This document shows, piece by piece, positions 1 to 64,000 of a stretch of DNA of 64,000 nt. The stretch's first letter is position 1; each line of letters begins with the position of its first letter. A model generated the notes under the pieces. The model saw only the letters and a program-made list of their open reading frames with translations. It was not told the DNA's origin and did no database searches. A program made the translations under genes and the position numbers. Source of the stretch: Bradyrhizobium sp. CCBAU 53340 (GTDB lineage: Bacteria; Pseudomonadota; Alphaproteobacteria; Rhizobiales; Xanthobacteraceae); NCBI RefSeq assembly GCF_015291645.1, contig NZ_CP030055.1, positions 2,356,001 through 2,420,000 on the forward strand, written 5' to 3'.

Positions 1-825
1 GCGGAGACGTGAGAATAGCGCCAAGCCCAACCAACAAATTACTAAAGAAACCGCGAGATAGATCGCGGCTGACTCCCATGGAAACGGATGCCCAAATACG
101 AGAGCGCGCATCGTCTCTATCGGAATGGTAATCGGGTTGAAGACGACGAAGGATCCAAACGGTTCGGGAACGGACGATCTAGGGTAAAGAACTGGCGCAA
201 GAAAGAAAAGCACGCTGAGGGCGATCGGAAGGATCTGACTAAGATCGCGCACGAACACTCCTATTGCGGCAAGGATCCACGTCAGACCAAGGAGCATTGG
301 AATCATTCCGAGCAACGCCAGCGGTGACAGAAGCACGGTAATCGGTGGAATACCTGATGTTAATGCCGTAAGAAATGCGAGGAGAACAAGAGCAATAGAC
401 GCTCCTACAAGCGCAACAGTCACCGTTACGACCGGAAGCACCTCAAGGGGGAAAACAACGCGCGTCACGTAATTCTTGTTATCGAGCACCAGCGACGGGG
501 CTCGGGACACGCTTTCGCCAAGGAACTGGTGCACGATCACGCCTGCTAGGAAGAAAGCAGTCATGCTCTCCGAGCTGCCTCCGATGCCAGACCAGCGCGC
601 TTTGAAGATTGAGCCGAACACAAGGGAATACATTAGCACCATTCCAAGGGGCACGAGGACTGCCCATGCGATCCCGAGAATGTTACCGCGATAGCGGGAT
701 TGCAGTTCACGGCCTGCAAGGCGGCGAATCAAATGTCGATTTCCCCAAAGGGCCTGGAAGGCAGAACGCTTGCCGGCCAAACGAAGGTTGGCGGGGGGGG
801 GCTTAGTTGACGATTGTATTTCCAT
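1..825 (-). CDS. ABC-2 polysaccharide export permease (Wzm/RfbA-like), 3' end cut by window
   Basis: Membrane subunit of an ABC exporter that moves polysaccharide (O-antigen or capsule type) across the inner membrane with a Wzt-type ATPase. Reading the minus strand from ATG at 825 gives 275 codons with no stop before the window edge, close to the usual 260-280 residues, so little is missing. Visible features are an amphipathic N-terminus (LAGRELQSRYRGN), about six hydrophobic segments, and the family-typical LVFGSIF, DNKNYVTRVVFPLEVLPV and VRDLSQILPI blocks. GAGGGTGG precedes the start. The partner ATPase should lie just left of the window. Divergent from gmd, consistent with one surface-polysaccharide locus. 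Odd: a run of nine C (coding strand) lies at codons 9-11 (793-801). Confidence 0.9.
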   Translation of the reverse strand, partial: MEIQSSTKPPPANLRLAGKRSAFQALWGNRHLIRRLAGRELQSRYRGNILGIAWAVLVPLGMVLMYSLVFGSIFKARWSGIGGSSESMTAFFLAGVIVHQFLGESVSRAPSLVLDNKNYVTRVVFPLEVLPVVTVTVALVGASIALVLLAFLTALTSGIPPITVLLSPLALLGMIPMLLGLTWILAAIGVFVRDLSQILPIALSVLFFLAPVLYPRSSVPEPFGSFVVFNPITIPIETMRALVFGHPFPWESAAIYLAVSLVICWLGLALFSRLR

Positions 826-1292
826 TCGCCCACCCTCGTTCTTTCAAGTTGGCTGTTCGCCAGATGCTTTAGCGGTTGTGACGCAGCGCGTCAGCACCGA
901 CTGATGCATCCGCGTCCTTCTTATGCTTGGTGTGAGTAGCTCATTGTATATTGGGCTCTTGCAGCAATTTCAACCACGCAGTATCATTAGATCCAATCGG
1001 TAACTTCCGGGCGATTGCCATGGCTGGCCGGAGTTACCGTTCTGTCGGCTCTTGTAATCAATAATTGCTGTTGTCTCCGAGCGGAAGTCCTTGTCCCCGG
1101 CATCTTTGTCCTGCGGTCCAGAACCCACTAAAACTGAACTACGGTTCCCTGCATCCGAGTGGGCTTTCGGCAAAATTGGGATGCGCTTTTGATCAAGATT
1201 ATAGAATCTCTTGCTTTGAGCTGGTCCCTGTGATGTTTGCGGGGGGGGTATATGCGACACAATTTTTCAGTTACTTCAACGTTGGGGAATGA
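826..1292. other. Divergent intergenic region between export permease and gmd
   Basis: A 467-base spacer that must carry the promoters of both the minus-strand export permease and the plus-strand gmd operon. It is poorer in GC than the flanking genes. I see no convincing coding frame, no JUMPstart/ops element and no clear sigma70 box. A G8 run lies at 1241-1248, about 45 bases before the gmd start. Confidence 0.5.
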
Positions 1293-2381
1293 ATGACGGT
1301 TCGGGACAACACGCGGCGTCGCGTCGCCCTCATCACCGGCGTGACGGGTCAGGACGGGGCCTATTTGGCCGAGCATCTGTTATCGTTGGGCTACATCGTC
1401 CACGGCATCAAGCGGCGCTCGTCATCGTTCAACACCGCGCGCGTCGATCATCTCTATCAGGACCCGCACCTCCGCGACGTGCCATTCCTGATGCATTACG
1501 GCGACATGACGGATTCGACCAACCTGATCCGCCTGGTGCAGCAGATCCGCCCGACCGAGATCTACAATCTCGCCGCGCAGAGCCATGTCGCCGTCAGCTT
1601 CGAGAGCCCGGAATACACCGCCAACGCCGATGCCATCGGCGTGCTGCGCCTCCTGGAGGCGATCCGCATCCTCGGCATGGAGAAGGAGGCGCGGTTCTAC
1701 CAGGCCTCGACCTCCGAGCTTTACGGCCTGGTGCAGGAGATCCCGCAGAAGGAAACCACGCCGTTCTATCCGCGCTCGCCTTATGGCGTCGCCAAGCTCT
1801 ATGGCTACTGGATCACGGTGAACTACCGCGAAGCCTATGGCATGTTTGCCTCGAACGGCGTCCTGTTCAACCATGAAAGCCCGATCCGCGGCGAGACCTT
1901 CGTCACTCGCAAGATCACCCGCGGCGTGGCGCGGATCGAGGTTGGGCTGGAGCAGACGCTCTATCTCGGCAATCTCGAGGCCAAGCGCGACTGGGGCCAT
2001 GCCAAGGACTATGTCGAGGGCATGCACATGATCCTGCAGGCCGACAAGCCCGACGATTTCGTGCTCGCCACCGGCGAGACGCGCTCTGTCCGCGAGCTGG
2101 TCGAGCTGTCCTTTGCCCGTGTCGGCCGTCGCATCGAATGGCGCGGGAAGGGCGTGGACGAGACCGGAATCGATGCCATCAGTGGCAAGACGGTGGTGAG
2201 GATCGACCCGACCTATTTCCGCCCGACCGAGGTCGATCTGCTCGTCGGCGACGCCAGCAAGGCGCAGAAGGTGCTCGGCTGGAAGCCGAAACGAACCTTT
2301 GCGCAGCTCGTCGAGGAAATGATGGCGAGCGATCTGGCCGAAGCCAAGCGGGACATTGCGAATGGCAAGCGTACCGTTTGA
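1293..2381 (+). CDS. gmd: GDP-mannose 4,6-dehydratase
   Basis: Converts GDP-D-mannose to GDP-4-keto-6-deoxy-D-mannose in the cytosol, first step to GDP-fucose and GDP-rhamnose. The 362-residue protein has the Rossmann motif [15 protein letters not shown] (about residues 16-30), the RRSSSFNT signature of the family, a catalytic Ser/Thr-Tyr-Lys set (STSELYG, then SPYGVAK) and the [16 protein letters not shown] substrate block. Length is normal. TTGGGGA lies upstream of the ATG. The stop overlaps the start of fcl by about 20 bases, so the two are translationally coupled. Together they supply GDP-6-deoxyhexose for the polysaccharide exported by the neighbouring ABC system. Confidence 0.97.
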
Positions 2382-3318
2382 GCTCAGCGGCAAGAGCGTC
2401 TACGTCGCCGGTCATCGCGGCATGGTCGGCAGCGCCATCGTGCGGCGGCTGGCGCAGGAGAATGTGAATCTCATCACCGTCGACCGGCGCGAGGTCGATC
2501 TCTGTAACCAGGCCGCCGTGTTCGACTGGTTCGCGCGCATACGGCCGCAAGTGATCTTTCTCGCCGCGGCAAAAGTCGGCGGCATCGTCGCCAACGACAC
2601 GCTGCGCGCCGAATTCATCTACGACAACATCGCGATTGCCGCGAACGTGATCCACGCCGCGCATCTGAACGGTGCCGAGAAGCTGATGTTCCTGGGCTCG
2701 TCCTGCATCTATCCGAAGCTCGCGGCGCAGCCGTTGCGCGAGGATTCGGTGCTCTCGGGCCCGCTGGAGCCGACCAACGAGCCTTATGCGATCGCCAAGA
2801 TCGCCGGCATCAAGATGGCGGAAGCCTATCGCAGCCAGTATGGCAGCGACTTCATCAGCGTGATGCCGACCAACCTCTACGGTCCCGGCGACAATTATCA
2901 CCCCGAGCTGAGCCACGTCGTCGCGGCGTTGATCCGGCGCTTCCATGAGGCAAAGCTGTCGGGCGCGAAGACCGTCGCGGTCTGGGGCACCGGCACGCCG
3001 CGGCGCGAGTTCCTCTATGTCGACGACATGGCCGATGCCTGCGTGCACCTGATGAAGACCTATTCGGGTGCGGAGCTGATCAACATCGGCACCGGCGAGG
3101 ACATCGCCATTGCCGAGTTCGCGCGGGTGGTCGCCTATATCGTCGGCTATCGCGGCGAGATCTCCTTCGACTCCTCGCGTCCCGACGGCACGCCGCGCAA
3201 GCTGCTCGATATCAGCCGCCTCGACAAGCTCGGCTGGTCCGCGCGGACCCCTCTTAAGGAGGGCCTCGCGCTTGCATATCGTTGGTACATAGGAGAAGCA
3301 CGGCATACCGCGGATTGA
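2362..3318 (+). CDS. fcl: GDP-L-fucose synthase (epimerase/reductase)
   Basis: Takes the product of Gmd through 3,5-epimerisation and NADPH reduction to GDP-L-fucose. Extended [17 protein letters not shown] nucleotide loop near the N-terminus, [10 protein letters not shown], the family-typical [13 protein letters not shown], then the YAIAKIAG active-site Tyr-Lys and [15 protein letters not shown] chose the ATG at 2362, with GGGA eight bases upstream; an in-frame TTG at 2356 adds only two residues. It overlaps gmd by 20 bases, indicating an operon. Length (318 residues) is typical. Nothing unusual. Confidence 0.96.
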
Positions 3319-3345
3319 GTTCGAGCAGGCTACTGACATGGCGAC

Positions 3346-4275
3346 ATGGAGCTTATTGGAAACGTTTGCGAAGGGGAAGGAAGAGTGGGCGGCGGAGCGG
3401 ACGGCGCTAGCGCGGTAATCGGTGGCAACGGGGTCGTAGGCAGCTACATCGTCGGGCATCTTGCGCGTCAAGGTAAGCTCGTTTTCGCGCTCTCGCGGTC
3501 GAAGAGAGAACGGAGTGAAGGTGAGTGGATCCGCGCAGATCTGCTGGAGCCAAATACGCTTATTCTTCCGACGTTCAGCACGCTCTACTGCACGGCCAAT
3601 GCGGTGCTGCTCGCTGACGCGCTTCCGTACCTTCTAAACCCCTCCGTGAAGCGTGTCGTCGCCTTTAGTTCTACAAGCGTATTCACAAAACAGGATACCG
3701 AGGTTGCCGCGGAGAAGGAACTGATCCGCCAGTTGCTCGCTGCAGAGCAAAAGATCGTGGCAGCTTGCCAGCAGCGCAGCATTGAGTGGACGATCTTGCG
3801 ACCCACACTGATCTACGACGAAGGACGCGACAGCAACATCACGCCGTTATCGCAGTTGATCCGCCGCTTCAGATTCATGCCGCTTGTCGGAGGTGCGCCA
3901 GGCTTGCGACAGCCCGTACACGCCGAGGACCTTGCGGTTGGTGCCATAGCTGCAGCTGCGAGCCACGCAGCGGCAAACAAGTTCTATTCGCTAGGAGGCA
4001 GCGAAACCCTCTCCTATCGGGAAATGATCGGCCGCATCTTCGACGCACTGCATCTGCAGCGTCGCTTAATCCCCCTACCGTCATGGCTTTGGCGTGCCGG
4101 CTTTGGTCTGGCGCAGCCGCTCTTTCCCGGCTCAAATGTCGCCATGGGCATTCGTATGATGAGGGACATGACCTTCGATTGCACACCCGCCGCCAGGGAT
4201 TTCGGCTGGAGTCCGAGGGCCTTCCATCCGATTTTTGACCAGTCCAGCGTCAGGCTCCTTAGCCGAGAGTCGTAG
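3346..4275 (+). CDS. NAD-dependent epimerase/dehydratase (SDR) protein
   Basis: Extended-SDR protein of 309 residues, probably acting on a sugar nucleotide; substrate unknown. It shows the dinucleotide loop AVIGGNGVVGSYIVGHL, a strand ending VVAFSSTSVF and the family-typical RPTLIYDEGRD and HAEDLAVGAIAAA blocks. The usual YxxxK is not clear: the SSTSVF serine is there but the expected Tyr-Lys is replaced (residues after TEVAAEKE), so it may act as a reductase-like or binding protein. It follows fcl by 27 bases, probably the same transcript. The start is uncertain: GTG at 3385 has a better ribosome site (GGGGAAGGAAGA) than ATG at 3346. Confidence 0.8.
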   Translation: MELIGNVCEGEGRVGGGADGASAVIGGNGVVGSYIVGHLARQGKLVFALSRSKRERSEGEWIRADLLEPNTLILPTFSTLYCTANAVLLADALPYLLNPSVKRVVAFSSTSVFTKQDTEVAAEKELIRQLLAAEQKIVAACQQRSIEWTILRPTLIYDEGRDSNITPLSQLIRRFRFMPLVGGAPGLRQPVHAEDLAVGAIAAAASHAAANKFYSLGGSETLSYREMIGRIFDALHLQRRLIPLPSWLWRAGFGLAQPLFPGSNVAMGIRMMRDMTFDCTPAARDFGWSPRAFHPIFDQSSVRLLSRES

Positions 4276-4688
4276 CCTGCTCAGGCCGCTGCCGCACGGC
4301 TGTGGTGGTTTTGGCAATACTGACGACCTACGGCTACTCCGGCGAGGTGCTGTGCGAGGTCGGCTGAGTGTCCCTCTTACCAATTCTTCGAGGAGGAGCT
4401 ATTCCAGAGTCGCTTGCTGTTCGGCTGCACCCGCTGACCCGGTGGCACCAAGCAAAAGTTAGAAGCGAGGCACCAAGGGAGTCGATCTACCGCCAATCGA
4501 GAGACCGAGCAGATCGCAACCTCTGAGACGCACCGCCCTAAAGACTGTGCTATATTGCTAAGGCCGGGGAATTCCGTTTAAATTAATCCGTCGAGGTTTA
4601 TTATAGGCTCCGAATAGCCTAGGTTGTGCAACTGTCTATACTCACAGTTGATTTGCAAACTTTGGTGTCGACGCTCTGGAGGATTATA
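4276..4688. other. Gene-free spacer, low GC near its right end
   Basis: About 410 bases between the SDR gene and the first beta-helix gene. No credible frame on either strand. The last 140 bases are AT-rich and likely carry the promoter of the beta-helix gene, but I cannot fix its boxes. Confidence 0.4.
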
Positions 4689-5447
4689 ATGAGACGCACT
4701 GCATTCCTCGCTGTTGCTTTACTATTTTTGATGCCGTTCACAGTAGTAGCGCCTGCCAGTGCGCAGGCGTTTCGGACCTGGATTTCGGGCGTCGGAGATG
4801 ACGCAAACCCGTGCAGTCGCACCGCGCCTTGCAAAACGTTTGCCGGGGCAATATCCAAGACGGCCGCCTTCGGAGAAATCAATGTTCTCGATCCCGGAGG
4901 TTTTGGCGCGGTGACGATTACAAAGTCGATCACCCTCAGGTCGGATCACGTGGAAGCCGGGATTCTCGCGGCCGGGACCAACGGCATCGTTGTGAACGTC
5001 GCCTCGACCGACGTTGTAACGCTCGATGGCTTGGATATCGTTGGAGTGCAAAATGCGCTCAATGGCGTCCAGATCGTAGGATCAGGAAACATAAAGGTTC
5101 AGAACTGCCGAATCTCGGGCTTCTCGGGCAATGGTGTTAACGTGGTGGGGGCTGCTGGCGCTCGTGTCGTCGTTCTGGATTCAATCGTGACAGCCAATAG
5201 CGGCGGCCTAAACGTGGCAGGCGCTGGAGGAGCAGCCAATAATGGAATCTTGGTTAGGACGGTGGTTGACAATAATCCCTCCTTCGGAGTGTCCGTGACT
5301 TCGCCAAGTAAACTGATCTTGAGCGATTCCACGCTGTTAGGGAGTGCCGCAAGCATCGTCAATAACGGCGGCGCCACCGTTCTTTCTTTCGGCAACAATG
5401 CCTTCAACGGCACTGGCGCGCCGACGGTTACGCAAGCTCTTCGCTGA
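4689..5447 (+). CDS. Secreted parallel beta-helix repeat protein (copy 1)
   Basis: Exported protein of unknown activity, 252 residues. GGAGG lies just before the ATG at 4689. The first about 26 residues form a clear signal peptide (MRRTAFLAVALLFL...PASAQA). The mature part opens with a cysteine motif (NPCSRTAPCKTFAGAI) and then runs as short beta-strand turns such as GIVVNVASTDVVTLDGLDI, typical of right-handed beta-helices. It ends GGATVLSFGNNAFNG...LR. It shares this layout, including the C-x-PC-x-T opening and the C-terminal LR, with the gene at 7000. The pair brackets the GspC-like gene, so T2SS export is an attractive inference. No catalytic residues of pectate lyases are recognisable. 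Confidence 0.8.
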   Translation: MRRTAFLAVALLFLMPFTVVAPASAQAFRTWISGVGDDANPCSRTAPCKTFAGAISKTAAFGEINVLDPGGFGAVTITKSITLRSDHVEAGILAAGTNGIVVNVASTDVVTLDGLDIVGVQNALNGVQIVGSGNIKVQNCRISGFSGNGVNVVGAAGARVVVLDSIVTANSGGLNVAGAGGAANNGILVRTVVDNNPSFGVSVTSPSKLILSDSTLLGSAASIVNNGGATVLSFGNNAFNGTGAPTVTQALR

Positions 5448-6183
5448 ACTTCGGTAGGGTCTTGTACACACGATGTTGCGTTGTCGCACGCTACTTTCCG
5501 CCTCTGGTTGAATCGGAGAGTAGCCCGTTGCCACCGCAGTCAGGAGGCCGTGGCGGGCGTGTAGCATACAATTCCGACTGCTGCGACGCCTAGCTGGAGG
5601 TGTGTTGCGGGCAGCGGATCTTCAGCCACCAGCGGCGTCAACCGGTGTGCGTGCCGGCACCAAGTAAACAGCTGTTTCGGGGCAGCCCTTGCCGGCCCGC
5701 CTGATACTATCGTGTCCTCAAGATGTCCGGACCTTGTCGTTCTTCGAAACTAACGATGTCTCCTTGATCAATCCCGGCGACGCGCCGTCGCCTTTAATCA
5801 GCGATAGCACGCACCATTCCATACGCGATGTGAGGATGACATCTGATCTAACCCTCTGAGACTATCTTGCGAGACCGACATGCCGGTGGGAGGACAAGCC
5901 CTGACACGGCACAGCGATCGGCACGGATTGCCGTCGAGAGCTGTTGGGTCGTTCTCTTCGGACAACAGATCTAGTGCAGTGACTGCAGGTGGCGCGTGCG
6001 AGCCGACGCCGGGGGGCGCCGAACGTAGCCGAAGGTTGTGCGGATGCTGGGATGATTTGGAAGTACCGCTTGATGAGCGCAGGATTGGGAGTTACAAATA
6101 TGTGCTTATTTCCGGCTGTACTCGCTGCCATTTGGTGCTGGAGTCGATATGTGTGCGATCTAGTTGAGGGCTGACAACTAGGA
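5448..6183. other. Gene-free spacer (about 735 bases)
   Basis: Short frames here (for example plus strand 5989-6174) have no ribosome site, poor codon use and no recognisable similarity. I see no RNA gene, repeat or IS end. It may hold the promoter of the GspC-like gene. Confidence 0.4.
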
Positions 6184-6870
6184 ATGTCATTTTCCGTGAT
6201 CAAGATTATTTCTGTCTTGAGACATATCCAGATCATCTGCGTAACAGTCGTTGCGCTGCTGTGGGGGGAACAAACAGCAACTGCTGCCCTGCAGGAAGCG
6301 GCGGTCGACTTTCACGTACCGGTCGCCCCTTCGGCGACGTCGCCCACGTTCGGCGACCAGCAGCGACCTAATTCAACGGAAAGCGCGCGATCTTCGACAT
6401 GGCGCTCAAGAACGTTCTCAGGGAATCCACTTTGGGGGATCCCACTTAGTGTGCTGACCACGACAAGGGAACGCCCCATCTTCTCGCCGTCGCGCCGCCC
6501 CCCCGAACTAAGAGTGCCTGTCGCGGTTCGGCCTCCCCCTGCCCAGGAGCCGCAACCAGTCATTCCGGATAAACCGAACCTGGCCCTCCTTGGTACCGTT
6601 TCAGGAGGCGATGAAGGTATAGCGGTGTTCATCGATACGGTGACCAGAAATATTGTGCGGCTCCGATCAGGGGAAGCTCATTCAGCATGGGTGTTAGAAT
6701 CTGTAGCAGGGAGGTCCGTAACGATGCAGAAGGGGCCGGCAAGGGAGACGCTGGTTCTTCAAAAATTGGGAGACCAAACAGTTACGAAATCTGCTCGACC
6801 ACCCTCAATGAGTGGACCCCTGACGAGACAGGATGATGAGATCGCGCCGAGTGGAATCGATATGCGTTGA
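6184..6870 (+). CDS. GspC/GspN-like T2SS inner-membrane protein (orphan)
   Basis: Likely the clamp protein of the type II secretion system that links the inner-membrane platform to the GspD secretin. Of 228 residues, about 12-34 form one membrane segment, followed by a proline-rich periplasmic linker and a small beta domain resembling the homology region of GspC/PilP (NLALLGTVSGGDEGIAVFID, then LRSGEAHSAWVLESVAGRSV). The block NPLWGIPLS...RERPIFSPSRRPP is typical of rhizobial GspC/N-like proteins. No C-terminal PDZ or coiled-coil domain is present. The main gsp cluster, which lacks a gspC, starts 5.7 kb away beyond two insertion elements. Start: AGGA before ATG. Confidence 0.7.
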   Translation: MSFSVIKIISVLRHIQIICVTVVALLWGEQTATAALQEAAVDFHVPVAPSATSPTFGDQQRPNSTESARSSTWRSRTFSGNPLWGIPLSVLTTTRERPIFSPSRRPPELRVPVAVRPPPAQEPQPVIPDKPNLALLGTVSGGDEGIAVFIDTVTRNIVRLRSGEAHSAWVLESVAGRSVTMQKGPARETLVLQKLGDQTVTKSARPPSMSGPLTRQDDEIAPSGIDMR

Positions 6871-6999
6871 CTATTGCTCGCTCCCATTTTGCTGCTCGAA
6901 GTAGCGATTTCATCTAGTGGCTCTATCAGTATTTGTTGCTGCACACGATAGTCATGGTTCGGCTGCCGATAGGCGGCAGCCTTTTCGGGGAGAAAGTCG

Positions 7000-7959
7000 A
7001 TGTCAAAGAAAGTTTTGCCGCGAGTTATTCTTGGAATAAGTATGTTGTCTGCAGCTCCTGCCTTTGCTCTCTCGACCCAAGTCTACGTAGCAAAAAGTGG
7101 AACCGATTCTGGGACCTGCGCCTCGGAGGCTTCGCCGTGTGCCACTCTTACTTTTGCTTTAACCCAAGTGTCGCCAAACGGTCAGATCGTCATCACAGAG
7201 TCGGGAATTTACGACCCCATCTCGGTGACAAATCCCGTTAGCATTTATCCTGACAAGGGAGCAAAGCCGCTTATCTATGCGACGAGCTCATCTCCTGCGG
7301 TTTTGGTCAACATGAGCTCGCCCACGACGTCGGATTTCAAACTGATCGATGTTTCCGTCGTCGGTATATCGGGCGCCAACAATGGAATCCAAGTGGATGC
7401 GGCGCGGCGGATAGAATTGAATGGCGTCTCCGTTCGTGGGTTCGCAGGGAATGCGATTTTAGTCGATCCGAGCGGCAGCAATATTGATGTGCAGATGCAC
7501 GCTGTTACCGTCTCGGGCAATAGCGGCCATTGCATGTGGTTTCACCCTACAGGCTCGGCGACAACGAACGCAGTCATTCGAGATAGTCGTATAGATCATT
7601 GTGGTGGGCAGGGTATCCGAACCGACGCTACCGGTACGAGTGGCTCCGGTTTTCTTCAGACTCATATCTTCGGAACATCTATCGCTTACATCAATTTGAC
7701 CGCTGTTTCCTCAATCAATACATCGGGCACATTCCAAAGCAACGTTCTGCTAGAGAATTCCAATATCCAGTACACTTCGAATGTTGCCGTTTCGGCAAAC
7801 GGACCCTCTGCATTTCTCCACTTGAGAAACTCGGCCATTATGAATACGAACACTGCCGTTTCCGCATCGAATGGCGGAACTGTGTTTTCCTACGGCGACA
7901 ACGTCATCAACTTCAATGCGTCGGCGGGATCAACTCCGATTTCGTCGCCGCTCCGATAA
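7000..7959 (+). CDS. Secreted parallel beta-helix repeat protein (copy 2)
   Basis: Exported beta-helix protein of 319 residues, activity unknown. GGGGAGAAAG precedes the ATG. The signal peptide ends near AAPAFALS (about residue 24). The mature chain begins with a cysteine motif (GTDSGTCASEASPCATLTFAL), then beta-helix coils such as GIQVDAARRIELNGVSVRGF. The end, NGGTVFSYGDNVINFN...LR, matches the end of the protein at 4689, so they are distant paralogues. It sits next to the GspC-like gene, and lower GC than the gsp cluster suggests separate ancestry. A possible hairpin terminator follows at 7977-8006. Confidence 0.8.
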   Translation: MSKKVLPRVILGISMLSAAPAFALSTQVYVAKSGTDSGTCASEASPCATLTFALTQVSPNGQIVITESGIYDPISVTNPVSIYPDKGAKPLIYATSSSPAVLVNMSSPTTSDFKLIDVSVVGISGANNGIQVDAARRIELNGVSVRGFAGNAILVDPSGSNIDVQMHAVTVSGNSGHCMWFHPTGSATTNAVIRDSRIDHCGGQGIRTDATGTSGSGFLQTHIFGTSIAYINLTAVSSINTSGTFQSNVLLENSNIQYTSNVAVSANGPSAFLHLRNSAIMNTNTAVSASNGGTVFSYGDNVINFNASAGSTPISSPLR

Positions 7960-7976
7960 CCGAGCAAACTTAAGCT

Positions 7977-8006
7977 TCCGGGGGCAAGAATGAGTTGTCC
8001 CCCGGA
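7977..8006 (+). terminator. Possible hairpin terminator after beta-helix gene
   Basis: TCCGGGGG (7977-7984) pairs with CCCCCGGA (7999-8006), extended by AA/TT inside the stem. A short ATTTT follows a few bases later rather than a full T-run, so factor-independent termination is possible but not certain. Confidence 0.5.
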
Positions 8007-8344
8007 TGCAATTTTCGAGGAGTTGCTGGTCGGACGACTTCCGCCTCCAATGGATCCGGGATTCAGGCTTGGCTCGTTAACGCTTCGCTAGAAGGCCGAA
8101 TAGAATATTATCCACCTTTACCAGCATATCGGCCTAGAAAGGTTTAGGTAGTCTGGCTAAATAGCACTTCAGGAAAGACGAGTTCCCGATTTCTAACAAG
8201 AGGCGAAGCTAGCAAAGCAGGGCACACAATGTCGCAAAGAGATAACATCGTCATGCGTCGACTTTGAGCTGTCAGGTTTGCGTGCCTCCTCTGCTCTCAT
8301 CGAAGCGGGTGCTCTGGATTCTGTCATATCGCCGGCCTAGTCTT
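8007..8344. other. Gene-free spacer before the Sel1 gene
   Basis: About 340 AT-richer bases without a credible frame. It should contain the promoter of the Sel1-repeat gene. An in-frame TTG at 8264 would extend that gene into this spacer, but the added residues look non-coding. Confidence 0.35.
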
Positions 8345-8908
8345 ATGCTCATGCGGGGAACGAATAAGATAATACTTCTCCATGGATGCGATCCCGAGCT
8401 TCGGCGCCGAGCCGGGCTGCCGCCATGGGCCGGGTGGGCTGTCGCGGTGTTGCTGCTCTTGCTCGCGATCCCCACCCAGGCCCAATCGCTCGACCAGGGC
8501 CTTTCCGCATTGCAGCGGCAGGACTATGTGACAGCGTCCCAGGTCCTCATTCCGCTCGCCGAGCGCGGCAATGCCGCGGCGCAGACCTATGTCGGCTTCC
8601 TGTTCGAGACCGGACGAGGCGTGCCGCAGAATTATACCGAAGCTGCGATGTGGTACCGCCGTGCGGCAGAGCAGGGTGACAGCCGTGCCCAGTATTCGCT
8701 CGGGCTGCTCTACGACCGCGGCCAGGGCGTGCCGCAGGACATTGTCGAGGCCTCCAAATGGCTGAACTTGTCGACGGCCGCGTCACCGCCGAGGGTGCGT
8801 GAGTCCCGCGCCAGGATCCGAGATGCCGTCACCACCAAAATGACGCGTGGGGAAATCGCCCAGGCTCGCCTGAGGGCCCTGGAGTGGATGCCGAGCCGCG
8901 GGCACTGA
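8345..8908 (+). CDS. Sel1-repeat (TPR-like) exported protein
   Basis: Probably a periplasmic protein-interaction scaffold. From the ATG at 8345 it has 187 residues: a positively charged start, one hydrophobic segment (GWAVAVLLLLLAIPTQAQS) that looks like a signal peptide or anchor, then Sel1-type repeats with the hallmark AAxWYRRAAEQGDxxAQYxLG (copies near NYTEAAMWYRRAAEQGD and DIVEASKWLNLS). The start is uncertain: ATG at 8351 and TTG at 8264 are alternatives, none with a strong ribosome site. Sel1-like genes are common near rhizobial T2SS or cell-envelope clusters; its partner here is unknown. Confidence 0.8.
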   Translation: MLMRGTNKIILLHGCDPELRRRAGLPPWAGWAVAVLLLLLAIPTQAQSLDQGLSALQRQDYVTASQVLIPLAERGNAAAQTYVGFLFETGRGVPQNYTEAAMWYRRAAEQGDSRAQYSLGLLYDRGQGVPQDIVEASKWLNLSTAASPPRVRESRARIRDAVTTKMTRGEIAQARLRALEWMPSRGH

Positions 8909-8916
8909 GCCCGCGG
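8896..8916 (+). terminator. GC-rich hairpin over the Sel1 stop codon
   Basis: CCGCGGGC (8896-8903) and GCCCGCGG (8909-8916) form a perfect 8-bp stem whose 5-base loop holds the TGA stop. There is no T-run downstream, so its role in termination is unproven. Confidence 0.35.
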
Positions 8917-9036
8917 ACCAGGTCGCAAGCCTCTCCGGCAAAGACACCGAAAAGAACGCTATGCATCGGAGGTGACGCAGCCGCGCGCCTGCGCCGCAAC
9001 GACGATTCCGCGTGTGGCGCGGAGCCTTAGAGCGTT

Positions 9037-9650
9037 TCACATTTTGATTGAACCATAGCCGGCGCTGGCGAAGTAGTTGGCGCATTCGCGAGGTTGGATG
9101 TCTTGGACGAGGTGGCCGATGTGTCGCCAAGTGTCCTCGATGGTGCGCTTCTGAGCTTGCCGCATCCAGTGTTTGATCTTGGAGAAGGCTTGTTCGATCG
9201 GATTGAGGTCGGGTGAGTATGGCGGCAGGTACCAGAGTCTGGCGCCAGCAGCCTTGATCATCTGCCTGACGGCTTTCGACTTGTGGCTTCCGAGATTGTC
9301 GAGAATGACGATATCGCCTTCGCGCAGGGTTGGCAGGAGAAGGTGCTTCACATAAGCGCGGAAGCATTCGCCGTTAATCGGCCCGTCGAAGACGCAGGGT
9401 GCCGTGAGCTGGTCATGGCGGAGCGCGCCGAGGAATGTGAGAGTACGCCAGTGACCGTGCGGAGCGAAGCCGTGCAGGCGTGCTCCTTTGGGGCCCCAGC
9501 CTCGCAAAGGGGCCATGTTGGTCTTGATCCAGGTTTCATCGATGAAGACGAGCCGACCCGGATCGAGCCCAGCCTGCCAGGATCGCCAACGCTGGCGCCT
9601 ACGAGAGACGTCGGCGCGAGCCTGTTCGAGAGCGAACAGTGTTTTTTTTG
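9037..9650 (-). CDS. IS630 transposase, catalytic frame (orfB)
   Basis: Catalytic DDE half, read from the A8 slippery run. The three acidic residues are visible: VFIDETWI, VILDNLGSHKS and YSPDLNPIEQAFSKIK, with spacing normal for IS630/Tc1-mariner enzymes. No independent start or ribosome site is seen near the frame junction, so it should be made only as a frameshift fusion with orfA. The C-terminus (FASAGYGSIKM) is complete. Confidence 0.85.
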
Positions 9651-10024
9651 AACCGTAGCCCTTCCCGGCGCAGGAACAGCCAGACCGCGTTGTGTGAGAC
9701 CTTGACCCCACGGGCTGCCAGTTCCGCCTTCAGACCATGCAGCGTCAGGTGTGGCGTCTGAGTGATCCGCTCGACGATGAAGGCGCGGTGCGGATCAAGC
9801 ACAGGCTTGCGGTGACCGCCCATCTTGCCAGGCGCTACCGAGCCGGTCGTTCTATAACGCTGTGACCACTTCACAACTGACGAGACCGCAACACCAAACC
9901 GTTCCGCCACAGATCGGCAGCTCTCACCTTTGGCAACAGCGGATACCGCGCGCTTACGCAAATCGTTGGAAATTGGTCGGACCGTCAGATGCTGGCCTCC
10001 AGCCCAGCCAGCATCTTGAATCAT
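9599..10024 (-). CDS. IS630 transposase, N-terminal frame (orfA)
   Basis: DNA-binding half of the transposase: helix-turn-helix region (RKRAVSAVAKGESCRSVAERFGV style, about residues 22-45), then a second winged helix (TLHGLKAELAARGVKVSHNAV). The frame would end in RRRLS after the slippery site; the functional product is expected to shift at the A8 run (9642-9649 on the plus strand, T8) into orfB by one base, giving a joint LRFKK-TLFALEQAR protein. The ATG at 10024 is the first in frame. Confidence 0.85.
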   Translation of the reverse strand: MIQDAGWAGGQHLTVRPISNDLRKRAVSAVAKGESCRSVAERFGVAVSSVVKWSQRYRTTGSVAPGKMGGHRKPVLDPHRAFIVERITQTPHLTLHGLKAELAARGVKVSHNAVWLFLRREGLRFKKNTVRSRTGSRRRLS

Positions 10025-10058
10025 ATTCGCCCCAGATCCGGAATCTTGAGGGTTCTGT

Positions 10059-10109
10059 GAGGTCGCGGGGCAGACTTAAGCCGCGCGCGCAGTCGTAGCG
10101 TGCGACCTC
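10059..10109. repeat. Terminal inverted repeat hairpin of the IS91 element
   Basis: An 8-bp perfect inverted repeat (10059-10066 with 10102-10109) spaced by 35 GC-rich bases lies downstream of the transposase gene, where IS91-type elements have a palindromic terminus used in rolling-circle transposition. Assignment to oriIS is inferred from position. Confidence 0.5.
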
Positions 10110-10399
10110 ATAGAAGCTGGATTGAACGAAGCCGCGGAGTTGCGGGCACTATGGCGATAGTGCAGCCGGTGCAGTTGCGGAGAAGGTGCGCCTGTGGTCG
10201 CCGCGCGTCGGCGAGACATTGAGCAGGTGTGAGCGGCCCGATTGATCGGGCAGTGGGCGCGATGCCGCGAGGGATTTGTTGCGCTGGGATGCGCGGCCGA
10301 ACGATTGGCGGGGTGAGCGGTGACGAGCGCGGCCACGGCGACTTCGGACGTTGCCACCGCGAAGGTGATCACGGAAGGGGTGGATAGTGCAGGCGCTGG

Positions 10400-11578
10400 T
10401 CATGACGTATCACAACGAAACGGATGGTCGCGGGCGCAGGCTCGTGGGACGACATCGACGCGCCGCATGGTGCCGCCACAATGCGGGCAGACGGGGATCT
10501 CACATTTGGTGAGGGGATCGTCGCCGGCTTCTTGATCAGTCGGAGCGTTGCGGACAGCAAGGAGTTGACGGCAGAGGGCGATTTTATCGTTGCGTCCGCC
10601 ATTGGCGAGGAAGCCATAGTGGCGGATGCGGTGGAAGCCGTCCGGCAGGGTGTGGAGGAGAAAGCGACGAATGAACTCATCGGCATTAAGCGTCATCACT
10701 TTGGCTTGACGATTCTGCCGATAGTCCTTCCAGGAAAAGCTCACCTTGCCGTCGGCAAGCGAGATCAGCCTACTGTTGGCGATGGCGACGCGATGCGTGT
10801 AGCGGCCGAGATAAGCCAGCACCTGTTCGGGCCCGCCGAATGGCGGCTTGGCATAGACGACCCAGTCGGTCCGTCGAAGTTGAGCGAGGCGTTCGGCGAA
10901 TGCGGCGGGATCGGCGAGATGGACGAGATCGCCAAAGAAGCCCAACTGGCCAGCCGCGAAGGCAGCTTGGAGCTCTAGCAGAAACAGACGGCGGAACAGC
11001 CGGGAGAGGACGCGCACCGGCAGGAAGAAGCCGGGCCGGCAAGCGACCCAGTGTGTGCCGTCGAGTGAAGGTCCACCACCAGGCACGACGCAGTGGATAT
11101 GCGGATGGTGTTGCAGCGTCTGGCCCCAGGTATGGAGGACGGCGGTCACACCGAGCTGAGCGCCGAGATGCTTGGGGTCGGCCGCGATGGTGGCGAGCGT
11201 CTCGGCCGCGCAGCGGAACAGGATGGCATAGACGATGGCCTTGTTCTGAAAGGCTATCTCTCCGGCGGGGGCCGGCATGGTGAAGACGACGTGGAAATAC
11301 GGCACGGGAAGGAGTTCGGCCTGTCGTTCGGCGAGCCATTGCACGCGCGCCGAGCCCTGGCACTTCGGGCAATGCCGATTGCGGCAGGAGTTGTAGGCAA
11401 TCCGTGTGGCGCCGCAGTCATCGCACTGCTCGACGTGGCCGCCGAGCACAGCCGTCCGGCATGCCGTGATCGCGCCCATGACGCGCCGCTCGACGCGGCC
11501 CAAATGCTCGGCACGGGCTTGCCGAAACGCTTCGCCGTGGCGGCAGAAGATATCCGCCACTTCCAGAACCGGAGCCAT
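10400..11578 (-). CDS. IS91-family Y2 (HUH) transposase
   Basis: Rolling-circle transposase of 392 residues. An N-terminal zinc-binding domain is shown by CDDCGATRIAYNSCRNRHCPKC (about residues 53-75, four or more Cys). The HUH metal motif HHPHIHC follows (about residue 170), and the catalytic tyrosine segment YLGRYTHRVAIAN lies near residue 265. A C-terminal Cys pair (CPHCGG) and the family-typical end PFRCDTS are present, so the protein is full length. It follows the integrase gene by nine bases. Confidence 0.93.
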   Translation of the reverse strand: MAPVLEVADIFCRHGEAFRQARAEHLGRVERRVMGAITACRTAVLGGHVEQCDDCGATRIAYNSCRNRHCPKCQGSARVQWLAERQAELLPVPYFHVVFTMPAPAGEIAFQNKAIVYAILFRCAAETLATIAADPKHLGAQLGVTAVLHTWGQTLQHHPHIHCVVPGGGPSLDGTHWVACRPGFFLPVRVLSRLFRRLFLLELQAAFAAGQLGFFGDLVHLADPAAFAERLAQLRRTDWVVYAKPPFGGPEQVLAYLGRYTHRVAIANSRLISLADGKVSFSWKDYRQNRQAKVMTLNADEFIRRFLLHTLPDGFHRIRHYGFLANGGRNDKIALCRQLLAVRNAPTDQEAGDDPLTKCEIPVCPHCGGTMRRVDVVPRACARDHPFRCDTS

Positions 11579-11587
11579 CAGGTCCGC

Positions 11588-12448
11588 TCAGCCGGGCGGC
11601 ACGACCTCCAGGCGGAGTCGGTCAAGCGGACTTGGCGTATTGCTGATGGTCTTTGTGGCGACTTGGGTATAGCGCGCCGTGCTGGCCAGACTGGCATGGC
11701 CGAGCAGCACCTGGATGATGCGCACGTCGGCCCCGTTCTCCAGGAGATGGGTCGCGAATGTGTGCCGCAGCGTATGCACTGTCACCGACTTGCTCAAGCC
11801 AGCCGCAGCACAGGCTGAACGACAGGCGGCGTGCAGCACGTTCGGGACGAGCGGACGCTCGTCGTCGCGGCCGGGAAATAGCCATCGTTTTGGCCGAGTG
11901 AGCCGCCAATACGTCCGCAGAATCCTCAAAAGCTGCGGCGAGAGCATAACGTAACGGTCCTTGCCGCCCTTGCCGTGCTCGACCCGGATCAACATCCGTT
12001 GGCTATCAATGTCGACAACCTTCAAGAGGACCACTTCCGATACGCGCAAGCCTGCGGCATAGACGGTGGTCAACGCGGTACGGCTCTTGAGGCTTGGGAT
12101 CGCTTCCAGGAAGCGCACGACCTCGTCGGCGCTCAGCACGACCGGCAGTTTGCGCGGTTTACGCGCATAGGCGATGCGCTCCGGAACGGTGTCATGACCA
12201 AGCGTCACACCGTAGAAGAACCGCAGTGCGCAGACGATCTGGTTCAGCGCCGGCCAGGACATCCCCGTCGCAACCAGATGAACCTGGAAGGCACGGATAT
12301 CCTCCAGGTCGAGGCGGTCGGGAGAACGACCGAAATATCGGCTCAACTTCGCTACGGCGTTGAGGTAGGATTGCTGCGTCGCCGGTGACAGATTGCGGAC
12401 CGTCATGTCCTCGATCATGCGGCGGCGAAGTGGGCTGATCTCAGCCAT
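11588..12448 (-). CDS. Tyrosine integrase of the IS91 element
   Basis: Site-specific recombinase of 286 residues encoded upstream of the transposase, as in a subset of IS91-type elements. An N-terminal SAM-like core-binding domain (LSPATQQSYLNAVAKLSRYFG) is followed by the catalytic domain with Arg in AAGLRVSEVV, HTLRHTFATHLLENG, LLGHASLASTARYTQV, giving the R-K-H-R-H-Y set. AGGAGG lies seven bases before the ATG, but this ribosome site is one arm of a 10-bp hairpin (12456-12509), so translation may be gated. Confidence 0.92.
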   Translation of the reverse strand: MAEISPLRRRMIEDMTVRNLSPATQQSYLNAVAKLSRYFGRSPDRLDLEDIRAFQVHLVATGMSWPALNQIVCALRFFYGVTLGHDTVPERIAYARKPRKLPVVLSADEVVRFLEAIPSLKSRTALTTVYAAGLRVSEVVLLKVVDIDSQRMLIRVEHGKGGKDRYVMLSPQLLRILRTYWRLTRPKRWLFPGRDDERPLVPNVLHAACRSACAAAGLSKSVTVHTLRHTFATHLLENGADVRIIQVLLGHASLASTARYTQVATKTISNTPSPLDRLRLEVVPPG

Positions 12449-12455
12449 CGGAAAA

Positions 12456-12509
12456 CCTCCTGTCTAAAGGGTTGGGCTGCGAAAACCCGCAATCCTCTCA
12501 GACAGGAGG
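12456..12509 (-). promoter_or_regulatory. Hairpin hiding the integrase ribosome-binding site
   Basis: On the transcribed (minus) strand CCTCCTGTCT is followed 34 bases later by AGACAGGAGG, the ribosome site of the integrase. An inner GGGTT/AACCC stem (12484-12488 with 12469-12473) closes the loop. In a transcript that starts outside the element the strong outer stem would mask AGGAGG; a transcript starting inside would lack one arm. The same inverted repeat may also be the terminus of the element. Confidence 0.55.
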
Positions 12510-12589
12510 CAATCCTTGCTATGACTCCCTACATGCCGCGCCAGCGGCTTCGTTCAATCCCTTCCGATTCAATAAATCCGTGAACCGCT

Positions 12590-13186
12590 CTAGCCGGACC
12601 AGCGCTCGAGCCAATTCAGATACCAGGTCTCGCCCAGCCATCCGATCCAGATCGACGGTGCCAGGAATAGTCCGAACGGCAGGAAGGCGGTCCCGCGCAG
12701 TGGCCTCTTACGCAATGTCGCATTGGCTACATAGGCGCTGGTCGCGAGCAATGCCGCAAGCTCGATAACCGCGGCGACCGTCGCAACATCGAGCCAGGCT
12801 CCGCAGACCGCGGCCAGCTTAACGTCCCCGAGCCCGAGCCCGTTACGGCCGCGCCAACGCCGGTAGGCGGCCATCAGGAGCAGCAGCGGAACGGCGACCG
12901 CCACTGCCCGCGCCAGGGGCCAGAGCAGCGCCTCGAGGCCTACCTCCGGCACGAACGTGGCGGCGCGGAGCAGGGCAAGCGCAAAGGCTGTACCCGTCAG
13001 CTGGTTCGGGATCAGATAGTGGCGGGCGTCGTTGGCGGCGATAGCGAGCATCAGGGCGGCAAGATATGCGCCGCAGAGCCCCTCCGCGCCGGGAGCTGTG
13101 ACGAGGCTTGCGACCACGCCGACTAGCAACGCGAGAGCGAGCAAGAGCGAAGCCCCCGTCCCGCTACGAACGGGTTGATCGGTCAC
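12590..13186 (-). CDS. gspO: Prepilin peptidase, short GspO-like form
   Basis: Aspartic membrane protease that cleaves the leader of the T2SS pseudopilins (GspG-K) at the inner membrane. The 198-residue chain is nearly all hydrophobic helices. The two catalytic aspartates are in AANDARHYLIPNQ (about residue 53) and the GLGLGDVKLA (GxGD) motif (about residue 118). It is shorter than classical GspO/PilD because the N-terminal methyltransferase and Cys-pair domain are absent, so leader cleavage may occur without N-methylation. It lies four bases after gspD on the same strand. The IS91 end lies about 80 bases past the stop. Confidence 0.85.
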   Translation of the reverse strand: MTDQPVRSGTGASLLLALALLVGVVASLVTAPGAEGLCGAYLAALMLAIAANDARHYLIPNQLTGTAFALALLRAATFVPEVGLEALLWPLARAVAVAVPLLLLMAAYRRWRGRNGLGLGDVKLAAVCGAWLDVATVAAVIELAALLATSAYVANATLRKRPLRGTAFLPFGLFLAPSIWIGWLGETWYLNWLERWSG

Positions 13187-13190
13187 GCCC

Positions 13191-15578
13191 TCAACGCGCC
13201 GCCTTGGGCGGGCCTACAGTAACCACGGGGTTGCTGGTCCCAACCAGGCGGCTGTTCATCTTGCTGCGCATCTCCTCGGCGATGACATGCGCATCGACGC
13301 CATCCTTGATGACGGTCGGACGGATGAACAGGATCAGTTCGGTGCGTGCGCGCGCATTAGTCTGGTGCGAGAAGGCATCGCCCACGCCGGGAATGGAATC
13401 GAGAATCGGAATACCCTGGCGTTGCCGGTTCTCGCTCTCGCTGATCAGGCCGGCGAGCAGGACGGTCTGCCCGCTGGTCACGGCGATCGAGCTCTTGACC
13501 CGGCGCTGCGAGATCGTCGGCGTCAGCGAGTTGGCGCTGCCGCCGGCCACGCTCGAGATTTCCTGTTCGATGTCGAGCACGACATTGCCGTTGGCATTGG
13601 CGCGCGGCAGCACGCGCAGGATGATGCCGGTGTTCTTGTAGTCGATGGTGTTGACCACGGTGTTGTTGGCGGTCAGCACGGTGGCGGTGCCGGTCGAGAA
13701 CGGCACCTGATCGCCGACCTGCAAGGTCGCCGCTTGGTTGTCCAACACTACCAGCGACGGGTTCGAGAGCACCTTCACGTTGGTGATGCCGTGCAATGCA
13801 TCGAGAATGACGCGCGGCGAGTTTTCGGAGCCTATCAGGAAGTTGAAGCCCGGCAGCACGCGGCCGAGCAGCGCGCCGGACGCAGCGTTGACAGCATTGG
13901 ACGCAGCTTCGACGGCACCGCTTCCAGCGGCTGCAGCATTGCTGACGCCGGAAATGGTATTGGAGATCGAGCCCTTCTGGCTCGCTAGGAAGAACTGCAC
14001 GCCGTAGTTCAGCTGGTCGTTCAGCGTCACTTCGGCGATCGTCGCCTCGATCGCAATCTGGCGCTGTGGTCGGTCGATCTGTCGGATGGTTTGCTCGACG
14101 AGGCGCTGCGCGTCCTGGTTGGCATAGACGAGAATGGCGTTGTTGGTGATGTCGGCGGTGATCCGCACGTTGTGAAGGATACCATCGATGCCGGCTGGCT
14201 TTGAGCTGCCGCTCGAAAATCCGCTGAGACCCGTGTCGTGTGCCCCTGTCGCGGGCGCCGTGTCAGCGGACCGGGCCGCCAACGATGATCCCGGCGCTGC
14301 CGTGACCGAGGTTGTGGCACCAGCAGCGGCGGTCGGCAGCGCGCTCAGCGCGGCAACCGGGTTGCCGGAGGTCGACGTCGTGATGCCTGCACCGGGCGCA
14401 ACCTGGCTCGATGCGCTGTCAAGCGTCGTGTTGCTCGTCGAGCCCTGGTTGAACAGCATGTCGTTCAACAGCGCGACGACCAGCTTGGAATTGCCGTAGC
14501 GCAGCGGATAGGATTTCAGGTTCACGCCGTCGGTGTCGGAACGGTCGAGCCGCGCGATCCAGGTCTGCGCACGCCTCAGATATTCCGGCTTCTGCGTCAC
14601 CACGAGGATCGCGTTGAGCCGCGCGATCGGCTGCATCTTGATCACGTTCTGGCTCAACCCGCCTTCGCCGGAATCCATGATCTTCTCGATCTCGGAGATC
14701 ACGGGTTCGGGCGAGGAATTGCGCACGGGGAAGACACCGACCGACTGACCGCGCATCCAGTCGGCGTCGAAAGACAGAATTGTGTCGACCGCGGCCGCTC
14801 GATCCGTCCCGCTGCCGCTGACGATCAAGGTGTTGCGGGAATTGTCGGGACGCATGGTCGAGGCCTTGACGCCGAAGGCATCGAGCAGCTTGAAGATGTT
14901 CTGCGCCGACGTGTAGCGCAGCGGCACGACCGTGATGCCCTGGCCGGCTTCGACGCTCGCCGAACGGTCGAGGCCGCCGGGGCCGGCTTCCGGCGCCGGC
15001 AGCAGGCGATAACCGGTGCGGTCGCGCACCAGCGCCACGCCCGACATGCGCAGCGCATTCTCCAGCACGTAGATCGCGTCCGCCTTGGGGACCGGACGAA
15101 CCGAGGCAAGTGTCACGGTGCCCTGGACGCGCGGGTCGATGGTGTAGCCGGTGTTGAGTACGTCACCAAGGATGACTTTTGCGACGGTCGCCACAGGGGC
15201 ATTCTCGAAATTGAGGTCATACCCGCTGCCGCCGCCATCATCGCGCTCGGCCAGCGCGCCGCCTTGCGGCGTTGCACCATCGCTCAGATAGATTGCGGGT
15301 TTGGACGGCTTTGCCTGGCCAATGCCGCTGGCCCCTGCGTCCGCGGGTTGGCGCGGCTGCAGATCGAGGGAGCGGATCTTGTCGGCAATGTCCTGGGCGC
15401 GCGGGTCTCTCGGATCGGCTTCGACCGACTGATCGGCGGTGACGATGCAGGCCGTGAGCAGGAAAGCGGAGGACAACAGCACGAGCGTTCCAGTCAACGC
15501 TGAGCGGCGGCGCAAAAGCGGCTGGACCACTTCAAACACAATACGCCTGCCAACTCTGCAAGGGACTGGAAATTGCAT
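13191..15578 (-). CDS. gspD: T2SS outer-membrane secretin GspD
   Basis: Forms the outer-membrane channel of the type II secretion system. I start at ATG 15578, preceded by AAGGGGGAT; an in-frame start at 15605 adds nine residues. The N-terminus has a lipoprotein signal ending LLTAC (Cys about residue 44), so it may be self-piloted. N0/N1 domains follow (VATVAKVILGDVLNTGYTI; VVPLRYTSAQNIFKLLDAFG), then N2/N3 with long Ser/Thr/Ala-rich inserts and the secretin core (LQVGDQVPFSTG, IILRVLPRANANGNVVLDIE, VLLAGLI). About 795 residues, long for the family because of the low-complexity insert. Divergent from gspE with a shared promoter region of roughly 130 bases. Confidence 0.95.
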   Translation of the reverse strand: MQFPVPCRVGRRIVFEVVQPLLRRRSALTGTLVLLSSAFLLTACIVTADQSVEADPRDPRAQDIADKIRSLDLQPRQPADAGASGIGQAKPSKPAIYLSDGATPQGGALAERDDGGGSGYDLNFENAPVATVAKVILGDVLNTGYTIDPRVQGTVTLASVRPVPKADAIYVLENALRMSGVALVRDRTGYRLLPAPEAGPGGLDRSASVEAGQGITVVPLRYTSAQNIFKLLDAFGVKASTMRPDNSRNTLIVSGSGTDRAAAVDTILSFDADWMRGQSVGVFPVRNSSPEPVISEIEKIMDSGEGGLSQNVIKMQPIARLNAILVVTQKPEYLRRAQTWIARLDRSDTDGVNLKSYPLRYGNSKLVVALLNDMLFNQGSTSNTTLDSASSQVAPGAGITTSTSGNPVAALSALPTAAAGATTSVTAAPGSSLAARSADTAPATGAHDTGLSGFSSGSSKPAGIDGILHNVRITADITNNAILVYANQDAQRLVEQTIRQIDRPQRQIAIEATIAEVTLNDQLNYGVQFFLASQKGSISNTISGVSNAAAAGSGAVEAASNAVNAASGALLGRVLPGFNFLIGSENSPRVILDALHGITNVKVLSNPSLVVLDNQAATLQVGDQVPFSTGTATVLTANNTVVNTIDYKNTGIILRVLPRANANGNVVLDIEQEISSVAGGSANSLTPTISQRRVKSSIAVTSGQTVLLAGLISESENRQRQGIPILDSIPGVGDAFSHQTNARARTELILFIRPTVIKDGVDAHVIAEEMRSKMNSRLVGTSNPVVTVGPPKAAR

Positions 15579-15706
15579 CCGATCCCCCTTGGCTCGGACG
15601 CGCAATTAGTTGCGCCACGATTATGTTTTTGCTAAGAAATAAGTCAAGGGCAAAGGACCTCTGTGACACGCGGGAGCTGTTGCATCCAAGTAACAAGGTC
15701 AGCGCT

Positions 15707-17404
15707 GTGAATGCGATGCGAGACCGCTCCGCCGATAGCTTCCGGCAGCATCTTCTGATGAAATATTCGCTGCCGCCGCGGGCGCACGCCCGTGTGGAGA
15801 AGGCCGGCACGGCCACGCTCGTGCGTCCCTTGCGCGAATTCTGGGAAGCCACCGATCTCTCCGCAGCCGATTTCGCCGACGAAGTGTCTGAATATTTTGG
15901 CTTGCCGCGGCTCAGTCTTCCGCAATTGCTCACCACGACGCCTCGCCTGGACGGCTTTTCGCGTCGTTTCCTGCGTGAATCCACGATCTTTCCCTTCAGC
16001 GGGCCGAATGGCGCCCTCTGCCTGGCGGTTGCCGATCCGTCCGATACGGCGGCCATGCGTGCGGCCGAGATCGTGTTCGGATCGACGGTCAATGTCGTAG
16101 TCGCGTCATATGAGGACATTACGACGGTCCTTGATCAGCGGGCCGATGCCGATGACGCCAATGTCGACGAGAGCGGCAGAAGCGCGGCGCAGCGATCCGA
16201 CGACGATATCGAGAGCCTGCGAGATCTCGCCAGTGGCGCGCCGGTGGTGCGGGCGCTCAATGACCTGTTGGAGCGTGCGTTGGATCTGCGCGCGAGCGAT
16301 ATTCATGTCGAGCCGTTCCGCTCCGGGCTCACAGTGCGCATGCGCGTTGACGGCCTGTTGCGGGCGCTGCCGTCGCCGCAAGGCATTCCGCCACAGGCGC
16401 TGATCTCGCGCATCAAGATTCTCGCCAGCCTCAACATCGCCGAGCGCCGCCTGCCGCAGGACGGCGCGGCGCGCGTGCGCGTCGGGCGCAACGAGATCGA
16501 CGTCCGCGTCGCGACCATGCCGACGCAGCATGGCGAGAGCGCCGTGATCCGCCTGTTGCCGCGCGACCGCGGCCTGCTCGAGATGAGCAAGCTCGGTCTC
16601 CGCAGTCGCGACGAGAGCGTGATGACACGCCTGCTCGCGATGCCGCATGGCATGATCGTGATCACCGGGCCGACCGGCAGCGGCAAGACCACGACGCTTG
16701 CGACCATGCTGTCGATCCTCAACGAGCCGACGCGCAAGATCCTCACCATCGAGGATCCTGTCGAATACGAAATTCCCGGCATCAACCAGTCCCAGGTCAA
16801 GCCGTCGATCGGTCTGACATTCGCCTCCGCCATGCGCGCCTTCGTGCGTCAGGACCCCGACGTCATCATGGTCGGCGAGGTCCGCGACGCCGAGACCGCG
16901 CATATCGCCATCCATGCCGCTCTCACCGGCCATCTCGTGCTGACGACGCTGCATACCGAAACGGCAGCGGCAGCCGTGCCGCGCTTGATCGATCTCGGCA
17001 TCGAGGGCTTCCTGCTCAAGTCGACATTGCGCGCGGTGGTGGCGCAGCGGCTGGTGCGCATGCTGTGCGACCGCTGCAAGGTGCCGCACGCGCTGACCGA
17101 GGCCGATCTTGCCAACGATCCGCGCTTTGCCGTGATCGGCTTCAAGTGCGGCGAGGTCGTGCACGAGGCCGGCGGCTGCGAGCGCTGCGGGGGCACCGGT
17201 TATCGCGGTCGCAACGGCGTGTTCGAGATCCTCGAAATGTCCGACGAGGTGCGCGCGCTGATCGGGCCCAAGACCGACTCCCACTCTCTCGACGCCGCCG
17301 CCATGCGGGGCGGCATGACGACGATGCTGGAGGATGCGGTCGCCAAATGCCGGGCCGGGTTGACGACGGTGCCCGAAGTCTTCCGCGTCACGACGGTGCG
17401 CTAA
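15707..17404 (+). CDS. gspE: T2SS assembly ATPase GspE
   Basis: Cytosolic hexameric ATPase that powers pseudopilus assembly. It shows an N-terminal GspE/PilB N1 domain (SEYFGLPRLSLPQ), Walker A GPTGSGKTTTL, Asp and His boxes (LTIEDPVEYEI; LTTLHTETAA), Walker B-type VIMVGEVRDAETA and a C-terminal tetracysteine zinc module (CDRCK...CERCGGTGYRGR). I favour GTG at 15707 (AAGG eight bases upstream); ATG at 15716 and an upstream ATG at 15623 are alternatives, but the extra 28 codons of the last look non-coding. First gene of the long plus-strand gsp operon. Confidence 0.94.
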   Translation: MNAMRDRSADSFRQHLLMKYSLPPRAHARVEKAGTATLVRPLREFWEATDLSAADFADEVSEYFGLPRLSLPQLLTTTPRLDGFSRRFLRESTIFPFSGPNGALCLAVADPSDTAAMRAAEIVFGSTVNVVVASYEDITTVLDQRADADDANVDESGRSAAQRSDDDIESLRDLASGAPVVRALNDLLERALDLRASDIHVEPFRSGLTVRMRVDGLLRALPSPQGIPPQALISRIKILASLNIAERRLPQDGAARVRVGRNEIDVRVATMPTQHGESAVIRLLPRDRGLLEMSKLGLRSRDESVMTRLLAMPHGMIVITGPTGSGKTTTLATMLSILNEPTRKILTIEDPVEYEIPGINQSQVKPSIGLTFASAMRAFVRQDPDVIMVGEVRDAETAHIAIHAALTGHLVLTTLHTETAAAAVPRLIDLGIEGFLLKSTLRAVVAQRLVRMLCDRCKVPHALTEADLANDPRFAVIGFKCGEVVHEAGGCERCGGTGYRGRNGVFEILEMSDEVRALIGPKTDSHSLDAAAMRGGMTTMLEDAVAKCRAGLTTVPEVFRVTTVR

Positions 17405-17425
17405 CGCTTAACTGTGCCAGGAACC

Positions 17426-18637
17426 ATGCCGAACTATCGCTATCGCGCGCTCAATGCCAACGGCGAACTGGTCTCCGGGGCCATCGCCGCGTCGGCGCCG
17501 GGCGACGTGGCGCAGCGGATCGAGCGGCTTGGCCTGGTGCTGGTCGACAACGTCACGCCGGAAGAGGGCGGTGCCGCGCGCGGCGCGCTCAGCATCTTCA
17601 ACAGGCCGAAGCCGGAGGACGTCACCATCTTCACCCGCGACCTTGCCCTGCTGCTGCGCGCCGGCGCCCGCATCAATGACGGCCTGGAACTGCTCGCCGC
17701 CGATCCGGATTTCGGACGGCTGCGGTCCGTCGTCGCCGACATCCGCGCGCGCGTCGTCTCCGGCGAGAGTTTCGGCGAGGCCTTGGCGAGGCATGAGGGC
17801 CTGTTTCCGCCGATGTATATCGCGCTGGTGCGGGTCGGCGAGGCCTCGGGGTCGCTGGACCATGTGCTGGAGGTGCTCGCCGGCGAACGCGCGCGCGGCG
17901 AGGCGCTGAGGCGGCGCCTGACGGACGCGATCCGCTATCCCCTCTTCGTGCTCGGCGCGGCCGGATGCGTGCTGCTGTTCTTCCTGACCTTCGTGCTGCC
18001 GCAGTTCGCCAGCGTCTTGCAGGATTTCGGCGCCAAGGTCGACCCGATCGTCGGTGTCTTCCTGAACATCTCCACGTTCCTGCGCAGCAATTCGGATGCG
18101 GTGCTGGCCGGTCTTGCGGCATTCATCGGGCTTGCCTGGCTGATGTTGCGGCAGGAGCGCATTCGTCGCGGCATCACCAGCGCATTCACGAAGGCGCCGG
18201 CGATCCGCAACGTGATGGGCGCCTACCGCACGGCGCTGTTCTGCCGCAATCTCGGCCTGCTGCTCGGCAGCGGCGTCAATCTCACCACCACGCTGCGCAT
18301 CCTCGTCGACATGATGGCAACGACCGGATCGTCCGCGGTCTGGAGCGAGGCCGCGGACCGTGTCCGCCACGGCTCGAAGCTTTCCGATGCGCTCGCCGAA
18401 ACCGAGGCGCTGCCGCCGATGGCGGTGCGCATGCTGAGACTGGGTGACGAGACCGGGCAGCTACCGATGCTGTCCGGCCGGGTCGCCGAATTCTACGAGG
18501 CCAAGCTGCAACGCATGCTCGACCGCGCGGTCGGCGTTGCCGGGCCTGCGGCGATCATCGCGATCTCGCTGGTCGTCGGCGGCCTGATCACATCGGTGAT
18601 GACGGCGCTGATGTCGGTAAGCCAGATTGTCGGTTAG
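17426..18637 (+). CDS. gspF: T2SS inner-membrane platform protein GspF
   Basis: Polytopic platform protein that couples GspE to the pseudopilus. 403 residues with the duplicated T2SSF domain: LFTRDLALLLRAGARINDGLELL-type first copy, membrane segments at about YPLFVLGAAGCVLLFFLTFVLPQ, a second cytosolic domain (FCRNLGLLLGSGVNLTTTL) and a final helix (AAIIAISLVVGGLITSVM). The ATG at 17426 follows AGGAACC; a GTG at 17414 is possible. Twenty-one bases after gspE. Confidence 0.94.
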   Translation: MPNYRYRALNANGELVSGAIAASAPGDVAQRIERLGLVLVDNVTPEEGGAARGALSIFNRPKPEDVTIFTRDLALLLRAGARINDGLELLAADPDFGRLRSVVADIRARVVSGESFGEALARHEGLFPPMYIALVRVGEASGSLDHVLEVLAGERARGEALRRRLTDAIRYPLFVLGAAGCVLLFFLTFVLPQFASVLQDFGAKVDPIVGVFLNISTFLRSNSDAVLAGLAAFIGLAWLMLRQERIRRGITSAFTKAPAIRNVMGAYRTALFCRNLGLLLGSGVNLTTTLRILVDMMATTGSSAVWSEAADRVRHGSKLSDALAETEALPPMAVRMLRLGDETGQLPMLSGRVAEFYEAKLQRMLDRAVGVAGPAAIIAISLVVGGLITSVMTALMSVSQIVG

Positions 18638-18675
18638 ACCGAGGATTGCTTGTACGGGAATGGGAGGGGCTTGAA

Positions 18676-19131
18676 GTGACCAGACATCCATCGTCGAGGC
18701 GCCGTTCGCGGCGCGAGGCCCGTGGAGAGGCCGGCTTCACCCTGGTCGAGATGCTCGTCGTCATCACCATCATCGGCATGATCATGGCGTTGGTGGGACC
18801 GCGAGTGCTGAACTATCTCAGCGAGTCCAAGGCCAAGGCGGCGAAGATCCAGATCGAGAGCTTCTCCAGCGCGCTCGATCTCTATTACCTCGATCTCGGC
18901 CGCTATCCGACCTCGAATGAAGGCCTGACAGGGCTGACGCGCAGCAACAACCAGGCCGGCTGGAACGGGCCATACTTGCGCGGTGGCGTGGTGCCGAACG
19001 ATCCCTGGGGCCACGGCTATGTCTATCGGTCACCGGGCGCGAACGCGCCTTACGAGATTATCTCGCTCGGATCAGACGGGCAGGAAGGCGGAAGTGGTAC
19101 GGCATCCGACATCGTCAGCGGCGCGCGCTGA
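18676..19131 (+). CDS. gspG: T2SS major pseudopilin GspG
   Basis: Main subunit of the pseudopilus. A basic leader ends at GEAG, with the cleavage point before FTLVEMLVVITIIGMIMAL and Glu at mature position 5, as required. The C-terminal globular part has the GspG signatures GRYPTSNEGL, WNGPYLRGGVVPNDPWGHGYVY and SLGSDGQEGG (calcium-loop region). GTG at 18676 is chosen as start since GGGAGGGG precedes it by about eight bases; an upstream TTG at 18646 has no such site. The end overlaps the start of gspH. Confidence 0.95.
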   Translation: MTRHPSSRRRSRREARGEAGFTLVEMLVVITIIGMIMALVGPRVLNYLSESKAKAAKIQIESFSSALDLYYLDLGRYPTSNEGLTGLTRSNNQAGWNGPYLRGGVVPNDPWGHGYVYRSPGANAPYEIISLGSDGQEGGSGTASDIVSGAR

Positions 19132-19603
19132 GCCGGCTCGTGATGCGCAAGTTCTGGACGCGCGAGGCTTTGCGCTGATCGAGATCCTGTGCGTGCTCGC
19201 GATCATCGGCCTGCTGGCGGCGATCATCCTGCCGGGAATCCCGCGCTCGACGACGCGGGCCAAGCTCGAGAGCTATGCGGTCGAGACCGCGGCTCTGCTG
19301 AAATCCGATCGTAACTCCGCGCTGCGTCGTCAGGTCAGGGTCGCAACTCTGGTGGATGCCGAGGCGCGCGCGATCCGCTCCGGCGTCACCGGGCAGACCA
19401 TCCGCCTGCCGCCCGACGTGGTCATGCAGGCGACGCTGGCCGCGCGCTGCGCCGATCGCGCCACCGGCCAATCGATCGATTTCTTTCCGTCGGGCATGTC
19501 GTGCGGCGGGACGATCGCGCTGGCACGGCCGGGCATGGGCTACGAGGTTCGGGTCAACTGGCTGACGGGAGGCATCGAGATTGTCCCGCAGAAGCTGCTC
19601 TAA
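19094..19603 (+). CDS. gspH: T2SS minor pseudopilin GspH
   Basis: Minor pseudopilin with a type IV-like leader: the cleavage site is at ARG before FALIEILCVLAIIGLLAAI, Glu at +5. The C-terminal part (SDRNSALRRQVRVATLVDAEARAIRSG; ...IDFFPSGMSCGGTIAL) fits the GspH beta domain. I choose GTG at 19094 (AGGAAGG five bases upstream), which overlaps gspG by 38 bases; the longer frame from 18983 is within gspG and is not a gene start. 169 residues. Confidence 0.85.
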   Translation: MVRHPTSSAARAEPARDAQVLDARGFALIEILCVLAIIGLLAAIILPGIPRSTTRAKLESYAVETAALLKSDRNSALRRQVRVATLVDAEARAIRSGVTGQTIRLPPDVVMQATLAARCADRATGQSIDFFPSGMSCGGTIALARPGMGYEVRVNWLTGGIEIVPQKLL

Positions 19604-19991
19604 CGGCGCCGCCGGCTTCACCCTGATCGAGACGCTGGTCGCGCTCGCGATCATCGCCATCGTGCTCGGAACCATCGGCTCGGTCATCTCGGTCACGACG
19701 AAAGGCACGCGCTCGATCGACCAGCACCTGGCGCTCTCCGGCACGGCGGAGACATTGCTTGCGGACCTGCCGGCGCGCGGGTTGCTGAAGCCCGGCCGGC
19801 AAAGCGGAGAGCTTGCCGGCAGCCGCTGGCGCGTCGACATCGCGCCGATGAACGTCGCCGGCGGCAACCCCGAGACCGACCGCTTCGTGCCGCTGGCGGT
19901 CAATCTGCGGCTCCAGCGCGCCGACGGCGCGGCGCTCCAGGTCACGACAGTGAAGCTGGTGCCGAGGCCGACGCAAGGGCCGCGCCAATGA
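19581..19991 (+). CDS. gspI: T2SS minor pseudopilin GspI
   Basis: Small minor pseudopilin (136 residues) of the tip complex. The leader cleavage site is at GAAG before FTLIETLVALAIIAIVL with Glu5. The start is probably TTG at 19581, eight bases after GGGAGG, so it overlaps gspH by 23 bases. The C-terminal domain is short and typical. Its stop overlaps the ATG of gspJ (ATGA). Confidence 0.88.
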   Translation: MSRRSCSNGAAGFTLIETLVALAIIAIVLGTIGSVISVTTKGTRSIDQHLALSGTAETLLADLPARGLLKPGRQSGELAGSRWRVDIAPMNVAGGNPETDRFVPLAVNLRLQRADGAALQVTTVKLVPRPTQGPRQ

Positions 19992-20692
19992 AACGTCTGC
20001 GCCGCGCGTTCGCGTCCGAGGCGGGCTTCACGCTGCTCGAGGTGCTGTTGGCGACGCTGCTGATGACCGTGATCCTGGGTGCGCTCGCAACCGTGACGGC
20101 GCAATGGCTGCCGAACTGGAATCGCGGCATCGCGCGGGTGCAGCGCGCGGAGCGCCTCGCCACCGGGCTCGATCGCATCGTCGCCGACCTCTCCGTCGCC
20201 GAGCAGATGACCGTGAACGGGAACGCCAGGGCGCCGCTGTTCGACGGCGCCGAATTGTCGGTGACGTTCCTGCGTACCGCGCTCGGCCCGAGCGCGCGTC
20301 CGGGCCTCGAATTCATCCGCCTGATCGAGAAGGCCGATGCTCAAGGGGTCGCTTTGGTGCGCGAGCGCGCGCCGTTCCAGCCGATGGCGACCGACGGGCA
20401 GATCCGCTTTGTCGACCAGGTGGTGCTGATCCGCGCGCCGTTCCGCGTCAGCTTTGCCTATGCCGGGCCGGACCGGAAGTGGCAGCCGACCTGGCGCGGC
20501 CAGGGGCAACTGCCGGATCGCATCCGCGTCACCGTGCGCGATGGCGCATCCGGCCAGGTGCTGGCGGTTTCGGCCGCGGTGCTGCCGCACATCACGGCGC
20601 CGGCCGAATGCGCGCGCGCCAAGAATCCGACGACCTGCGTGACGGCGGCCAGCCGGCCGCAACAGGCGCAAAAAGAGGAGCCGCAGCTGTGA
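19988..20692 (+). CDS. gspJ: T2SS minor pseudopilin GspJ
   Basis: Tip pseudopilin of 234 residues. Leader cleavage at SEAG before FTLLEVLLATLLMTVIL with Glu5. The mature domain includes LATGLDRIVADLSVAEQM and a beta-rich core (GAELSVTFLRTALGP; FVDQVVLIRAPFRVSFAYAG). It starts within the gspI stop (ATGA) and ends within the gspK start (GTGA), so it is translationally coupled on both sides. Confidence 0.9.
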   Translation: MKRLRRAFASEAGFTLLEVLLATLLMTVILGALATVTAQWLPNWNRGIARVQRAERLATGLDRIVADLSVAEQMTVNGNARAPLFDGAELSVTFLRTALGPSARPGLEFIRLIEKADAQGVALVRERAPFQPMATDGQIRFVDQVVLIRAPFRVSFAYAGPDRKWQPTWRGQGQLPDRIRVTVRDGASGQVLAVSAAVLPHITAPAECARAKNPTTCVTAASRPQQAQKEEPQL

Positions 20693-21603
20693 GTTGCGGG
20701 GCGCATGGTCGCGACGCGTTGCGCGATGACCGCGGCTTTATCGTCGTCGTGGTGCTCTGGATGCTGGCGGCGCTCGCCACGCTCGCGCTGATCTACCTGA
20801 CCTATGTCGCGAACACCGCGGTCACCGTCGCCGTCAACACCGACCGGTTGCAGGCCGATGCGCTGATGAACGCCGGCCTCGAGCTTGCGGCCTATCGGCT
20901 GACTGCGCAGGACGAAGCGACGCGCCCGACCAGCGGAACCTTCAATGCCCGCGTCGGCGCGGGCCGCGTGGCCGTGACGTTCCGTTCGGAGGCGGCGCGC
21001 ATCGATCTCAACATGGCGCCGAAGGCCGTCCTCGCCGGCCTGATGACCGGGCTCGGCGTCTCGGCGTCGGATGCGCCTGACTACGCCGACAGGATCCTGG
21101 CGTGGCGGTCGTCCACGGAGCCCGGCGTGGACAATCCCGAGGACTCCTTCTACCGCACGCTCGGCGCGCCCTATCTGCCGCGCCACGCGCCGTTTCCGCA
21201 CAGCGACGAACTGTGGCTGGTGCGCGGCATTCCGCCTGCCGTGATCGGGCGCATGCTGCCCTTCGTCACCGTGTTCAGCAACATGCGCACGGTGAACGTG
21301 CTCGATGCCGCCCCGCAAGTGGTGGCGGCGTTGCCCGGCATGACGCCGGAGACGCTGCAACAATTGCTGCGGAACCGCGCCGATCCCAGCGTCGATCCGC
21401 AGTCCCTGGTCGGGCTTGCCGGCAGCGCCAGTGCGACGATCGAGGGTGCGAAAGCCTACCGCCTGACGGTCGTCGCCGAAGCGCCCTCGCACCGGCAGAG
21501 CTCGGCCGAGATCGTCATCCTGCTTCTCGAAAGCGGCGATGAGCCCTATCGTGTATTGTCGTGGCACAACGCCTTCGACGGCTCGGCCGGAAAGCCTCTG
21601 TGA
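20689..21603 (+). CDS. gspK: T2SS minor pseudopilin GspK
   Basis: Large pseudopilin capping the pseudopilus. From GTG 20689 (GAGGAG eight bases upstream) it has 304 residues: leader, then RGFIVVVVLWMLAALATLALIYL, lacking the usual Glu5, as expected for GspK. The helical insert domain characteristic of the family is visible (RIDLNMAPKAVLAGLM; VNVLDAAPQVVAALPGMTPE, the helix-hairpin-helix-like part). The frame runs open far upstream to 20104, but that part is antisense to nothing and overlaps gspJ, so it is not coding. Confidence 0.9.
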   Translation: MSCGAHGRDALRDDRGFIVVVVLWMLAALATLALIYLTYVANTAVTVAVNTDRLQADALMNAGLELAAYRLTAQDEATRPTSGTFNARVGAGRVAVTFRSEAARIDLNMAPKAVLAGLMTGLGVSASDAPDYADRILAWRSSTEPGVDNPEDSFYRTLGAPYLPRHAPFPHSDELWLVRGIPPAVIGRMLPFVTVFSNMRTVNVLDAAPQVVAALPGMTPETLQQLLRNRADPSVDPQSLVGLAGSASATIEGAKAYRLTVVAEAPSHRQSSAEIVILLLESGDEPYRVLSWHNAFDGSAGKPL

Positions 21604-21604
21604 G

Positions 21605-22642
21605 ATGAGTTCGCTCAATTCCCTTCGCGCCATTTTCGATGCCTGGTCCGGTACGGTGGCCGGCGCCGCGGTTGCCGGGCTGGAGCGGATGGTGTCGCCG
21701 CGCCTGGTGCGGCTGGTCGAGGGCGAGACCGGCGCGTTCGCGTTGGAAGCCGCAAAGCCGGAGAACGCGCCCAAGGAGATCGCCTTCGACGACGGCAAGT
21801 TCACCGGCGCCAATCTCGCGCAGATCGTCCGCGGCTGCCGCGTCGAGATCGTGCTGCGGCCGGCGCGCTTCCTGTTCCGTCCGCTGGAGCTGCCGGCGCG
21901 AGCGGCCGATTTCCTCGACGGCATCGTGCGGGCGCAGATCGATAGGCTGACGCCGTGGAGCGCAGCCGAGGCCGTGTTCGGTTGCAGCGTGCCGGTGGCG
22001 CAAGGCGCAGAGAGTATCACCACGATGATCGCGGCCGCACCGCGCCGACTCGCGACGGGCTATGTCGAGGCGCTGTCCGGCTTTCATCCGTCCGCTATCG
22101 CGGTTCTGACCGAAACGCCTGAAGGCGGACGCATCAGGGTTTTCGAGCAGAAGTCGCGCGGCGCCATCGACCCCGTGCGGCTCAGCCAGACGCTGCAGAT
22201 CGTGCTCGGGTTTGCCGCGGTGACGGCCGTGCTCGGCTCGGTCGTCGCGGGCTATCTGGCCGACAGCCTGAGCGCGCAGGAGAACGAGCTCGAACGACAG
22301 ATCGCCCAACGCCGCGCCGCGATCCGCGGCGCCGATGGCGGCGAGCGCTCGCCGCTGGCGCTTCTGGAGCGGCGCAAATACGACACGCCGGCGAGCGTGA
22401 TCGTGCTGGAATCGCTGAGCCGCCTGTTACCGGATCATACCTACGTCACCGAGATGCATCTGACCGGCAACAAGCTGCAGATCGCGGGCATCACCCGCGA
22501 TGCGCCCTCGCTGATCCCGCTGATCGAGCAGTCCCAGCATTTCACGCGCGCGACCTTCTACGCCCCGACGACGCGCGGCCCCTCCGATCCCGGCGAGCGC
22601 TTCCACATCGAGGCGCAGGTCGAGCCGAGGAACGCGCCATGA
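21605..22642 (+). CDS. gspL: T2SS inner-membrane protein GspL (PilN-like end)
   Basis: Bitopic platform protein that recruits GspE and pairs with GspM. 345 residues from ATG 21605: a cytosolic actin-like part (EIVLRPARFLFRPLELPARAADFL), one membrane helix (ALGSVVAGYLAD region, about residue 210) and a short periplasmic PilN/Fimbrial-assembly-type domain (VIVLESLSRLLPDHTYVTEMHL). One base separates the gspK stop from the start; the stop overlaps gspM (ATGA). Confidence 0.88.
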   Translation: MSSLNSLRAIFDAWSGTVAGAAVAGLERMVSPRLVRLVEGETGAFALEAAKPENAPKEIAFDDGKFTGANLAQIVRGCRVEIVLRPARFLFRPLELPARAADFLDGIVRAQIDRLTPWSAAEAVFGCSVPVAQGAESITTMIAAAPRRLATGYVEALSGFHPSAIAVLTETPEGGRIRVFEQKSRGAIDPVRLSQTLQIVLGFAAVTAVLGSVVAGYLADSLSAQENELERQIAQRRAAIRGADGGERSPLALLERRKYDTPASVIVLESLSRLLPDHTYVTEMHLTGNKLQIAGITRDAPSLIPLIEQSQHFTRATFYAPTTRGPSDPGERFHIEAQVEPRNAP

Positions 22643-23244
22643 AACCCAACATGCAAGCCACCATCGGCAGCGTCAACGCCGCAAGCGGAAACGGCGTGAC
22701 GCGGGCGCTGACCTCCTCGCCGCTGATCGCCGTGACGCTCTACCTCGCGGTGACATGCGGGCTCTTGCTGATGGCGGGCCTGTCGATTGCCGACGTGATC
22801 GCCCACCGCCAGGCCCTGGCGCAGACCTCCGACCTGCTCGACCAGCTGCGCGGCCGCAAGGGCGCCGCCAAGAACGCCGCGGACCTGTCAGCCGAGCACC
22901 CCGGCACGCCGTTCCTGGAAGGGCCGACGGTGACGGTGGCCGGTGCCAATCTGTTGCAGCGGGTCGCAACTGCCGTCGGCAATGTCGGCGGCTCGGTGCA
23001 ATCCTCGCAGGTCGACGTGACAGGGGCGCAGACCAAGGACGGCTTCGTCGGCCTCGTGGTGAGCTGCGAGCTGGAGCAGCCCGCGCTGCAAAAGGTGCTC
23101 TACGATCTCGAGGCGGGCATGCCGTTCCTGTTCGTCGACCAGCTCGACGTCCAGGTGCCGCAGACTACGACCTTGAACGAGGCCGGTACCGACCGCGTCA
23201 GGGTGATTCTGGGTGTTTCCGGGCAGTGGCAGGCGGGGAAATAG
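22639..23244 (+). CDS. gspM: T2SS protein GspM, type b
   Basis: Inner-membrane partner of GspL, last gene of the plus-strand gsp operon. 201 residues with an N-terminal cytosolic tail, one membrane helix (LIAVTLYLAVTCGLLLMAGLSI), a coiled-coil-like stretch and a ferredoxin-like periplasmic domain (LLQRVATAVGNVGGSVQSSQVD; VVSCELEQPALQKVLYDLEAGMP). This matches the GspM_II/type b domain. No gspN or gspC follows; the only candidate is the separated gene at 6184. Confidence 0.88.
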   Translation: MKPNMQATIGSVNAASGNGVTRALTSSPLIAVTLYLAVTCGLLLMAGLSIADVIAHRQALAQTSDLLDQLRGRKGAAKNAADLSAEHPGTPFLEGPTVTVAGANLLQRVATAVGNVGGSVQSSQVDVTGAQTKDGFVGLVVSCELEQPALQKVLYDLEAGMPFLFVDQLDVQVPQTTTLNEAGTDRVRVILGVSGQWQAGK

Positions 23245-23913
23245 GACTCTGGTGCCGGATGATGGCAAGCGCACCGAAACTAGTTTGTGCCGCAAGATTA
23301 CCGGGCACGATCGCGGCATCGCGCGAGAAAATTTCAAGAGAGCCTCGATGTGGGTGGCTGAGAACGACGGGACTGGTGGCGAGGTGCGCAGTGCACGGCG
23401 CGGCTTAGATTTGGACGTGCGTCCTCCAAGCAGCTCGCTCCCCGGTGGTAACCCGTTCAAGGCGGTACCGCTCTGGGACGCTCAGCGGGACGCACGAGCG
23501 CCAGATATTATCCGCCGGGCGCTCTCCGTCACCTCGTGCGCTCGCTGCGTCTCCGGTCAAAGCGCTCGCTCGCCGCCACTGGTTTAGCTTCACTCGAGGC
23601 GCCGCCACCGCCGGTGTTGCTAATCGGGGGCTTTGATCGACAGGGCCGGCGTGATCGCGATTCTCGTCAACCGCCCTGACCAGAAAATCCTTCGCCTGCC
23701 AAGGCGCGTCGCTCAAGGATTGTCGCTGACGTAGGTTCAGCCGCACCAGGTTACATTCAAGCACGCGATCGCCCGAGCAACTGGCGCGCAAGCCACCAAA
23801 ACATTCCGCCGCACCGCGCCTTTCGTGCCGCGCGCCACGCCGAAGAACGGCGAGTCGGAACGCTCCGACTATTGCCGCCAAGCATTGTGCTGACCTGTGG
23901 GCAGAGGTCACAT
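23245..23913. other. Gene-poor spacer after the gsp operon
   Basis: About 670 bases between gspM and the ligase-like gene (which points towards it). One open minus-strand frame (23405-23911, 168 codons) has no ribosome site and no recognisable similarity, so I do not call it. No terminator hairpin stands out. Confidence 0.4.
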
Positions 23914-25338
23914 TTAGTTTAAAGCACCGCCTTGGTGGCGATCGGAGGCCTTCGAAGAGGGCCTACTGGCCGCTTTGCAATCTGCGGCGCATGCGCTTAA
24001 CTCCTCAACTCGTCGCTTAGCTGCCAAGCTCATTCCCCCCGCGGTTCCCACGCCGAGGACGTACATCCAGCCTTCATGAAAGTCGAATAGGTGCGAGTTC
24101 GTGAGCGAGCTCGCTATATTTTGAACCACTACAAGCAATCCAACCCAACTTGCCGTCCCATGACCTCGAAAACTAACTAGGTGGTATAGCCACATGGCGT
24201 ACAATACGGCGACCCCGATCACCCCCCATTGAACAGCGACGTAGAGAGTCTGATTATGAGGATTTTTCGTTATTTCAACGCCAAGTCCCGATTTTCCAAC
24301 TGCATCACGTTGAAACAACTGTTCGATCGAGCCCGTCCCATTGCCGAGGAGGGGCGCGTTTGCAAAGAACCTGATTGATTTTTGCCAGTACTCAAGACGT
24401 AGCCCGGTAGAGAATGGGATATTCCGTTCTCGCGCTTTATTTACCGGGATATTTTGTTCGTATGACTGGTATTCAATCAGGATGTCATGGACACGAGTGC
24501 GTAGGTAAGAGGATGTAGACCAAACCATGGTCGCCGCCAGCACGATAACAAGGAGCAAGATTGCTGATTGGCGCCCGTTGCAGTGTTTTATCGTTAGAAC
24601 GATGAGCAGCGCTGGCAGGTAGACAAGTGCGGACCGAGCTGAAGCGACGAAGGCCATATTTGCGAAGAAGCCCAGTGCCAGGACGGCAACCGCGGTCGCC
24701 GTGGCGTAGCGCCGCTGCCTGTACAAAATCGAGACGCAAGGCCAGATGCCCACCATACAAAGCGCAAACTCTTGACTTTGATCAATATAGTTCTTGACCG
24801 GCACTCCTTCGCTTGCTGTGGCCGTCAATTTCAAGCCCGGTGCAAATAGCACAATCCAAGAGAGGATCATCAACAATACGCATGAGACAAAAAACGCGAT
24901 GAAAACCCAATGGCCGCGTCGCGAGAGATGAAAATGGTGAACGAGGAACGGTATTACGAGCAACTTCGCAACCGGCTTAACTCCTAGAATCCTCGCCTGC
25001 CACGGTACGTCCGCCCAAAGCGTTCCGAGCACCGCGACCAGAAATAAAATAATTGGGAGTAAGCAAATTGGCCGCGATATAAGATGAAGGAATGCGCCCA
25101 CATCCAATGATGGAAGCCGCGGAACCTGGACAAGGAACCAAAAGCCTAGTGAAATGTAAAAGCCGCTTGTCGACCAGGGCAACAGCGCAACTGTCAAAAC
25201 AGCGAACAAATCAGTATAGAAGAGCGAATCCTGTGATTTAACCAACCATTTGTCTGAGGAGTACCTTAGAGCTTTTTGTCGAATGCTGGTCGTCTGAATC
25301 ATCTCCAAAGTACCGTCTCCGGACATAAGGTGGTTCAT
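23914..25338 (-). CDS. O-antigen ligase/polymerase-like membrane protein (WaaL/Wzy_C)
   Basis: Predicted inner-membrane protein of 474 residues with about ten to twelve hydrophobic segments, resembling the O-antigen ligase family that attaches polymer to lipid A-core, or Wzy polymerases. The large periplasmic loop includes RLEYWQKSIRFFANAPLLGNGTG and an NPHNQTLYVAVQWG segment; the (L)GNGTGS...H(N)xxL pattern is the signature of the Wzy_C domain. Base composition is lower in GC than the gsp cluster, consistent with transfer. The start is not certain (ATG 25338, 25326 or 25302); none has a clear ribosome site. No other glycan gene is adjacent. Confidence 0.8.
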   Translation of the reverse strand: MNHLMSGDGTLEMIQTTSIRQKALRYSSDKWLVKSQDSLFYTDLFAVLTVALLPWSTSGFYISLGFWFLVQVPRLPSLDVGAFLHLISRPICLLPIILFLVAVLGTLWADVPWQARILGVKPVAKLLVIPFLVHHFHLSRRGHWVFIAFFVSCVLLMILSWIVLFAPGLKLTATASEGVPVKNYIDQSQEFALCMVGIWPCVSILYRQRRYATATAVAVLALGFFANMAFVASARSALVYLPALLIVLTIKHCNGRQSAILLLVIVLAATMVWSTSSYLRTRVHDILIEYQSYEQNIPVNKARERNIPFSTGLRLEYWQKSIRFFANAPLLGNGTGSIEQLFQRDAVGKSGLGVEITKNPHNQTLYVAVQWGVIGVAVLYAMWLYHLVSFRGHGTASWVGLLVVVQNIASSLTNSHLFDFHEGWMYVLGVGTAGGMSLAAKRRVEELSACAADCKAASRPSSKASDRHQGGALN

Positions 25339-25399
25339 ACTAGTCTGATATTGTTACCGAACCAACAGTCTTCTGCTGGCTGTGTATGTTCATCCCGCT

Positions 25400-25790
25400 A
25401 ACATTCAGGAGGAGCCCAAAGACTGAGCCGGTCCCGGTTGTCTGAACAGAACTTCCGCGTCGATAATGGAGCGTTCGACGAACACGTTGTCCCGCCCGGC
25501 GGTGAACCGCGAGCCCTGATCGTGTTGAAGATGCCCGGCTTGCCATGACGGGCCAGGGCATCCTCTACTGTTGCCACGCAGAAGGTCGCCTCCATCGTGA
25601 TCGACAGCCGCCACGACAGAACCCGGCGTGCGAGATAGACGAAGCCGCGCGTCATCCGCCTGCTTGGTGATCGGCAACTCGTGTCCACGGTCGATCATCG
25701 CTTTGCGCTCAGCAGGCCGGCCTTGCTGAGCGCTCCTTACAAAAAATCGTTCTCCAGGGTCAGCTCGCCGATCTTGGCGTGCAGGTGTCG
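25400..25790 (-). pseudogene. Decayed IS3-family transposase (orfA end plus orfB pieces)
   Basis: Minus-strand fragments in different frames line up in order with an IS3-family transposase: HAKIGELTLENDFL (end of orfA), GLLSAKR then MIDRGHELPITKQA, RGFVYLARRVLSWRLSITME with VEDALARHGKPGIFNT, DQGSRFT-like HDQGSRFTAG and RDNVFVER. Large internal deletions and frameshifts separate the pieces; the DDE triad is not intact. The relic abuts an IS66 fragment at about 25790. Confidence 0.8.
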
Positions 25791-25792
25791 GC

Positions 25793-26020
25793 TCCCGCAA
25801 GGGTGCCGAAGGGCTCGCGGCCCTGGTAACTGAGATCATCCAGGCCGATCCGCTCTCCGGCGCCGTGTATGGGTTCCGCGCCAAGCCCGCCGATGGGGAG
25901 AAGCTGATCTATTGGGGCGGCACGGGTATGTGCCTGTTCGCCAAGCGGCTTGAGATCGGTCCGTTCTGCTGGCCCGACGTGCAGGACGACGTCATTCGCC
26001 CGACTGCGGCGCATCTATGA
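25793..26020 (+). pseudogene. IS66-family tnpB fragment
   Basis: 76 codons read in one frame starting SRKGAEGLAALVTEIIQ and including GEKLIYWGGTGMCLFAKRLE and FCWPDVQDD, the hallmark of the IS66 TnpB accessory protein. The N-terminal portion is missing at the junction with the IS3 relic; the natural C-terminus and stop are present. Non-functional. Confidence 0.82.
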
Positions 26021-26031
26021 TCCCGGTACGC

Positions 26032-26458
26032 ACAAGGCGATGCTGCTGGCCGAACAGGCGAACAGGCGCGTGCCGCGCGACTCGAGCAGATCATCAAAGA
26101 GCAGCGTAATCGCTTCCGCCGGGCCGAGACGCTGCCGGAGGACCAGTTGCTGCTCGGGCTGGAGGAGGTCGAGCAGGTCGAGACGAGCAGTGACGCCGCG
26201 ACCGATGCAGAACGGGCTGACGCGCTTCATTGCCCAATGCCGCATCGAGATGATTTCAGCGTCGTCGAGCACGCTATCCGCCAAACCGTGCTGAATCGAA
26301 GGAGCGCTCTGTTCGCTGGCTCAACGGCTGCGCCGAACATTGGGGCATCGTCACCTCACTGATCGAGACCTACAAGCTCATCGGCGTCGAATCCCACGCC
26401 TATCTCGCCGACGTCACGACCCGCATCGTCAACGGTGACCTTGCCCCACGGTCTTAAT
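26032..26458 (+). pseudogene. IS66-family tnpC fragment, frameshifted and truncated
   Basis: Downstream of tnpB in IS66 order. Segments RLEQIIKEQRNRFRRAETLPEDQLLLGLEE style (N-terminal TnpC), an IRQTVLNRRSALFAGS piece, then after a frameshift NGCAEHWGIVTSLIETYKL and SHAYLADVTTRIVNGDLAP of the C-terminal region are seen. The catalytic centre is deleted. The last codons and TAA lie at the left end of the intact IS3-type element, which marks its insertion in this relic. Confidence 0.82.
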
Positions 26459-26499
26459 CCAGTTTGAAGTTCGCTCTGGCCCATGACGAGGACCAGAGC

Positions 26500-26766
26500 A
26501 TGAAGCGAAGCCGGTTTACGGAAGAACAGATTATTGGGATTTTGAAGGAGCACGAGGCCGGTGTTTCGGTCGGCGATCTGTGCCGGAGGCATGGTGTGAG
26601 CGACGCCAGCATCTACAAATGGAAAGCGAAATTCGGCGGGATGGAGGTCTCGGAGGCCAAGCGGCTGAAGACGCTGGAGGACGAGAACACCCGGCTGAAG
26701 CGGCTGTTGGCCGACGCCATGCTAGACAATGCGGCCTTGAAGGATCTCCTGGGAAAGAAGTGGTGA
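26500..26766 (+). CDS. IS3-family transposase OrfA
   Basis: Helix-turn-helix protein of 88 residues starting [20 protein letters not shown], with the HTH segment [24 protein letters not shown] and a leucine-zipper-like end ([29 protein letters not shown]). It supplies end recognition when fused to OrfB. The frames overlap at GGGAAAGAAGTGGTGA (26751-26766). Confidence 0.92.
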
Positions 26767-27689
26767 CGCCCGCGACCAAGCGGAAGGCTGTCGCGCATCT
26801 GGTGGATGCCCACGGGATGAGCGAACGGCGGGCGTGTAAAGCCATCGGCTGCTGCCGCATGACCATGAGATATCGGACGACCCGGGCGGATGATGCCGGC
26901 GTTCGCCAGCGCATGAAGGCGATCGCCCAGGAGCGCCGGCGCTTCGGCTATCGGCGCCTGCACGTCCTGCTGAAGCGGGAGGGCTATCTGATCAACCACA
27001 AGAAGCTGTTCCGGCTCTACCGGGAAGAGAAGCTTGCGGTGCGCCGCCGTGGCGGCCGCAAGCGCGCAATCGGGACCCGGGCCCCAATGACGGCGCCGAT
27101 GACCGCCAATGATCGCTGGTCGCTCGACTTCGTCTCGGATCAGCTCACCGACGGACGTCGTTTCCGAATCCTGACCGTGGTCGACGACTGCACCCGCGAG
27201 TGCCTGGCACTGGTGGCCGATACCTCACTATCGGGAGCTCGGGTGGCAAGGGAACTGGACCGGCTGATAGCGGAGCGCGGCAAGCCAAAGATGGTGGTCA
27301 GCGACAACGGCACCGAACTCACCAGCAATGCCATCCTGGCGTGGGCCGATCAGAGCCGTGTCACATGGCACTACATCGCGCCCGGCAAGCCCACGCAAAA
27401 TGCCTTCATTGAGAGCTTCAATGGTCGGCTGCGAGATGAGTTGCTGAACGAGACGCTGTTCACGACACTGGCTCAGGCCCGCGTGGCGCTCGGATGCTGG
27501 CGGGCCGATTACAACAACGAACGGCCGCACTCGCAGCTCGGATGGAAGACGCCCTCAGAGTTCGCCTTCACCTGTCACCCGCGTCGGGATCTGGCGCTGC
27601 GCTATGCCGAAGGCTCCGCGCCAGCCCCCGCCGCTACCACCGCCCAACTGGGCAAATCCAATCGTTGGAGCGAACTCAGGACTGGATAA
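26760..27689 (+). CDS. IS3-family transposase OrfB (DDE)
   Basis: Catalytic protein. The frame is open from upstream, and a -1 shift in the GGGAAAGAAG stretch would fuse it to OrfA; a GTG at 26760 could serve as an independent start. DDE residues are visible in [19 protein letters not shown] and [18 protein letters not shown]. The conserved HTH_21-like region ([15 protein letters not shown]) precedes them. It runs to the right inverted repeat; complete. Confidence 0.92.
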
Positions 27690-27883
27690 AATCTGGGGGC
27701 AACGTCATTGCGGGAATCTTTATCGAAAGAAGCGCTTATGAGGTAAAGCAGGGCAGCCCGCCGCGCTGAGTAAGCCGAAATTTATGCTAGTGCAGCTTTA
27801 TTCGCAACCTAACGATCACCCGTGCGAGGCATTAGCGTTCTGCGATGCTCTCGGAGCGGAAGCAGACAGCGCGCAAAATTTTC

Positions 27884-28303
27884 CTAGCGAGCGATAACGC
27901 GAAAATAACCCGCAGAGAATTGATGCCAGCCGGATAATGGATCCCAGACACCGTGTAGCGGTACTCCTTTATATATGTTCAAGGTAACCGATGAGCGATT
28001 CGCGGCGATTGTCACCGGATTGCCGCTAAGGTCGGCACTCCAGGACCAATTCAGCAGATACTCAGGCTCGCCATTCGGGCTCGGTGAGAACCACATCGTA
28101 ACTTCCGTAGGAGCGGAAGGTAAACTATGCTTTATGGTGATCGTGCGATCCTGCTTATTGTCAGCCGAGACCCAGCCGCTGTCGAATAACGTGTGATTGC
28201 TGTCCCAGTACATGAGGACGGACCAACTCATCCAGCCAGCTAATGCTACGGGGCAAATGAACCACATCATAAGGTTCGAAAGAAACGCGGTCCACTTTTT
28301 CAT
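27884..28303 (-). CDS. Membrane-anchored protein with H-type-lectin-like domain
   Basis: Lone gene of 139 residues. The start is hydrophobic (MMWFICPVALAGWMSWSVLMYW), a signal peptide or anchor, followed by a beta-rich domain whose opening FDSGWVSADNKQ-DRTITIKHSL-APTEVTMWFS resembles the H-type lectin fold (SGW...V...FxHxLxxxPxxV). The ending WDPLSGWHQFSAGYFRVIAR also fits (last strand with aromatic and Arg). Function is unknown; carbohydrate binding is only suggested. Weak ribosome site; low GC; flanked by long spacers in the accessory region. Confidence 0.55.
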   Translation of the reverse strand: MKKWTAFLSNLMMWFICPVALAGWMSWSVLMYWDSNHTLFDSGWVSADNKQDRTITIKHSLPSAPTEVTMWFSPSPNGEPEYLLNWSWSADLSGNPVTIAANRSSVTLNIYKGVPLHGVWDPLSGWHQFSAGYFRVIAR

Positions 28304-28960
28304 GCTGCTTTCTCATCCACGATGTATCGCTGCTAGTGGCATTCTGGGCAGATGCTTTCTTGTAGCATTACTCGCGTGCCATCGAACTTTGTTAAAGGGC
28401 CAGCAACTTGCCAACAACGAATTTTCGCTTCGGATCGCGAAATGAAGAAGGCCAGTTCATGCGGCGGATTGATCGGTTTCATTTTGCTTTCTCTGGATTT
28501 TGTTTTCTCTGGATCGATATCCGCTCTACAGTTATCAGTCGGCAAGGCTGGACATTAAATTTCGCATTAGCCCATCGTCGAGAGGCGCTTTGATCTTGCG
28601 CGGTTCCCAACACAGCGAAACGGAAAGTGTGAGGTCGCGTTGGTGACTGAGCTTCGCTGCGGACAGCCAAAATTAGCGGCACTGGTCGGACAGGCTAACT
28701 GGTCTCGATCAGCCTCAAGAAGGCGCTCGACGCGTGAGGTCCTGAAGAAGTCCGATTTTGGTTGTCGCTGCCCTCAAGCGCGTTCGCGAGCATCGGGCGA
28801 CGAGCCGCTCAATGGATACAGGCCTAAGGCGGACCCGGTCGTCTGAGCTGAGCTTTTGGATCGGTTGGCCCACAAGACTGACCGGTAGCGGTTGTTGAGG
28901 ATTGACGCGAAAGGCAAGTTGCACTGAAATGCGGGCTGAGTTTCATCGATGGAGCCCAAA
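28304..28960. other. Gene-free spacer (about 655 bases)
   Basis: Only short overlapping frames without ribosome sites or recognisable similarity occur here. No RNA gene or IS end was recognised. Confidence 0.4.
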
Positions 28961-29440
28961 ATGCATTTCACGCGCTTCGCCGGAATCGCTTTTATTGCCC
29001 CTTTCATCCTGGCAGGCCATTCCCAAGCGGCCCCTGTCCGCATTGGTACGTATTATGATGAAACGATCAGCACGACCTGTTCGAGCCCTTCGGTCAGTTG
29101 CGCGGCGTGGTTCTCTGGGTTGCCGTCGGACAAAATGGTGCTCGTCCAGAGAGTTAACTGTAATTTTGTCGGCAGCCTACCACTAGTGAAGGCGCATTTT
29201 GGAGTGTCTGTAACGAGTGGTGGTGCTAGTCAACCTCGCGAAATTGCCCTTCCTCTGTCCATTACTAACACGACCGCTGTTAACGGAAGTTACTTCGCGG
29301 CAACCGACACCGGAGCTGAATGGCTCATGGGCCAAGGAAGATTTCCCTATGTCGAAGTCTTTACGAACCAAGCGAGCGGAACAGGTAGTTTTAAGTGTAC
29401 CTTGATCGGTAAGCTGGTCGATCCCAACACCGGCCCATAA
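28961..29440 (+). CDS. Small secreted protein of unknown function
   Basis: 159-residue exported protein; I do not recognise the family. GGAG lies six bases before the ATG at 28961 (an ATG at 28949 adds four residues but lacks a site). Signal peptide about residues 1-24 (MHFTRFAGIAFIAPFIL...SQA). The mature chain has cysteines (TTCSSPSVSCAAW; VNCNF; FKCTLIGKL) and alternating beta strands, compatible with a small disulphide-stabilised beta-sandwich. It stands alone. A weak hairpin (AGGCCG at 29452-29457 with CGGCCT at 29468-29473) follows. Confidence 0.65.
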   Translation: MHFTRFAGIAFIAPFILAGHSQAAPVRIGTYYDETISTTCSSPSVSCAAWFSGLPSDKMVLVQRVNCNFVGSLPLVKAHFGVSVTSGGASQPREIALPLSITNTTAVNGSYFAATDTGAEWLMGQGRFPYVEVFTNQASGTGSFKCTLIGKLVDPNTGP

Positions 29441-30787
29441 TTCTAACAACAAGGCCGGCTAATTTTGCGGCCTCTTCAACTAAACGGCGCGACTGTTCAG
29501 TGTAGTCGATAACGTCAGCATGCTTGGTCGCGGTATCCCGGTGCGCTTTAGTTCATTTAAAATCTTATATCGGCGCCGACCAAGCACCTGTGTCCGCGCG
29601 CGGCCTATGCGAGACGGGAACAAAAACAACTGACGGTGCATTGAGCGCATTGAGTTGGATTGCACGAGTGACGGTGCTCCCCTCAGAGTTGTTCAATCGC
29701 TTCGGCAATGACTTCTTCTGGATGTTGCCAGAGGATACATACAACGCACCTGCTATTTCGCCGCGCGGGTAAGCGCCGGCAAGACCCAGCAGCGGCGGCA
29801 CGGCGCCACCGCCACGAACGAGATGCCGATGTCGGCGGACCAGGCTTCGGCCCGGTGAGGCTTTAGCAGTTGCGATTTCGGCGCCGAGTTCGATATCTGT
29901 CTCGAGTGGCCGCGCCAGATGACAACATTTCCAGGAGGCGGGTCGCCCGCCCTTGCTAGGTGGCAACGCGCGTCGCGCCCCAGCGGCTATCAGCTGTGCA
30001 ATCGACGGCTGACTAGACTAACCCGAGGTCGAACGTTTATATTGCAATTTCAATGATCTTCTGAGTGGCGCGCCATTGAGAACATGGCTGCGAACTTTGC
30101 AATGAGTTCGTCTTAAGCACCGTGAGCTCGCCGATATCCGCGCGTTAGGCGCAGCGTTCGGCCAGGAGCCGCTCGTCCGCCGGCACGCCACACTCCACAG
30201 AGGCGCGCAGCCGGGCGTCGAGGACCGCCCCCAACGCCTGCAGGTCCGAAGCCGCGATCAGCTCCTGCACCTATCCGAGATGGTCCATCAGCCGCCGACT
30301 TGCCTCATCAAAGCTTCCGGCCTGAGGTTGGCACAGAGGCGGGGGAGGTCAAAAAGGTTTGCCGCCTGTTTACCCAACCGAATCTGCATGAAATAGCGAC
30401 CGTCGCCGCGCCTGGCGAGGTAAAACGGACGAGCCACGTAGGTCCCTTTCTAAGCGCGTACCGGGTGAGACATTCCCGTGGGATGTAACACCGTCAAATC
30501 CGCCACCATATTTCGGCCGACGTGCTGGAAAATCTCAAGATTTCGCTTCGGCTTTGGACCTGGAGCGCCCCCTGATTTGAACCTACTCGCCGAGTATTGG
30601 GCGGCAAGGGATCGCGCGGAACGGACTGTCGAGCTCCGAGGTTCCGAGTTGGCTGCTTTCCGGAAACAGGGATCCAGAAATAGTGGGGTGAGCGATGTAG
30701 CGGACCAGGGACTCGAACCCCCGACAATCCAAGGCGGTCCTATCTCTGGCAATATAGATTGCGCAGCTCTCCAGGAGAGTGACAAGG
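29441..30787. other. Long gene-poor stretch with decayed sequence
   Basis: About 1.35 kb lacking any convincing gene. One decayed minus-strand frame at about 30140-30310 reads coherently (LIAASDLQALGAVLDARLRA) but has an in-frame stop; I do not recognise it. A tRNA 3'-end-like fragment lies at 30696-30726. The frames around the latter look like typical tRNA shadows. Confidence 0.5.
30696..30726 (-). other. tRNA 3'-end-like fragment (possible attachment-site remnant)
   Basis: On the minus strand TGTCGGGGGTTCGAGTCCC followed by TGGTCCGCTACA looks like the T-arm (consensus TTCGAGT loop) and 3' acceptor strand of a tRNA. No D-arm or matching 5' acceptor strand (AGCGGAC) is found upstream, and the T-stem has a mismatch, so this is not a whole tRNA gene. 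Such pieces are typical of the far ends of integrated islands. Confidence 0.4.
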
Positions 30788-31216
30788 CTATCCTGCGTTG
30801 GCCTTCAATCCCGCGGCCTGAATACCCGCCACCGCACACGCCTCGTCATTGTCGGACGTGTCGCCCGACACACCCACCGCGCCGAGCAGCGTCGTAACGT
30901 CCATGATCAGCACGCCGCCGGGGACCGGCACGAGCGCGCCCTTGGCGATGGTGTTCATCGCGTCGATGAAATAGGCCTGATCCTGCGCCCGCTGGTACAG
31001 CGCGCGCGAGCCCATGCCCATCGCGAGCGCACCGTAGGCCTTGCCATGGGCGATCTCGGCGCGCATCAGGCTGGTGCCGTCCTGAGCGGCGGCGATCTTG
31101 AGCACGCCGCGCGCGTCCAGGATGGTGACGACCAGCGGCTTCAGCTTCAGCTCGGTGGATTTGGCAAGGGCGGCGTCGAGGATTTTGCGGGCGATGTCGA
31201 GAGTCAGTTCAGCCAT
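30788..31216 (-). CDS. GlcG/HbpS-family protein
   Basis: 142-residue protein of the GlcG/HbpS/PduO-C fold (LTLDIARKILDAALAKS; VVTILDARGVLKIAAAQDGTS; HGKAYGALAMGMGSR; GGVLIMDVTTLLGAVGVSGDTSDNDEAC). In other bacteria this family binds haem or cobalamin-type ligands and often lies next to FAD-linked glycolate oxidase-type genes, as here. Its start overlaps the end of the upstream 991-residue dehydrogenase by about eight bases, so the pair is translationally coupled. No signal peptide, so it is likely cytosolic. Confidence 0.88.
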   Translation of the reverse strand: MAELTLDIARKILDAALAKSTELKLKPLVVTILDARGVLKIAAAQDGTSLMRAEIAHGKAYGALAMGMGSRALYQRAQDQAYFIDAMNTIAKGALVPVPGGVLIMDVTTLLGAVGVSGDTSDNDEACAVAGIQAAGLKANAG

Positions 31217-34184
31217 GGCGGGGTTCCTTTGTAGCGGTTGACGTGGAATTGGTCTCGGCGCGCTCGAGGCTCATCGCCAGCACGCGCGCGACGTGAAGCG
31301 CCTCGCGGCTAGCGCCGTCGTAGATCTGGTGACGGCAGGAGGTGCCGTCGGCGACGATGAGCGTATTCTGGTCCGCTTGGCGCACCGCCGGCAGCAGCGA
31401 CAGCTCGGCCATTTCGATCGAGGCATCGTAGGTGTCGGCGCCATAGCCGAAAGCGCCGGCCATACCGCAGCAGCTGGACTCGATGGTCCTGACCTCAAGG
31501 CCAGGTACGAGGCGGAGCACCTGCTCGACCGGCTTGAAGGCGCCGAAGGATTTTTGGTGGCAGTGTCCGTGGACCACGGCCTTGTCGGCGACGCTGCCGA
31601 GCGGCAGTTGCAACTGGCCGGCCTCGGCCTCGCGCACCAGGAATTCCTCGAAGGTGAGCGCGTGGGCTCCGACAGCCTTGGCGTCGTTGTCCTTGCGTAA
31701 GGAAGCCAACTCGTCGCGCAGCGTCAGCAGGCAGCTTGGCTCGAGGCCGACGATCGGCACGCCGCGCGCGGCAAAGGGCGCGAAGGCGGCAACCAGCCGG
31801 TCGAGCTCTAACCTGGCTTCGTCGACGAGACCGGCAGAGAGGAAGGTGCGGCCACAGCACAGCGGGCGGCTACCGCTGGCAGGCTTGGGCAGATGCACAC
31901 GATAGCCGCCGGCCGAGAGCACGCGCAGTGCTGCGTCGAGATTCTCACGCTCGTAGATGCGGTTGAAAGTGTCGGCGAACAGCACGACCTCGCGGCCGCT
32001 CTCCGGACCGACAACTTCCGCCGGCGGCACGAACACGTCGCTGCGGAAAGCGGGCAGGGCGCGGCGGGCGCTGATGCCGGCAAAACGCTCGAACAGGTTT
32101 CGCAAGAGCGGGCTGCGGTTGCGCAAATTGGCCAGCGGTGCAAAGCGCGAGGCGAGATCGGCGTAGCGCGGCAGGTAGCCGACCAGCCGATCGCGCAAGG
32201 TCAAGCCGTGCGAGGCGGCGCGCGCCGCCAGCACCTCGATCTTCATCTTGGCCATGTCGACGCCGGTGGGGCATTCGTGACGACAGGCCTTGCAGGAGAC
32301 GCAAAGCTTCAGCGTCTCCATCATCTCGTCAGAGGACAGCGCGTCGGCGCCGAACTGGCCTGAGATCGCGAGCCGCAGCGTGTTGGCGCGTCCGCGCGTG
32401 ACGTCCTTCTCGTTGCGCGTCGCGCGATAGGACGGGCACATCACTCCGCCTTCGAGCTTGCGGCAGGCGCCGTTGTTGTTGCACATCTCGACCGCGCCCT
32501 GGAAACCGCCGCCGGCTCCCGGATAGGCCGACCAGTCGAGCTTTGTCTTGAGCTCGCCGACGCGATAGCCCGGCTTGAAGCGGAACAGCGAACGGTCGTC
32601 CATTTTGGGCGCATCGACGATCTTGCCGGGGTTGAGCACGCCTTCGGGGTCGAAACGGTGCTTCACCTCGCGGAAGTCGGCGACGAGACGCTCGCCGAAC
32701 ATGGTCTCGTGGAATTCCGAGCGGACCAGGCCGTCGCCATGCTCGCCGGAATGCGAGCCCTTGTACTCGCGCACCAAGGCAAACGCTTCCTCGGCGATGG
32801 CGCGCATCGCCTTGACGTCCTTCTCCAGCTTCAGGTTCAGCACTGGGCGCACATGCAGGCAGCCCTCCGAGGCGTGGGCGTACATCGTGCCGCTGGTGCC
32901 GTGTTTCGCGAAGACCTCGTTCAGCCGGGCGGTGTAGTCGGCCAGATGCGGCAGCGGTACGGCGCAGTCCTCGACGAAGGAGACCGGCTTGCCCTCCTGC
33001 TTCATCGACATCATGACGTTGAGGCCGGCGGCGCGGAAATCGGCAATGCCGCTCTGCAGTGCCGGCTCGGTGATCTCGACCACGCCGCCCCATTTGCGCG
33101 TCTCGTTGTTCCAGCCGAAACCGAGATCGCCCATCAATTCGGTGAGCTGCTTGAGTCGCACAAGATTATCCGCCTGGTCTTCCTCGGCGAATTCGACCAC
33201 CAGCACGGCATCCGGATCGCCCTTGATCGCCGCATTGATGATGGGCTTGAACATCGCGATGTCGCGGCCGAGCGCGATCATGGTGCGGTCGACCAGCTCG
33301 ACCGCGATCGGTTTCAGCTTGACCAGATGCTGGGCAGCATCCATCGCCTCGTAGAAGCTGCCGAAATGGCAGACGCCGAGCGCCTTGTTGCGGATGACGG
33401 GCCACAGCTTCAGCTCGACCTTGGTGGTGAAGGCGAGGGTGCCTTCGGAGCCGACAAGCAGATGCGCCATGTTGTTGCGCGCGTTGCGCGGCACCAGCGC
33501 ATCGAGATTGTAGCCGCCGACGCGGCGCTGCACCTTTGGAAAGCGCGCCGCGATCTCCTCCGCCTCGCGCATCCCGAGATCGAGCATGTCGCGGAACAAC
33601 GCGCGCATGGTCTCGCCGGCGTCGCTGTCCGAGAGATCGCGCGAGACCTCGCCAAAGCGGCTCAGCGTGCCGTCGGCGAGCGACGCCTCCAGCGACAGCG
33701 TGTTGTCGCGCATGGTGCCGTAGCGCAGCGAGCGGCCGCCGCAGGAATTGTTGCCGGCCATGCCGCCGATGGTGGCGCGCGAGGCGGTGGAGACGTCGAC
33801 CGGAAACCACAGGCCGTGTTTTTTGAGCTGGCGGTTGAGGTCGTCGAGCACGATGCCGGGCTCGACCACGCAGGTCCGGCCCGCGACGTCGAGGGACAGG
33901 ATCTTGTTGAGGTGCTTCGAAAGGTCGACCACGAGGCCGTCATTGACGGTTTGGCCGCATTGCGAGGTGCCGCCGCCGCGCGGGGTGACCTTCACGCCCT
34001 CGTCGCGGGCGATTGCAAGCGCCCGCAGCGCCTCGTCCATGGTCTTGGGGACCACCACGCCTGTGGGCATAATCTGGTAGAACGAGGCATCGGTGGCGTA
34101 GCGGCCGCGGCTGAAGCCGTCGAACAGGACGTCGCCGGTGGTGTCCGCACGCAGGCGCCGTTCGAGCGAGGAGGCGTTCGTCAT
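31209..34184 (-). CDS. FAD/Fe-S 2-hydroxyacid dehydrogenase (GlcD-GlcF-type fusion)
   Basis: Membrane-associated respiratory oxidoreductase, likely D-lactate or glycolate-type, of 991 residues. Order of parts: FAD-binding 4 domain (VTPRGGGTSQCGQTVN; ASRATIGGMAGNNSCGGRSLRYG, about 40-230), FAD-oxidase C domain (to about 560), a cysteine-rich Fe-S segment (CNNNGACRK; CVSCKACRHECPTG at about 645) and two CCG domains (PLCCGRTFLSAG; SCCGMAGAFGYGA). All metal and flavin motifs are intact. It is coupled to the GlcG-like gene and lies next to a GntR regulator. In this setting it should make a 2-oxoacid such as glyoxylate for the aminotransferases; the substrate is inferred, not shown. Confidence 0.92.
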   Translation of the reverse strand: MTNASSLERRLRADTTGDVLFDGFSRGRYATDASFYQIMPTGVVVPKTMDEALRALAIARDEGVKVTPRGGGTSQCGQTVNDGLVVDLSKHLNKILSLDVAGRTCVVEPGIVLDDLNRQLKKHGLWFPVDVSTASRATIGGMAGNNSCGGRSLRYGTMRDNTLSLEASLADGTLSRFGEVSRDLSDSDAGETMRALFRDMLDLGMREAEEIAARFPKVQRRVGGYNLDALVPRNARNNMAHLLVGSEGTLAFTTKVELKLWPVIRNKALGVCHFGSFYEAMDAAQHLVKLKPIAVELVDRTMIALGRDIAMFKPIINAAIKGDPDAVLVVEFAEEDQADNLVRLKQLTELMGDLGFGWNNETRKWGGVVEITEPALQSGIADFRAAGLNVMMSMKQEGKPVSFVEDCAVPLPHLADYTARLNEVFAKHGTSGTMYAHASEGCLHVRPVLNLKLEKDVKAMRAIAEEAFALVREYKGSHSGEHGDGLVRSEFHETMFGERLVADFREVKHRFDPEGVLNPGKIVDAPKMDDRSLFRFKPGYRVGELKTKLDWSAYPGAGGGFQGAVEMCNNNGACRKLEGGVMCPSYRATRNEKDVTRGRANTLRLAISGQFGADALSSDEMMETLKLCVSCKACRHECPTGVDMAKMKIEVLAARAASHGLTLRDRLVGYLPRYADLASRFAPLANLRNRSPLLRNLFERFAGISARRALPAFRSDVFVPPAEVVGPESGREVVLFADTFNRIYERENLDAALRVLSAGGYRVHLPKPASGSRPLCCGRTFLSAGLVDEARLELDRLVAAFAPFAARGVPIVGLEPSCLLTLRDELASLRKDNDAKAVGAHALTFEEFLVREAEAGQLQLPLGSVADKAVVHGHCHQKSFGAFKPVEQVLRLVPGLEVRTIESSCCGMAGAFGYGADTYDASIEMAELSLLPAVRQADQNTLIVADGTSCRHQIYDGASREALHVARVLAMSLERAETNSTSTATKEPRHG

Positions 34185-34288
34185 CCCTGGTCCCGGAGTG
34201 ATCCCACGCGGCTTAAGCCGGTCGGAGTATTCATTCTCGTTTCTGGCTGGTTATATTATGAATTCAAAATGAGCAAGCCGGGCACCCG

Positions 34289-35038
34289 TCAGGGAGCCGC
34301 CGGCGCGTCCTCTTGGGGTTCGGCCAGGTGTTCGATTGCCGCTGTGCGCTTGTTGCGCAGATGCTGGAACAGGATGTCGCTAAGCTCGCTGGCGGCGCGG
34401 CGGCGCAGGGCATCCAGGATCGCCTCGTGCTCGCGCATCGCCTCCGCCCAGCGCTGCCGCTTGCGGGCGAAATTGGCGGAGTAGCGGACGCGGCGGATGC
34501 GGCCGGCGAAATTGGCGTAGGCGGTCTTCAGCGTCTCGTTGCGCGCGGCCGCCACGATGCTCTCGTGGATGCGCTGGTTGGCCTGGAAATAGCCATGCAT
34601 GTCGCGATGCAGATAATGGCCGTACATCTCGTAATGCAGCTGCTCGATGGCCGTGATTTCCTCGTCCGTAATGGCCTCGCAGGCCAGGCGTCCGGCGAGG
34701 CTTTCGAGGCCCGCCATCACATCGAACAGCTCTTCGAGGTCGCGCTGGCTAAGCTGGCGGACGCGGGCGCCGCGGTTGGGCAAAAGCTCGATCAAGCCTT
34801 CGGCCGCGAGCACCTTTAACGCCTCGCGGAGCGGCGTGCGGGAGATGCCGAACATCTCGCAGAGCTGGCGCTCGGGAACGCGGGCGCCATCGGGAATGTT
34901 GCCTTCCACGACATAGTCGCGCAGCCGCAGCAGGATCTCGCCGTGGAGCGAAGCTTTCTGACGGTCGCCTTGATGATCGCCGCCGTCCTGGGCGGGCGGG
35001 GCGATCGGAACCCCGGTGTCGGGAATCGTGGATTTCAT
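34289..35038 (-). CDS. GntR-family regulator, FadR (FCD) subfamily
   Basis: Transcription factor of 249 residues. N-terminal winged helix (LRLRDYVVEGNIPDGARVPERQLCEMFGISRTPLREALKVLAAEGLIEL) and a C-terminal all-helical FCD ligand-binding domain (LFDVMAGLESLAGRLAC; HYEMYGHYLHRDMHGYFQANQRIHESIV; MREHEAILDALRRRA) with the metal-ligand pattern of D/H...H...H residues. I use ATG 35038; the longer frame to 35437 is antisense to the aminotransferase gene. It diverges from the aminotransferase operon, and a perfect inverted repeat at 35081-35104 lies between them, so it probably controls both sides. Confidence 0.92.
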   Translation of the reverse strand: MKSTIPDTGVPIAPPAQDGGDHQGDRQKASLHGEILLRLRDYVVEGNIPDGARVPERQLCEMFGISRTPLREALKVLAAEGLIELLPNRGARVRQLSQRDLEELFDVMAGLESLAGRLACEAITDEEITAIEQLHYEMYGHYLHRDMHGYFQANQRIHESIVAAARNETLKTAYANFAGRIRRVRYSANFARKRQRWAEAMREHEAILDALRRRAASELSDILFQHLRNKRTAAIEHLAEPQEDAPAAP

Positions 35039-35080
35039 TTGCAGCACAGTAGTTTGCTCTGATAATCGCGTCGACGTCCA

Positions 35081-35104
35081 CAATCGAATACCAAATTTCG
35101 ATTG
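35081..35104. promoter_or_regulatory. Candidate operator: 8-bp inverted repeat, 8-base spacer
   Basis: CAATCGAA (35081-35088) and TTCGATTG (35097-35104) are perfect inverted repeats in the 132-base region between the GntR regulator and the first aminotransferase. Position and symmetry suit a dimeric FCD regulator; binding is inferred. Confidence 0.55.
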
Positions 35105-35170
35105 AAAGGACAAAAAATGAATGCAAAATAGCGCCCAGGCCGGCCAGAATCCGTTGCCAGGGAGGTTTTC

Positions 35171-36373
35171 ATGCATCAGGGGCGCCATTTCCTTCAGATT
35201 CCGGGCCCGAGCCCGGTCCCCGAGCGCGTCCTGCGCGCGATGGACATGCCCGTCATCGACCACCGGAGCGCCGAATTCGGCGCGCTCGGCCGCACCGTGC
35301 TGGAAGGCAGCCAGAAGATCTTCCAGACCAAGGGCCCGGTCATCATCTTCCCCTCGTCGGGGACGGGCGCCTGGGAGGCTGCGATCGTCAACACGCTGTC
35401 GCCAGGCGACAAGGTGCTGATGGTCGAGACCGGTCATTTCGCCACGCTATGGCGGCAGATGGCGGGGCGGTTCGGCATCGAGGTCGATTTCGTGCCCGGC
35501 GACTGGCGTCGCGGCGCCGACCCGGCCCTGATCGAAGCCAAGCTCGGCGAGGACAAGGCGCGCGCCATCAAGGCCGTGATGGTCGTGCACAACGAGACCT
35601 CGACCGGCGCGACCAGCCGCATCGCCGAGATCCGCGCCGCGATCGACCGCGCCTCGCATCCGGCGCTCTTGATGGTCGACACCATCTCCTCGCTCGGCTC
35701 GGTCGACTACCGCCACGACGAGTGGAAGGTCGACGTCAGCGTCAGCTGCTCGCAGAAGGGCTTCATGCTGCCGCCTGGCCTCGGCTTCAACGCGATCTCC
35801 GAGAAGGCGTTGGCCGCATCGAAGACCAACAAGATGCCGCGGTCCTATTTCGACTGGGCGGAGATGCTCAAGCCCAACGCCGTTGGCTTCTTTCCCTACA
35901 CGCCGGCGACCAACCTGCTCTACGGCCTTCGCGAGGCGATCGCGATGCTGCTCGAAGAGGGGCTCCACAACGTGTTCGCGCGGCATCAGCGGCTTGCGGC
36001 CGCAACGCGCGCCGCCGTCAATCATTGGGGTCTCGAAGTGCTCTGCAAGGAGCCGTCGGAATTCTCGCCGGTGCTGACGGCGGTGCTGATGCCGCCGGGG
36101 CATGACGCCGACCAGTTCCGGAAAGTGGTGCTCGACAATTACAACATGTCGCTCGGCTCGGGCCTGTCGAAGGTCGCCGGCAAGGTCTTCCGCATCGGCC
36201 ATCTCGGCGAATGCAATGCGTTGACGCTGCTCGGCGCACTCACCGGCGTCGAGATGGGGCTGTCGGTCGCCGGCGTGCCGCACCGCTCCGGCGGCGTCGA
36301 TGTCGCCATGAAGCTGCTGGAGCAGCGCCCGCAGGGCAATGCCTCGCCGCATCTGAAAGTGGTCGGCACTTAA
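35171..36373 (+). CDS. Class V aminotransferase, serine-glyoxylate type (copy 1)
   Basis: PLP enzyme of 400 residues in the alanine/serine-glyoxylate aminotransferase group, which moves amino groups from serine or alanine to glyoxylate. Family signatures: HFLQIPGPSPVPERVL, FPSSGTGAWEAA, VHNETSTG, LLMVDTISSLGS (Asp for the PLP nitrogen) and the Schiff-base Lys in CSQKGFMLPPGLGFNA (about residue 195); Arg-type carboxylate sites near PYTPATNLLYGLREA. GGGAGG precedes the ATG. First gene of the operon diverging from the GntR regulator. It is a clear paralogue of the gene at 37827. Confidence 0.93.
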   Translation: MHQGRHFLQIPGPSPVPERVLRAMDMPVIDHRSAEFGALGRTVLEGSQKIFQTKGPVIIFPSSGTGAWEAAIVNTLSPGDKVLMVETGHFATLWRQMAGRFGIEVDFVPGDWRRGADPALIEAKLGEDKARAIKAVMVVHNETSTGATSRIAEIRAAIDRASHPALLMVDTISSLGSVDYRHDEWKVDVSVSCSQKGFMLPPGLGFNAISEKALAASKTNKMPRSYFDWAEMLKPNAVGFFPYTPATNLLYGLREAIAMLLEEGLHNVFARHQRLAAATRAAVNHWGLEVLCKEPSEFSPVLTAVLMPPGHDADQFRKVVLDNYNMSLGSGLSKVAGKVFRIGHLGECNALTLLGALTGVEMGLSVAGVPHRSGGVDVAMKLLEQRPQGNASPHLKVVGT

Positions 36374-36427
36374 GGCTCGCGCGGGACACGCGAGCAGCAA
36401 TCATAAGAAGCGATCAGGAGGGTGGAG

Positions 36428-37711
36428 ATGGGTGTCAGGTTCAAGGCCACGCATGTCGTGCTGGCGATGCTCTGTGCGATGTATTTCATCACCTATGTCG
36501 ACCGGGTGAACATCGGCACGGCCGCGAGCGAGATCCAGAAGGAGCTCGGCCTGTCGAACACCCAGCTTGGCCTGGTGTTCTCCGCCTTCGCCTATCCCTA
36601 TCTCTTGTTCCAGGTGATTGGCGGCTGGGTCGGCGACCATTTCGGGCCGCGCAAGACGTTGTTCTGGTGCGGCATGATCTGGGCGGTCGCCACCATCTCG
36701 ACCGGCTTCGTGCATGGGCTGGTCGCACTGTTCGTCGCGCGCTTTGCGCTCGGCTTCGGCGAGGGCGCGACGTTCCCGACCGCAACGCGTGCGATGCAGT
36801 ACTGGACGCCGGCCAACCGCCGCGGCTTTGCGCAAGGCCTGACCCATTCCTTCGCCCGGCTCGGCAACGCGGTGACGCCGCCGGTGGTGGCGCTTTTGAT
36901 CCTCTGGCTGACCTGGCGCGGCGCCTTCGTCGTGCTCGGTCTCGTCAGCCTGGTCTGGGGCGTGATCTGGGTCTGGTACTTCCGTAACGAGCCGAAGGAC
37001 CATGCGTCGATCACGCAGGCCGAACTCGCTGCGCTGCCGCCGCGGCCATCAGGCGAGAGGCCGCGCGTGCCGTGGGGGCCGCTGCTCGGGCGGATGTGGC
37101 CGGTGACGCTGACCTATTTCTGCTACGGCTGGTGCCTGTGGCTGTACCTGAACTGGCTGCCGCTGTTCTTCAAGAACAACTACAATCTCGACATCAAGAA
37201 CTCGGCGCTGTTCGCCTCCGGCGTGTTCTTCGCCGGCGTGATCGGTGACAGCGTCGGCGGCGTGATCTCGGACAAGATCCTCGACCGCACCGGCAATGTC
37301 CGCCTGGCGCGGCTCAGCGTCACCGTAACAGGGTTTGCGGGTGCGCTGCTCTCGCTGCTGCCGATCCTGTTCGTCCACGACATCACCGTGGTGGCGCTGT
37401 GCCTGTCGGCCGGCTTCCTCTGTGCCGAGCTCGTGATCGGCCCGATGTGGTCGATCCCGATGGACATCGCGCCGAAATACTCCGGGACCGCGTCCGGGCT
37501 CATGAACACGGGATCTGCCTTTGCCGCGATCGTCTCCCCGCTGGTCGCGGGCTTCGTGATCGACGCGACCGGCAATTGGTACCTGCCGTTCCTGATGTCG
37601 ATGGGGCTGCTGCTGCTCGGCGGCGTCTCGGCCTTCATGATGCACCCGGAACGCCCATTTACGGACGCGGAAGGGCGGCTGCCCACGGGCAAGGTGGTGG
37701 CTGCGGAATAG
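36428..37711 (+). CDS. MFS transporter, anion:cation symporter type
   Basis: Major facilitator protein of 427 residues with 12 hydrophobic segments. YFITYVDRVNIGTAASEIQKELGLSNTQLGLVFSAFAYPY is the opening of ACS-family transporters for organic acids such as tartrate, glucarate or hexuronates, and GGWVGDHFGPRKTL gives the loop 2-3 motif. ATG at 36428 follows AGGAGGGTGGAG. Placed between two aminotransferase paralogues in one operon, it probably imports an acid substrate of the pathway. Confidence 0.9.
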   Translation: MGVRFKATHVVLAMLCAMYFITYVDRVNIGTAASEIQKELGLSNTQLGLVFSAFAYPYLLFQVIGGWVGDHFGPRKTLFWCGMIWAVATISTGFVHGLVALFVARFALGFGEGATFPTATRAMQYWTPANRRGFAQGLTHSFARLGNAVTPPVVALLILWLTWRGAFVVLGLVSLVWGVIWVWYFRNEPKDHASITQAELAALPPRPSGERPRVPWGPLLGRMWPVTLTYFCYGWCLWLYLNWLPLFFKNNYNLDIKNSALFASGVFFAGVIGDSVGGVISDKILDRTGNVRLARLSVTVTGFAGALLSLLPILFVHDITVVALCLSAGFLCAELVIGPMWSIPMDIAPKYSGTASGLMNTGSAFAAIVSPLVAGFVIDATGNWYLPFLMSMGLLLLGGVSAFMMHPERPFTDAEGRLPTGKVVAAE

Positions 37712-37826
37712 GAGCCGGCGAGGTCCACCCCTTATGCATGGGAGTCGCCCTTTGGAGAGGGGACAAGCCGGTCAAATGGTGCTATTCGGCGGCCTCCAAA
37801 ACAAGGCTAGACCGGGAAGGACGCCT

Positions 37827-39020
37827 ATGACCGTGCATACTGGAAGGCATTTCTTACAGATTCCAGGACCGACCAACGTGCCCGACCGCGTGCTGCGGGC
37901 GATGGACATGCCGACGCTGGACCATCGCGGTCCGGAGTTCGCCGAGCTCGGTTTCGCGGTCCTCGCCTCGATGCAGCGGGTGTTCCGCACCAAGCAGCCC
38001 GTGATCATCTTCCCCTCGTCCGGCACCGGCGCCTGGGAAGCGGCGATGGTCAATGTGTTCGCCCCCGGCGACAAGGTGCTGATGTGCGAGACCGGCCAGT
38101 TCGCCGTGCTGTGGCGCGGCATCGCCGACAAGTTCAAGCTCGACGTCGATTTCATCCCGAGCGACTGGCGCCATGGCGCCGACCTCGCCGAGATCGAGAA
38201 GCGTCTTGCCGCCGACAAGCAGCACACGATCAAGGCCGTCTGCGTCGTCCACAACGAGACCTCGACCGGCTGCGTCACGCCGCCTTTGGAGGTGCGCAAG
38301 CTGCTCGATCGCGTCAAGCATCCGGCGTTGTTGATGGTCGACACCATCTCCGGCCTCGGCTCGATGGAATACGAGCACGACGCCTGGGGCATCGACGTCT
38401 CGGTCGCCGGCTCGCAGAAGGGACTGATGCTGCCGCCCGGCCTCGGCTTCAACGCCGTCTCGGAGAAGGCGCTCAACGCCGCCAAGGCCAATCCCGGCAT
38501 GCGCTCCTACTGGGACTGGCAGGAAGTGATCAGCTTCAACAAGCTCGGCACCTTCCCGTATACGCCGGCGACCAATCTGCTTTACGGCCTGCGCGAAGCG
38601 GTCAAGATGCTCGAGGAAGAAGGCCTCGAAAACGTCTGGTCGCGCCACAAGCGCCACAGCGCGGCGACGCGTGCGGCGGCGAAGGTCTGGGGCCTGGAGA
38701 CGCAGTGCGTCGATCCCGCCGCGCATTCGCCGGCGCTGACCGGTGTGCGCGTGCCAGACGGCTTTGATGCCGACGCCTTCCGCAAGGTGGTTCTGGAGAA
38801 CTTCGACATGTCGCTCGGCACCGGCCTGAACAAGGTCAAGGGCAAGGTGTTCCGCATCGGCCATATCGGTCATTTCAACGATCTGATGCTGATGGGCACA
38901 CTCGCCGGCGTCGAGATGGGCCTGGATCTTGCAAAGATTCCGCACCGGAGCGGCGGCGTGCTGGCAGCCATGGACGTCCTGAAGGGACGCGACACGGTGC
39001 CGATGACGCAGGTGGCCTGA
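37827..39020 (+). CDS. Class V aminotransferase, serine-glyoxylate type (copy 2)
   Basis: Paralogue of the gene at 35171, 397 residues, with the same signatures: HFLQIPGPTNVPDRVL, FPSSGTGAWEAA, HNETSTG, LLMVDTISGLGSMEY and the PLP Lys in SQKGLMLPPGLGFNA. GGGAAGG lies before the ATG at 37827. The two differ most in the C-terminal half, so substrate preferences may differ. Keeping two copies in one operon with a transporter between them suggests successive steps or the two amino donors of one route. Confidence 0.93.
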   Translation: MTVHTGRHFLQIPGPTNVPDRVLRAMDMPTLDHRGPEFAELGFAVLASMQRVFRTKQPVIIFPSSGTGAWEAAMVNVFAPGDKVLMCETGQFAVLWRGIADKFKLDVDFIPSDWRHGADLAEIEKRLAADKQHTIKAVCVVHNETSTGCVTPPLEVRKLLDRVKHPALLMVDTISGLGSMEYEHDAWGIDVSVAGSQKGLMLPPGLGFNAVSEKALNAAKANPGMRSYWDWQEVISFNKLGTFPYTPATNLLYGLREAVKMLEEEGLENVWSRHKRHSAATRAAAKVWGLETQCVDPAAHSPALTGVRVPDGFDADAFRKVVLENFDMSLGTGLNKVKGKVFRIGHIGHFNDLMLMGTLAGVEMGLDLAKIPHRSGGVLAAMDVLKGRDTVPMTQVA

Positions 39021-39052
39021 ACGATCCAACTGGAAGAAGAAGTGAGCGCGCG

Positions 39053-39850
39053 ATGAACCTACCTGCGTCGACCAACGAAGACCTGCTCTACTCCGTCACT
39101 GACGGCATCGCGCGGATCACTTTCAACCGCCCGCAGGCGCGCAACGCCATGACCTTCGCCATGTATGACCGCATGGCGGAGATCTGCCAGGAGATCAATG
39201 CCGATCGCTCGATCAAGGCGCTGATCCTCACCGGTGCGGGCGACAAGGCATTTGCCTCCGGCACCGACATTTCCCAATTCCGTGCGTTCAAGACGGCGCA
39301 GGATGCGCTCGACTACGAGGCGCGCATCGACCGCGTGCTCGGCACGCTGGAACAGTGCCGCGTGCCTGTGATCGCGGCCATCGCCGGCGCCTGCACCGGC
39401 GGCGGCGCCGGTATTGCTGCCTGCTGCGACTTGCGCATCGGCACCGAAACCACGCGCATGGGTTTCCCGATCGCGCGCACGCTCGGCAACTGCCTGTCGA
39501 TGTCGAACATCAGCCGCGTCGTCTCGCTGGTCGGTCCCGCCCGCACCAAGGACCTGATCTTTAGGGCACGCCTGGTCGAAGCGCAGGAGGCGCTGTCGCT
39601 CGGCCTGCTCACCGAGATCGTGCCTGATGTCGAGACACTGCAGCGCCGCGCCGACGAGACTGCAAAGCTCGTCGCCAGCCACGCGCCGCTCACGCTCGAA
39701 GCCACCAAAGAAGCGGTGCGCCGCATTCGCCGCACGCTGTCGCGCGAAGAAGGCGAGGATCTGATCCTCAAGGCCTATATGAGCGAAGATTTTCGCGAAG
39801 GCATGGACGCCTTCCTCAACAAGCGCGCGCCGGTCTGGAAAGGCAAATAG
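39053..39850 (+). CDS. Enoyl-CoA hydratase/isomerase-family protein, catalytic Glu lost
   Basis: Crotonase-fold protein of 265 residues. ITFNRPQARNAM and FASGTDISQFRAF form the CoA site, and AACTGGGAGIAACCDLRIG the oxyanion-hole loop. The second active-site segment reads MGFPIARTLGNCLSMSNISRVV rather than the usual GLPE.GLG..PG.GG, so the two glutamates of hydratases are not at their places; it may be an isomerase, hydrolase or decarboxylase-like member. It follows the second aminotransferase by 32 bases in the same operon. Confidence 0.87.
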   Translation: MNLPASTNEDLLYSVTDGIARITFNRPQARNAMTFAMYDRMAEICQEINADRSIKALILTGAGDKAFASGTDISQFRAFKTAQDALDYEARIDRVLGTLEQCRVPVIAAIAGACTGGGAGIAACCDLRIGTETTRMGFPIARTLGNCLSMSNISRVVSLVGPARTKDLIFRARLVEAQEALSLGLLTEIVPDVETLQRRADETAKLVASHAPLTLEATKEAVRRIRRTLSREEGEDLILKAYMSEDFREGMDAFLNKRAPVWKGK

Positions 39851-39978
39851 CGCTTCGTCAGTCGAAAGTCATGGGCGGCGGGGTGTCCGCCAGCTTGAAC
39901 TCGCGATCTTTAGTCCGCACTATGCGTCGATAGATTTCCCGGCGTCACAAAGCCAATAAGAACCAGGGGACGAAACTC

Positions 39979-40965
39979 GTGCGAATTCCAGTGAAAGCCG
40001 TCGGAGCTGCGACGGCCTTGTTGTTGAGCGCGCCGGCCGTCGCCGGCTGGGAACCGACAAAACCCGTCGAGATCGTGGTGGCGGCAGGCGCGGGCGGCGC
40101 CTCCGACCAGATGGCGCGGATGATGCAGGCCGCGATTCAGAAGAACAATCTGATGAAGCAGCCGATGGTGGTCTCGCTCAAGGGCGGTGCATCGGGTGCG
40201 GAAGCGCTGATGTACATGAAGTCCAGCGAGGGCGATCCAAACAAGGTGTTGATCGCCTATTCGCTGATCTACATGCTGCCGCTGTCGGCCAAGATTCCGT
40301 TCAACTGGCGCGAGCTGACCCCGGTCTCGGTGATCGCGCTCGACCAGTTCGTGCTGTGGGACAACATCGCCGGCCCTAAATCGGTGAAGGAATTCGTCGC
40401 GGCCGCGAAGGCCGCGAGTTCGCCGTTCAAGATGGGGGGCACCGGCTCCAAGCGTGAGGATCACGTGCTCACCGTCTTCCTCGAGCAGAAGACCGGCGCG
40501 AAATTCTCCTATCTGCCCTACAAGTCGGGCGGCGAGGCCGCGACCCAGCTCGTCGGCAACCACACCGAATCCAACGTCAACAACCCATCCGAAAATCTCG
40601 AAGTCTGGCGCGCCGGCCAGGTACGGCCGCTCTGCGTGTTCGACAAGGAGCGCATCTCCTACACAGCCAAGGTGACGGACACGCAGTCCTGGGCCGACAT
40701 CCCGACCTGCAAGGAGGAAGGCGTCAACGTCCAGTATCTGATGCTGCGTGCGATGTTCCTGCCCGGCAAGGTGACGCCGGAGCAGCAGGCGTTCTATGTC
40801 GAGCTGTTCCAGAAGGTGACGCAGACCACCGAATACAAGGACTATATGGAAAAGCAGGCATTGAAGCCGATCTTCCTCACCGGCAAGGACATGGTGCAAT
40901 TCCTCGAGGAGGACGATGCGCTCAACAAGTCACTGATGACGGAAGCCGGCTTCGTCGCGAAGTAG
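39979..40965 (+). CDS. tctC: TctC-family periplasmic substrate-binding protein
   Basis: Extracytoplasmic binding protein (328 residues) of a tripartite tricarboxylate transporter. Signal peptide 1-22 (KAVGAATALLLSAPAVAG). The mature domain is typical of TctC/Bug: WEPTKPVEIVVAAGAGGASDQMAR and FKMGGTGSKREDHVL. Start is GTG at 39979 (GGGGA upstream). It binds a small organic acid. Its partner membrane genes follow, separated by a palindromic repeat element of 130 bases. Confidence 0.9.
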   Translation: MRIPVKAVGAATALLLSAPAVAGWEPTKPVEIVVAAGAGGASDQMARMMQAAIQKNNLMKQPMVVSLKGGASGAEALMYMKSSEGDPNKVLIAYSLIYMLPLSAKIPFNWRELTPVSVIALDQFVLWDNIAGPKSVKEFVAAAKAASSPFKMGGTGSKREDHVLTVFLEQKTGAKFSYLPYKSGGEAATQLVGNHTESNVNNPSENLEVWRAGQVRPLCVFDKERISYTAKVTDTQSWADIPTCKEEGVNVQYLMLRAMFLPGKVTPEQQAFYVELFQKVTQTTEYKDYMEKQALKPIFLTGKDMVQFLEEDDALNKSLMTEAGFVAK

Positions 40966-40970
40966 CTGTC

Positions 40971-41103
40971 TCTTCTCCCTCTCCCCGTCCTTACGGTGAG
41001 AGGGTTGGGGTGAGGGGCTCTCTCCGCGAGTCCAACTTTCACCGTCCCTGCAGAGACTCCCCCTCACCCAACCCTCTCCCCGCAGGCGGGGAGAGGGAGA
41101 AGC
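40971..41103. repeat. Palindromic intergenic repeat element (RPE/BIME-like)
   Basis: A 133-base element between tctC and tctB. CTTCTCCCTCTCCCCG (40972-40987) pairs perfectly with CGGGGAGAGGGAGAAG (41088-41103); an inner arm GAGAGGGTTGGGGTGAGGGG (40998-41017) pairs with CCCCTCACCCAACCCTCTC (41060-41078). Such elements are dispersed in rhizobial genomes. In a transcript it would form a long hairpin, possibly shaping the ratio of binding protein to membrane proteins. Confidence 0.85.
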
Positions 41104-41128
41104 GAAGCCACTCCGTCCCCATCAGAGC

Positions 41129-41671
41129 ATGTCCCAAACCGAGCTTGAAATCGTCGTCGACGATCCGACTGCGCCCGAAGACGACTCTCCCTCCGTCGCG
41201 AGCACCAGCACGGTCGAAATCATCGCCTGCGTGCTGTTGATCGCGCTGGCCGCAATCCTCGGCTACGACAATTGGCGCACCGGCGCGTCCTGGGATTCGA
41301 CCGGGCCCGAGCCCGGCTATTTCCCGTTTTATATTTCCATCGTCCTCGGCGGCAGCAGCCTCTATGGTCTGGTTTCAGCGTTACGCGCACGCCGTGCTGC
41401 GTCCGAGACATTCGTCACGCGGGCGCAGGCGCGCCGCGTGCTGGCGGTGTTCGTGCCGACGCTGCTGTTCTGCCTGGTGACGCAATTCCTCGGCCTCTAT
41501 GTCGCGAGCTTCCTGCTGATCGCGGGCTTCATGCGGGCGATCGGCAAGATCGCGCTGTGGAAATCGCTGCTCACCGCTCTCGTGTTCACGGCGATCATGT
41601 TCGTCACTTTCGACATCGCTTTCGACGTTATCATGCCGAAGGGGCCGCTCGAAGCGGCCCTCGGCTACTAG
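41129..41671 (+). CDS. tctB: TctB-family small membrane subunit
   Basis: Small permease subunit of the tripartite tricarboxylate transporter, 180 residues with four hydrophobic segments (IACVLLIALAAILGY; YFPFYISIVLGGSSLYG; VLAVFVPTLLFCLVT; ALVFTAIMFVTFDIAFDVI) after an acidic cytosolic N-terminus. The stop is 12 bases before tctA. No distinct ribosome site is seen; expressed with tctC and tctA. Confidence 0.88.
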   Translation: MSQTELEIVVDDPTAPEDDSPSVASTSTVEIIACVLLIALAAILGYDNWRTGASWDSTGPEPGYFPFYISIVLGGSSLYGLVSALRARRAASETFVTRAQARRVLAVFVPTLLFCLVTQFLGLYVASFLLIAGFMRAIGKIALWKSLLTALVFTAIMFVTFDIAFDVIMPKGPLEAALGY

Positions 41672-41682
41672 GCGGACCCGCG

Positions 41683-43194
41683 ATGGAAGCTTTTGGTCTC
41701 CTGCTTCACGGCTTCGCCGTCCTGCTGACGTGGAAGACGCTCGTGCTGATGATGGTCGGGCTGGTGCTCGGCATCTTCGTCGGCGTGCTGCCCGGGCTTG
41801 GCGGTCCCAACGGCGTTGCCATCCTGCTGCCGCTCACCTTCACGATGGATCCGACCTCGGCGATCGTGATGCTGTCCTGCATCTATTGGGGCGCGCTGTT
41901 CGGCGGCGCGATCACCTCGATCCTGTTCAACATTCCGGGAGAGGCGTGGTCGGTCGCCACCACCTTCGACGGCTATCCGATGGCGCAGCAGGGCAGGGCG
42001 GCCGAGGCGCTGACAGCCGCCTTCACATCCTCCTTCATCGGCTCGCTGGTTGCGGTGCTGCTCATCACCTTCCTCGCGCCGATGATCTCGTCCTTTGCAT
42101 TGCAGTTCGGACCACCCGAGTTCTTCGCGGTGTATCTGCTCACCTTCTGCTCCTTCGTCGGTCTCGGGCGCGAGGCCAAGCACAAGACGGTCATCTCCAT
42201 GTCGCTCGGGCTTCTGCTCGCCGGCATCGGCATGGATACGGTGTCGGGCAATCTCCGCATGACCTTCGGCTCGGCGGAGCTGCTCCGCGGCATCAATTTC
42301 CTCGTCGCCGTCATCGGCCTGTTCGGCATCAGCGAAATCCTGCTGACGATGGAGGAGCGGCTCGCGTTGCGCGGACACGCAGCAAGCATCTCGCTGCGCG
42401 TCGTGCTCGGCGTCTGGAAGGACCTGCCGAAATACTGGATGACGCTGCTGCGCTCCTCCTTCATCGGTTGCTGGCTCGGCATCACCCCGGGTGGCGCGAT
42501 CGCGGCATCCTTCATGGGCTACAATCTGGCCAAGCGCTTCGCCAAGGATCCCGAGAGCTTCGGCAGGGGCCGCATCGAGGGTGTGTTCGCGCCTGAGACG
42601 GCGGCGCACGCTTCCGGTACCTCGGCGCTGCTGCCGATGCTGGCGCTCGGCATTCCCGGCTCCGGCACAGCTGCGATCCTGCTGGGCGGCCTGATGGTGT
42701 GGGGGCTCAATCCGGGCCCGCTGCTGTTCGTCGAGCACAAGGACTTCGTCTGGGGCCTGATCGCCTCGATGTATCTCGGCAACGTCGTTGGTCTTGTGCT
42801 GGTGCTGACGACGGTGCCGGTCTTCGCCTCGATCCTGCGCGTGCCGTTTGCGGCGGTGGCACCGATGATCGTCGTATCCTGCGCCATTGGCGCCTACGCG
42901 ATTCAGAACGCGATGTTCGACATCTGGCTGATGCTCGGCTTCGGCGTCGTCGGCTATGTCTTCAAGAAGATCGGCATTCCCCTGGCGCCGTTCACCCTGG
43001 CGCTCGTGCTCGGCAACCGCGCCGAAGACGCCTTCCGCCTGTCGATGATCGGCTCCGGCGGCGATCTCAAGGTGTTCTGGTCGAACGGGCTGGTCGGCTC
43101 GATCTCGACGCTGGCGATCGTGCTGCTGTTCTGGCCGGTGATCGACCGGGTGGCAGGGCGCATTCGCACGACGAGGGCCGGGCACGAGGCCTGA
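41683..43194 (+). CDS. tctA: TctA-family large membrane subunit
   Basis: Large permease subunit, 503 residues with about twelve hydrophobic segments. Family motifs: GVLPGLGGPNGVAILLPLTF, and GFGP-like ...FVGLGREAKHK; PGGAIAASFMGYNLAKRFAKDPESFGRGRIEGVFAPETA, and ALGIPGSGTAAILLGGLMVWG. All are conserved. Start ATG 41683, soon after tctB. End of the plus-strand operon that begins at the aminotransferase at 35171. A short fragment of a second tctA-like gene lies at 46346-46440. Confidence 0.93.
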   Translation: MEAFGLLLHGFAVLLTWKTLVLMMVGLVLGIFVGVLPGLGGPNGVAILLPLTFTMDPTSAIVMLSCIYWGALFGGAITSILFNIPGEAWSVATTFDGYPMAQQGRAAEALTAAFTSSFIGSLVAVLLITFLAPMISSFALQFGPPEFFAVYLLTFCSFVGLGREAKHKTVISMSLGLLLAGIGMDTVSGNLRMTFGSAELLRGINFLVAVIGLFGISEILLTMEERLALRGHAASISLRVVLGVWKDLPKYWMTLLRSSFIGCWLGITPGGAIAASFMGYNLAKRFAKDPESFGRGRIEGVFAPETAAHASGTSALLPMLALGIPGSGTAAILLGGLMVWGLNPGPLLFVEHKDFVWGLIASMYLGNVVGLVLVLTTVPVFASILRVPFAAVAPMIVVSCAIGAYAIQNAMFDIWLMLGFGVVGYVFKKIGIPLAPFTLALVLGNRAEDAFRLSMIGSGGDLKVFWSNGLVGSISTLAIVLLFWPVIDRVAGRIRTTRAGHEA

Positions 43195-43326
43195 ACCATC
43201 CTGCGCTCGACGGGATCGACGAACGACGTTGTCTCGGCAAATGATACCATTTGCGGTGTCAGACAACCGCTTGGCCAGCATTGGCCGCTGGGCGGTTGTA
43301 CGTTTTGCAACTCACAGAAACCACCG

Positions 43327-43361
43327 GTTAACGGCAGCTCCAGCATCGCGCGGCCGTTAAC
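43327..43361. repeat. Inverted repeat upstream of the RTX protease
   Basis: GTTAACGGC (43327-43335) and GCCGTTAAC (43353-43361) are perfect 9-bp arms, 17 bases apart, in the spacer between tctA and the RTX protease about 90 bases before its start. It could be an operator or the terminator of the tct operon; no T-run follows. Confidence 0.35.
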
Positions 43362-43450
43362 GTTTCCTAAGCTCGGGATTTCCGAACGTTGCTGGTCAGA
43401 GAGCGTGCGGCAGCAGCTCATCCTTGTCCATCCGGAGACACGAGGCGGCA

Positions 43451-45187
43451 ATGAAGAAGGGCATTCTCGACCAGTTCGATTCATTCGAGTTTGCGTCCGA
43501 CGTCTTCGGTGCGGCGCCCTTGCCCTGGTTTGGGCCGTGGCAGGGTACGATGACCCATCAGGACCAGCCCACTGCGGTCCAGGTCAATCAGGGCATCGCG
43601 CCGGCTGCCGGTGCGAGCACGGTCGGTTCGGCAACGGTGGTGACGACCGGCGGGATCACGTTCGATCTCAACTTCACGGCCGCCGCGATGGCGGCACCCG
43701 CGAGCTTCCGTGCCGGCATCGTGCAAGCCGCTACCATGCTTGCCAATGTCATCTCGGACAAGATCACGGTCGACCTCAAGGTCGACTATCGCGGCACCGG
43801 CGGCGGTGCCGCGGCAGGTCCCGATGCCGGCCTCTACGACAGCTATTCGTTGATCCGGTCCGACCTGATCAAGACCGCAGCCGCAGGAGACACAACCTTC
43901 AACTATTTGCCCAACACGAGCACGATCCAGGGATCGTCGAACGTCGCGGTTTGGAACGCCGAGCTCAAGCTGTTCGGTCTGATGGGCGCCAACGACGCCA
44001 CGACGGACGACGGCAGCGCGGTTTTTGCGACCGACATCAATCCGAGCCTGCTCGTCGGAGTGGCGTTGCACGAACTGACCCACGCGCTCGGTCGCGTGCC
44101 TTACGGCTCGGCGCCCGACATCTTCGATCTGTTTCGCTTCACCAGTCCCGGTGTCCGGCTGTTCCAGGGTGGCAGCACCGCACCCGCCAGCTATTTCTCG
44201 CTCGACGGCGGCGTGACCAAGCTGGCCGATTTTGGCCAGCAATCCGATCCCAGCGACTTCCTCAATAGTGGCGTCCAGGGTGCGAACGATCCGTTCAACG
44301 AATTTTACACCGGCAGCACCAGCCAGACGCTGAGCAGCGTCGATCTCAAACTGCTGCACGCGCTGGGTTTCCACACCGGCAGCCCGGCCACGCCGCTGCC
44401 CGATCTCACGGTTAGCAATCTCAGCGTCATCGGGTCGACGATCGGCTTTTCCCTGAATGATACCGGATCGGCTGCCGCTGGTACATCGACGAGCGCGCTC
44501 TATCTGTCGACACATTCGACCGTGACCACCAGCGACACGTTGCTTGGGACCTATGCAGGCTCGAGCCTGGGGGCCGGTGCCTCGCAAAGCGAAAGCATCG
44601 CCTTCTCGCTGCCCTCGAACCTCGCCGCAGGGACCTATTATCTCGGCGTCATCGCCGACTACACCTCCAAGGTGGCCGAGAGCAACGAGACCAACAACAC
44701 GTCGAGCTCGATCACCGTCAGCGTCGGCAACGCCAACGCCAATACGATCTCGGGCAGCAACGCCATCATGTTCGGTCTGGCCGGCAACGATACGATCGTG
44801 AGCAATGGTGGAAACAACGTCATGGTCGGTGGCGCCGGCAATGACTCGCTTTATGGTGGCGCGGGCAATGACCAGTTCGTATTCAATGCGACCAGCGACG
44901 GTCTCGACCAGATCTACAACTTCCATGCCGGGGATCGGATCGAGTTCGCCGCAGCGGGCTTCGGTAGCCATCTGGCCGTAAGCGCCACCAACACCGGCGT
45001 GCTGGACGCATTCCATTTCGTCGCCAACGCAACTGGTCCGACCACGACCGCGCAGGAGTTCTGGTTCAATACGGCGACTCACACCCTGTATTTCGACGCC
45101 AACGGTTCGGCGCCGGGCGGCCAAGTCGCGATTGCGCACCTGCAGAACAGCTACGTGCTGCACAACACCGACATCGTCCTGGTGTGA
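43451..45187 (+). CDS. RTX metalloprotease-like protein with CARDB domain
   Basis: Large extracellular protein of 578 residues without a signal peptide, expected to leave by type I secretion. The zinc motif HELTHALGR lies at about residue 205. A CARDB adhesion-like domain follows (PDLTVSNLSVIGSTIGFSL; VIADYTSKVAESNETNN), then RTX nonapeptides (GLAGNDTIVSNGGNN; VGGAGNDSLYGGAGNDQF) and the typical C-terminal secretion region ending IVLV. ATG 43451 follows GAGGCGG. No T1SS transporter gene is in the window. Function: probably a calcium-dependent protease or adhesin. Monocistronic. Confidence 0.85.
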   Translation: MKKGILDQFDSFEFASDVFGAAPLPWFGPWQGTMTHQDQPTAVQVNQGIAPAAGASTVGSATVVTTGGITFDLNFTAAAMAAPASFRAGIVQAATMLANVISDKITVDLKVDYRGTGGGAAAGPDAGLYDSYSLIRSDLIKTAAAGDTTFNYLPNTSTIQGSSNVAVWNAELKLFGLMGANDATTDDGSAVFATDINPSLLVGVALHELTHALGRVPYGSAPDIFDLFRFTSPGVRLFQGGSTAPASYFSLDGGVTKLADFGQQSDPSDFLNSGVQGANDPFNEFYTGSTSQTLSSVDLKLLHALGFHTGSPATPLPDLTVSNLSVIGSTIGFSLNDTGSAAAGTSTSALYLSTHSTVTTSDTLLGTYAGSSLGAGASQSESIAFSLPSNLAAGTYYLGVIADYTSKVAESNETNNTSSSITVSVGNANANTISGSNAIMFGLAGNDTIVSNGGNNVMVGGAGNDSLYGGAGNDQFVFNATSDGLDQIYNFHAGDRIEFAAAGFGSHLAVSATNTGVLDAFHFVANATGPTTTAQEFWFNTATHTLYFDANGSAPGGQVAIAHLQNSYVLHNTDIVLV

Positions 45188-45439
45188 CCGGCTTCCGCTG
45201 CCGGCGGTCGATGATTGATCACTCGCCCGTGCCGGCTGGACGCAGCAGGCCAAGACGATACCGGGCCGACGCAATCGGACAATTTAGCTTTGAAATCAAT
45301 CATATAAGGGAATGGTGGTACTTCGGTGCCGGGTGCTCCTTTTTCCCGATTCTTTCCAGATGTTGCTGACTCGGCACAGTCTTTGGTCCGCGCAAGGGGT
45401 ATATTTTCATCACGAATTTTTGCGCGAAGAGGAATTGCC

Positions 45440-46264
45440 ATGAAGCGGATTGTGATTGGAATGGCAGCGGCGATGTCGCTGTTCGCGACGGGCGCGATGG
45501 CTGCCGACCTGGCGGCTAGGCCTTACGTCAAGGCTCCGCCGATGGTCGCAGCCGCCTATAATTGGACGGGCTTCTATATCGGCGGCAACATCGGCTACAG
45601 CTGGGGGCGCTCCCGGGACGACTCCACTTTGACAACGCCTGCTGGTGCGGTGCTGTTTGCGAGCAGCGATCGTGCCAATATGGACGGCGTCATCGGCGGC
45701 GGCCAGATCGGCTACAATTGGCAGGTGCAGAACTGGGTTTGGGGCCTAGAGGCCGACATCCAGGGCAGCGACCAGAAGGGCAGCCGCGCCTTCACCTGTC
45801 CGACCGGTGTTTGTACGCCACCCTTCGGTGTGATTGCCGTCTTCCCCGGTCCAGCCGTGCCTGTCACGCTTGACCAGAAACTCGACTGGTTCGGGACGGT
45901 GCGCGGTCGCGTCGGCATCCTGGCGACGCCGACTGTGCTGTTCTACGGAACCGGCGGTCTGGCTTATGGAGAGGTGAAGACCACAGAGACCATCGGTGCG
46001 GCCGCGGCTGTGTTCTCGAACTCCGACGTGCGCGTGGGCTACACGGTCGGCGCAGGCGTCGAGGGCGTGATCAGCGGCAACTGGACCGCCAAGCTCGAAT
46101 ATCTTTGGATGGATCTTGGCCGCACCCGCGGTTCGTTCACGACCGCCATCGGAGCTCTCGGCGGCGGCGTGCTGACCAGCAACTACAGTTCGCGGATTAC
46201 GGACAACATTCTTCGTGTCGGCGTGAATTACAAGTTCGGCGGCCCCGTGGTCGCGAAGTACTGA
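45440..46264 (+). CDS. Outer-membrane beta-barrel protein, Omp25/31-like
   Basis: Porin-like surface protein of 274 residues. Signal peptide 1-21 (GMAAAMSLFATGAMA), then a typical rhizobial Omp25/31 barrel: YNWTGFYIGGNIGYSWG, GVIGGGQIGYNWQ, TVRGRVGILATPTVLFYGTGGLAYG, AGVEGVISGNWTAKLEYLWMDLG and RITDNILRVGVNYKF at the end. GAGGAATT precedes the ATG. A strong hairpin terminator follows at 46292-46316. A close paralogue, frameshifted, lies at 46864. Confidence 0.93.
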   Translation: MKRIVIGMAAAMSLFATGAMAADLAARPYVKAPPMVAAAYNWTGFYIGGNIGYSWGRSRDDSTLTTPAGAVLFASSDRANMDGVIGGGQIGYNWQVQNWVWGLEADIQGSDQKGSRAFTCPTGVCTPPFGVIAVFPGPAVPVTLDQKLDWFGTVRGRVGILATPTVLFYGTGGLAYGEVKTTETIGAAAAVFSNSDVRVGYTVGAGVEGVISGNWTAKLEYLWMDLGRTRGSFTTAIGALGGGVLTSNYSSRITDNILRVGVNYKFGGPVVAKY

Positions 46265-46291
46265 GATCGCCAGTGGCGTTCAACTAGCAGC

Positions 46292-46316
46292 AAAGCCCGG
46301 CCTTGTGCCGGGCTTT
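46292..46316 (+). terminator. Hairpin terminator after the Omp25-like gene
   Basis: AAAGCCCGGC (46292-46301) pairs with GCCGGGCTTT (46307-46316), a 10-bp stem with a 5-base loop and a TTT end. A near-identical stem recurs at 46494-46517. Confidence 0.85.
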
Positions 46317-46345
46317 GTCGTTTCCAGGTGAGCATTCTTCAGATC

Positions 46346-46440
46346 GCCCGCGGGGCCCTGATCGCCCCGATGTATCTCGGCAGCGTCGTCGGCCTCGTGC
46401 CGGTCCTCACGATGGTGCCGATCTATCAACTATTAATTCG
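46346..46440 (+). pseudogene. Fragment of a tctA-like gene
   Basis: About 31 codons reading ALIAPMYLGSVVGLVPVLTM-VPIYQLLIR, which aligns with GLIASMYLGNVVGLVLVLTT-VPVFASILR of the TctA at 41683 (positions 42757-42852). The DNA also matches at most positions. The rest of the gene is missing. It is trapped between two nearly identical terminator hairpins. No start or ribosome site fits, so it is a relic. Confidence 0.75.
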
Positions 46441-46493
46441 GTGGCCCGGTCGTCGCGAGGTACTGAACTCGATAGAGGCGTCCGACACGAAGC

Positions 46494-46517
46494 AAAGCCC
46501 GGCTCGCGCCGGGCTTT
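46494..46517 (+). terminator. Second copy of the terminator hairpin
   Basis: AAAGCCCGGC (46494-46503) and GCCGGGCTTT (46508-46517) repeat the stem at 46292-46316 with a 4-base loop, and the sequence GTCGTTTC follows both. The two form roughly 30-base direct repeats. Confidence 0.75.
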
Positions 46518-46863
46518 GTCGTTTCTGAACAACTCACCGCAGTCGTCGGATCGAGATTTGTTGCGGCAGTGTCACATCGGCGGCCAAATGCGCACGCAAG
46601 GACATGTGCAATCCTCTTCTGCCGAGGGGCCTCGCTTCGAGCTGCAGGAATTCATCGTGTCATCGGAAGGCCGATGAACTTGCGGCGATTTTTGCGATCA
46701 CCCGCATGACTGTGCCACGTCCCCGTCCGCGCCATCACAAGCCTTCTCCTCCGAACGATTGATCTTCGAACGTAGGACGCGAAGTCGAAAGCACTTCCCT
46801 AGTGTCGCCGCTCTGAATCGCGCGCGCCAACAGCGCGCAAACGAGACGACGAGGGAAAAGCTG
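46518..46863. other. Spacer before the second Omp25-like gene
   Basis: About 345 bases with no credible gene. It should hold the promoter of the frameshifted porin. Nothing else recognised. Confidence 0.4.
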
Positions 46864-47758
46864 ATGACACGAATTTTGCTGGTTGCGGCCGCGCTCGGGG
46901 TGTTGTTCGCACCGCCTGCCGTCGCCGCGGATCTGGCTGTGCCGCATGTCTATACCAAGGCGCCGCCGATGGCCGTGGATCCCGGCTATGACTGGGAGCG
47001 GCTTCTATGCCGGCCTCAACGTCGGCTATGGCTGGGGGGGCTCGGCCATGACGACGGATTTCGCCGATGGCCGGGGCAATGCGCTGCTGAGTTCGAGCGC
47101 GGGCAGCTTCGATCCGAGGGGCGTCATCGGCGGCGGACAGATCGGCTACCTGTGGCAGCGCGAGATGCTCGTGGAGGGCGTGGAAGCCGATTTCCAGGGG
47201 AGCGGCCGGAAGGGCGGTATCGATGCGCTGTGCGCCGGCGCGCCTGACGGTGCGCGAGACGGCGTCTGCACGCCGGGTCATCAAGGCGACAACACTTTCG
47301 ATCCGGCCCTGCCAGTCGCGTTCAGCCTCACCCAGAAGCTCGACTGGTTCGGTACCGTACGCGGACGTCTCGGTGTCGCCGTGACGCCGCGCGTGTTGTT
47401 CTACGGCACTGGTGGTCTCGCCTACGGCGGCGTCGTCACCTCGGGCAATGTGAGCGGGATCAATGTTACGGGCTCGCCGGGCTCCGGCGACAACCTCGCG
47501 TTCACGCCGGTTGCATCAAGCTTCAGCAGTACGACCACCAGGGTCGGCTGGAGCGCAGGCGCCGGCCTCGAAGGTGCGTTCGCCGACAATTGGAGCGCCA
47601 GGCTCGAATATCTCTACGTCGATCTCGGAACGGTGTCCGGCTCGTTCGCAACGCCGGTGGTCGCGCTCAGCGATGCGCCACTCATCGTCGGCTATCGTTC
47701 GCGCATCACCGACAACATCCTGCGCTTCGGCGTCAACTACCGCTTCAGCGGGACTTGA
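46864..47758 (+). pseudogene. Outer-membrane Omp25/31-like protein, +1 frameshift near N-terminus
   Basis: Paralogue of the gene at 45440. The signal peptide and start (MTRILLVAAALGVLFAPPAVA, ATG 46864 after AGGGAAAAG) are in one frame up to DPGYDW; the barrel (GFYAGLNVGYGWGGSAM, GVIGGGQIGYLWQ, TVRGRLGVAVTPRVLFYGTGGLAYG, RITDNILRFGVNYRFSGT) is in another. One extra G in GGG at 46994-46996 explains the break; removing it restores DW-SGFYAG. The rest is undamaged, so it is a recent mutation, a base-run switch, or a sequencing error. A terminator follows at 47782-47809. Confidence 0.85.
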
Positions 47759-47781
47759 GCGGCGGCGCAGCTCTTCAAGTC

Positions 47782-47809
47782 AAAAGCCCGACGCGGGGGC
47801 CGGGCTTTT
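47782..47809. terminator. Bidirectional hairpin terminator
   Basis: AAAAGCCCG (47782-47790) and CGGGCTTTT (47801-47809) form a stem with a GC-rich loop between the plus-strand porin and the convergent CoA-transferase gene. A T-run follows on the plus strand and an A-run mirrors it, so it can serve both. Confidence 0.75.
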
Positions 47810-47834
47810 TCGTCGGCGACATCGAGCGCGGCGC

Positions 47835-49028
47835 TCATACCACCTTGGCGTCCCTGAGCTTTGCGATCTCGTCGGCACCGAAGCCGAACTCCTTCAGCAC
47901 CTCGTCGGTCTGCTCGCCGAATTCCGGCGGGCGCGCCACCATCTTGCTCGGCGTGCGTGACAACGTCACGGGCTGACCGACCAGGCGGATATGACGGCCT
48001 TCGTCGTTCGGCACGCCCTGCGCGATGCCGAGATGCTTGACCTGCGCGTCCTCGAACATCTGGTCGATGGCATAGATCGGCCCGCAGGGCACGCCGGCCT
48101 CGTTCAACTCGCGCACCCAGGTCTCGGTCGATTTGGTGACGGTGCGCTTCTCGATCTCCGCGTTGAGCGCATCGCGGTTCTTGGAGCGGGCAGGGGCGGT
48201 CGTGTAGTCGGGATGGCTGTAGAGCTCCGGCGCGCCGATCGCCTGCGCGCAGCGCTCCCAGATCCGACCGCCGGTCGTGGCGATGTTGATGTAGCCGTCC
48301 GAGGTCTTGAACACGCCGGTCGGGATGCTGGTCGGATGATTGTTGCCGGCCTGCTTTGCCACTTCCTTCTCCATCAGCCAGCGTGCGGCCTGGAAGTCGA
48401 GCATGAAGATCTGGGCCTGGAGCAGCGAGGTCTGCACCCACTGGCCCTTGCCGGAGACCTCGCGCTCGAGCAGCGCGGTGAGGATGCCCATGGCACAGAA
48501 CAGGCCCGCGGTGAGATCGGCGACCGGAATGCCGACCCGCATCGGCCCTCCGCCCGGCGCGCCGGTGATCGACATCAGCCCGCCCATGCCCTGCGCGATC
48601 TGATCGAAGCCCGGCCGCTTGTGATAGGGACCGTCCTGACCGAAGCCGGAGATGCTGCCATAGACGATGCGCGGGTTGATTGCGGCGAGGCTCTCATAAT
48701 CGATGCCGAGCTTCTTCTTCACGTCGGGACGGAAGTTCTCGACCACCACATCGGCCTTGGCGGCGAGGCGCTTGAACACGGCGAGTCCGCGCTCGTCCTT
48801 CAGGTTCAGCGTCATCGCCCGCTTGTTGCGGTGCAAATTCTGGAAGTCAGAGCCCCGCCGCGGCCCGCCCGGTTGTTCGCCGCCGGAATCCTCGGTCAGG
48901 GCGTCGATCTTGATCACCGTGGCGCCCCAATCGGCAAGCTGCCGCACGCAGGTTGGCCCCGACCGGACTCTCGTCAGATCGAGCACAGTGAAGCGCGACA
49001 GGGCTTCCGAGGCATGCGGAAAGGGCAT
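47835..49028 (-). CDS. CaiB/BaiF-family CoA transferase (family III)
   Basis: Moves CoA between carboxylic acids (formyl/succinyl/carnitine type). 397 residues from ATG 49028 (GGAG upstream; an in-frame TTG at 49046 adds six). Motifs: FTVLDLTRVRSGPTCVRQLADWGA opening, the NLHRNKRAMTLNLKDERG block, ENFRPDVKKKLGIDYE, and active-site Asp in GIPVADLTAGLF (about residue 170). All parts present. Next to it are outer-membrane and secreted-protein genes rather than other CoA enzymes, so its substrate is unclear. Confidence 0.93.
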   Translation of the reverse strand: MPFPHASEALSRFTVLDLTRVRSGPTCVRQLADWGATVIKIDALTEDSGGEQPGGPRRGSDFQNLHRNKRAMTLNLKDERGLAVFKRLAAKADVVVENFRPDVKKKLGIDYESLAAINPRIVYGSISGFGQDGPYHKRPGFDQIAQGMGGLMSITGAPGGGPMRVGIPVADLTAGLFCAMGILTALLEREVSGKGQWVQTSLLQAQIFMLDFQAARWLMEKEVAKQAGNNHPTSIPTGVFKTSDGYINIATTGGRIWERCAQAIGAPELYSHPDYTTAPARSKNRDALNAEIEKRTVTKSTETWVRELNEAGVPCGPIYAIDQMFEDAQVKHLGIAQGVPNDEGRHIRLVGQPVTLSRTPSKMVARPPEFGEQTDEVLKEFGFGADEIAKLRDAKVV

Positions 49029-49150
49029 CTTGGGTGGCTCCGGCAACAGATTGCCGCCCTACCATAGTGCTGAAAGATCATGCGGCAAGTGCAGCCCGGC
49101 GCCGATGCCGCCTGCCAAAATGCGATGCCTCGCAGCCTTTGTCGCACTGA

Positions 49151-49447
49151 TCAGCGCGACAATCGCTTAAGCTCCGCCCGCGCCTGCTCGGCCAGCGGAT
49201 CGTCGCTGTGGCGGGCGATGAAGAACTCATAGGCCTCCCGCGTCCCCTTCTGGCGGGCGAGCTCGTATTCCTCGGCGACCGCTGCGGCAGGGTCGCGGGC
49301 TGGGGGAACCGAGGGCGCGCGCCGCGCCTTGCCGCCGTCTTCCGCGCTGACTTTTCCGATCATGAGAGGCAGTCCTCCGGGGGGCAGGCGATCCAATCCT
49401 GAAAGTGCCATCAGGGCGCCGGCCAAGCAGATCAGGTGGAGTTTCAT
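49151..49447 (-). CDS. Small exported protein with TPR-like helix pair
   Basis: 98-residue protein. Signal peptide at the N-terminus (LHLICLAGALMALSG), then a charged linker and a helix pair, VAEEYELARQKGTREAYEFFIARHSDDPLAEQARAELKRL, which resembles half of a TPR/caspase-adaptor repeat common in rhizobial secreted proteins. AAGGAA lies before the ATG. Function unknown; stands alone, convergent with no gene. Confidence 0.7.
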   Translation of the reverse strand: MKLHLICLAGALMALSGLDRLPPGGLPLMIGKVSAEDGGKARRAPSVPPARDPAAAVAEEYELARQKGTREAYEFFIARHSDDPLAEQARAELKRLSR

Positions 49448-49649
49448 GAGTTCCTTCGCAAACCGCGACGGGCAGGTGGAACCACCATGGCTCGTCCTGT
49501 GCGTATGATTACGGGATTCGATACTTAAGACAGCCTTAAGGAAGAGCTCGGGTCACTTCGCCCCATTTAAACCAAACGTATATTTCTCAAGCTAGAAAAT
49601 CAAAGTTCATCCCCCGAATCGAACGGGGCTTGCTGCTTCGGAGTTTCCC

Positions 49650-52253
49650 TTGGCGACCGCAGTCAACGTTAGTGCGACCAACAACGCAGACATCGACGGA
49701 ATGTTGGCCGGTGTCAAATGGTCCGGCACGATCAGCTATAGCTTCCCCAATTCGTCGACCACTTATGCCTATCCCTATTCCGGTGGCGACAGTGAGCCGA
49801 CCACGACAGGCTTTTCGTCTGCGCCAACCCAGATGCAGACTGCGATCAACTACGCCATTGCGCTGATCAAGAGCTACACCAACGCCAACATCAGTTATAA
49901 CGGCACCGGCTCCTCCGACATCATGGTCGCGCAGTCGCCGGCGGCCAACCCGACCTCCTATGCCTATTACCCCGGCAACTATGCGGCCGGCGGCGACGTC
50001 TGGTTTGGCACGCAATACGATTACACGCAGGCGCAGCTCGGCAATTACTATTTCACGACGGCGCTGCACGAGCTCGGTCATGCCTTCGGCCTCAAGCACA
50101 GCCAGGAAACCGGCGGCGTCGCCAACGTCGCGGTGCCGACCGCTCATGACGATAGCGAATACACCGTCATGAGCTATCGCAGCTATGTCGGCGCTCCGCT
50201 CACCGGCTATACCAATGAGCAGTATGGATATCCTGAGACCTATATGGCCAACGATATCCTCGCGCTCCAGACGCTGTATGGCGCGAACTACAACACCCAG
50301 AGCGGTAACACCGTCTACACCTGGAGCCCGACGACGGGGCAGGAATTTATAAACGGCGCCGGACAGCCTGCGGATGGTGGTGGCGTCGGCGGCTCGGCCA
50401 ATCGCATCTATGAGACGATCTGGGACGGTGGTGGCGTCAATACTTACGATCTGTCGAACTACACGACCGACCTGAGCATCAATCTCAATCCCGGCGCATC
50501 GTCGGTGTTCTCCACGACCCAGCTGGCCTATCTCGGCAACGGCCACTACGCGTCCGGCAACGTCTACAATGCCTATCTCTACAGTGGCGACGTACGCTCC
50601 TACATCGACAATGCCACGGGCGGCTCGGGCAACGACACCATCATCGGCAACGCCATTGCCAATGTTCTGAAGGGCGGCGCCGGCAACGACACCATCACCG
50701 GCGGCGGCGGCAACGATACCATCGATGGCGGTGCCGGCACGGATACGGCGGTGTATTCGGGGAATCAGGCCAACTACAGCATCTCGTACAATTCCACGAC
50801 GCATACGTTCACGATTGCCGATTTGCGATCAGGTTTACCTGATGGCGCCGATACGGTCACAAACGTCGAAAATTTCCAGTTCGCCGATGGGACTGTCGCG
50901 AGCGCGACGCTCATCAGCGAGCTTGCGCCGGTCACGATCGAGGCATTCGGTGTGACTAGCTTGGTGCAGGAGAACGGAAACTATTTCCTTGATCCGATTG
51001 GTGCTAGCTCCGGTCCCGAACTGAAGTATGGCGGTTCGGCCGTCTTTGCTGGACAGTTCGCCCCGTGGACACTGATTGGCGCCGAGCAGACCGCGACGGG
51101 TTACGAGATCGCTTTCAAGCAGCAGGGCACAAACTATTTCACGGTTTGGAATACCGACAGCTCGGGCAACTATGTGAGCAATCCAACCGGAATTGTGCTT
51201 GGCAGCAGTTCGGTTCTGGAGAATCTCGAGACTAGTTTCCATCAGGATCTGAATGGTGACAGTGCTATTGGTGTGCCGGCTGTGCTGTCTGGCACCATCT
51301 TAGAGGCCTACGGTTCAACCAGCTTGGTCCAAACTAGTAGTGGCTATTTCCTCGATCCAGTCGGCGGCGGCACGGGCCCGCAGTTGAAATATGGTGGTTC
51401 AGCTGTGATTCCTGGTCAGTTCGCCCCTTGGACACCGATCGGTGCAGAACAGACTACGACGGGCTACGAGATCGCATTCAAGCAGCCGGGCACAAACTAT
51501 TTCACGGTTTGGAATACCGACAGCTCGGGCAACTATGTGAGCAATCCAACCGGAATTGTGCTTGGCAGCAGTTCGGTTCTGGAGAATCTCGAGACTAGTT
51601 TCCATCAGGATCTGAATGGTGACAGTGTTATTGGTGTGCCGGCTGTGCTGTCTGGCACCATCTTAGAGGCCTACGGTTCAACCAGCTTGGTCCAAACTAG
51701 TAGTGGCTATTTCCTCGATCCAGTCGGCGGCGGCACGGGCCCGCAGTTGAAATATGGTGGTTCAGCTGTGATTCCTGGTCAGTTCGACCCTTGGACGCTG
51801 ATCGGCGCCGAGCAGACTGCGACAGGTTACGAGATCGCATTCAAGCAGCCGGGCACAAACTATTTCACGGTTTGGAATACCGACAACTCAGGCAACTATG
51901 TGAGCAATCCAACCGGAATTGTGCTTGGTAGCAGCTCGGCTTTAGAGAATGTGGAGACTAGTTTTCATCAAGACTTAAATGGAGACGGTGTCATGGGGCT
52001 ACCGTCGGCTTCTCCTAATCAAACATTCGCAAACGAGAATTTTTCTTTTAGCGGAGCGTCACTCACGCGAGCAGTAAGTTCCGATGGCATCGAAGCCTTG
52101 CGAGGGCCGGGCTCTCTCGTGTCGCACGAACAGCCCACTCTTTGGCACGAGTTGTTGGCGGGGGCTCATGAGCCAAACGCTACGCATGCTGCCCTTGATC
52201 CTCACAGCACTTACCATTTTGATAACCACCAAACTGATTTCATATTGCGCTAG
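49650..52253 (+). CDS. Serralysin-like RTX metalloprotease with three W-rich repeats
   Basis: Secreted zinc metalloprotease of 867 residues without a signal peptide, so a type I secretion substrate. The catalytic domain has ALHELGHAFGLKHS (zinc ligands, about residue 145) and the Met-turn YTVMSYRSYVG. RTX calcium repeats follow (GGSGNDTIIGNAIAN; GGAGNDTITGGGGNDTIDGGAGTD, about 328-370). Then three tandem copies of a 121-residue domain (EAxGxTSLVQ...YFLDP...W...YEIAFKQ...FTVWNT...SFHQDLNGDxxxG) like the tryptophan-rich C-terminal family. Start TTG 49650 with GGAG six bases upstream. The last 85 residues are unlike the repeats. Confidence 0.88.
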   Translation: MATAVNVSATNNADIDGMLAGVKWSGTISYSFPNSSTTYAYPYSGGDSEPTTTGFSSAPTQMQTAINYAIALIKSYTNANISYNGTGSSDIMVAQSPAANPTSYAYYPGNYAAGGDVWFGTQYDYTQAQLGNYYFTTALHELGHAFGLKHSQETGGVANVAVPTAHDDSEYTVMSYRSYVGAPLTGYTNEQYGYPETYMANDILALQTLYGANYNTQSGNTVYTWSPTTGQEFINGAGQPADGGGVGGSANRIYETIWDGGGVNTYDLSNYTTDLSINLNPGASSVFSTTQLAYLGNGHYASGNVYNAYLYSGDVRSYIDNATGGSGNDTIIGNAIANVLKGGAGNDTITGGGGNDTIDGGAGTDTAVYSGNQANYSISYNSTTHTFTIADLRSGLPDGADTVTNVENFQFADGTVASATLISELAPVTIEAFGVTSLVQENGNYFLDPIGASSGPELKYGGSAVFAGQFAPWTLIGAEQTATGYEIAFKQQGTNYFTVWNTDSSGNYVSNPTGIVLGSSSVLENLETSFHQDLNGDSAIGVPAVLSGTILEAYGSTSLVQTSSGYFLDPVGGGTGPQLKYGGSAVIPGQFAPWTPIGAEQTTTGYEIAFKQPGTNYFTVWNTDSSGNYVSNPTGIVLGSSSVLENLETSFHQDLNGDSVIGVPAVLSGTILEAYGSTSLVQTSSGYFLDPVGGGTGPQLKYGGSAVIPGQFDPWTLIGAEQTATGYEIAFKQPGTNYFTVWNTDNSGNYVSNPTGIVLGSSSALENVETSFHQDLNGDGVMGLPSASPNQTFANENFSFSGASLTRAVSSDGIEALRGPGSLVSHEQPTLWHELLAGAHEPNATHAALDPHSTYHFDNHQTDFILR
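50932..52020 (+). repeat. Three 363-bp tandem repeats inside the metalloprotease gene
   Basis: Period 363 bp (121 codons), checked by shared landmarks: ACAAACTATTTC at 51129, 51492 and 51855, and ATCAGGATCTGAATGG at 51241 and 51604. Units are roughly 50932-51294, 51295-51657 and 51658-52020. Copies 2 and 3 are nearly identical over their first about 130 bases; copy 1 is more diverged there but very close to copy 2 in the second half. Confidence 0.93.
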
Positions 52254-52286
52254 TGATCATCTGATGAGGCGACCAAATCAAGGCGA

Positions 52287-52859
52287 TCAGAATGGCTTGA
52301 TGATTTGGATAATCTCGCATTCCGAGTTAGCTCTTATCTGAATGTCGACATGCACCTCCAAACAGTTCGCCTTCAGTTTTGCGGCGTCTTCGCCTGAGAC
52401 CGGCGAGGCTCCGTACCTAGTCAGGAGATTGATCGTATAATCGTGCTCGATCGGAGCAATCAGTAGGGTCGTTTCCGATGTTGGCAGCGAATCTGAACAG
52501 ATACCACAGTCGCATGTTATCGCCCCATGCGTACATTTCGATCGCCTTGAGCACATAGTAGCCGGGACGAAATCTTGTGGTTCTGCCGGACTCCAAGAGT
52601 TCTTTATATTCCGGCGTCTTCGCAAGCCATGTTCCAAGGGAACTCAATGTGACGTTGCCTTCGCCATTGAGAGCAAGCACGATATCATGGTCGTCGATCA
52701 AGCTTGGCTTCGCGTGATCGATCATCGGGAGGACAATCGTCGCCAAGAAGGTTGCGAGACGAACGTTAGAACGATCAGAATCAATCTGTTTCTGCGCCGT
52801 GCATGTTCCTTAGCTCCAAGGGTTGATGGTTGACCCGAATTGTCAGTGTACGCGTTCAT
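52287..52859 (-). pseudogene. Single-pass membrane protein gene with two frameshifts
   Basis: Three minus-strand frames join into one 190-codon protein. It opens at ATG 52859 (MNAYTDNSGQPSTLGAKEHA), runs into a membrane helix RLILIVLTFV, shifts near 52770 to LATFLATIVLPMID, continues with LALNGEGNVTLSSLGTWLAKTPEYKELL and FRPGYYVLKAIEMYAWGDN, then shifts again near 52475 to TLLIAPIEHDYTINLLTRYG, ending IQIIKPF. Each break needs one base. Family not recognised; a periplasmic domain after one membrane helix. Broken gene or sequencing errors. Divergent from rfbF. Confidence 0.7.
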
Positions 52860-53040
52860 GCTCTTCATCGGTAATAGTCTCACTCAGAGTCGGGAAACTG
52901 CTGTGTTGCACCGATGGCCCGTTATGGTCGCTGTCAGCAATGGCAACAACTGCAAATTTTTAACAATTTTGATGACTTCCTGCCTGGTTTTGTTCTACTT
53001 GCATGGGATTTGCGCCACAATGAGATGGTTAGGGAGTAGG

Positions 53041-53811
53041 ATGAAGGTGGTCATTCTCGCGGGTGGTCTCGGCACCCGCATCGCCGAGGAGACCAGCACG
53101 CGGCCGAAGCCGATGGTCGAGATCGGCGGCCGGCCGATCCTCTGGCACATCATGAAGATCTACAGCCATTACGGCTTCCATGATTTCGTGATCTGCCTTG
53201 GCTACAAGGGCTACATGATCAAGGAGTACTTCGCGAACTACTTCCTGCACATGTCCGACGTGACGTTCCATCTCGCCGAGAACCGCATGGAGGTGCATCG
53301 CGAAGCCGCCGAGCCCTGGCGGGTGACGCTGGTTGACACCGGTGAGGAGACCCAGACCGGCGGCCGGCTGAAGCGGGTGCTGCCCTACGTCGCGAACGAG
53401 CCCTTCTTCGCACTGACCTATGGCGACGGTGTCGCCGACATCGATCTTGCCGCCGAGATCGCTTTCCACAAGGCGCATGGGCGGAGAGCGACCGTCTCGG
53501 TGGTGCGGCCGGCCAAGCGCTTTGGCGCGGTCGAGATCGAGGGCGACCGCGTCGTCAATTTCGAGGAGAAGCCGAATGATGACGGTGGCTGGATCAATGG
53601 CGGCTTCTTCCTGCTGTCGCCCTCGGTCGGCGACCTGATCACCGGCGACAAGACGATCTGGGAGCGCGAGCCGATGGAGCAACTCGCCCGCGGTGACGAT
53701 CTGCGCGCCTTTGTGCATCCCGGCTTCTGGCATCCGATGGATTCGCTGCGCGATCGCAACTTCCTCGAGGGCGAGTGGGCGGGCAACCGCGCGAAGTGGA
53801 GGATCTGGTGA
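53041..53811 (+). CDS. rfbF: Glucose-1-phosphate cytidylyltransferase
   Basis: Makes CDP-glucose from glucose-1-phosphate and CTP, first step to CDP-deoxy sugars of LPS. 256 residues: nucleotide loop VILAGGLGTRIAEETSTRPKP, GGRPILWHIMKIYSHYG, TYGDGVADIDL (metal Asp), NFEEKPNDDGGWINGGFF and FWHPMDSLRDRNFLEG at the end, all typical. Start ATG 53041 after GGGAGTAGG; the frame upstream to 52840 is AT-rich and non-coding. The end overlaps rfbG (GTGA). Confidence 0.96.
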   Translation: MKVVILAGGLGTRIAEETSTRPKPMVEIGGRPILWHIMKIYSHYGFHDFVICLGYKGYMIKEYFANYFLHMSDVTFHLAENRMEVHREAAEPWRVTLVDTGEETQTGGRLKRVLPYVANEPFFALTYGDGVADIDLAAEIAFHKAHGRRATVSVVRPAKRFGAVEIEGDRVVNFEEKPNDDGGWINGGFFLLSPSVGDLITGDKTIWEREPMEQLARGDDLRAFVHPGFWHPMDSLRDRNFLEGEWAGNRAKWRIW

Positions 53812-54860
53812 CGGATTCGGCATTCTGGCGCGGCAAGAAGGTCTTTCTCACTGGGCACACCGGCTTCAAGGGCGCGTGGGCCTCGCTGCTGCTGCGCCGG
53901 ATGGGAGCCGAGGTCTACGGATACGCGCTGGCACCGACGCATCCATCCTCCCTGTTCGTGACGGCGCGGATCGCCGACGACATCAGGCACCGCATCGCCG
54001 ACATCCGCGATCTCTCCACCTTGCGCGCCGCGATGGCAGAGGCCGCGCCCGACGTCGTCATTCACATGGCTGCGCAGGCGCTGGTGCGTCAGTCCTACGA
54101 GGAGCCGGTCGAGACCTTCGCGACCAACGTGATGGGCACGGTGCATGTGCTGGAGGCTGCACGGCAGCTCCGCTCCGTGCAGGTGATCCTGAACGTCACC
54201 AGCGACAAGTGCTACGAGAACATTGGCGCCGGCGCAGCCTTTCGTGAAGGCGATCGTCTCGGCGGCGATGATCCCTACAGCAACAGCAAGGCCTGCGCCG
54301 AGCTGGTGACGCATTCCTACCGCCACAGCTTCTACAATGCCGAGGGAGCGGCGCGCGTCGCGACCGCACGCGCCGGCAACGTGTTCGGCGGCGGCGACTG
54401 GGCGCGCGACCGCCTGGTGCCCGATGCGATGCAGGCGTTCCTCGATGGGCAGGCGCTGCGCATCCGCAATCCCCATTCGGTGCGGCCCTGGCAGCACGCG
54501 CTCGATCCGGTGCTCGGCTATCTCACGCTGGTCGAGCGGCTGGCGGGCGACGAAGGCCTCGCAGGCGGCTGGAATTTCGGACCCGATGCGGCCAGCGAGG
54601 TGCCGGTCGGAACCGTGGTCGAGCGTCTGATCGCGCTGTGGGGCGATGGAGCGCGCTGGACGGCGGATGCCGGCCGGCATCCGCACGAAGCCGCCTATCT
54701 CAGGCTCGACTGCACCAAGGCGCGCAGCGAGCTCGGCTGGACCCCGCGGCTCGACCTCGCACAGGGCCTGCGGCTGACAGTGGATTGGTACAAGGCGCTG
54801 CGCGAGGGGCGTGACCTGCGTAAATTCTCGCTCGATCAACTCGATCAGGTCGTCGCGTAA
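53808..54860 (+). CDS. rfbG: CDP-glucose 4,6-dehydratase
   Basis: Converts CDP-glucose to CDP-4-keto-6-deoxyglucose. 350 residues, extended SDR: GHTGFKGAWASLLL near the N-terminus, NVTSDKCYENI, and the family-specific DDPYSNSKACAELVT active-site helix; RAGNVFGGGDWARDRLVPD follows, then RNPHSVRPWQHALDPVLGYL. GTG start overlaps the rfbF stop, with GGAGG upstream. The usual next gene (rfbH, 3-dehydratase) is absent; instead a transketolase pair and an SDR follow within 4 kb. Confidence 0.96.
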   Translation: MTDSAFWRGKKVFLTGHTGFKGAWASLLLRRMGAEVYGYALAPTHPSSLFVTARIADDIRHRIADIRDLSTLRAAMAEAAPDVVIHMAAQALVRQSYEEPVETFATNVMGTVHVLEAARQLRSVQVILNVTSDKCYENIGAGAAFREGDRLGGDDPYSNSKACAELVTHSYRHSFYNAEGAARVATARAGNVFGGGDWARDRLVPDAMQAFLDGQALRIRNPHSVRPWQHALDPVLGYLTLVERLAGDEGLAGGWNFGPDAASEVPVGTVVERLIALWGDGARWTADAGRHPHEAAYLRLDCTKARSELGWTPRLDLAQGLRLTVDWYKALREGRDLRKFSLDQLDQVVA

Positions 54861-54867
54861 GCGACGC

Positions 54868-55758
54868 TTAGAGCGGGAGCTGCAAAATCTCGGTGATGCG
54901 GGCCTCGGCAGATACCGCATGCTTCAGATATGCGCCCGAGCAGACCGCGAGGTAGGATTTGAGCAGGACGACGAGGGCAAGGATCGCGCGCTCGATGTCG
55001 GGCGCAAGGCCGGTCCGGCCGAACGCCGCCGTTTGCAGGAACGGCCGGTTTTCCATGAAGGTCAACCAGTAGAGATAGTCGTAGCCGTCGATCCCGAGGA
55101 ATGCGTCTTCCCAGTCGATGATTCGCGGCTCGGCGCCATCAAGCATGATGTTCTTCGGTCCGAAGTCGCCATGGCAGAGCGTTGTGGGCAGGGTTGGATA
55201 ACGCTCTTCAAGCACCGACATCAACAGGCGCAATTCGGTTGCGCTTGCCTGTTCCAGTAGGTCGCGTTCCGAAAGCGTCTTTAGGGCTCGTGTGGCGGTC
55301 GACAGATAGTGTTGGAACGTGGGGAGATCGTCCGGCTGCCAATCGGCGAGCCGCTCATGGCATCCGTGCATCAGCGCGGCGGCATCCGCGGGCTGCATCG
55401 GACCCGGCAGCGGTGTGAGTGCGGGCATCAGGAGGCACAGCCGCGCGGACCCGTCCCCGAGCGTAACCTCGAAGCGGTCGCGCACGACCGTGTCGCCGTA
55501 GAGCCGGATGAGAATGTCGATTTCCCTGGCAAGGCTCGCACGGGCGTCTCGGCCCGGAAGATGCGTCTTCAGAAACCGCTTCTCGCCGGCGATCTCCGCA
55601 TCGAAGCAGATGCCGAGCGTGCCGCCGAGTGCCGGCGTCACGCTCGTAGCGCGGCTGTCTGATTGCAGATGCCGCTGAAGCGCGGGCAGGATGGCCGCGC
55701 GGTCGGCGGCAATGTCGATGCGGTCGCAGGTTTCGAAAAACGCGATCTTACCCAGCAC
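54868..55758 (-). CDS. APH/choline-kinase-like phosphotransferase
   Basis: Small-molecule kinase fold of 296 residues: an N-lobe (LGGTLGICFDAEIAGEKRFLKTHL) and C-lobe with the catalytic loop LCHGDFGPKNIMLD and the metal site IIDWEDAFLG, followed by a long helical end. This is the aminoglycoside/homoserine/choline kinase superfamily. In a glycan locus it more likely phosphorylates a sugar or carrier than an antibiotic. Start GTG 55758 overlaps the end of the upstream sulfotransferase by eleven bases, indicating coupling; the longer frame to 55971 is arginine-rich and non-coding. Convergent with rfbG. Confidence 0.8.
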   Translation of the reverse strand: MLGKIAFFETCDRIDIAADRAAILPALQRHLQSDSRATSVTPALGGTLGICFDAEIAGEKRFLKTHLPGRDARASLAREIDILIRLYGDTVVRDRFEVTLGDGSARLCLLMPALTPLPGPMQPADAAALMHGCHERLADWQPDDLPTFQHYLSTATRALKTLSERDLLEQASATELRLLMSVLEERYPTLPTTLCHGDFGPKNIMLDGAEPRIIDWEDAFLGIDGYDYLYWLTFMENRPFLQTAAFGRTGLAPDIERAILALVVLLKSYLAVCSGAYLKHAVSAEARITEILQLPL

Positions 55759-56701
55759 GATAGAGCGGGCCCAGATAGTCGATCTGGTCGTAGCCGAAAT
55801 GGCGGGCCAGCGCCGCGGTGCCCTGTGCGATCTGCCTGCGCTCGTCGTCCGAGAGTTCCTCGATGACGGCCTTGTTGTAGTCCTTGGTGCTCTTGAGCAC
55901 GGTTCCCCAGGGCGCGATGGAATCCCTGATCTCGACGCCGTTCCAGCTCGGATAGAGCATGCTGTCGGCAAAGGGCACGCCGATGAAGTTCGCGGCTTCC
56001 GTCATGAACTTGCGCTTGTCCTCGACGAGGTCCTCATAGCGGAAGATGCGCACATTCTTCGGATACATCTTGGCGAACATCTCGACGGTCGAGTGATAGA
56101 TGTTCCAGGTGATCAGGTATTTCGTTAGCGGCTGCGGGAACGGCCGGCGCTTGGTGTCACGATAGGCCGAGAACGGATTGCGCACGATGTGCAGGATGCG
56201 GATGTCAGGGAAGTCGCGCACTATGCGGTCGGCGTCGATGCCGATGGCCGGCGAGTAGCCGACATGGACCATGCCCGGACGCGGCTTGGTGTAGTAGTTC
56301 TCCCATGCCGCGAAGGTCGAGCGGAAATACGCCTCGACCACCTGGCGGCGGAAGATCGGCGGCTCGCCGACGATGCGGGCGAATTCGGCGACGCGCTTCT
56401 TCTCGTCCATCACGCAGTCGGCATCACGGAACTTGGAGCCGTTGCGCTTGCGCAGGAAGGTCTTCAGCTCTTCGTCGATCATCTGCTCGTAGAGCTCGAT
56501 CGCCGTCAGCCCTTCCGGGAATTCGGGATAGCGGTACTGGACGCGCTCGACGGAAGCGAGGAAGTCGTTGAAGTTGCGGTTGCCGAGCTGCGACTCGAAG
56601 GGATAGACGAGCAGGTCGGGATGGCCGTCGAAGTGACGGTGGGTGACGTTGCCGCCGTGCTCGAAGCCCGCGGAAACCATGGCCAGCCTGAAGTCACTCA
56701 T
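55748..56701 (-). CDS. Sulfotransferase-family protein
   Basis: Transfers sulfate from PAPS, probably to a glycan. 317 residues. The N-terminus has a short strand-loop (LAMVSAGFEHGGN) in the place of the 5'-phosphosulfate loop but without a classical GTSK; the 3'-phosphate site is clear (IRILHIVRNPFSAYRDTKRR: Arg-Asn-Pro and Ser), followed by NVRIFRYEDLVEDKRKFM and AANFIGVPF, standard for the family. No signal peptide or membrane segment, so cytosolic. Coupled to the kinase-like gene. It may decorate LPS or exopolysaccharide. Confidence 0.8.
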   Translation of the reverse strand: MSDFRLAMVSAGFEHGGNVTHRHFDGHPDLLVYPFESQLGNRNFNDFLASVERVQYRYPEFPEGLTAIELYEQMIDEELKTFLRKRNGSKFRDADCVMDEKKRVAEFARIVGEPPIFRRQVVEAYFRSTFAAWENYYTKPRPGMVHVGYSPAIGIDADRIVRDFPDIRILHIVRNPFSAYRDTKRRPFPQPLTKYLITWNIYHSTVEMFAKMYPKNVRIFRYEDLVEDKRKFMTEAANFIGVPFADSMLYPSWNGVEIRDSIAPWGTVLKSTKDYNKAVIEELSDDERRQIAQGTAALARHFGYDQIDYLGPLYRAG

Positions 56702-56874
56702 TCACCTACCCCTGTATCGTCGAAGTCAATTCTGGGCCCCCGTTTAGCTGCATGGGCCGGATAATCAAGCGCAGATGGTGCCCCCGGGAGCCCGTCCCCA
56801 GCCCCAACCCGGCGCCCCGGCAATTCCGATACGGGACATTGACGGGCCTCTGCGGCTGATCTACCCGGGGCGCC

Positions 56875-57792
56875 ATGCGTATTTTCGTGACCGGCGCGAG
56901 CGGGTTTCTGGGCTCCTATCTCGTTGCTGACCTGCTGGGGCGGGGGCACGAAGTGGCGGTCCTGCTGCGCCCCGACAGGGCTCCTTGGCGCCTTCAAGAG
57001 GCCATTGGCCGTCTGAAGGTGATTCATGGCGCTCTGGAGCGTCTGGACGGGCTGCGTGGGCCTCTGGAGGCGTTCGCGCCCGAGGCGATCGTTCATATGG
57101 CTTGGCGTGGCGTCGCCGGCAGCGACCGCAACAGCCCCGACCAGGCCGTCAATGTTGCCGATACGGTCGGGCTGGCCGACCTCGCCGCCAGCGTGGACGC
57201 CAAAGTCTTCGTGGGGGCCGGATCGCAGGCCGAGTATGGCCCCTATGATCGCGCGATTCGCGAGGACGATATCACCCGGCCGACGACGCTCTACGGCATG
57301 GCCAAGCTCGCGGCGGGATCGATGGTGCTGCGCCTTTGCGAGGAGCGAGGGCTGCGCGCGGCGTGGCTGCGGATCTTCTCGACCTACGGTCCGAGGGATG
57401 CCGATTATTGGCTGATCCCGAGCATGATCCGGAACCTGCGCTCCGGGCAGCACATGGCGCTGACGGCGTGCGAGCAGCGCTGGGGATTTCTGCACGCACG
57501 CGATGCGGCCGCGGCCTTCCGGCTCGCGGTCGCCCACGATGCTGCGCGGGGCATTTTCAACGTCGGCAGTCCGGATGCGCCGCCACTGCGCGAGACGGTG
57601 ACGAAGCTGCGCGATCTCGTCGATCCCCGCGCGAGCCTCGGCTTCGGCGAGTTGGCCTACCGGCCCGATCAGGTTATGGTCCTGGCGGCGGACGTTTCGC
57701 GCATGCGCGCAATGGGCTGGAAGCCCGAAGTGCCGTTGGATGAGGGACTACGCGAAACGGTTGACTGGCATGACGCGACCAAATCTTCCTGA
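56875..57792 (+). CDS. NAD-dependent epimerase/dehydratase in CDP-sugar locus
   Basis: Extended SDR of 305 residues: VTGASGFLGSYLVADLL, HMAWRGVAG, a Tyr-Lys in TLYGMAKLAAGS and LRIFSTYGPRDADYWLIP, HARDAAAAFRLAV. Sugar-nucleotide 4-epimerase, 4-reductase or similar; substrate not clear from the sequence, though proximity to rfbG and the transketolase pair points to a CDP-4-keto or branched product. It overlaps the next gene (transketolase N) by 23 bases, so they form an operon. Confidence 0.87.
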   Translation: MRIFVTGASGFLGSYLVADLLGRGHEVAVLLRPDRAPWRLQEAIGRLKVIHGALERLDGLRGPLEAFAPEAIVHMAWRGVAGSDRNSPDQAVNVADTVGLADLAASVDAKVFVGAGSQAEYGPYDRAIREDDITRPTTLYGMAKLAAGSMVLRLCEERGLRAAWLRIFSTYGPRDADYWLIPSMIRNLRSGQHMALTACEQRWGFLHARDAAAAFRLAVAHDAARGIFNVGSPDAPPLRETVTKLRDLVDPRASLGFGELAYRPDQVMVLAADVSRMRAMGWKPEVPLDEGLRETVDWHDATKSS

Positions 57793-58588
57793 ACCGATTG
57801 AGTTCGCCCGCCGGATCCGCGCGCATGCCTTGCGGATGGTGCACGCCGCCAAGGCCTCGCATATCGGCGGCTGCCTCTCGATGGCGGACATCCTGGCGGT
57901 GCTCTACACGCGGACCCTGCGCCTTGATCCTGCCGAGCCGCAAAGTCCGGGCCGCGACCGCTTCGTGCTGAGCAAGGGGCACGCCACTGCGATCATGTAC
58001 GCCACGCTCGCCGAATGCGGTTTCTTCTCCCTGGCCGAGCTCGATACCTATTGCCGCGACGGCTCGATCCTCACCGGTCACGTCAGCCATGCCGTTCCCG
58101 GCGTCGAGGTCTCGACCGGCTCGCTCGGCCATGGCTTGCCGATCGCGATCGGCATGGCGCTCGCCGCGCGTTCCGCAGGCCTCGGCAGCCGCGTGTTCTG
58201 CCTGCTCAGCGACGGCGAGTGCGACGAGGGCTCCAATTGGGAAGGCATCCTGTTTGCTCCCCATCACAAGCTCGACAATCTCTGCGTCATCGTCGACTTC
58301 AACAAGATCCAGAGCTTCGGCTCGGTCGCCGAGGTGCTCAACCTCGATCCTTTTGCCGACAAATGGAAATCGTTCGGCTGGCATGTCGAGGAGATCGACG
58401 GTCATGATGTCGTTGCGCTCGAGCGCGTGCTGGGCGGCGTGCCTGTCACGACGGGTCGGCCGACCGTGGTGATCGCCCACACCGTCAAGGGCAAGGGCGT
58501 GAGCTTCATGGAGAACAAGCTCGAATGGCACTACCGTTCGCCCTCGGATGAGTTGCTCGCGCAGGCGCTGGCCGAGGTCGGCGCATGA
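57770..58588 (+). CDS. Transketolase, N-terminal (thiamine diphosphate) subunit
   Basis: N-terminal half of a split transketolase, 272 residues: HAAKASHIGGCLSMADILAVLY, LSKGHATAIMYATLAE, GSLGHGLPIAIGMALAAR, and the thiamine-diphosphate magnesium loop LSDGECDEGSNWEGILFAPHH (GDGE...N type). It needs the C-terminal subunit encoded next. ATG 57770 is used; TTG 57740 would extend it. Overlaps the C-subunit by ATGA. A dedicated split transketolase inside a glycan locus is not the housekeeping enzyme of the pentose phosphate pathway. Confidence 0.9.
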   Translation: MTRPNLPEPIEFARRIRAHALRMVHAAKASHIGGCLSMADILAVLYTRTLRLDPAEPQSPGRDRFVLSKGHATAIMYATLAECGFFSLAELDTYCRDGSILTGHVSHAVPGVEVSTGSLGHGLPIAIGMALAARSAGLGSRVFCLLSDGECDEGSNWEGILFAPHHKLDNLCVIVDFNKIQSFGSVAEVLNLDPFADKWKSFGWHVEEIDGHDVVALERVLGGVPVTTGRPTVVIAHTVKGKGVSFMENKLEWHYRSPSDELLAQALAEVGA

Positions 58589-59508
58589 GGACGACGTTCA
58601 TCGAAAGCCTCTCGCAGGCGGCGAGCGAAAACCCTGATATCTGGCTGCTCTGCGGCGATCTCGGCTATTCCGTGCTGGAGCCGTTCGCGGCGAAGTTTCC
58701 CGACCGGTACCTCAATGTCGGCGTCGCCGAGCAGAACATGGCCGGCATCGCCGCCGGCATCGCGCTGTCGGGCAAGACGGTGTTCATCTACTCGATCGGT
58801 AATTTCCCGACGCTGCGCTGTCTCGAGCAGCTCCGCAACGACGTCTGCTATCACGGTGCCGACGTCAAGGTGGTGGCGGTCGGCGCCGGCTATGCCTATG
58901 GCAGCCAGGGTTACACCCACCACGCGCTGGAAGACGCCGGCATCATGTCGATGCTGCCCGGTATCGAGGTGTTCGTGCCATGCGATCCCATGGAGGTCCG
59001 CGCCGCGACGCGCCTGATCGCAGGCAGCGGCAAGCCGTCGTATTTGCGGCTCAGCCGGCAGGGGGAGCCGAATCTTGGCGCCGCCATGATGGACCTGCGC
59101 AAGCCGCGGATCCTGCGCGAGGGACGAGATGTCGTCATATTCGCATCCGGGCCGATCGCTTCGCGCGCGATGGAGGCAGCCCGCGAGCTTGCCGGGCGCG
59201 GCCGAGATGTCGGGGTGGTCAGCGTCTCCTGCCTGAAGCCGCTTGACGAGGCGGCGATCCGTGATGCGGTGCGCGGCGCATCGCTCGTCGTGACGCTGGA
59301 AGAGCATATCCTGCGTGGCGGTCTGTTCAGCCTGGTGGCGGGCGCATTCGCCGGCGAAGCGAGGCGGCCGCCGGTTACTGGCATCGGCATTCCCGAGCAG
59401 GGCGGCAAGACATCGAGTGCGGGTTCGCGCGATGCGCTGCTCGATGCCGCCGGCCTGTCCGTGTCGGCGATCGCCGCGCGGATCGAGCAGTCGCTGGCGA
59501 AGCGATAG
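58585..59508 (+). CDS. Transketolase, C-terminal subunit
   Basis: Pyrimidine-binding and C-terminal domains of the split transketolase, 307 residues. LLCGDLGY, NVGVAEQNMAGIAAGIALSG (catalytic Glu and aminopyrimidine contact), VKVVAVGAGYAYGSQGYTHHALEDAGIMSMLPG, PSYLRLSRQGEP, then a C-domain with VSVSCLKPLDEAAIRDA. Complete. Start ATG overlaps the N-subunit stop. The two proteins together form the active site. Donor and acceptor are unknown here. Confidence 0.92.
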   Translation: MRTTFIESLSQAASENPDIWLLCGDLGYSVLEPFAAKFPDRYLNVGVAEQNMAGIAAGIALSGKTVFIYSIGNFPTLRCLEQLRNDVCYHGADVKVVAVGAGYAYGSQGYTHHALEDAGIMSMLPGIEVFVPCDPMEVRAATRLIAGSGKPSYLRLSRQGEPNLGAAMMDLRKPRILREGRDVVIFASGPIASRAMEAARELAGRGRDVGVVSVSCLKPLDEAAIRDAVRGASLVVTLEEHILRGGLFSLVAGAFAGEARRPPVTGIGIPEQGGKTSSAGSRDALLDAAGLSVSAIAARIEQSLAKR

Positions 59509-59509
59509 T

Positions 59510-60463
59510 CTAGGATGAGGGCGGGTCGAAATTGACGCGCTCGCGTTCAAACACCACGGGCTTCTCGCGCACCTGTCCGTAGATCGCGAGCACGTATTCG
59601 CCGATCATGCCCATGAAGAACAATTGTACGCCGCCGAAGAAGAACATGGCGACGATCAAGGTGAGAATGCCGGGTTCGGCGAGCTTCTGATAGAGCACGA
59701 GGCCGATGATGAAGTTGACGACCGCGTAGGCGATGCTCACCGCCGAGATCAGGAAGCCCGCGAACAGGCCGAAGCGGACAGGCGCCGTGGTGAAGGACAC
59801 CAGCCCGTTGAGGCCCTGGTCGATCAGCGCGCTGGCGCGGTTCTTCGAAAAGCCCTTCTTGCGCTCACGCCAGGTGTAGGGCACGCCGACCATGCGGCCG
59901 CCGCACTCGAACGTCATCATCCGCATGAAGGGGTAGGCGTCGCGGACGTGCCGCATGGCTTCGACGACGCGCCTGTCGACGAGTTGGAAGTCGCCGACGC
60001 CTGGTGGCACCTGGAGCTCGGAGAAGCGGGTCAGCACGCGATAATACGCGTCACGGAGCCCACGCATCAGGCGGCCTTCTTCCCGGACGGCGCGGATGCC
60101 GTAGACGATCTCGTTGCCCGCCTCCCACAGCTTGACGAATTGCGGCAGCAGCTCGGGCGGGTCCTGGAGATCCGCAGGCATGAACAGCAGCACGGCATCG
60201 CCCGTGCTCGCCATCACCCCGTTATAGGTATTGCGTAGCGGCCCGAAATTGCGGGCGTTGACGATGACCTTCACCGAGGGATCTCGTGCGGCGATCTCGC
60301 GCAGGATTTCCACGGTGCGATCGTCCGAGGCGTTGTCGCAGAAGATGTGTTCGCGCTGATAGCCCTTGAGGTCGTTGTCGAAGATCTGTCGGATTGCCTC
60401 GTAGCAATCCCGTACATTCAGCTCTTCATTGTAGCAGGGCGTGATAACGCTGATTGTTTTCAC
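59510..60463 (-). CDS. GT2 glycosyltransferase, DPM1/GtrB-like
   Basis: Transfers a sugar from a nucleotide to a polyprenyl phosphate at the inner membrane. 317 residues: TISVITPCYNEELNVRDCYEAI, an Asp-rich acceptor site FCDNASDDRTVEI, MPADLQDPPELLPQF (DxD region), a TWRERKKGFSKNRAS-type catalytic loop, then two C-terminal membrane helices (FGLFAGFLISAVSIAYAVVNFIIGLV; GILTLIVAMFFFGGVQLFFMGM) ahead of GEYVLAIYGQVREKP. Start GTG 60463, seven bases after GGGGA; GTG 60466 and an upstream start are alternatives. Confidence 0.9.
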   Translation of the reverse strand: MKTISVITPCYNEELNVRDCYEAIRQIFDNDLKGYQREHIFCDNASDDRTVEILREIAARDPSVKVIVNARNFGPLRNTYNGVMASTGDAVLLFMPADLQDPPELLPQFVKLWEAGNEIVYGIRAVREEGRLMRGLRDAYYRVLTRFSELQVPPGVGDFQLVDRRVVEAMRHVRDAYPFMRMMTFECGGRMVGVPYTWRERKKGFSKNRASALIDQGLNGLVSFTTAPVRFGLFAGFLISAVSIAYAVVNFIIGLVLYQKLAEPGILTLIVAMFFFGGVQLFFMGMIGEYVLAIYGQVREKPVVFERERVNFDPPSS

Positions 60464-60673
60464 CACTGAATCCCCGATGAAGATGACATTGAGCACACGC
60501 CTTGTTGTGATACGGGGCATACGTCGCAAATTTAGAATTGACCAAGAGTGTTAAACTTGAGAAGACAAGGGCGGACCTGACACGAAGTTAAGAAGGAAAC
60601 TAGCGCCTTGCCGTCGCCTGTCTACTTCTCCGATTGAGTTTCGACTGATACCAAATCCGGCTGAGATCAAACA

Positions 60674-62401
60674 GTGAGTGATCGTTCGAACCTCAGTTCA
60701 GGTCTGACTTCCGTTCGCTCTTACGAAACAGGCTGGCTCGCTCCTGCAATTGTTACCGGGTGCTCTCTGTTTACGGTTCTTTGGACCGTGTCGTGGATGG
60801 ACCGCGGCTTCGACTTCACGGACGAAGCCTTTTACCTCATGTGGGCACAAGAGCCATCGCGGTTCAAATTAGCCTACGGATTGTTCGGCTACGGCCTGCA
60901 CCCCCTCTTCGAATTGGTCGGAGAATCGATCGTTGACTTGCGGCGACTCACAGCACTTATAGCTGCTGCGTTGGGAGCGCTGGCTTGTCTGACGATGCTT
61001 AGCTCTTTGCGAGTTCCACTTCGTAGTCCGACTACTCTCCAGATATTGAGCTCCTCGGCTGTATTCCCGTTTTCGTATTATGCATTTTGGATTCCAACTC
61101 CTTCTTATAACTGGTTCGCGCTAGTCAGCGGACTTTTCTTAGTGTCCGCAACAGCCGACCTTCTGAGACCCGAGCGCCTGACGCGATCCGCTTTTTTTGC
61201 TGGCCTTTCTGCGGTCTTGATCATGTTCTCGCGACCACAGAGTGCCTTTGCTTATGGGGCCGTCTATTTGGCTGCCGCTTTAGTTTTTGCTCCCGACGTC
61301 AGGCGCTTAATCAAGCTTCTGCTGTTCACGGCGCTCTGGACAGTAGCGCTTCTGACGATGGTCGCTTGGTGGATGCCTCTCAATACCATTTTGGCCCAAG
61401 TTAATTTGTATTTGGCGATATTTGGGGTAAGCCATCCGGTTCATTCCAGTGTACTGGTAAACCTCACAAGCTTCTTTCAGACTAGTGGTCAGTTGTTTCT
61501 ATGCGCTGGATTGATCTTTGTCGTCACGTCCGTGCTGCATAGGTACGAGCGTTTGATCCCGTCGTTGGTGATCCTACAAGTCTGCGCGAGTGGCATTATC
61601 GCGCTAGATGTGTTTTTCAACCTGACGGCGAGCAACTTCGCATATCGGGTCGGCCCGATTACAGGCGCTATCGTCTATGTGGTGCTATCAATCTGCCGAC
61701 TTCGACCAAGCGCGGATCAGCGATTTATCACTCTGATGGGTTGGGTTTCGCTTGTCCCTCTCGTGTCCACTTTTGGCAGCGTTGATCGCATTTCGGAGCA
61801 ACTCAGCTACTCTTGCGGGATCTGGGGCATCATAACAGTGGTCGCATCTTTTAATGCGCTACCCCGATTCTTGTGCGCGGGTATTACTGGAGCGTGGCTC
61901 GCACTTACGTTCGTTGCCGTTCAGAGTGGGCTGGCCGCTCCCTATAGGCTTGCTTCACCCGTCGAGATGCAACTTAGTCCGACTCCGGTAGGAAGCAGGT
62001 CAACGCTCAAGCTGGATGAAAAAACAAGCAAATTTATAACCGATTTGAGGGATAGTGCGAAGACCAACGGGTTCTGCGACGGTGATTCGGTATTGGATCT
62101 AGGCAGTGCTTCTCCTGGGGTGATTTTCGCGATTGGGGGGCGCGCGCCCACCTTCCCATGGATCTTTGCGGGATACCCGTTCTCAGAACGATTTGGTCAG
62201 CAGATTATTGGTCAGACTGATCCCCAAATACTTGCTCGCACGTGGCTCGTTCTCAGCGAGTCACCTCGCACTTTCACGCCGGCTCAGATTCAGGCAATGG
62301 GTATCGACTTGTCGTCGTACACGCGTGTGGTCAGGCTGGACCACCCAGTTACGGGCTTTGCTGTGAGCCTATTCGCGCCGCCGCAACTTCACCGTTGCTA
62401 G
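60674..62401 (+). CDS. Large membrane protein, GT-C (GT39/83)-like, function unknown
   Basis: 575-residue inner-membrane protein with about ten hydrophobic segments, then a periplasmic C-domain from about residue 430. FDFTDEAFYLMWAQEPSRFKLAYG after the first helix resembles the acidic first loop of GT-C enzymes (protein O-mannosyltransferase/ArnT type), which use polyprenyl-phosphate sugars. No close relative recognised. The GTG start has only a GAG-type site. Its base composition is lower in GC than neighbours. Adjacent to a DPM1-like enzyme that could make its donor. Confidence 0.6.
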   Translation: MSDRSNLSSGLTSVRSYETGWLAPAIVTGCSLFTVLWTVSWMDRGFDFTDEAFYLMWAQEPSRFKLAYGLFGYGLHPLFELVGESIVDLRRLTALIAAALGALACLTMLSSLRVPLRSPTTLQILSSSAVFPFSYYAFWIPTPSYNWFALVSGLFLVSATADLLRPERLTRSAFFAGLSAVLIMFSRPQSAFAYGAVYLAAALVFAPDVRRLIKLLLFTALWTVALLTMVAWWMPLNTILAQVNLYLAIFGVSHPVHSSVLVNLTSFFQTSGQLFLCAGLIFVVTSVLHRYERLIPSLVILQVCASGIIALDVFFNLTASNFAYRVGPITGAIVYVVLSICRLRPSADQRFITLMGWVSLVPLVSTFGSVDRISEQLSYSCGIWGIITVVASFNALPRFLCAGITGAWLALTFVAVQSGLAAPYRLASPVEMQLSPTPVGSRSTLKLDEKTSKFITDLRDSAKTNGFCDGDSVLDLGSASPGVIFAIGGRAPTFPWIFAGYPFSERFGQQIIGQTDPQILARTWLVLSESPRTFTPAQIQAMGIDLSSYTRVVRLDHPVTGFAVSLFAPPQLHRC

Positions 62402-62637
62402 GTAAGGGTTGAATTAGCGGGGGCCGCCGTCATCGTCCGAGGGTAAGCACGTCTGTCAAGCTCAAGCCGTGCATGTAGCATGTCCATAAGCTATTGAAAT
62501 GTCGAGCTGACTTGGGATATGGCACTCCGCTACTTCCCTTGCGCTGACCGGCAACATGCTGGTAAACAGGCAGCCGTCAACGGGCGTGGACCTCCGATCG
62601 AGGTCATCATCCGTCAATTCACTGGAGATCCGCAGGC
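62402..62637. other. Spacer before the Gfo/Idh gene
   Basis: 236 bases with no gene recognised. The promoter of the gfo/idh-acyltransferase operon is probably here; no clear box or hairpin. Confidence 0.3.
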
Positions 62638-63699
62638 ATGATTAGGGTTGGCCTGCTTGGCTGTGGGCGCATAGCCAAGCGTCACGCCGATTTGTTGGGC
62701 GGTGGGCACATCAACGGTGCGGTACTGGCCGCCGTTTGCGACGAAGTCCCGGAGCGTGCAAATCAATTCGCCAGCCGGTACGCGGTTCCCGGGGTTCACA
62801 ACCTCGCGGATTTCCTCGGTCGGACCGACGTGGATGTCGTTTCCGTTCTGACGCCGAGCGGATTGCATGCGGTGCATGCGATCGGGGTCGCGAGGGCGGG
62901 CAAGCACATCATCGTCGAAAAGCCCATGGCCCTGCGCCTGGCGGACGCCGACGCGATGATCCAGGCTTGCGATGCCGCCGGGGTGAAGCTGTTCGTGGTG
63001 AAGCAGAACCGCTTCAACGTTCCGGTCGTGAAGGCGCGCGAGGCGCTGCTGGCCGGTAGGTTCGGCAAGTTGATCCTCGGCACCGTACGTGTGCGATGGT
63101 GCCGGGATCAGTCCTATTACGATCAGGACAAATGGCGTGGGACCTGGGCCTACGATGGCGGAGTCCTTGCCAATCAAGCCAGCCATCACGTCGATATGCT
63201 CGAATGGTTTTTCGGCGACGTCGTCAGCGTACATGCGCGAGCGGCAACGGCGCTCGTAAACATCGAGGCCGAGGACACAGTCGTCGCGACCTTGCAGTTT
63301 CGCAACGGCGCCCTCGGCGTCATCGAGGCTACGACGGCGGTGCGACCGAAAGATCTGGAAGGCTCGCTCTCGATCCTCGGCGAGAAGGGGACGGTGGAGA
63401 TTGCGGGTTTCGCGGTCAACAAGATCCGGCACTGGCAATTTCGTGACGAGCTGCCTTCCGACGCCGATGTCTTCGAAAACTTTTCGGTCAATCCCCCCAA
63501 TGTGTACGGGTTCGGGCATCAAGCCTATTACGAGCATGTCGTCGATTGCTTGAGCAACCAGAGCCCGGCGCTGGTCGATGGGCTCGAGGGGCGCAAGAGC
63601 CTCGAACTCATCTCGGCTCTTTACGAATCCATTGAGACCGGCAAGGAAGTCGAGCTCCACTTCAATCCAAAGCGGTGCCGGCTGGGCGAGACATCATGA
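62638..63699 (+). CDS. Gfo/Idh/MocA oxidoreductase, WbpB/WlbA-like
   Basis: NAD-dependent sugar-nucleotide oxidase of 353 residues. IRVGLLGCGRIAKRHADLL nucleotide loop, SVLTPSGLHAVHAIGVARAGKHIIVEKPMALR (catalytic Lys in EKP), then QASHHVDMLEWFFGDVVSV with active-site His. This pattern is typical of WbpB/WlbA, which oxidise the 3-position of UDP-N-acetyl-hexosaminuronate on the way to di-N-acetylated uronates. The next gene overlaps by ATGA and is the matching acyltransferase. The aminotransferase step (WbpE) must lie to the right of the window. Confidence 0.9.
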   Translation: MIRVGLLGCGRIAKRHADLLGGGHINGAVLAAVCDEVPERANQFASRYAVPGVHNLADFLGRTDVDVVSVLTPSGLHAVHAIGVARAGKHIIVEKPMALRLADADAMIQACDAAGVKLFVVKQNRFNVPVVKAREALLAGRFGKLILGTVRVRWCRDQSYYDQDKWRGTWAYDGGVLANQASHHVDMLEWFFGDVVSVHARAATALVNIEAEDTVVATLQFRNGALGVIEATTAVRPKDLEGSLSILGEKGTVEIAGFAVNKIRHWQFRDELPSDADVFENFSVNPPNVYGFGHQAYYEHVVDCLSNQSPALVDGLEGRKSLELISALYESIETGKEVELHFNPKRCRLGETS

Positions 63700-64000
63700 A
63701 CTTGCCAACCGTCAACGAGGTTGACGTCCGCGACGTGACGTTCGGAGTGCGGGTCAAGATCGTCCAGCCGTGCAACCTCTACGGTTGCGAGATCGGGGAT
63801 GATTGCTTCATCGGGCCGTTCACGGAAATCCAGAAGACCGCCAGGATCGGGGCCAGAACGCGTGTGCAGTCGCACGCGTTTGTCTGCGAGCTGGTGACAA
63901 TCGGCGAAGACTGCTTCATCGGTCATGGAGCCGTCTTCATCAATGACACTTTCTCGATCGGGGGGCCTGCCCGGGGCGACAAGGAGCTTTGGCGCGCGAC
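63696..64000 (+). CDS. WbpD/WlbB-like hexapeptide acyltransferase, cut by window
   Basis: N-terminal 101 residues of a left-handed beta-helix N-acetyltransferase: repeated hexapeptides (VRVKIVQPCNLYGCEIGDDCFIG; TARIGARTRVQSHAFVCELVTIGEDCFIG) and HGAVFINDTFSIGGP typical of WbpD/WlbB. The ATG overlaps the stop of the Gfo/Idh gene. The family is about 190-200 residues, so roughly half is outside the window. Confidence 0.92.
   Translation, partial: MNLPTVNEVDVRDVTFGVRVKIVQPCNLYGCEIGDDCFIGPFTEIQKTARIGARTRVQSHAFVCELVTIGEDCFIGHGAVFINDTFSIGGPARGDKELWRA

What the first reader, a model, noticed from the sequence alone, without database searches (positions are those of the whole stretch)
53041..59508. 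CDP-4-keto-6-deoxyglucose genes paired with a dedicated split transketolase: possible route to a branched or higher-carbon sugar
Seen: rfbF and rfbG (complete) give CDP-4-keto-6-deoxyglucose, but rfbH, which normally follows for 3,6-dideoxy sugars, is absent. Instead there are an SDR and a two-subunit transketolase overlapping in one operon, away from any pentose-phosphate genes. Established: thiamine enzymes add two-carbon units to keto sugars (for example YerE on a CDP-4-keto sugar in yersiniose synthesis). Inference: the transketolase could add glycolaldehyde units to the 4-keto carbon of the CDP sugar. Photosynthetic Bradyrhizobium strains have an O-antigen of bradyrhizose, a 10-carbon bicyclic sugar with an unresolved origin as far as I know; a 6-deoxyhexose plus two C2 units gives ten carbons. 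This is a hypothesis only.
Basis: partly seen in the sequence, partly recalled or inferred. Interest (0 to 1): 0.8.

Follow-up and report, generated by a model that had tools for sequence, protein, structure and literature searches.

The report
Transketolase replaces YerE in branched-sugar cassette
A soil bacterium carries a gene set that probably adds a two-carbon side branch to an activated 6-deoxy sugar with a two-part transketolase, at a chromosomal spot where sister strains carry the genes of the known yersiniose-type route, and a related two-part transketolase lies in the gene cluster of the unusual plant-symbiont sugar bradyrhizose.

Summary
The genes are real. rfbF and rfbG are curated-family members, so CDP-4-keto-6-deoxyglucose is well supported; rfbH is absent genome-wide. 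An SDR gene overlaps a split transketolase (TK), but two reverse-strand genes (kinase-like, sulfotransferase-like) separate rfbFG from SDR-tktNC.

The decisive evidence is comparative. Of 265 Bradyrhizobium genomes, 31 hold this tktN (>=73% identity), always within 6 kb of rfbG. Fifteen more have rfbG (>=74%) without it; in 11 of these the locus reads rfbF-rfbG-rfbH-YerE-like-SDR-GT2. The TK thus stands where the yersiniose-type branching enzyme stands. Of 80 related TK loci from many phyla, 29 have rfbF, rfbG and/or rfbH nearby; none has YerE.

Most likely the TK adds a hydroxyacetyl unit to C4 of the CDP-4-keto sugar and the SDR reduces the branch, giving a hydroxylated yersiniose analogue. 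No enzyme step was tested.

Bradyrhizose: this genome lacks the published gene gdh and a photosynthetic reaction centre, so this is probably not that locus. But in ORS285 gdh lies about 50 bp upstream of another split TK (tktN about 53% identical); 15 of 16 gdh-bearing genomes have that pair beside gdh.

The parts
53041..53811 (+). rfbF (ddhA), glucose-1-phosphate cytidylyltransferase
   Evidence: TIGR02623 426.9 bits, cut-off 300.25
53796..54860 (+). rfbG (ddhB), CDP-glucose 4,6-dehydratase; longest ORF begins at 53775, GTG start at 53796 assumed
   Evidence: TIGR02622 450.2 bits, cut-off 278.45, match from residue 17 of the long ORF
54868..55758 (-). APH-type kinase-like gene; longest ORF 54868-55971, start inferred from orthologue L063
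   Evidence: PF01636 2.6e-15; found in 17 of 17 orthologous TK loci L063-L079, not in L062 nor in the 11 YerE-type loci
55748..56701 (-). Sulfotransferase-family gene
   Evidence: PF13469 9.2e-11; in 17 of 17 loci L063-L079 and in L062, in 0 of 11 YerE-type loci
56875..57792 (+). Extended SDR, proposed YerF-position reductase of the branch ketone; YxxxK and Gly-rich NAD(P) motif read by eye
   Evidence: PF01370 4.8e-40; a 64-67% identical SDR directly follows the YerE-like gene in 11 of 11 YerE-type loci
57770..58588 (+). tktN, thiamine-diphosphate-binding half of the split transketolase (272 aa; longest ORF from 57740)
   Evidence: PF00456 4.8e-45; best PDB match 6yak, split transketolase N-chain, 6.7e-77
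58585..59508 (+). tktC, pyrimidine-binding and C-terminal half of the split transketolase; ATGA overlap with tktN
   Evidence: PF02779 5.4e-31, PF02780 2e-21; best PDB match 6yaj 3.6e-54
59510..60529 (-). GT2 glycosyltransferase of the ArnC/PgfS type, conserved end of the cassette
   Evidence: PF00535 1.2e-27; NF047588 4e-51 and NF007986 3.5e-34, both below their cut-offs; in 17 of 17 TK loci L063-L079 and 11 of 11 YerE-type loci

Best explanation
The locus is a yersiniose-type C-branching cassette in which a split transketolase has taken the place of the YerE ThDP enzyme (and of rfbH). RfbF and RfbG make CDP-4-keto-6-deoxyglucose (family assignment, strong). TktN+TktC take a hydroxyacetyl (C2) unit from a ketose or hydroxypyruvate donor via thiamine diphosphate and add it to the C4 carbonyl, making a tertiary alcohol (inferred). 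The SDR, in the position of YerF, reduces the branch ketone, giving a CDP-6-deoxy-4-C-(1,2-dihydroxyethyl)hexose, a hydroxylated yersiniose analogue with no 3-deoxygenation (inferred). The GT2 passes it into a surface glycan, and the sulfotransferase, seen only with the transketolase version here, may decorate the branch hydroxyl that YerE products lack (speculative).
For: Exchange at one locus: of 15 Bradyrhizobium loci with rfbG >=74% but no such tktN, 11 read rfbF-rfbG-RfbH-YerE-like-SDR-GT2; the RfbH of L175 scores 712 bits against a cut-off of 423 and the other ten are 89-94% identical to it. The 585-aa ThDP protein's two best PDB matches are 5ahk and 8rph, recalled to be the YerE-like PpYerE and JanthE. 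DNA of L064 (TK) and L168 (YerE) is 87% identical for 6.7 kb up to the end of rfbG, then only SDR (69%), GT2 (82%) and 3.7 kb of downstream flank (84%) match. Both flanks are shared with YerE-type loci in 10 of 18 TK loci. YerE-like is in 0 of 31 TK genomes and 0 of 80 named TK loci. Yersiniose needs ddhA-D, yerE and yerF (PMC4509608 passages). Of 80 named TK loci (3 of them Bradyrhizobium) 29 hold rfbF, rfbG and/or RfbH; 18 hold RfbH. The window TK falls in a tree sector of 29 rows (support 92), 20 CDP-linked; its 5 'noCDP' members are all on stretches of 3.0-11.2 kb that end within 4.4 kb upstream of tktN. Residues aligned with the ThDP and donor-handling H26, H100, E411 and H473 are kept in 92 of 92 rows and H66 in 91 of 92 (one X), while H461 and D469, recalled to bind the phosphorylated hydroxyaldehyde acceptor, are lost in 92 of 92.
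Against: No enzyme activity or sugar structure was found for any strain with this cassette. SDR and TK are separated from rfbFG by two reverse-strand genes. 51 of 80 named TK loci show no rfbF/rfbG/RfbH by the thresholds used (18 of these on loci under 12 kb), and 28 of the 51 carry another DegT aminotransferase, so the family is not tied to CDP sugars alone. H461/D469 loss also holds for the non-CDP and other split TKs, so it does not single out a CDP-keto acceptor. Four of 15 tktN-negative loci have rfbFG with neither enzyme in the 18 kb fetched. Eight of 18 TK loci do not share both flanks with YerE-type loci. Three of 4 more distant YerE loci have no such SDR within 1.5 kb.
Confidence: 0.74

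Rival explanations
1. The rfbFG-SDR genes make an ordinary CDP-6-deoxyhexose (the SDR reducing the 4-ketone), and the split transketolase makes an unrelated ketose or sugar phosphate for the same polysaccharide.
For: Polysaccharide clusters mix pathways; the SDR family includes 4-ketoreductases; many related split TKs lie in loci without rfbFG.
Against: SDR and tktN overlap; a 64-67% identical SDR follows YerE in 11 of 11 exchanged loci; rfbG accompanies tktN in 31 of 31 genomes; three canonical transketolases are present elsewhere in the genome.
Confidence: 0.13
2. One reading: the window locus makes bradyrhizose or a ten-carbon sugar by adding two C2 units.
For: A split TK lies directly downstream of gdh in the published bradyrhizose cluster; 6 of 31 window-type genomes have reaction-centre genes.
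Against: No gdh orthologue and no reaction centre gene in this genome; the bradyrhizose cluster differs in nucleotidyltransferase, isomerase and dehydratase; its TKs form a separate clade (99*); no genome of 265 holds both gdh and the window-type tktN.
Confidence: 0.05
3. The TK acts on the CDP sugar or a derivative, but at another carbon or with another donor fragment, so the product is a different branched or chain-extended sugar.
For: Donor and acceptor positions cannot be read from sequence; YerE-like relatives such as ErwE use other donors (PMC12247030 passages).
Against: The ketone made by RfbF-RfbG is at C4, and YerE acts on a CDP-4-keto sugar.
Confidence: 0.08

Closest known systems
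Yersiniose A pathway (ddhA-D, yerE, yerF) of Yersinia pseudotuberculosis
   Same: CDP-glucose activation and 4,6-dehydration, ThDP-dependent C2 branching at C4, an SDR next to the branching enzyme; a YerE-type version sits at the corresponding locus in 11 sister genomes
   Different: Branching enzyme is a split transketolase instead of the AHAS-like YerE; no rfbH, so C3 should keep its hydroxyl; expected branch is hydroxyacetyl, not acetyl; sulfotransferase and kinase added
Split-gene transketolases proposed for miharamycin and amipurimycin (Streptomyces)
   Same: Two-gene transketolase proposed to transfer hydroxyacetyl to a keto sugar (PMC12247030, section 2.3)
   Different: Those are for antibiotics; the review counts 13 putative sequences, all from Streptomycetes, none characterised in vitro; the window class is tied to CDP-sugar genes in many phyla
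Bradyrhizose gene cluster of photosynthetic Bradyrhizobium (gdh locus, ORS285)
   Same: 4,6-dehydratase-like SDR next to a split transketolase, another SDR and an APH-type kinase
   Different: HldE-like, GmhA-like and RmlA/HddC-like genes in place of rfbF; dehydratase 26-28% identical; TktN 50-53% and TktC 38-39% identical; separate TK clade
Split transketolase of Carboxydothermus hydrogenoformans (6yaj, 6yak)
   Same: Same two-chain architecture and nearest solved structures
   Different: By alignment it keeps the THAG...GEDG acceptor motif that the window TktC has lost

Membership tests
Yersiniose-type CDP-sugar C-branching module | ddhA/rfbF and ddhB/rfbG | tested here: met
   TIGR02623 and TIGR02622 above cut-offs
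Yersiniose-type CDP-sugar C-branching module | ddhC/rfbH 3-dehydrase | tested here: not met
   0 of 6 NF011936 matches in the genome over cut-off
Yersiniose-type CDP-sugar C-branching module | ddhD reductase | not tested
   Not searched for
Yersiniose-type CDP-sugar C-branching module | YerE-type AHAS-like ThDP enzyme | tested here: not met
   No match to the YerE-like protein in G000 at E<=1e-130 or 1e-200; a split TK stands in its place
Yersiniose-type CDP-sugar C-branching module | YerF-type SDR beside the branching enzyme | tested here: inconclusive
   SDR 64-67% identical to the one following YerE in 11 of 11 exchanged loci; no YerF sequence was compared
Transketolase (split-chain) | ThDP-binding N half and pyrimidine/C half with catalytic Glu and donor His | tested here: met
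   Pfam; residues
Canonical pentose-phosphate transketolase | Acceptor residues aligned with E. coli H461 and D469 (roles recalled) | tested here: not met
   G and Q in the window; H and D in the 3 canonical TKTs of this genome
Bradyrhizose cluster | gdh orthologue next to tktN-tktC | tested here: not met
   G000 has no gdh match at 1e-80; 16 of 265 genomes do
CDP-keto-sugar hydroxyacetyl transferase | Hydroxyacetyl transfer to CDP-4-keto-6-deoxyglucose | not testable with these tools
   Needs an enzyme assay

The most novel reading that the evidence does not exclude
A large, cross-phylum class of split transketolases in surface-glycan clusters are nucleotide-keto-sugar branching enzymes, interchangeable in evolution with YerE, and the same chemistry builds the C4 tertiary carbinol of bradyrhizose, whose published gdh mutant phenotype may partly reflect polar loss of the downstream transketolase.
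Probability: 0.4. Interest if true: 0.87.

Novelty: new variant of a known kind. Interest (0 to 1): 0.72.

Why it matters
Transketolases that accept keto sugars are only proposed so far: a 2025 review counts 13 split-gene candidates, all from Streptomycetes, none characterised in vitro, and assigns branching in LPS mainly to YerE-like enzymes (PMC12247030, section 2.3 and passages). A locus where evolution has exchanged YerE plus RfbH for a split transketolase, with the SDR kept, gives a natural comparison and a ready test system. It also puts a specific C-C bond-forming enzyme into the bradyrhizose cluster, for which the 2016 paper says the synthesis genes were unknown, and predicts hydroxylated, perhaps sulfated, yersiniose analogues in many bacteria.

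Tried and rejected
Rejected: the window as a bradyrhizose locus (no gdh, no reaction centre gene); the split TK as a pentose-phosphate enzyme (three canonical TKTs exist, acceptor residues lost); rfbH moved elsewhere in the genome.

Led nowhere or limited: the ORS285 gdh primers have no match with up to 3 mismatches in the window or, for the one primer tried, in the own genome, which first suggested no relation; the patterns then hit the related cluster in L043. The rfaL primer of ORS278 is not specific (8 of 11 genomes with up to 2 mismatches). Alignment columns for the transketolase residues E. coli R358 and S385 fall near the TktN/TktC junction and were not used. The exact structure of bradyrhizose could not be read in the library; only passages on its hemiacetal forms were seen. 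Exclusivity of YerE and TK between genomes alone is weak evidence (about 1.5 shared genomes expected from 31 and 13 of 265); the shared locus carries the argument. The hypergeometric values ignore relatedness. The tree is a quick search with SH-aLRT only, with two long branches, and near-copies inflate its clustering test. The 80 named loci are the best-scoring ones of at least 580, not a random sample. The YerE locus of G102 (58% identity) was not fetched. No structure prediction, fold search or large protein-database search was run.
Full report
WHAT IS THERE. The ORFs are at the stated coordinates. rfbF scores 426.9 bits against TIGR02623 (cut-off 300.25) and rfbG 450.2 against TIGR02622 (cut-off 278.45), so a route to CDP-4-keto-6-deoxyglucose is well supported. 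The next plus-strand genes are an extended SDR (PF01370), tktN (PF00456) and tktC (PF02779, PF02780), which overlap each other. The best PDB matches of TktN and TktC are the two chains of the Carboxydothermus split transketolase. tktN probably begins at 57770, since many orthologues have a stop codon just upstream of that Met.

GENOME CONTEXT. The window lies in an 8.7 Mb genome of two contigs, G000. By its relatives it is a Bradyrhizobium: the closest named match of tktN is Bradyrhizobium sp. YR681, 94%. The genome has three full-length transketolases and two other split N-halves besides this one. It has no photosynthetic reaction centre gene (PF00124); 27 of 265 genomes of the genus do. RfbH is absent: 0 of 6 NF011936 matches reach the cut-off.

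DISTRIBUTION IN THE GENUS. tktN of at least 73% identity is in 31 of 265 genomes; the next match is 60%. In 31 of 31 the listed coordinates of rfbG and tktN differ by 3.7-5.7 kb. rfbG of at least 74% is in 45 genomes, 30 of them with this tktN. I fetched 18 of the 30 loci other than the window. In 17 of them (L063-L079) tblastn finds rfbF, rfbG, kinase, sulfotransferase, SDR, tktN, tktC and GT2; the eighteenth and most distant, L062 (73%), has all but the kinase, and its sulfotransferase lies on the cassette's own strand.

THE NATURAL EXCHANGE. I fetched all 15 loci with rfbG of at least 74% but no such tktN, plus three with more distant rfbG, 18 kb each where the contig allowed. In 11 of the 15 (L167-L177) the order is rfbF-rfbG-RfbH-YerE-like-SDR-GT2; in 4 (L163-L166) rfbF-rfbG stand without either enzyme; the three distant ones have neither. 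The RfbH of L175 scores 712 bits (cut-off 423); the other ten are 89-94% identical to it. The 585-aa ThDP enzyme is of the acetolactate-synthase family, below the NCBIfam cut-offs for acetolactate synthases. Its two best PDB matches are 5ahk and 8rph; that these are the YerE-like PpYerE and JanthE is my recollection, while the review only says that such structures exist (PMC12247030 passages). The SDR after YerE is 64-67% identical to the window's SDR, the GT2 83-88%. At DNA level L064 (TK) and L168 (YerE) match at 87% over 6.7 kb to the end of rfbG, then only in SDR (69%), GT2 (82%) and, after 2.2 kb present in L064 alone, 3.7 kb beyond (84%); the window against L173 behaves alike. Both flanks are shared with a YerE-type locus in 10 of 18 TK loci (window and L063-L079); the other 8 have at most 1.3 kb of the upstream flank and nothing of the downstream flank in common. 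The YerE-like gene is in 13 of 265 genomes (E up to 1e-200), none of them among the 31; 11 of the 13 are the exchanged loci. In a sample of 398 genomes of the phylum it is in 4 at E up to 1e-130. Of those four, one (L181) has RfbH-YerE-SDR-GT2, with the SDR 39% identical, and three have no such SDR within 1.5 kb.

BEYOND THE GENUS. A named scan with the TktN alignment kept the best 80 of at least 580 matching stretches, in Rhodoplanes, Paramagnetospirillum, Nitrobacter, Geobacter, Paenibacillus, Limnohabitans, Polynucleobacter, planctomycetes, acidobacteria, actinobacteria and three archaeal bins among others; 3 of the 80 are Bradyrhizobium. Of the 80, 26 have rfbF (>=40%), 18 rfbG (>=40%), 18 RfbH (>=45%), 29 at least one of these, 51 none, and 0 a YerE-like enzyme (>=40%). 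RfbH was first called by a recalled motif and checked by family for three loci (L136, L110, L150: 714-743 bits). Of the 51 without CDP genes, 18 are on loci shorter than 12 kb, and 28 carry another DegT aminotransferase in the stretch; in the five that I looked at more closely the neighbours include sugar-transferase, RmlA/RmlC-like or TylF-like genes, names read from sequence by eye. In a 100-row tree the window TK lies in a sector of 29 rows (support 92), 20 CDP-linked (nine of them Bradyrhizobium); its five 'noCDP' members are all on stretches of 3.0-11.2 kb that end within 4.4 kb upstream of tktN. A second sector of 46 rows has 43 without CDP genes, and a third of 11 rows has 7 CDP-linked and 4 with rfbF or RfbH alone. 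The CDP label needs 13 changes against 25.4 for shuffles (0 of 500 as low), but near-copies contribute to this.

ACTIVE SITE. Aligned with the three canonical transketolases of the same genome, 92 glycan-cluster TKs keep residues at E. coli H26, H100, E411 and H473 in 92 of 92 and H66 in 91 of 92 (one X). H461 is Gly in 92 of 92, and D469 is kept in 0 of 92 (Gln in the window). The numbering and roles (ThDP and donor handling for the first group; acceptor phosphate and hydroxyl for H461 and D469) are recalled. The reading is that hydroxyacetyl transfer is retained and phosphosugar-acceptor recognition lost. As the losses are shared by the non-CDP TKs and the five other split TKs in the alignment, they do not identify the acceptor.

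BRADYRHIZOSE. Busset et al. (PMC4743980; [quoted passage not shown] Both gdh primers of that paper match exactly in L043 (genome G246) and in none of the other 81 loci then held; an ORS285 rfaL primer matches in G246 alone of 11 genomes, exactly and 45 kb away. So G246 is ORS285. gdh (L043:10598-11593, minus, without stop codon) ends about 50 bp before tktN (9704-10546, minus), followed by tktC (8784-9707, minus). gdh is in 16 of 265 genomes, and 15 of these have a tktN directly beside it; in the sixteenth, G169, the contig ends 283 bases downstream of the match. Ten of the 16 have reaction-centre genes. G026 and G100 have the chromosome lengths that I recall for BTAi1 and ORS278. I count eleven genes in this cluster in L049: HldE-like, RmlA/HddC-like, SDR, GmhA-like, gdh, tktN, tktC, zinc alcohol dehydrogenase, an unassigned protein, APH-type kinase and methyltransferase; the NCBIfam matches behind these names are below the curated cut-offs for the whole-protein families, and the paper's own gene list is in a figure that is not held. 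The published remark that the aldehyde of bradyrhizose can close onto O4, O5 or O9, the last as a pyranose (PMC9912281 passages), implies a C4-C9 bond and thus a tertiary carbinol at C4, as a ThDP carboligation at a C4 ketone would give; that is my inference. The bradyrhizose-type TKs (8 rows) form their own clade (99*), so the window is a relative in kind, not the same pathway.

HOW IT PROBABLY WORKS. RfbF/RfbG: glucose-1-phosphate to CDP-4-keto-6-deoxyglucose (family evidence). TktN+TktC: hydroxyacetyl from a donor onto C4 (inferred from position, exchange and retained donor residues). SDR: reduction of the branch ketone (inferred from its place after YerE; yersiniose needs ddhA-D, yerE and yerF, PMC4509608 passages; that YerF is the reductase is recalled). 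GT2: transfer, perhaps via polyprenyl phosphate (ArnC/PgfS-type matches below cut-off). Sulfotransferase: in 17 of 17 TK loci L063-L079 and 0 of 11 YerE loci; it could act on the branch CH2OH that only the TK would introduce (speculation).

WHAT IS KNOWN. The review PMC12247030 (section 2.3 and passages) says that TKs were proposed to transfer hydroxyacetyl to a keto sugar for miharamycin and amipurimycin, that 13 split-gene candidates are known from a bioinformatic study, all from Streptomycetes, none characterised in vitro, and that YerE-like enzymes serve mainly cell structures such as LPS. The study behind it (Krug 2024) was not read. Searches in the open-licence library listed no paper whose title or abstract start describes a transketolase branching a CDP sugar or one in the bradyrhizose cluster; most listed papers were not opened, and subscription papers are mostly not in the library.

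VERDICT. A new variant of a known kind: a yersiniose-type branching cassette with a split transketolase in YerE's place. The comparative argument is strong; the chemistry is untested.

Noticed in passing
L043:8784-11593; L049:8470-11293; L057:8570-11379: The published bradyrhizose gene gdh is immediately followed by tktN-tktC on the same strand; the gdh insertion phenotype in the literature may include polar loss of the transketolase.
   Followed up: partly
L140 (Micrarchaeota archaeon CG1_02_49_24): An archaeal bin carries two split-transketolase pairs with rfbF, rfbG-like and RfbH genes in one stretch.
   Followed up: no
L099, L100, L116, L123, L131, L137 and others: A second large group of related split transketolases lies near a DegT aminotransferase that is not RfbH, without rfbFG; some have a sugar transferase or a TylF-like methyltransferase beside them.
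   Followed up: partly
window 43424-45187 and 49650-52253: Large metallopeptidase-like proteins with Gly/Asp-rich and repeated stretches (judged by eye) lie upstream of rfbF; a similar protein follows rfbG in L163.
   Followed up: no
window 62638-63699 and L009:14393-15454: Two similar Gfo/Idh/MocA-type oxidoreductases flank a region with flippase-, HisF- and amidotransferase-like genes (by eye), suggesting that a larger surface-polysaccharide cluster continues past the window.
   Followed up: no
L062 (G064) from 1137: A second, distant split-transketolase pair (30-35% identical) lies within 8 kb of the cassette.
   Followed up: no
G000:C1:3165815 and G000:C2:297782 (L005, L006): Two further split-transketolase N-halves in this genome, nearly identical to each other and far from the glycan-type TKs in the tree.
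   Followed up: no
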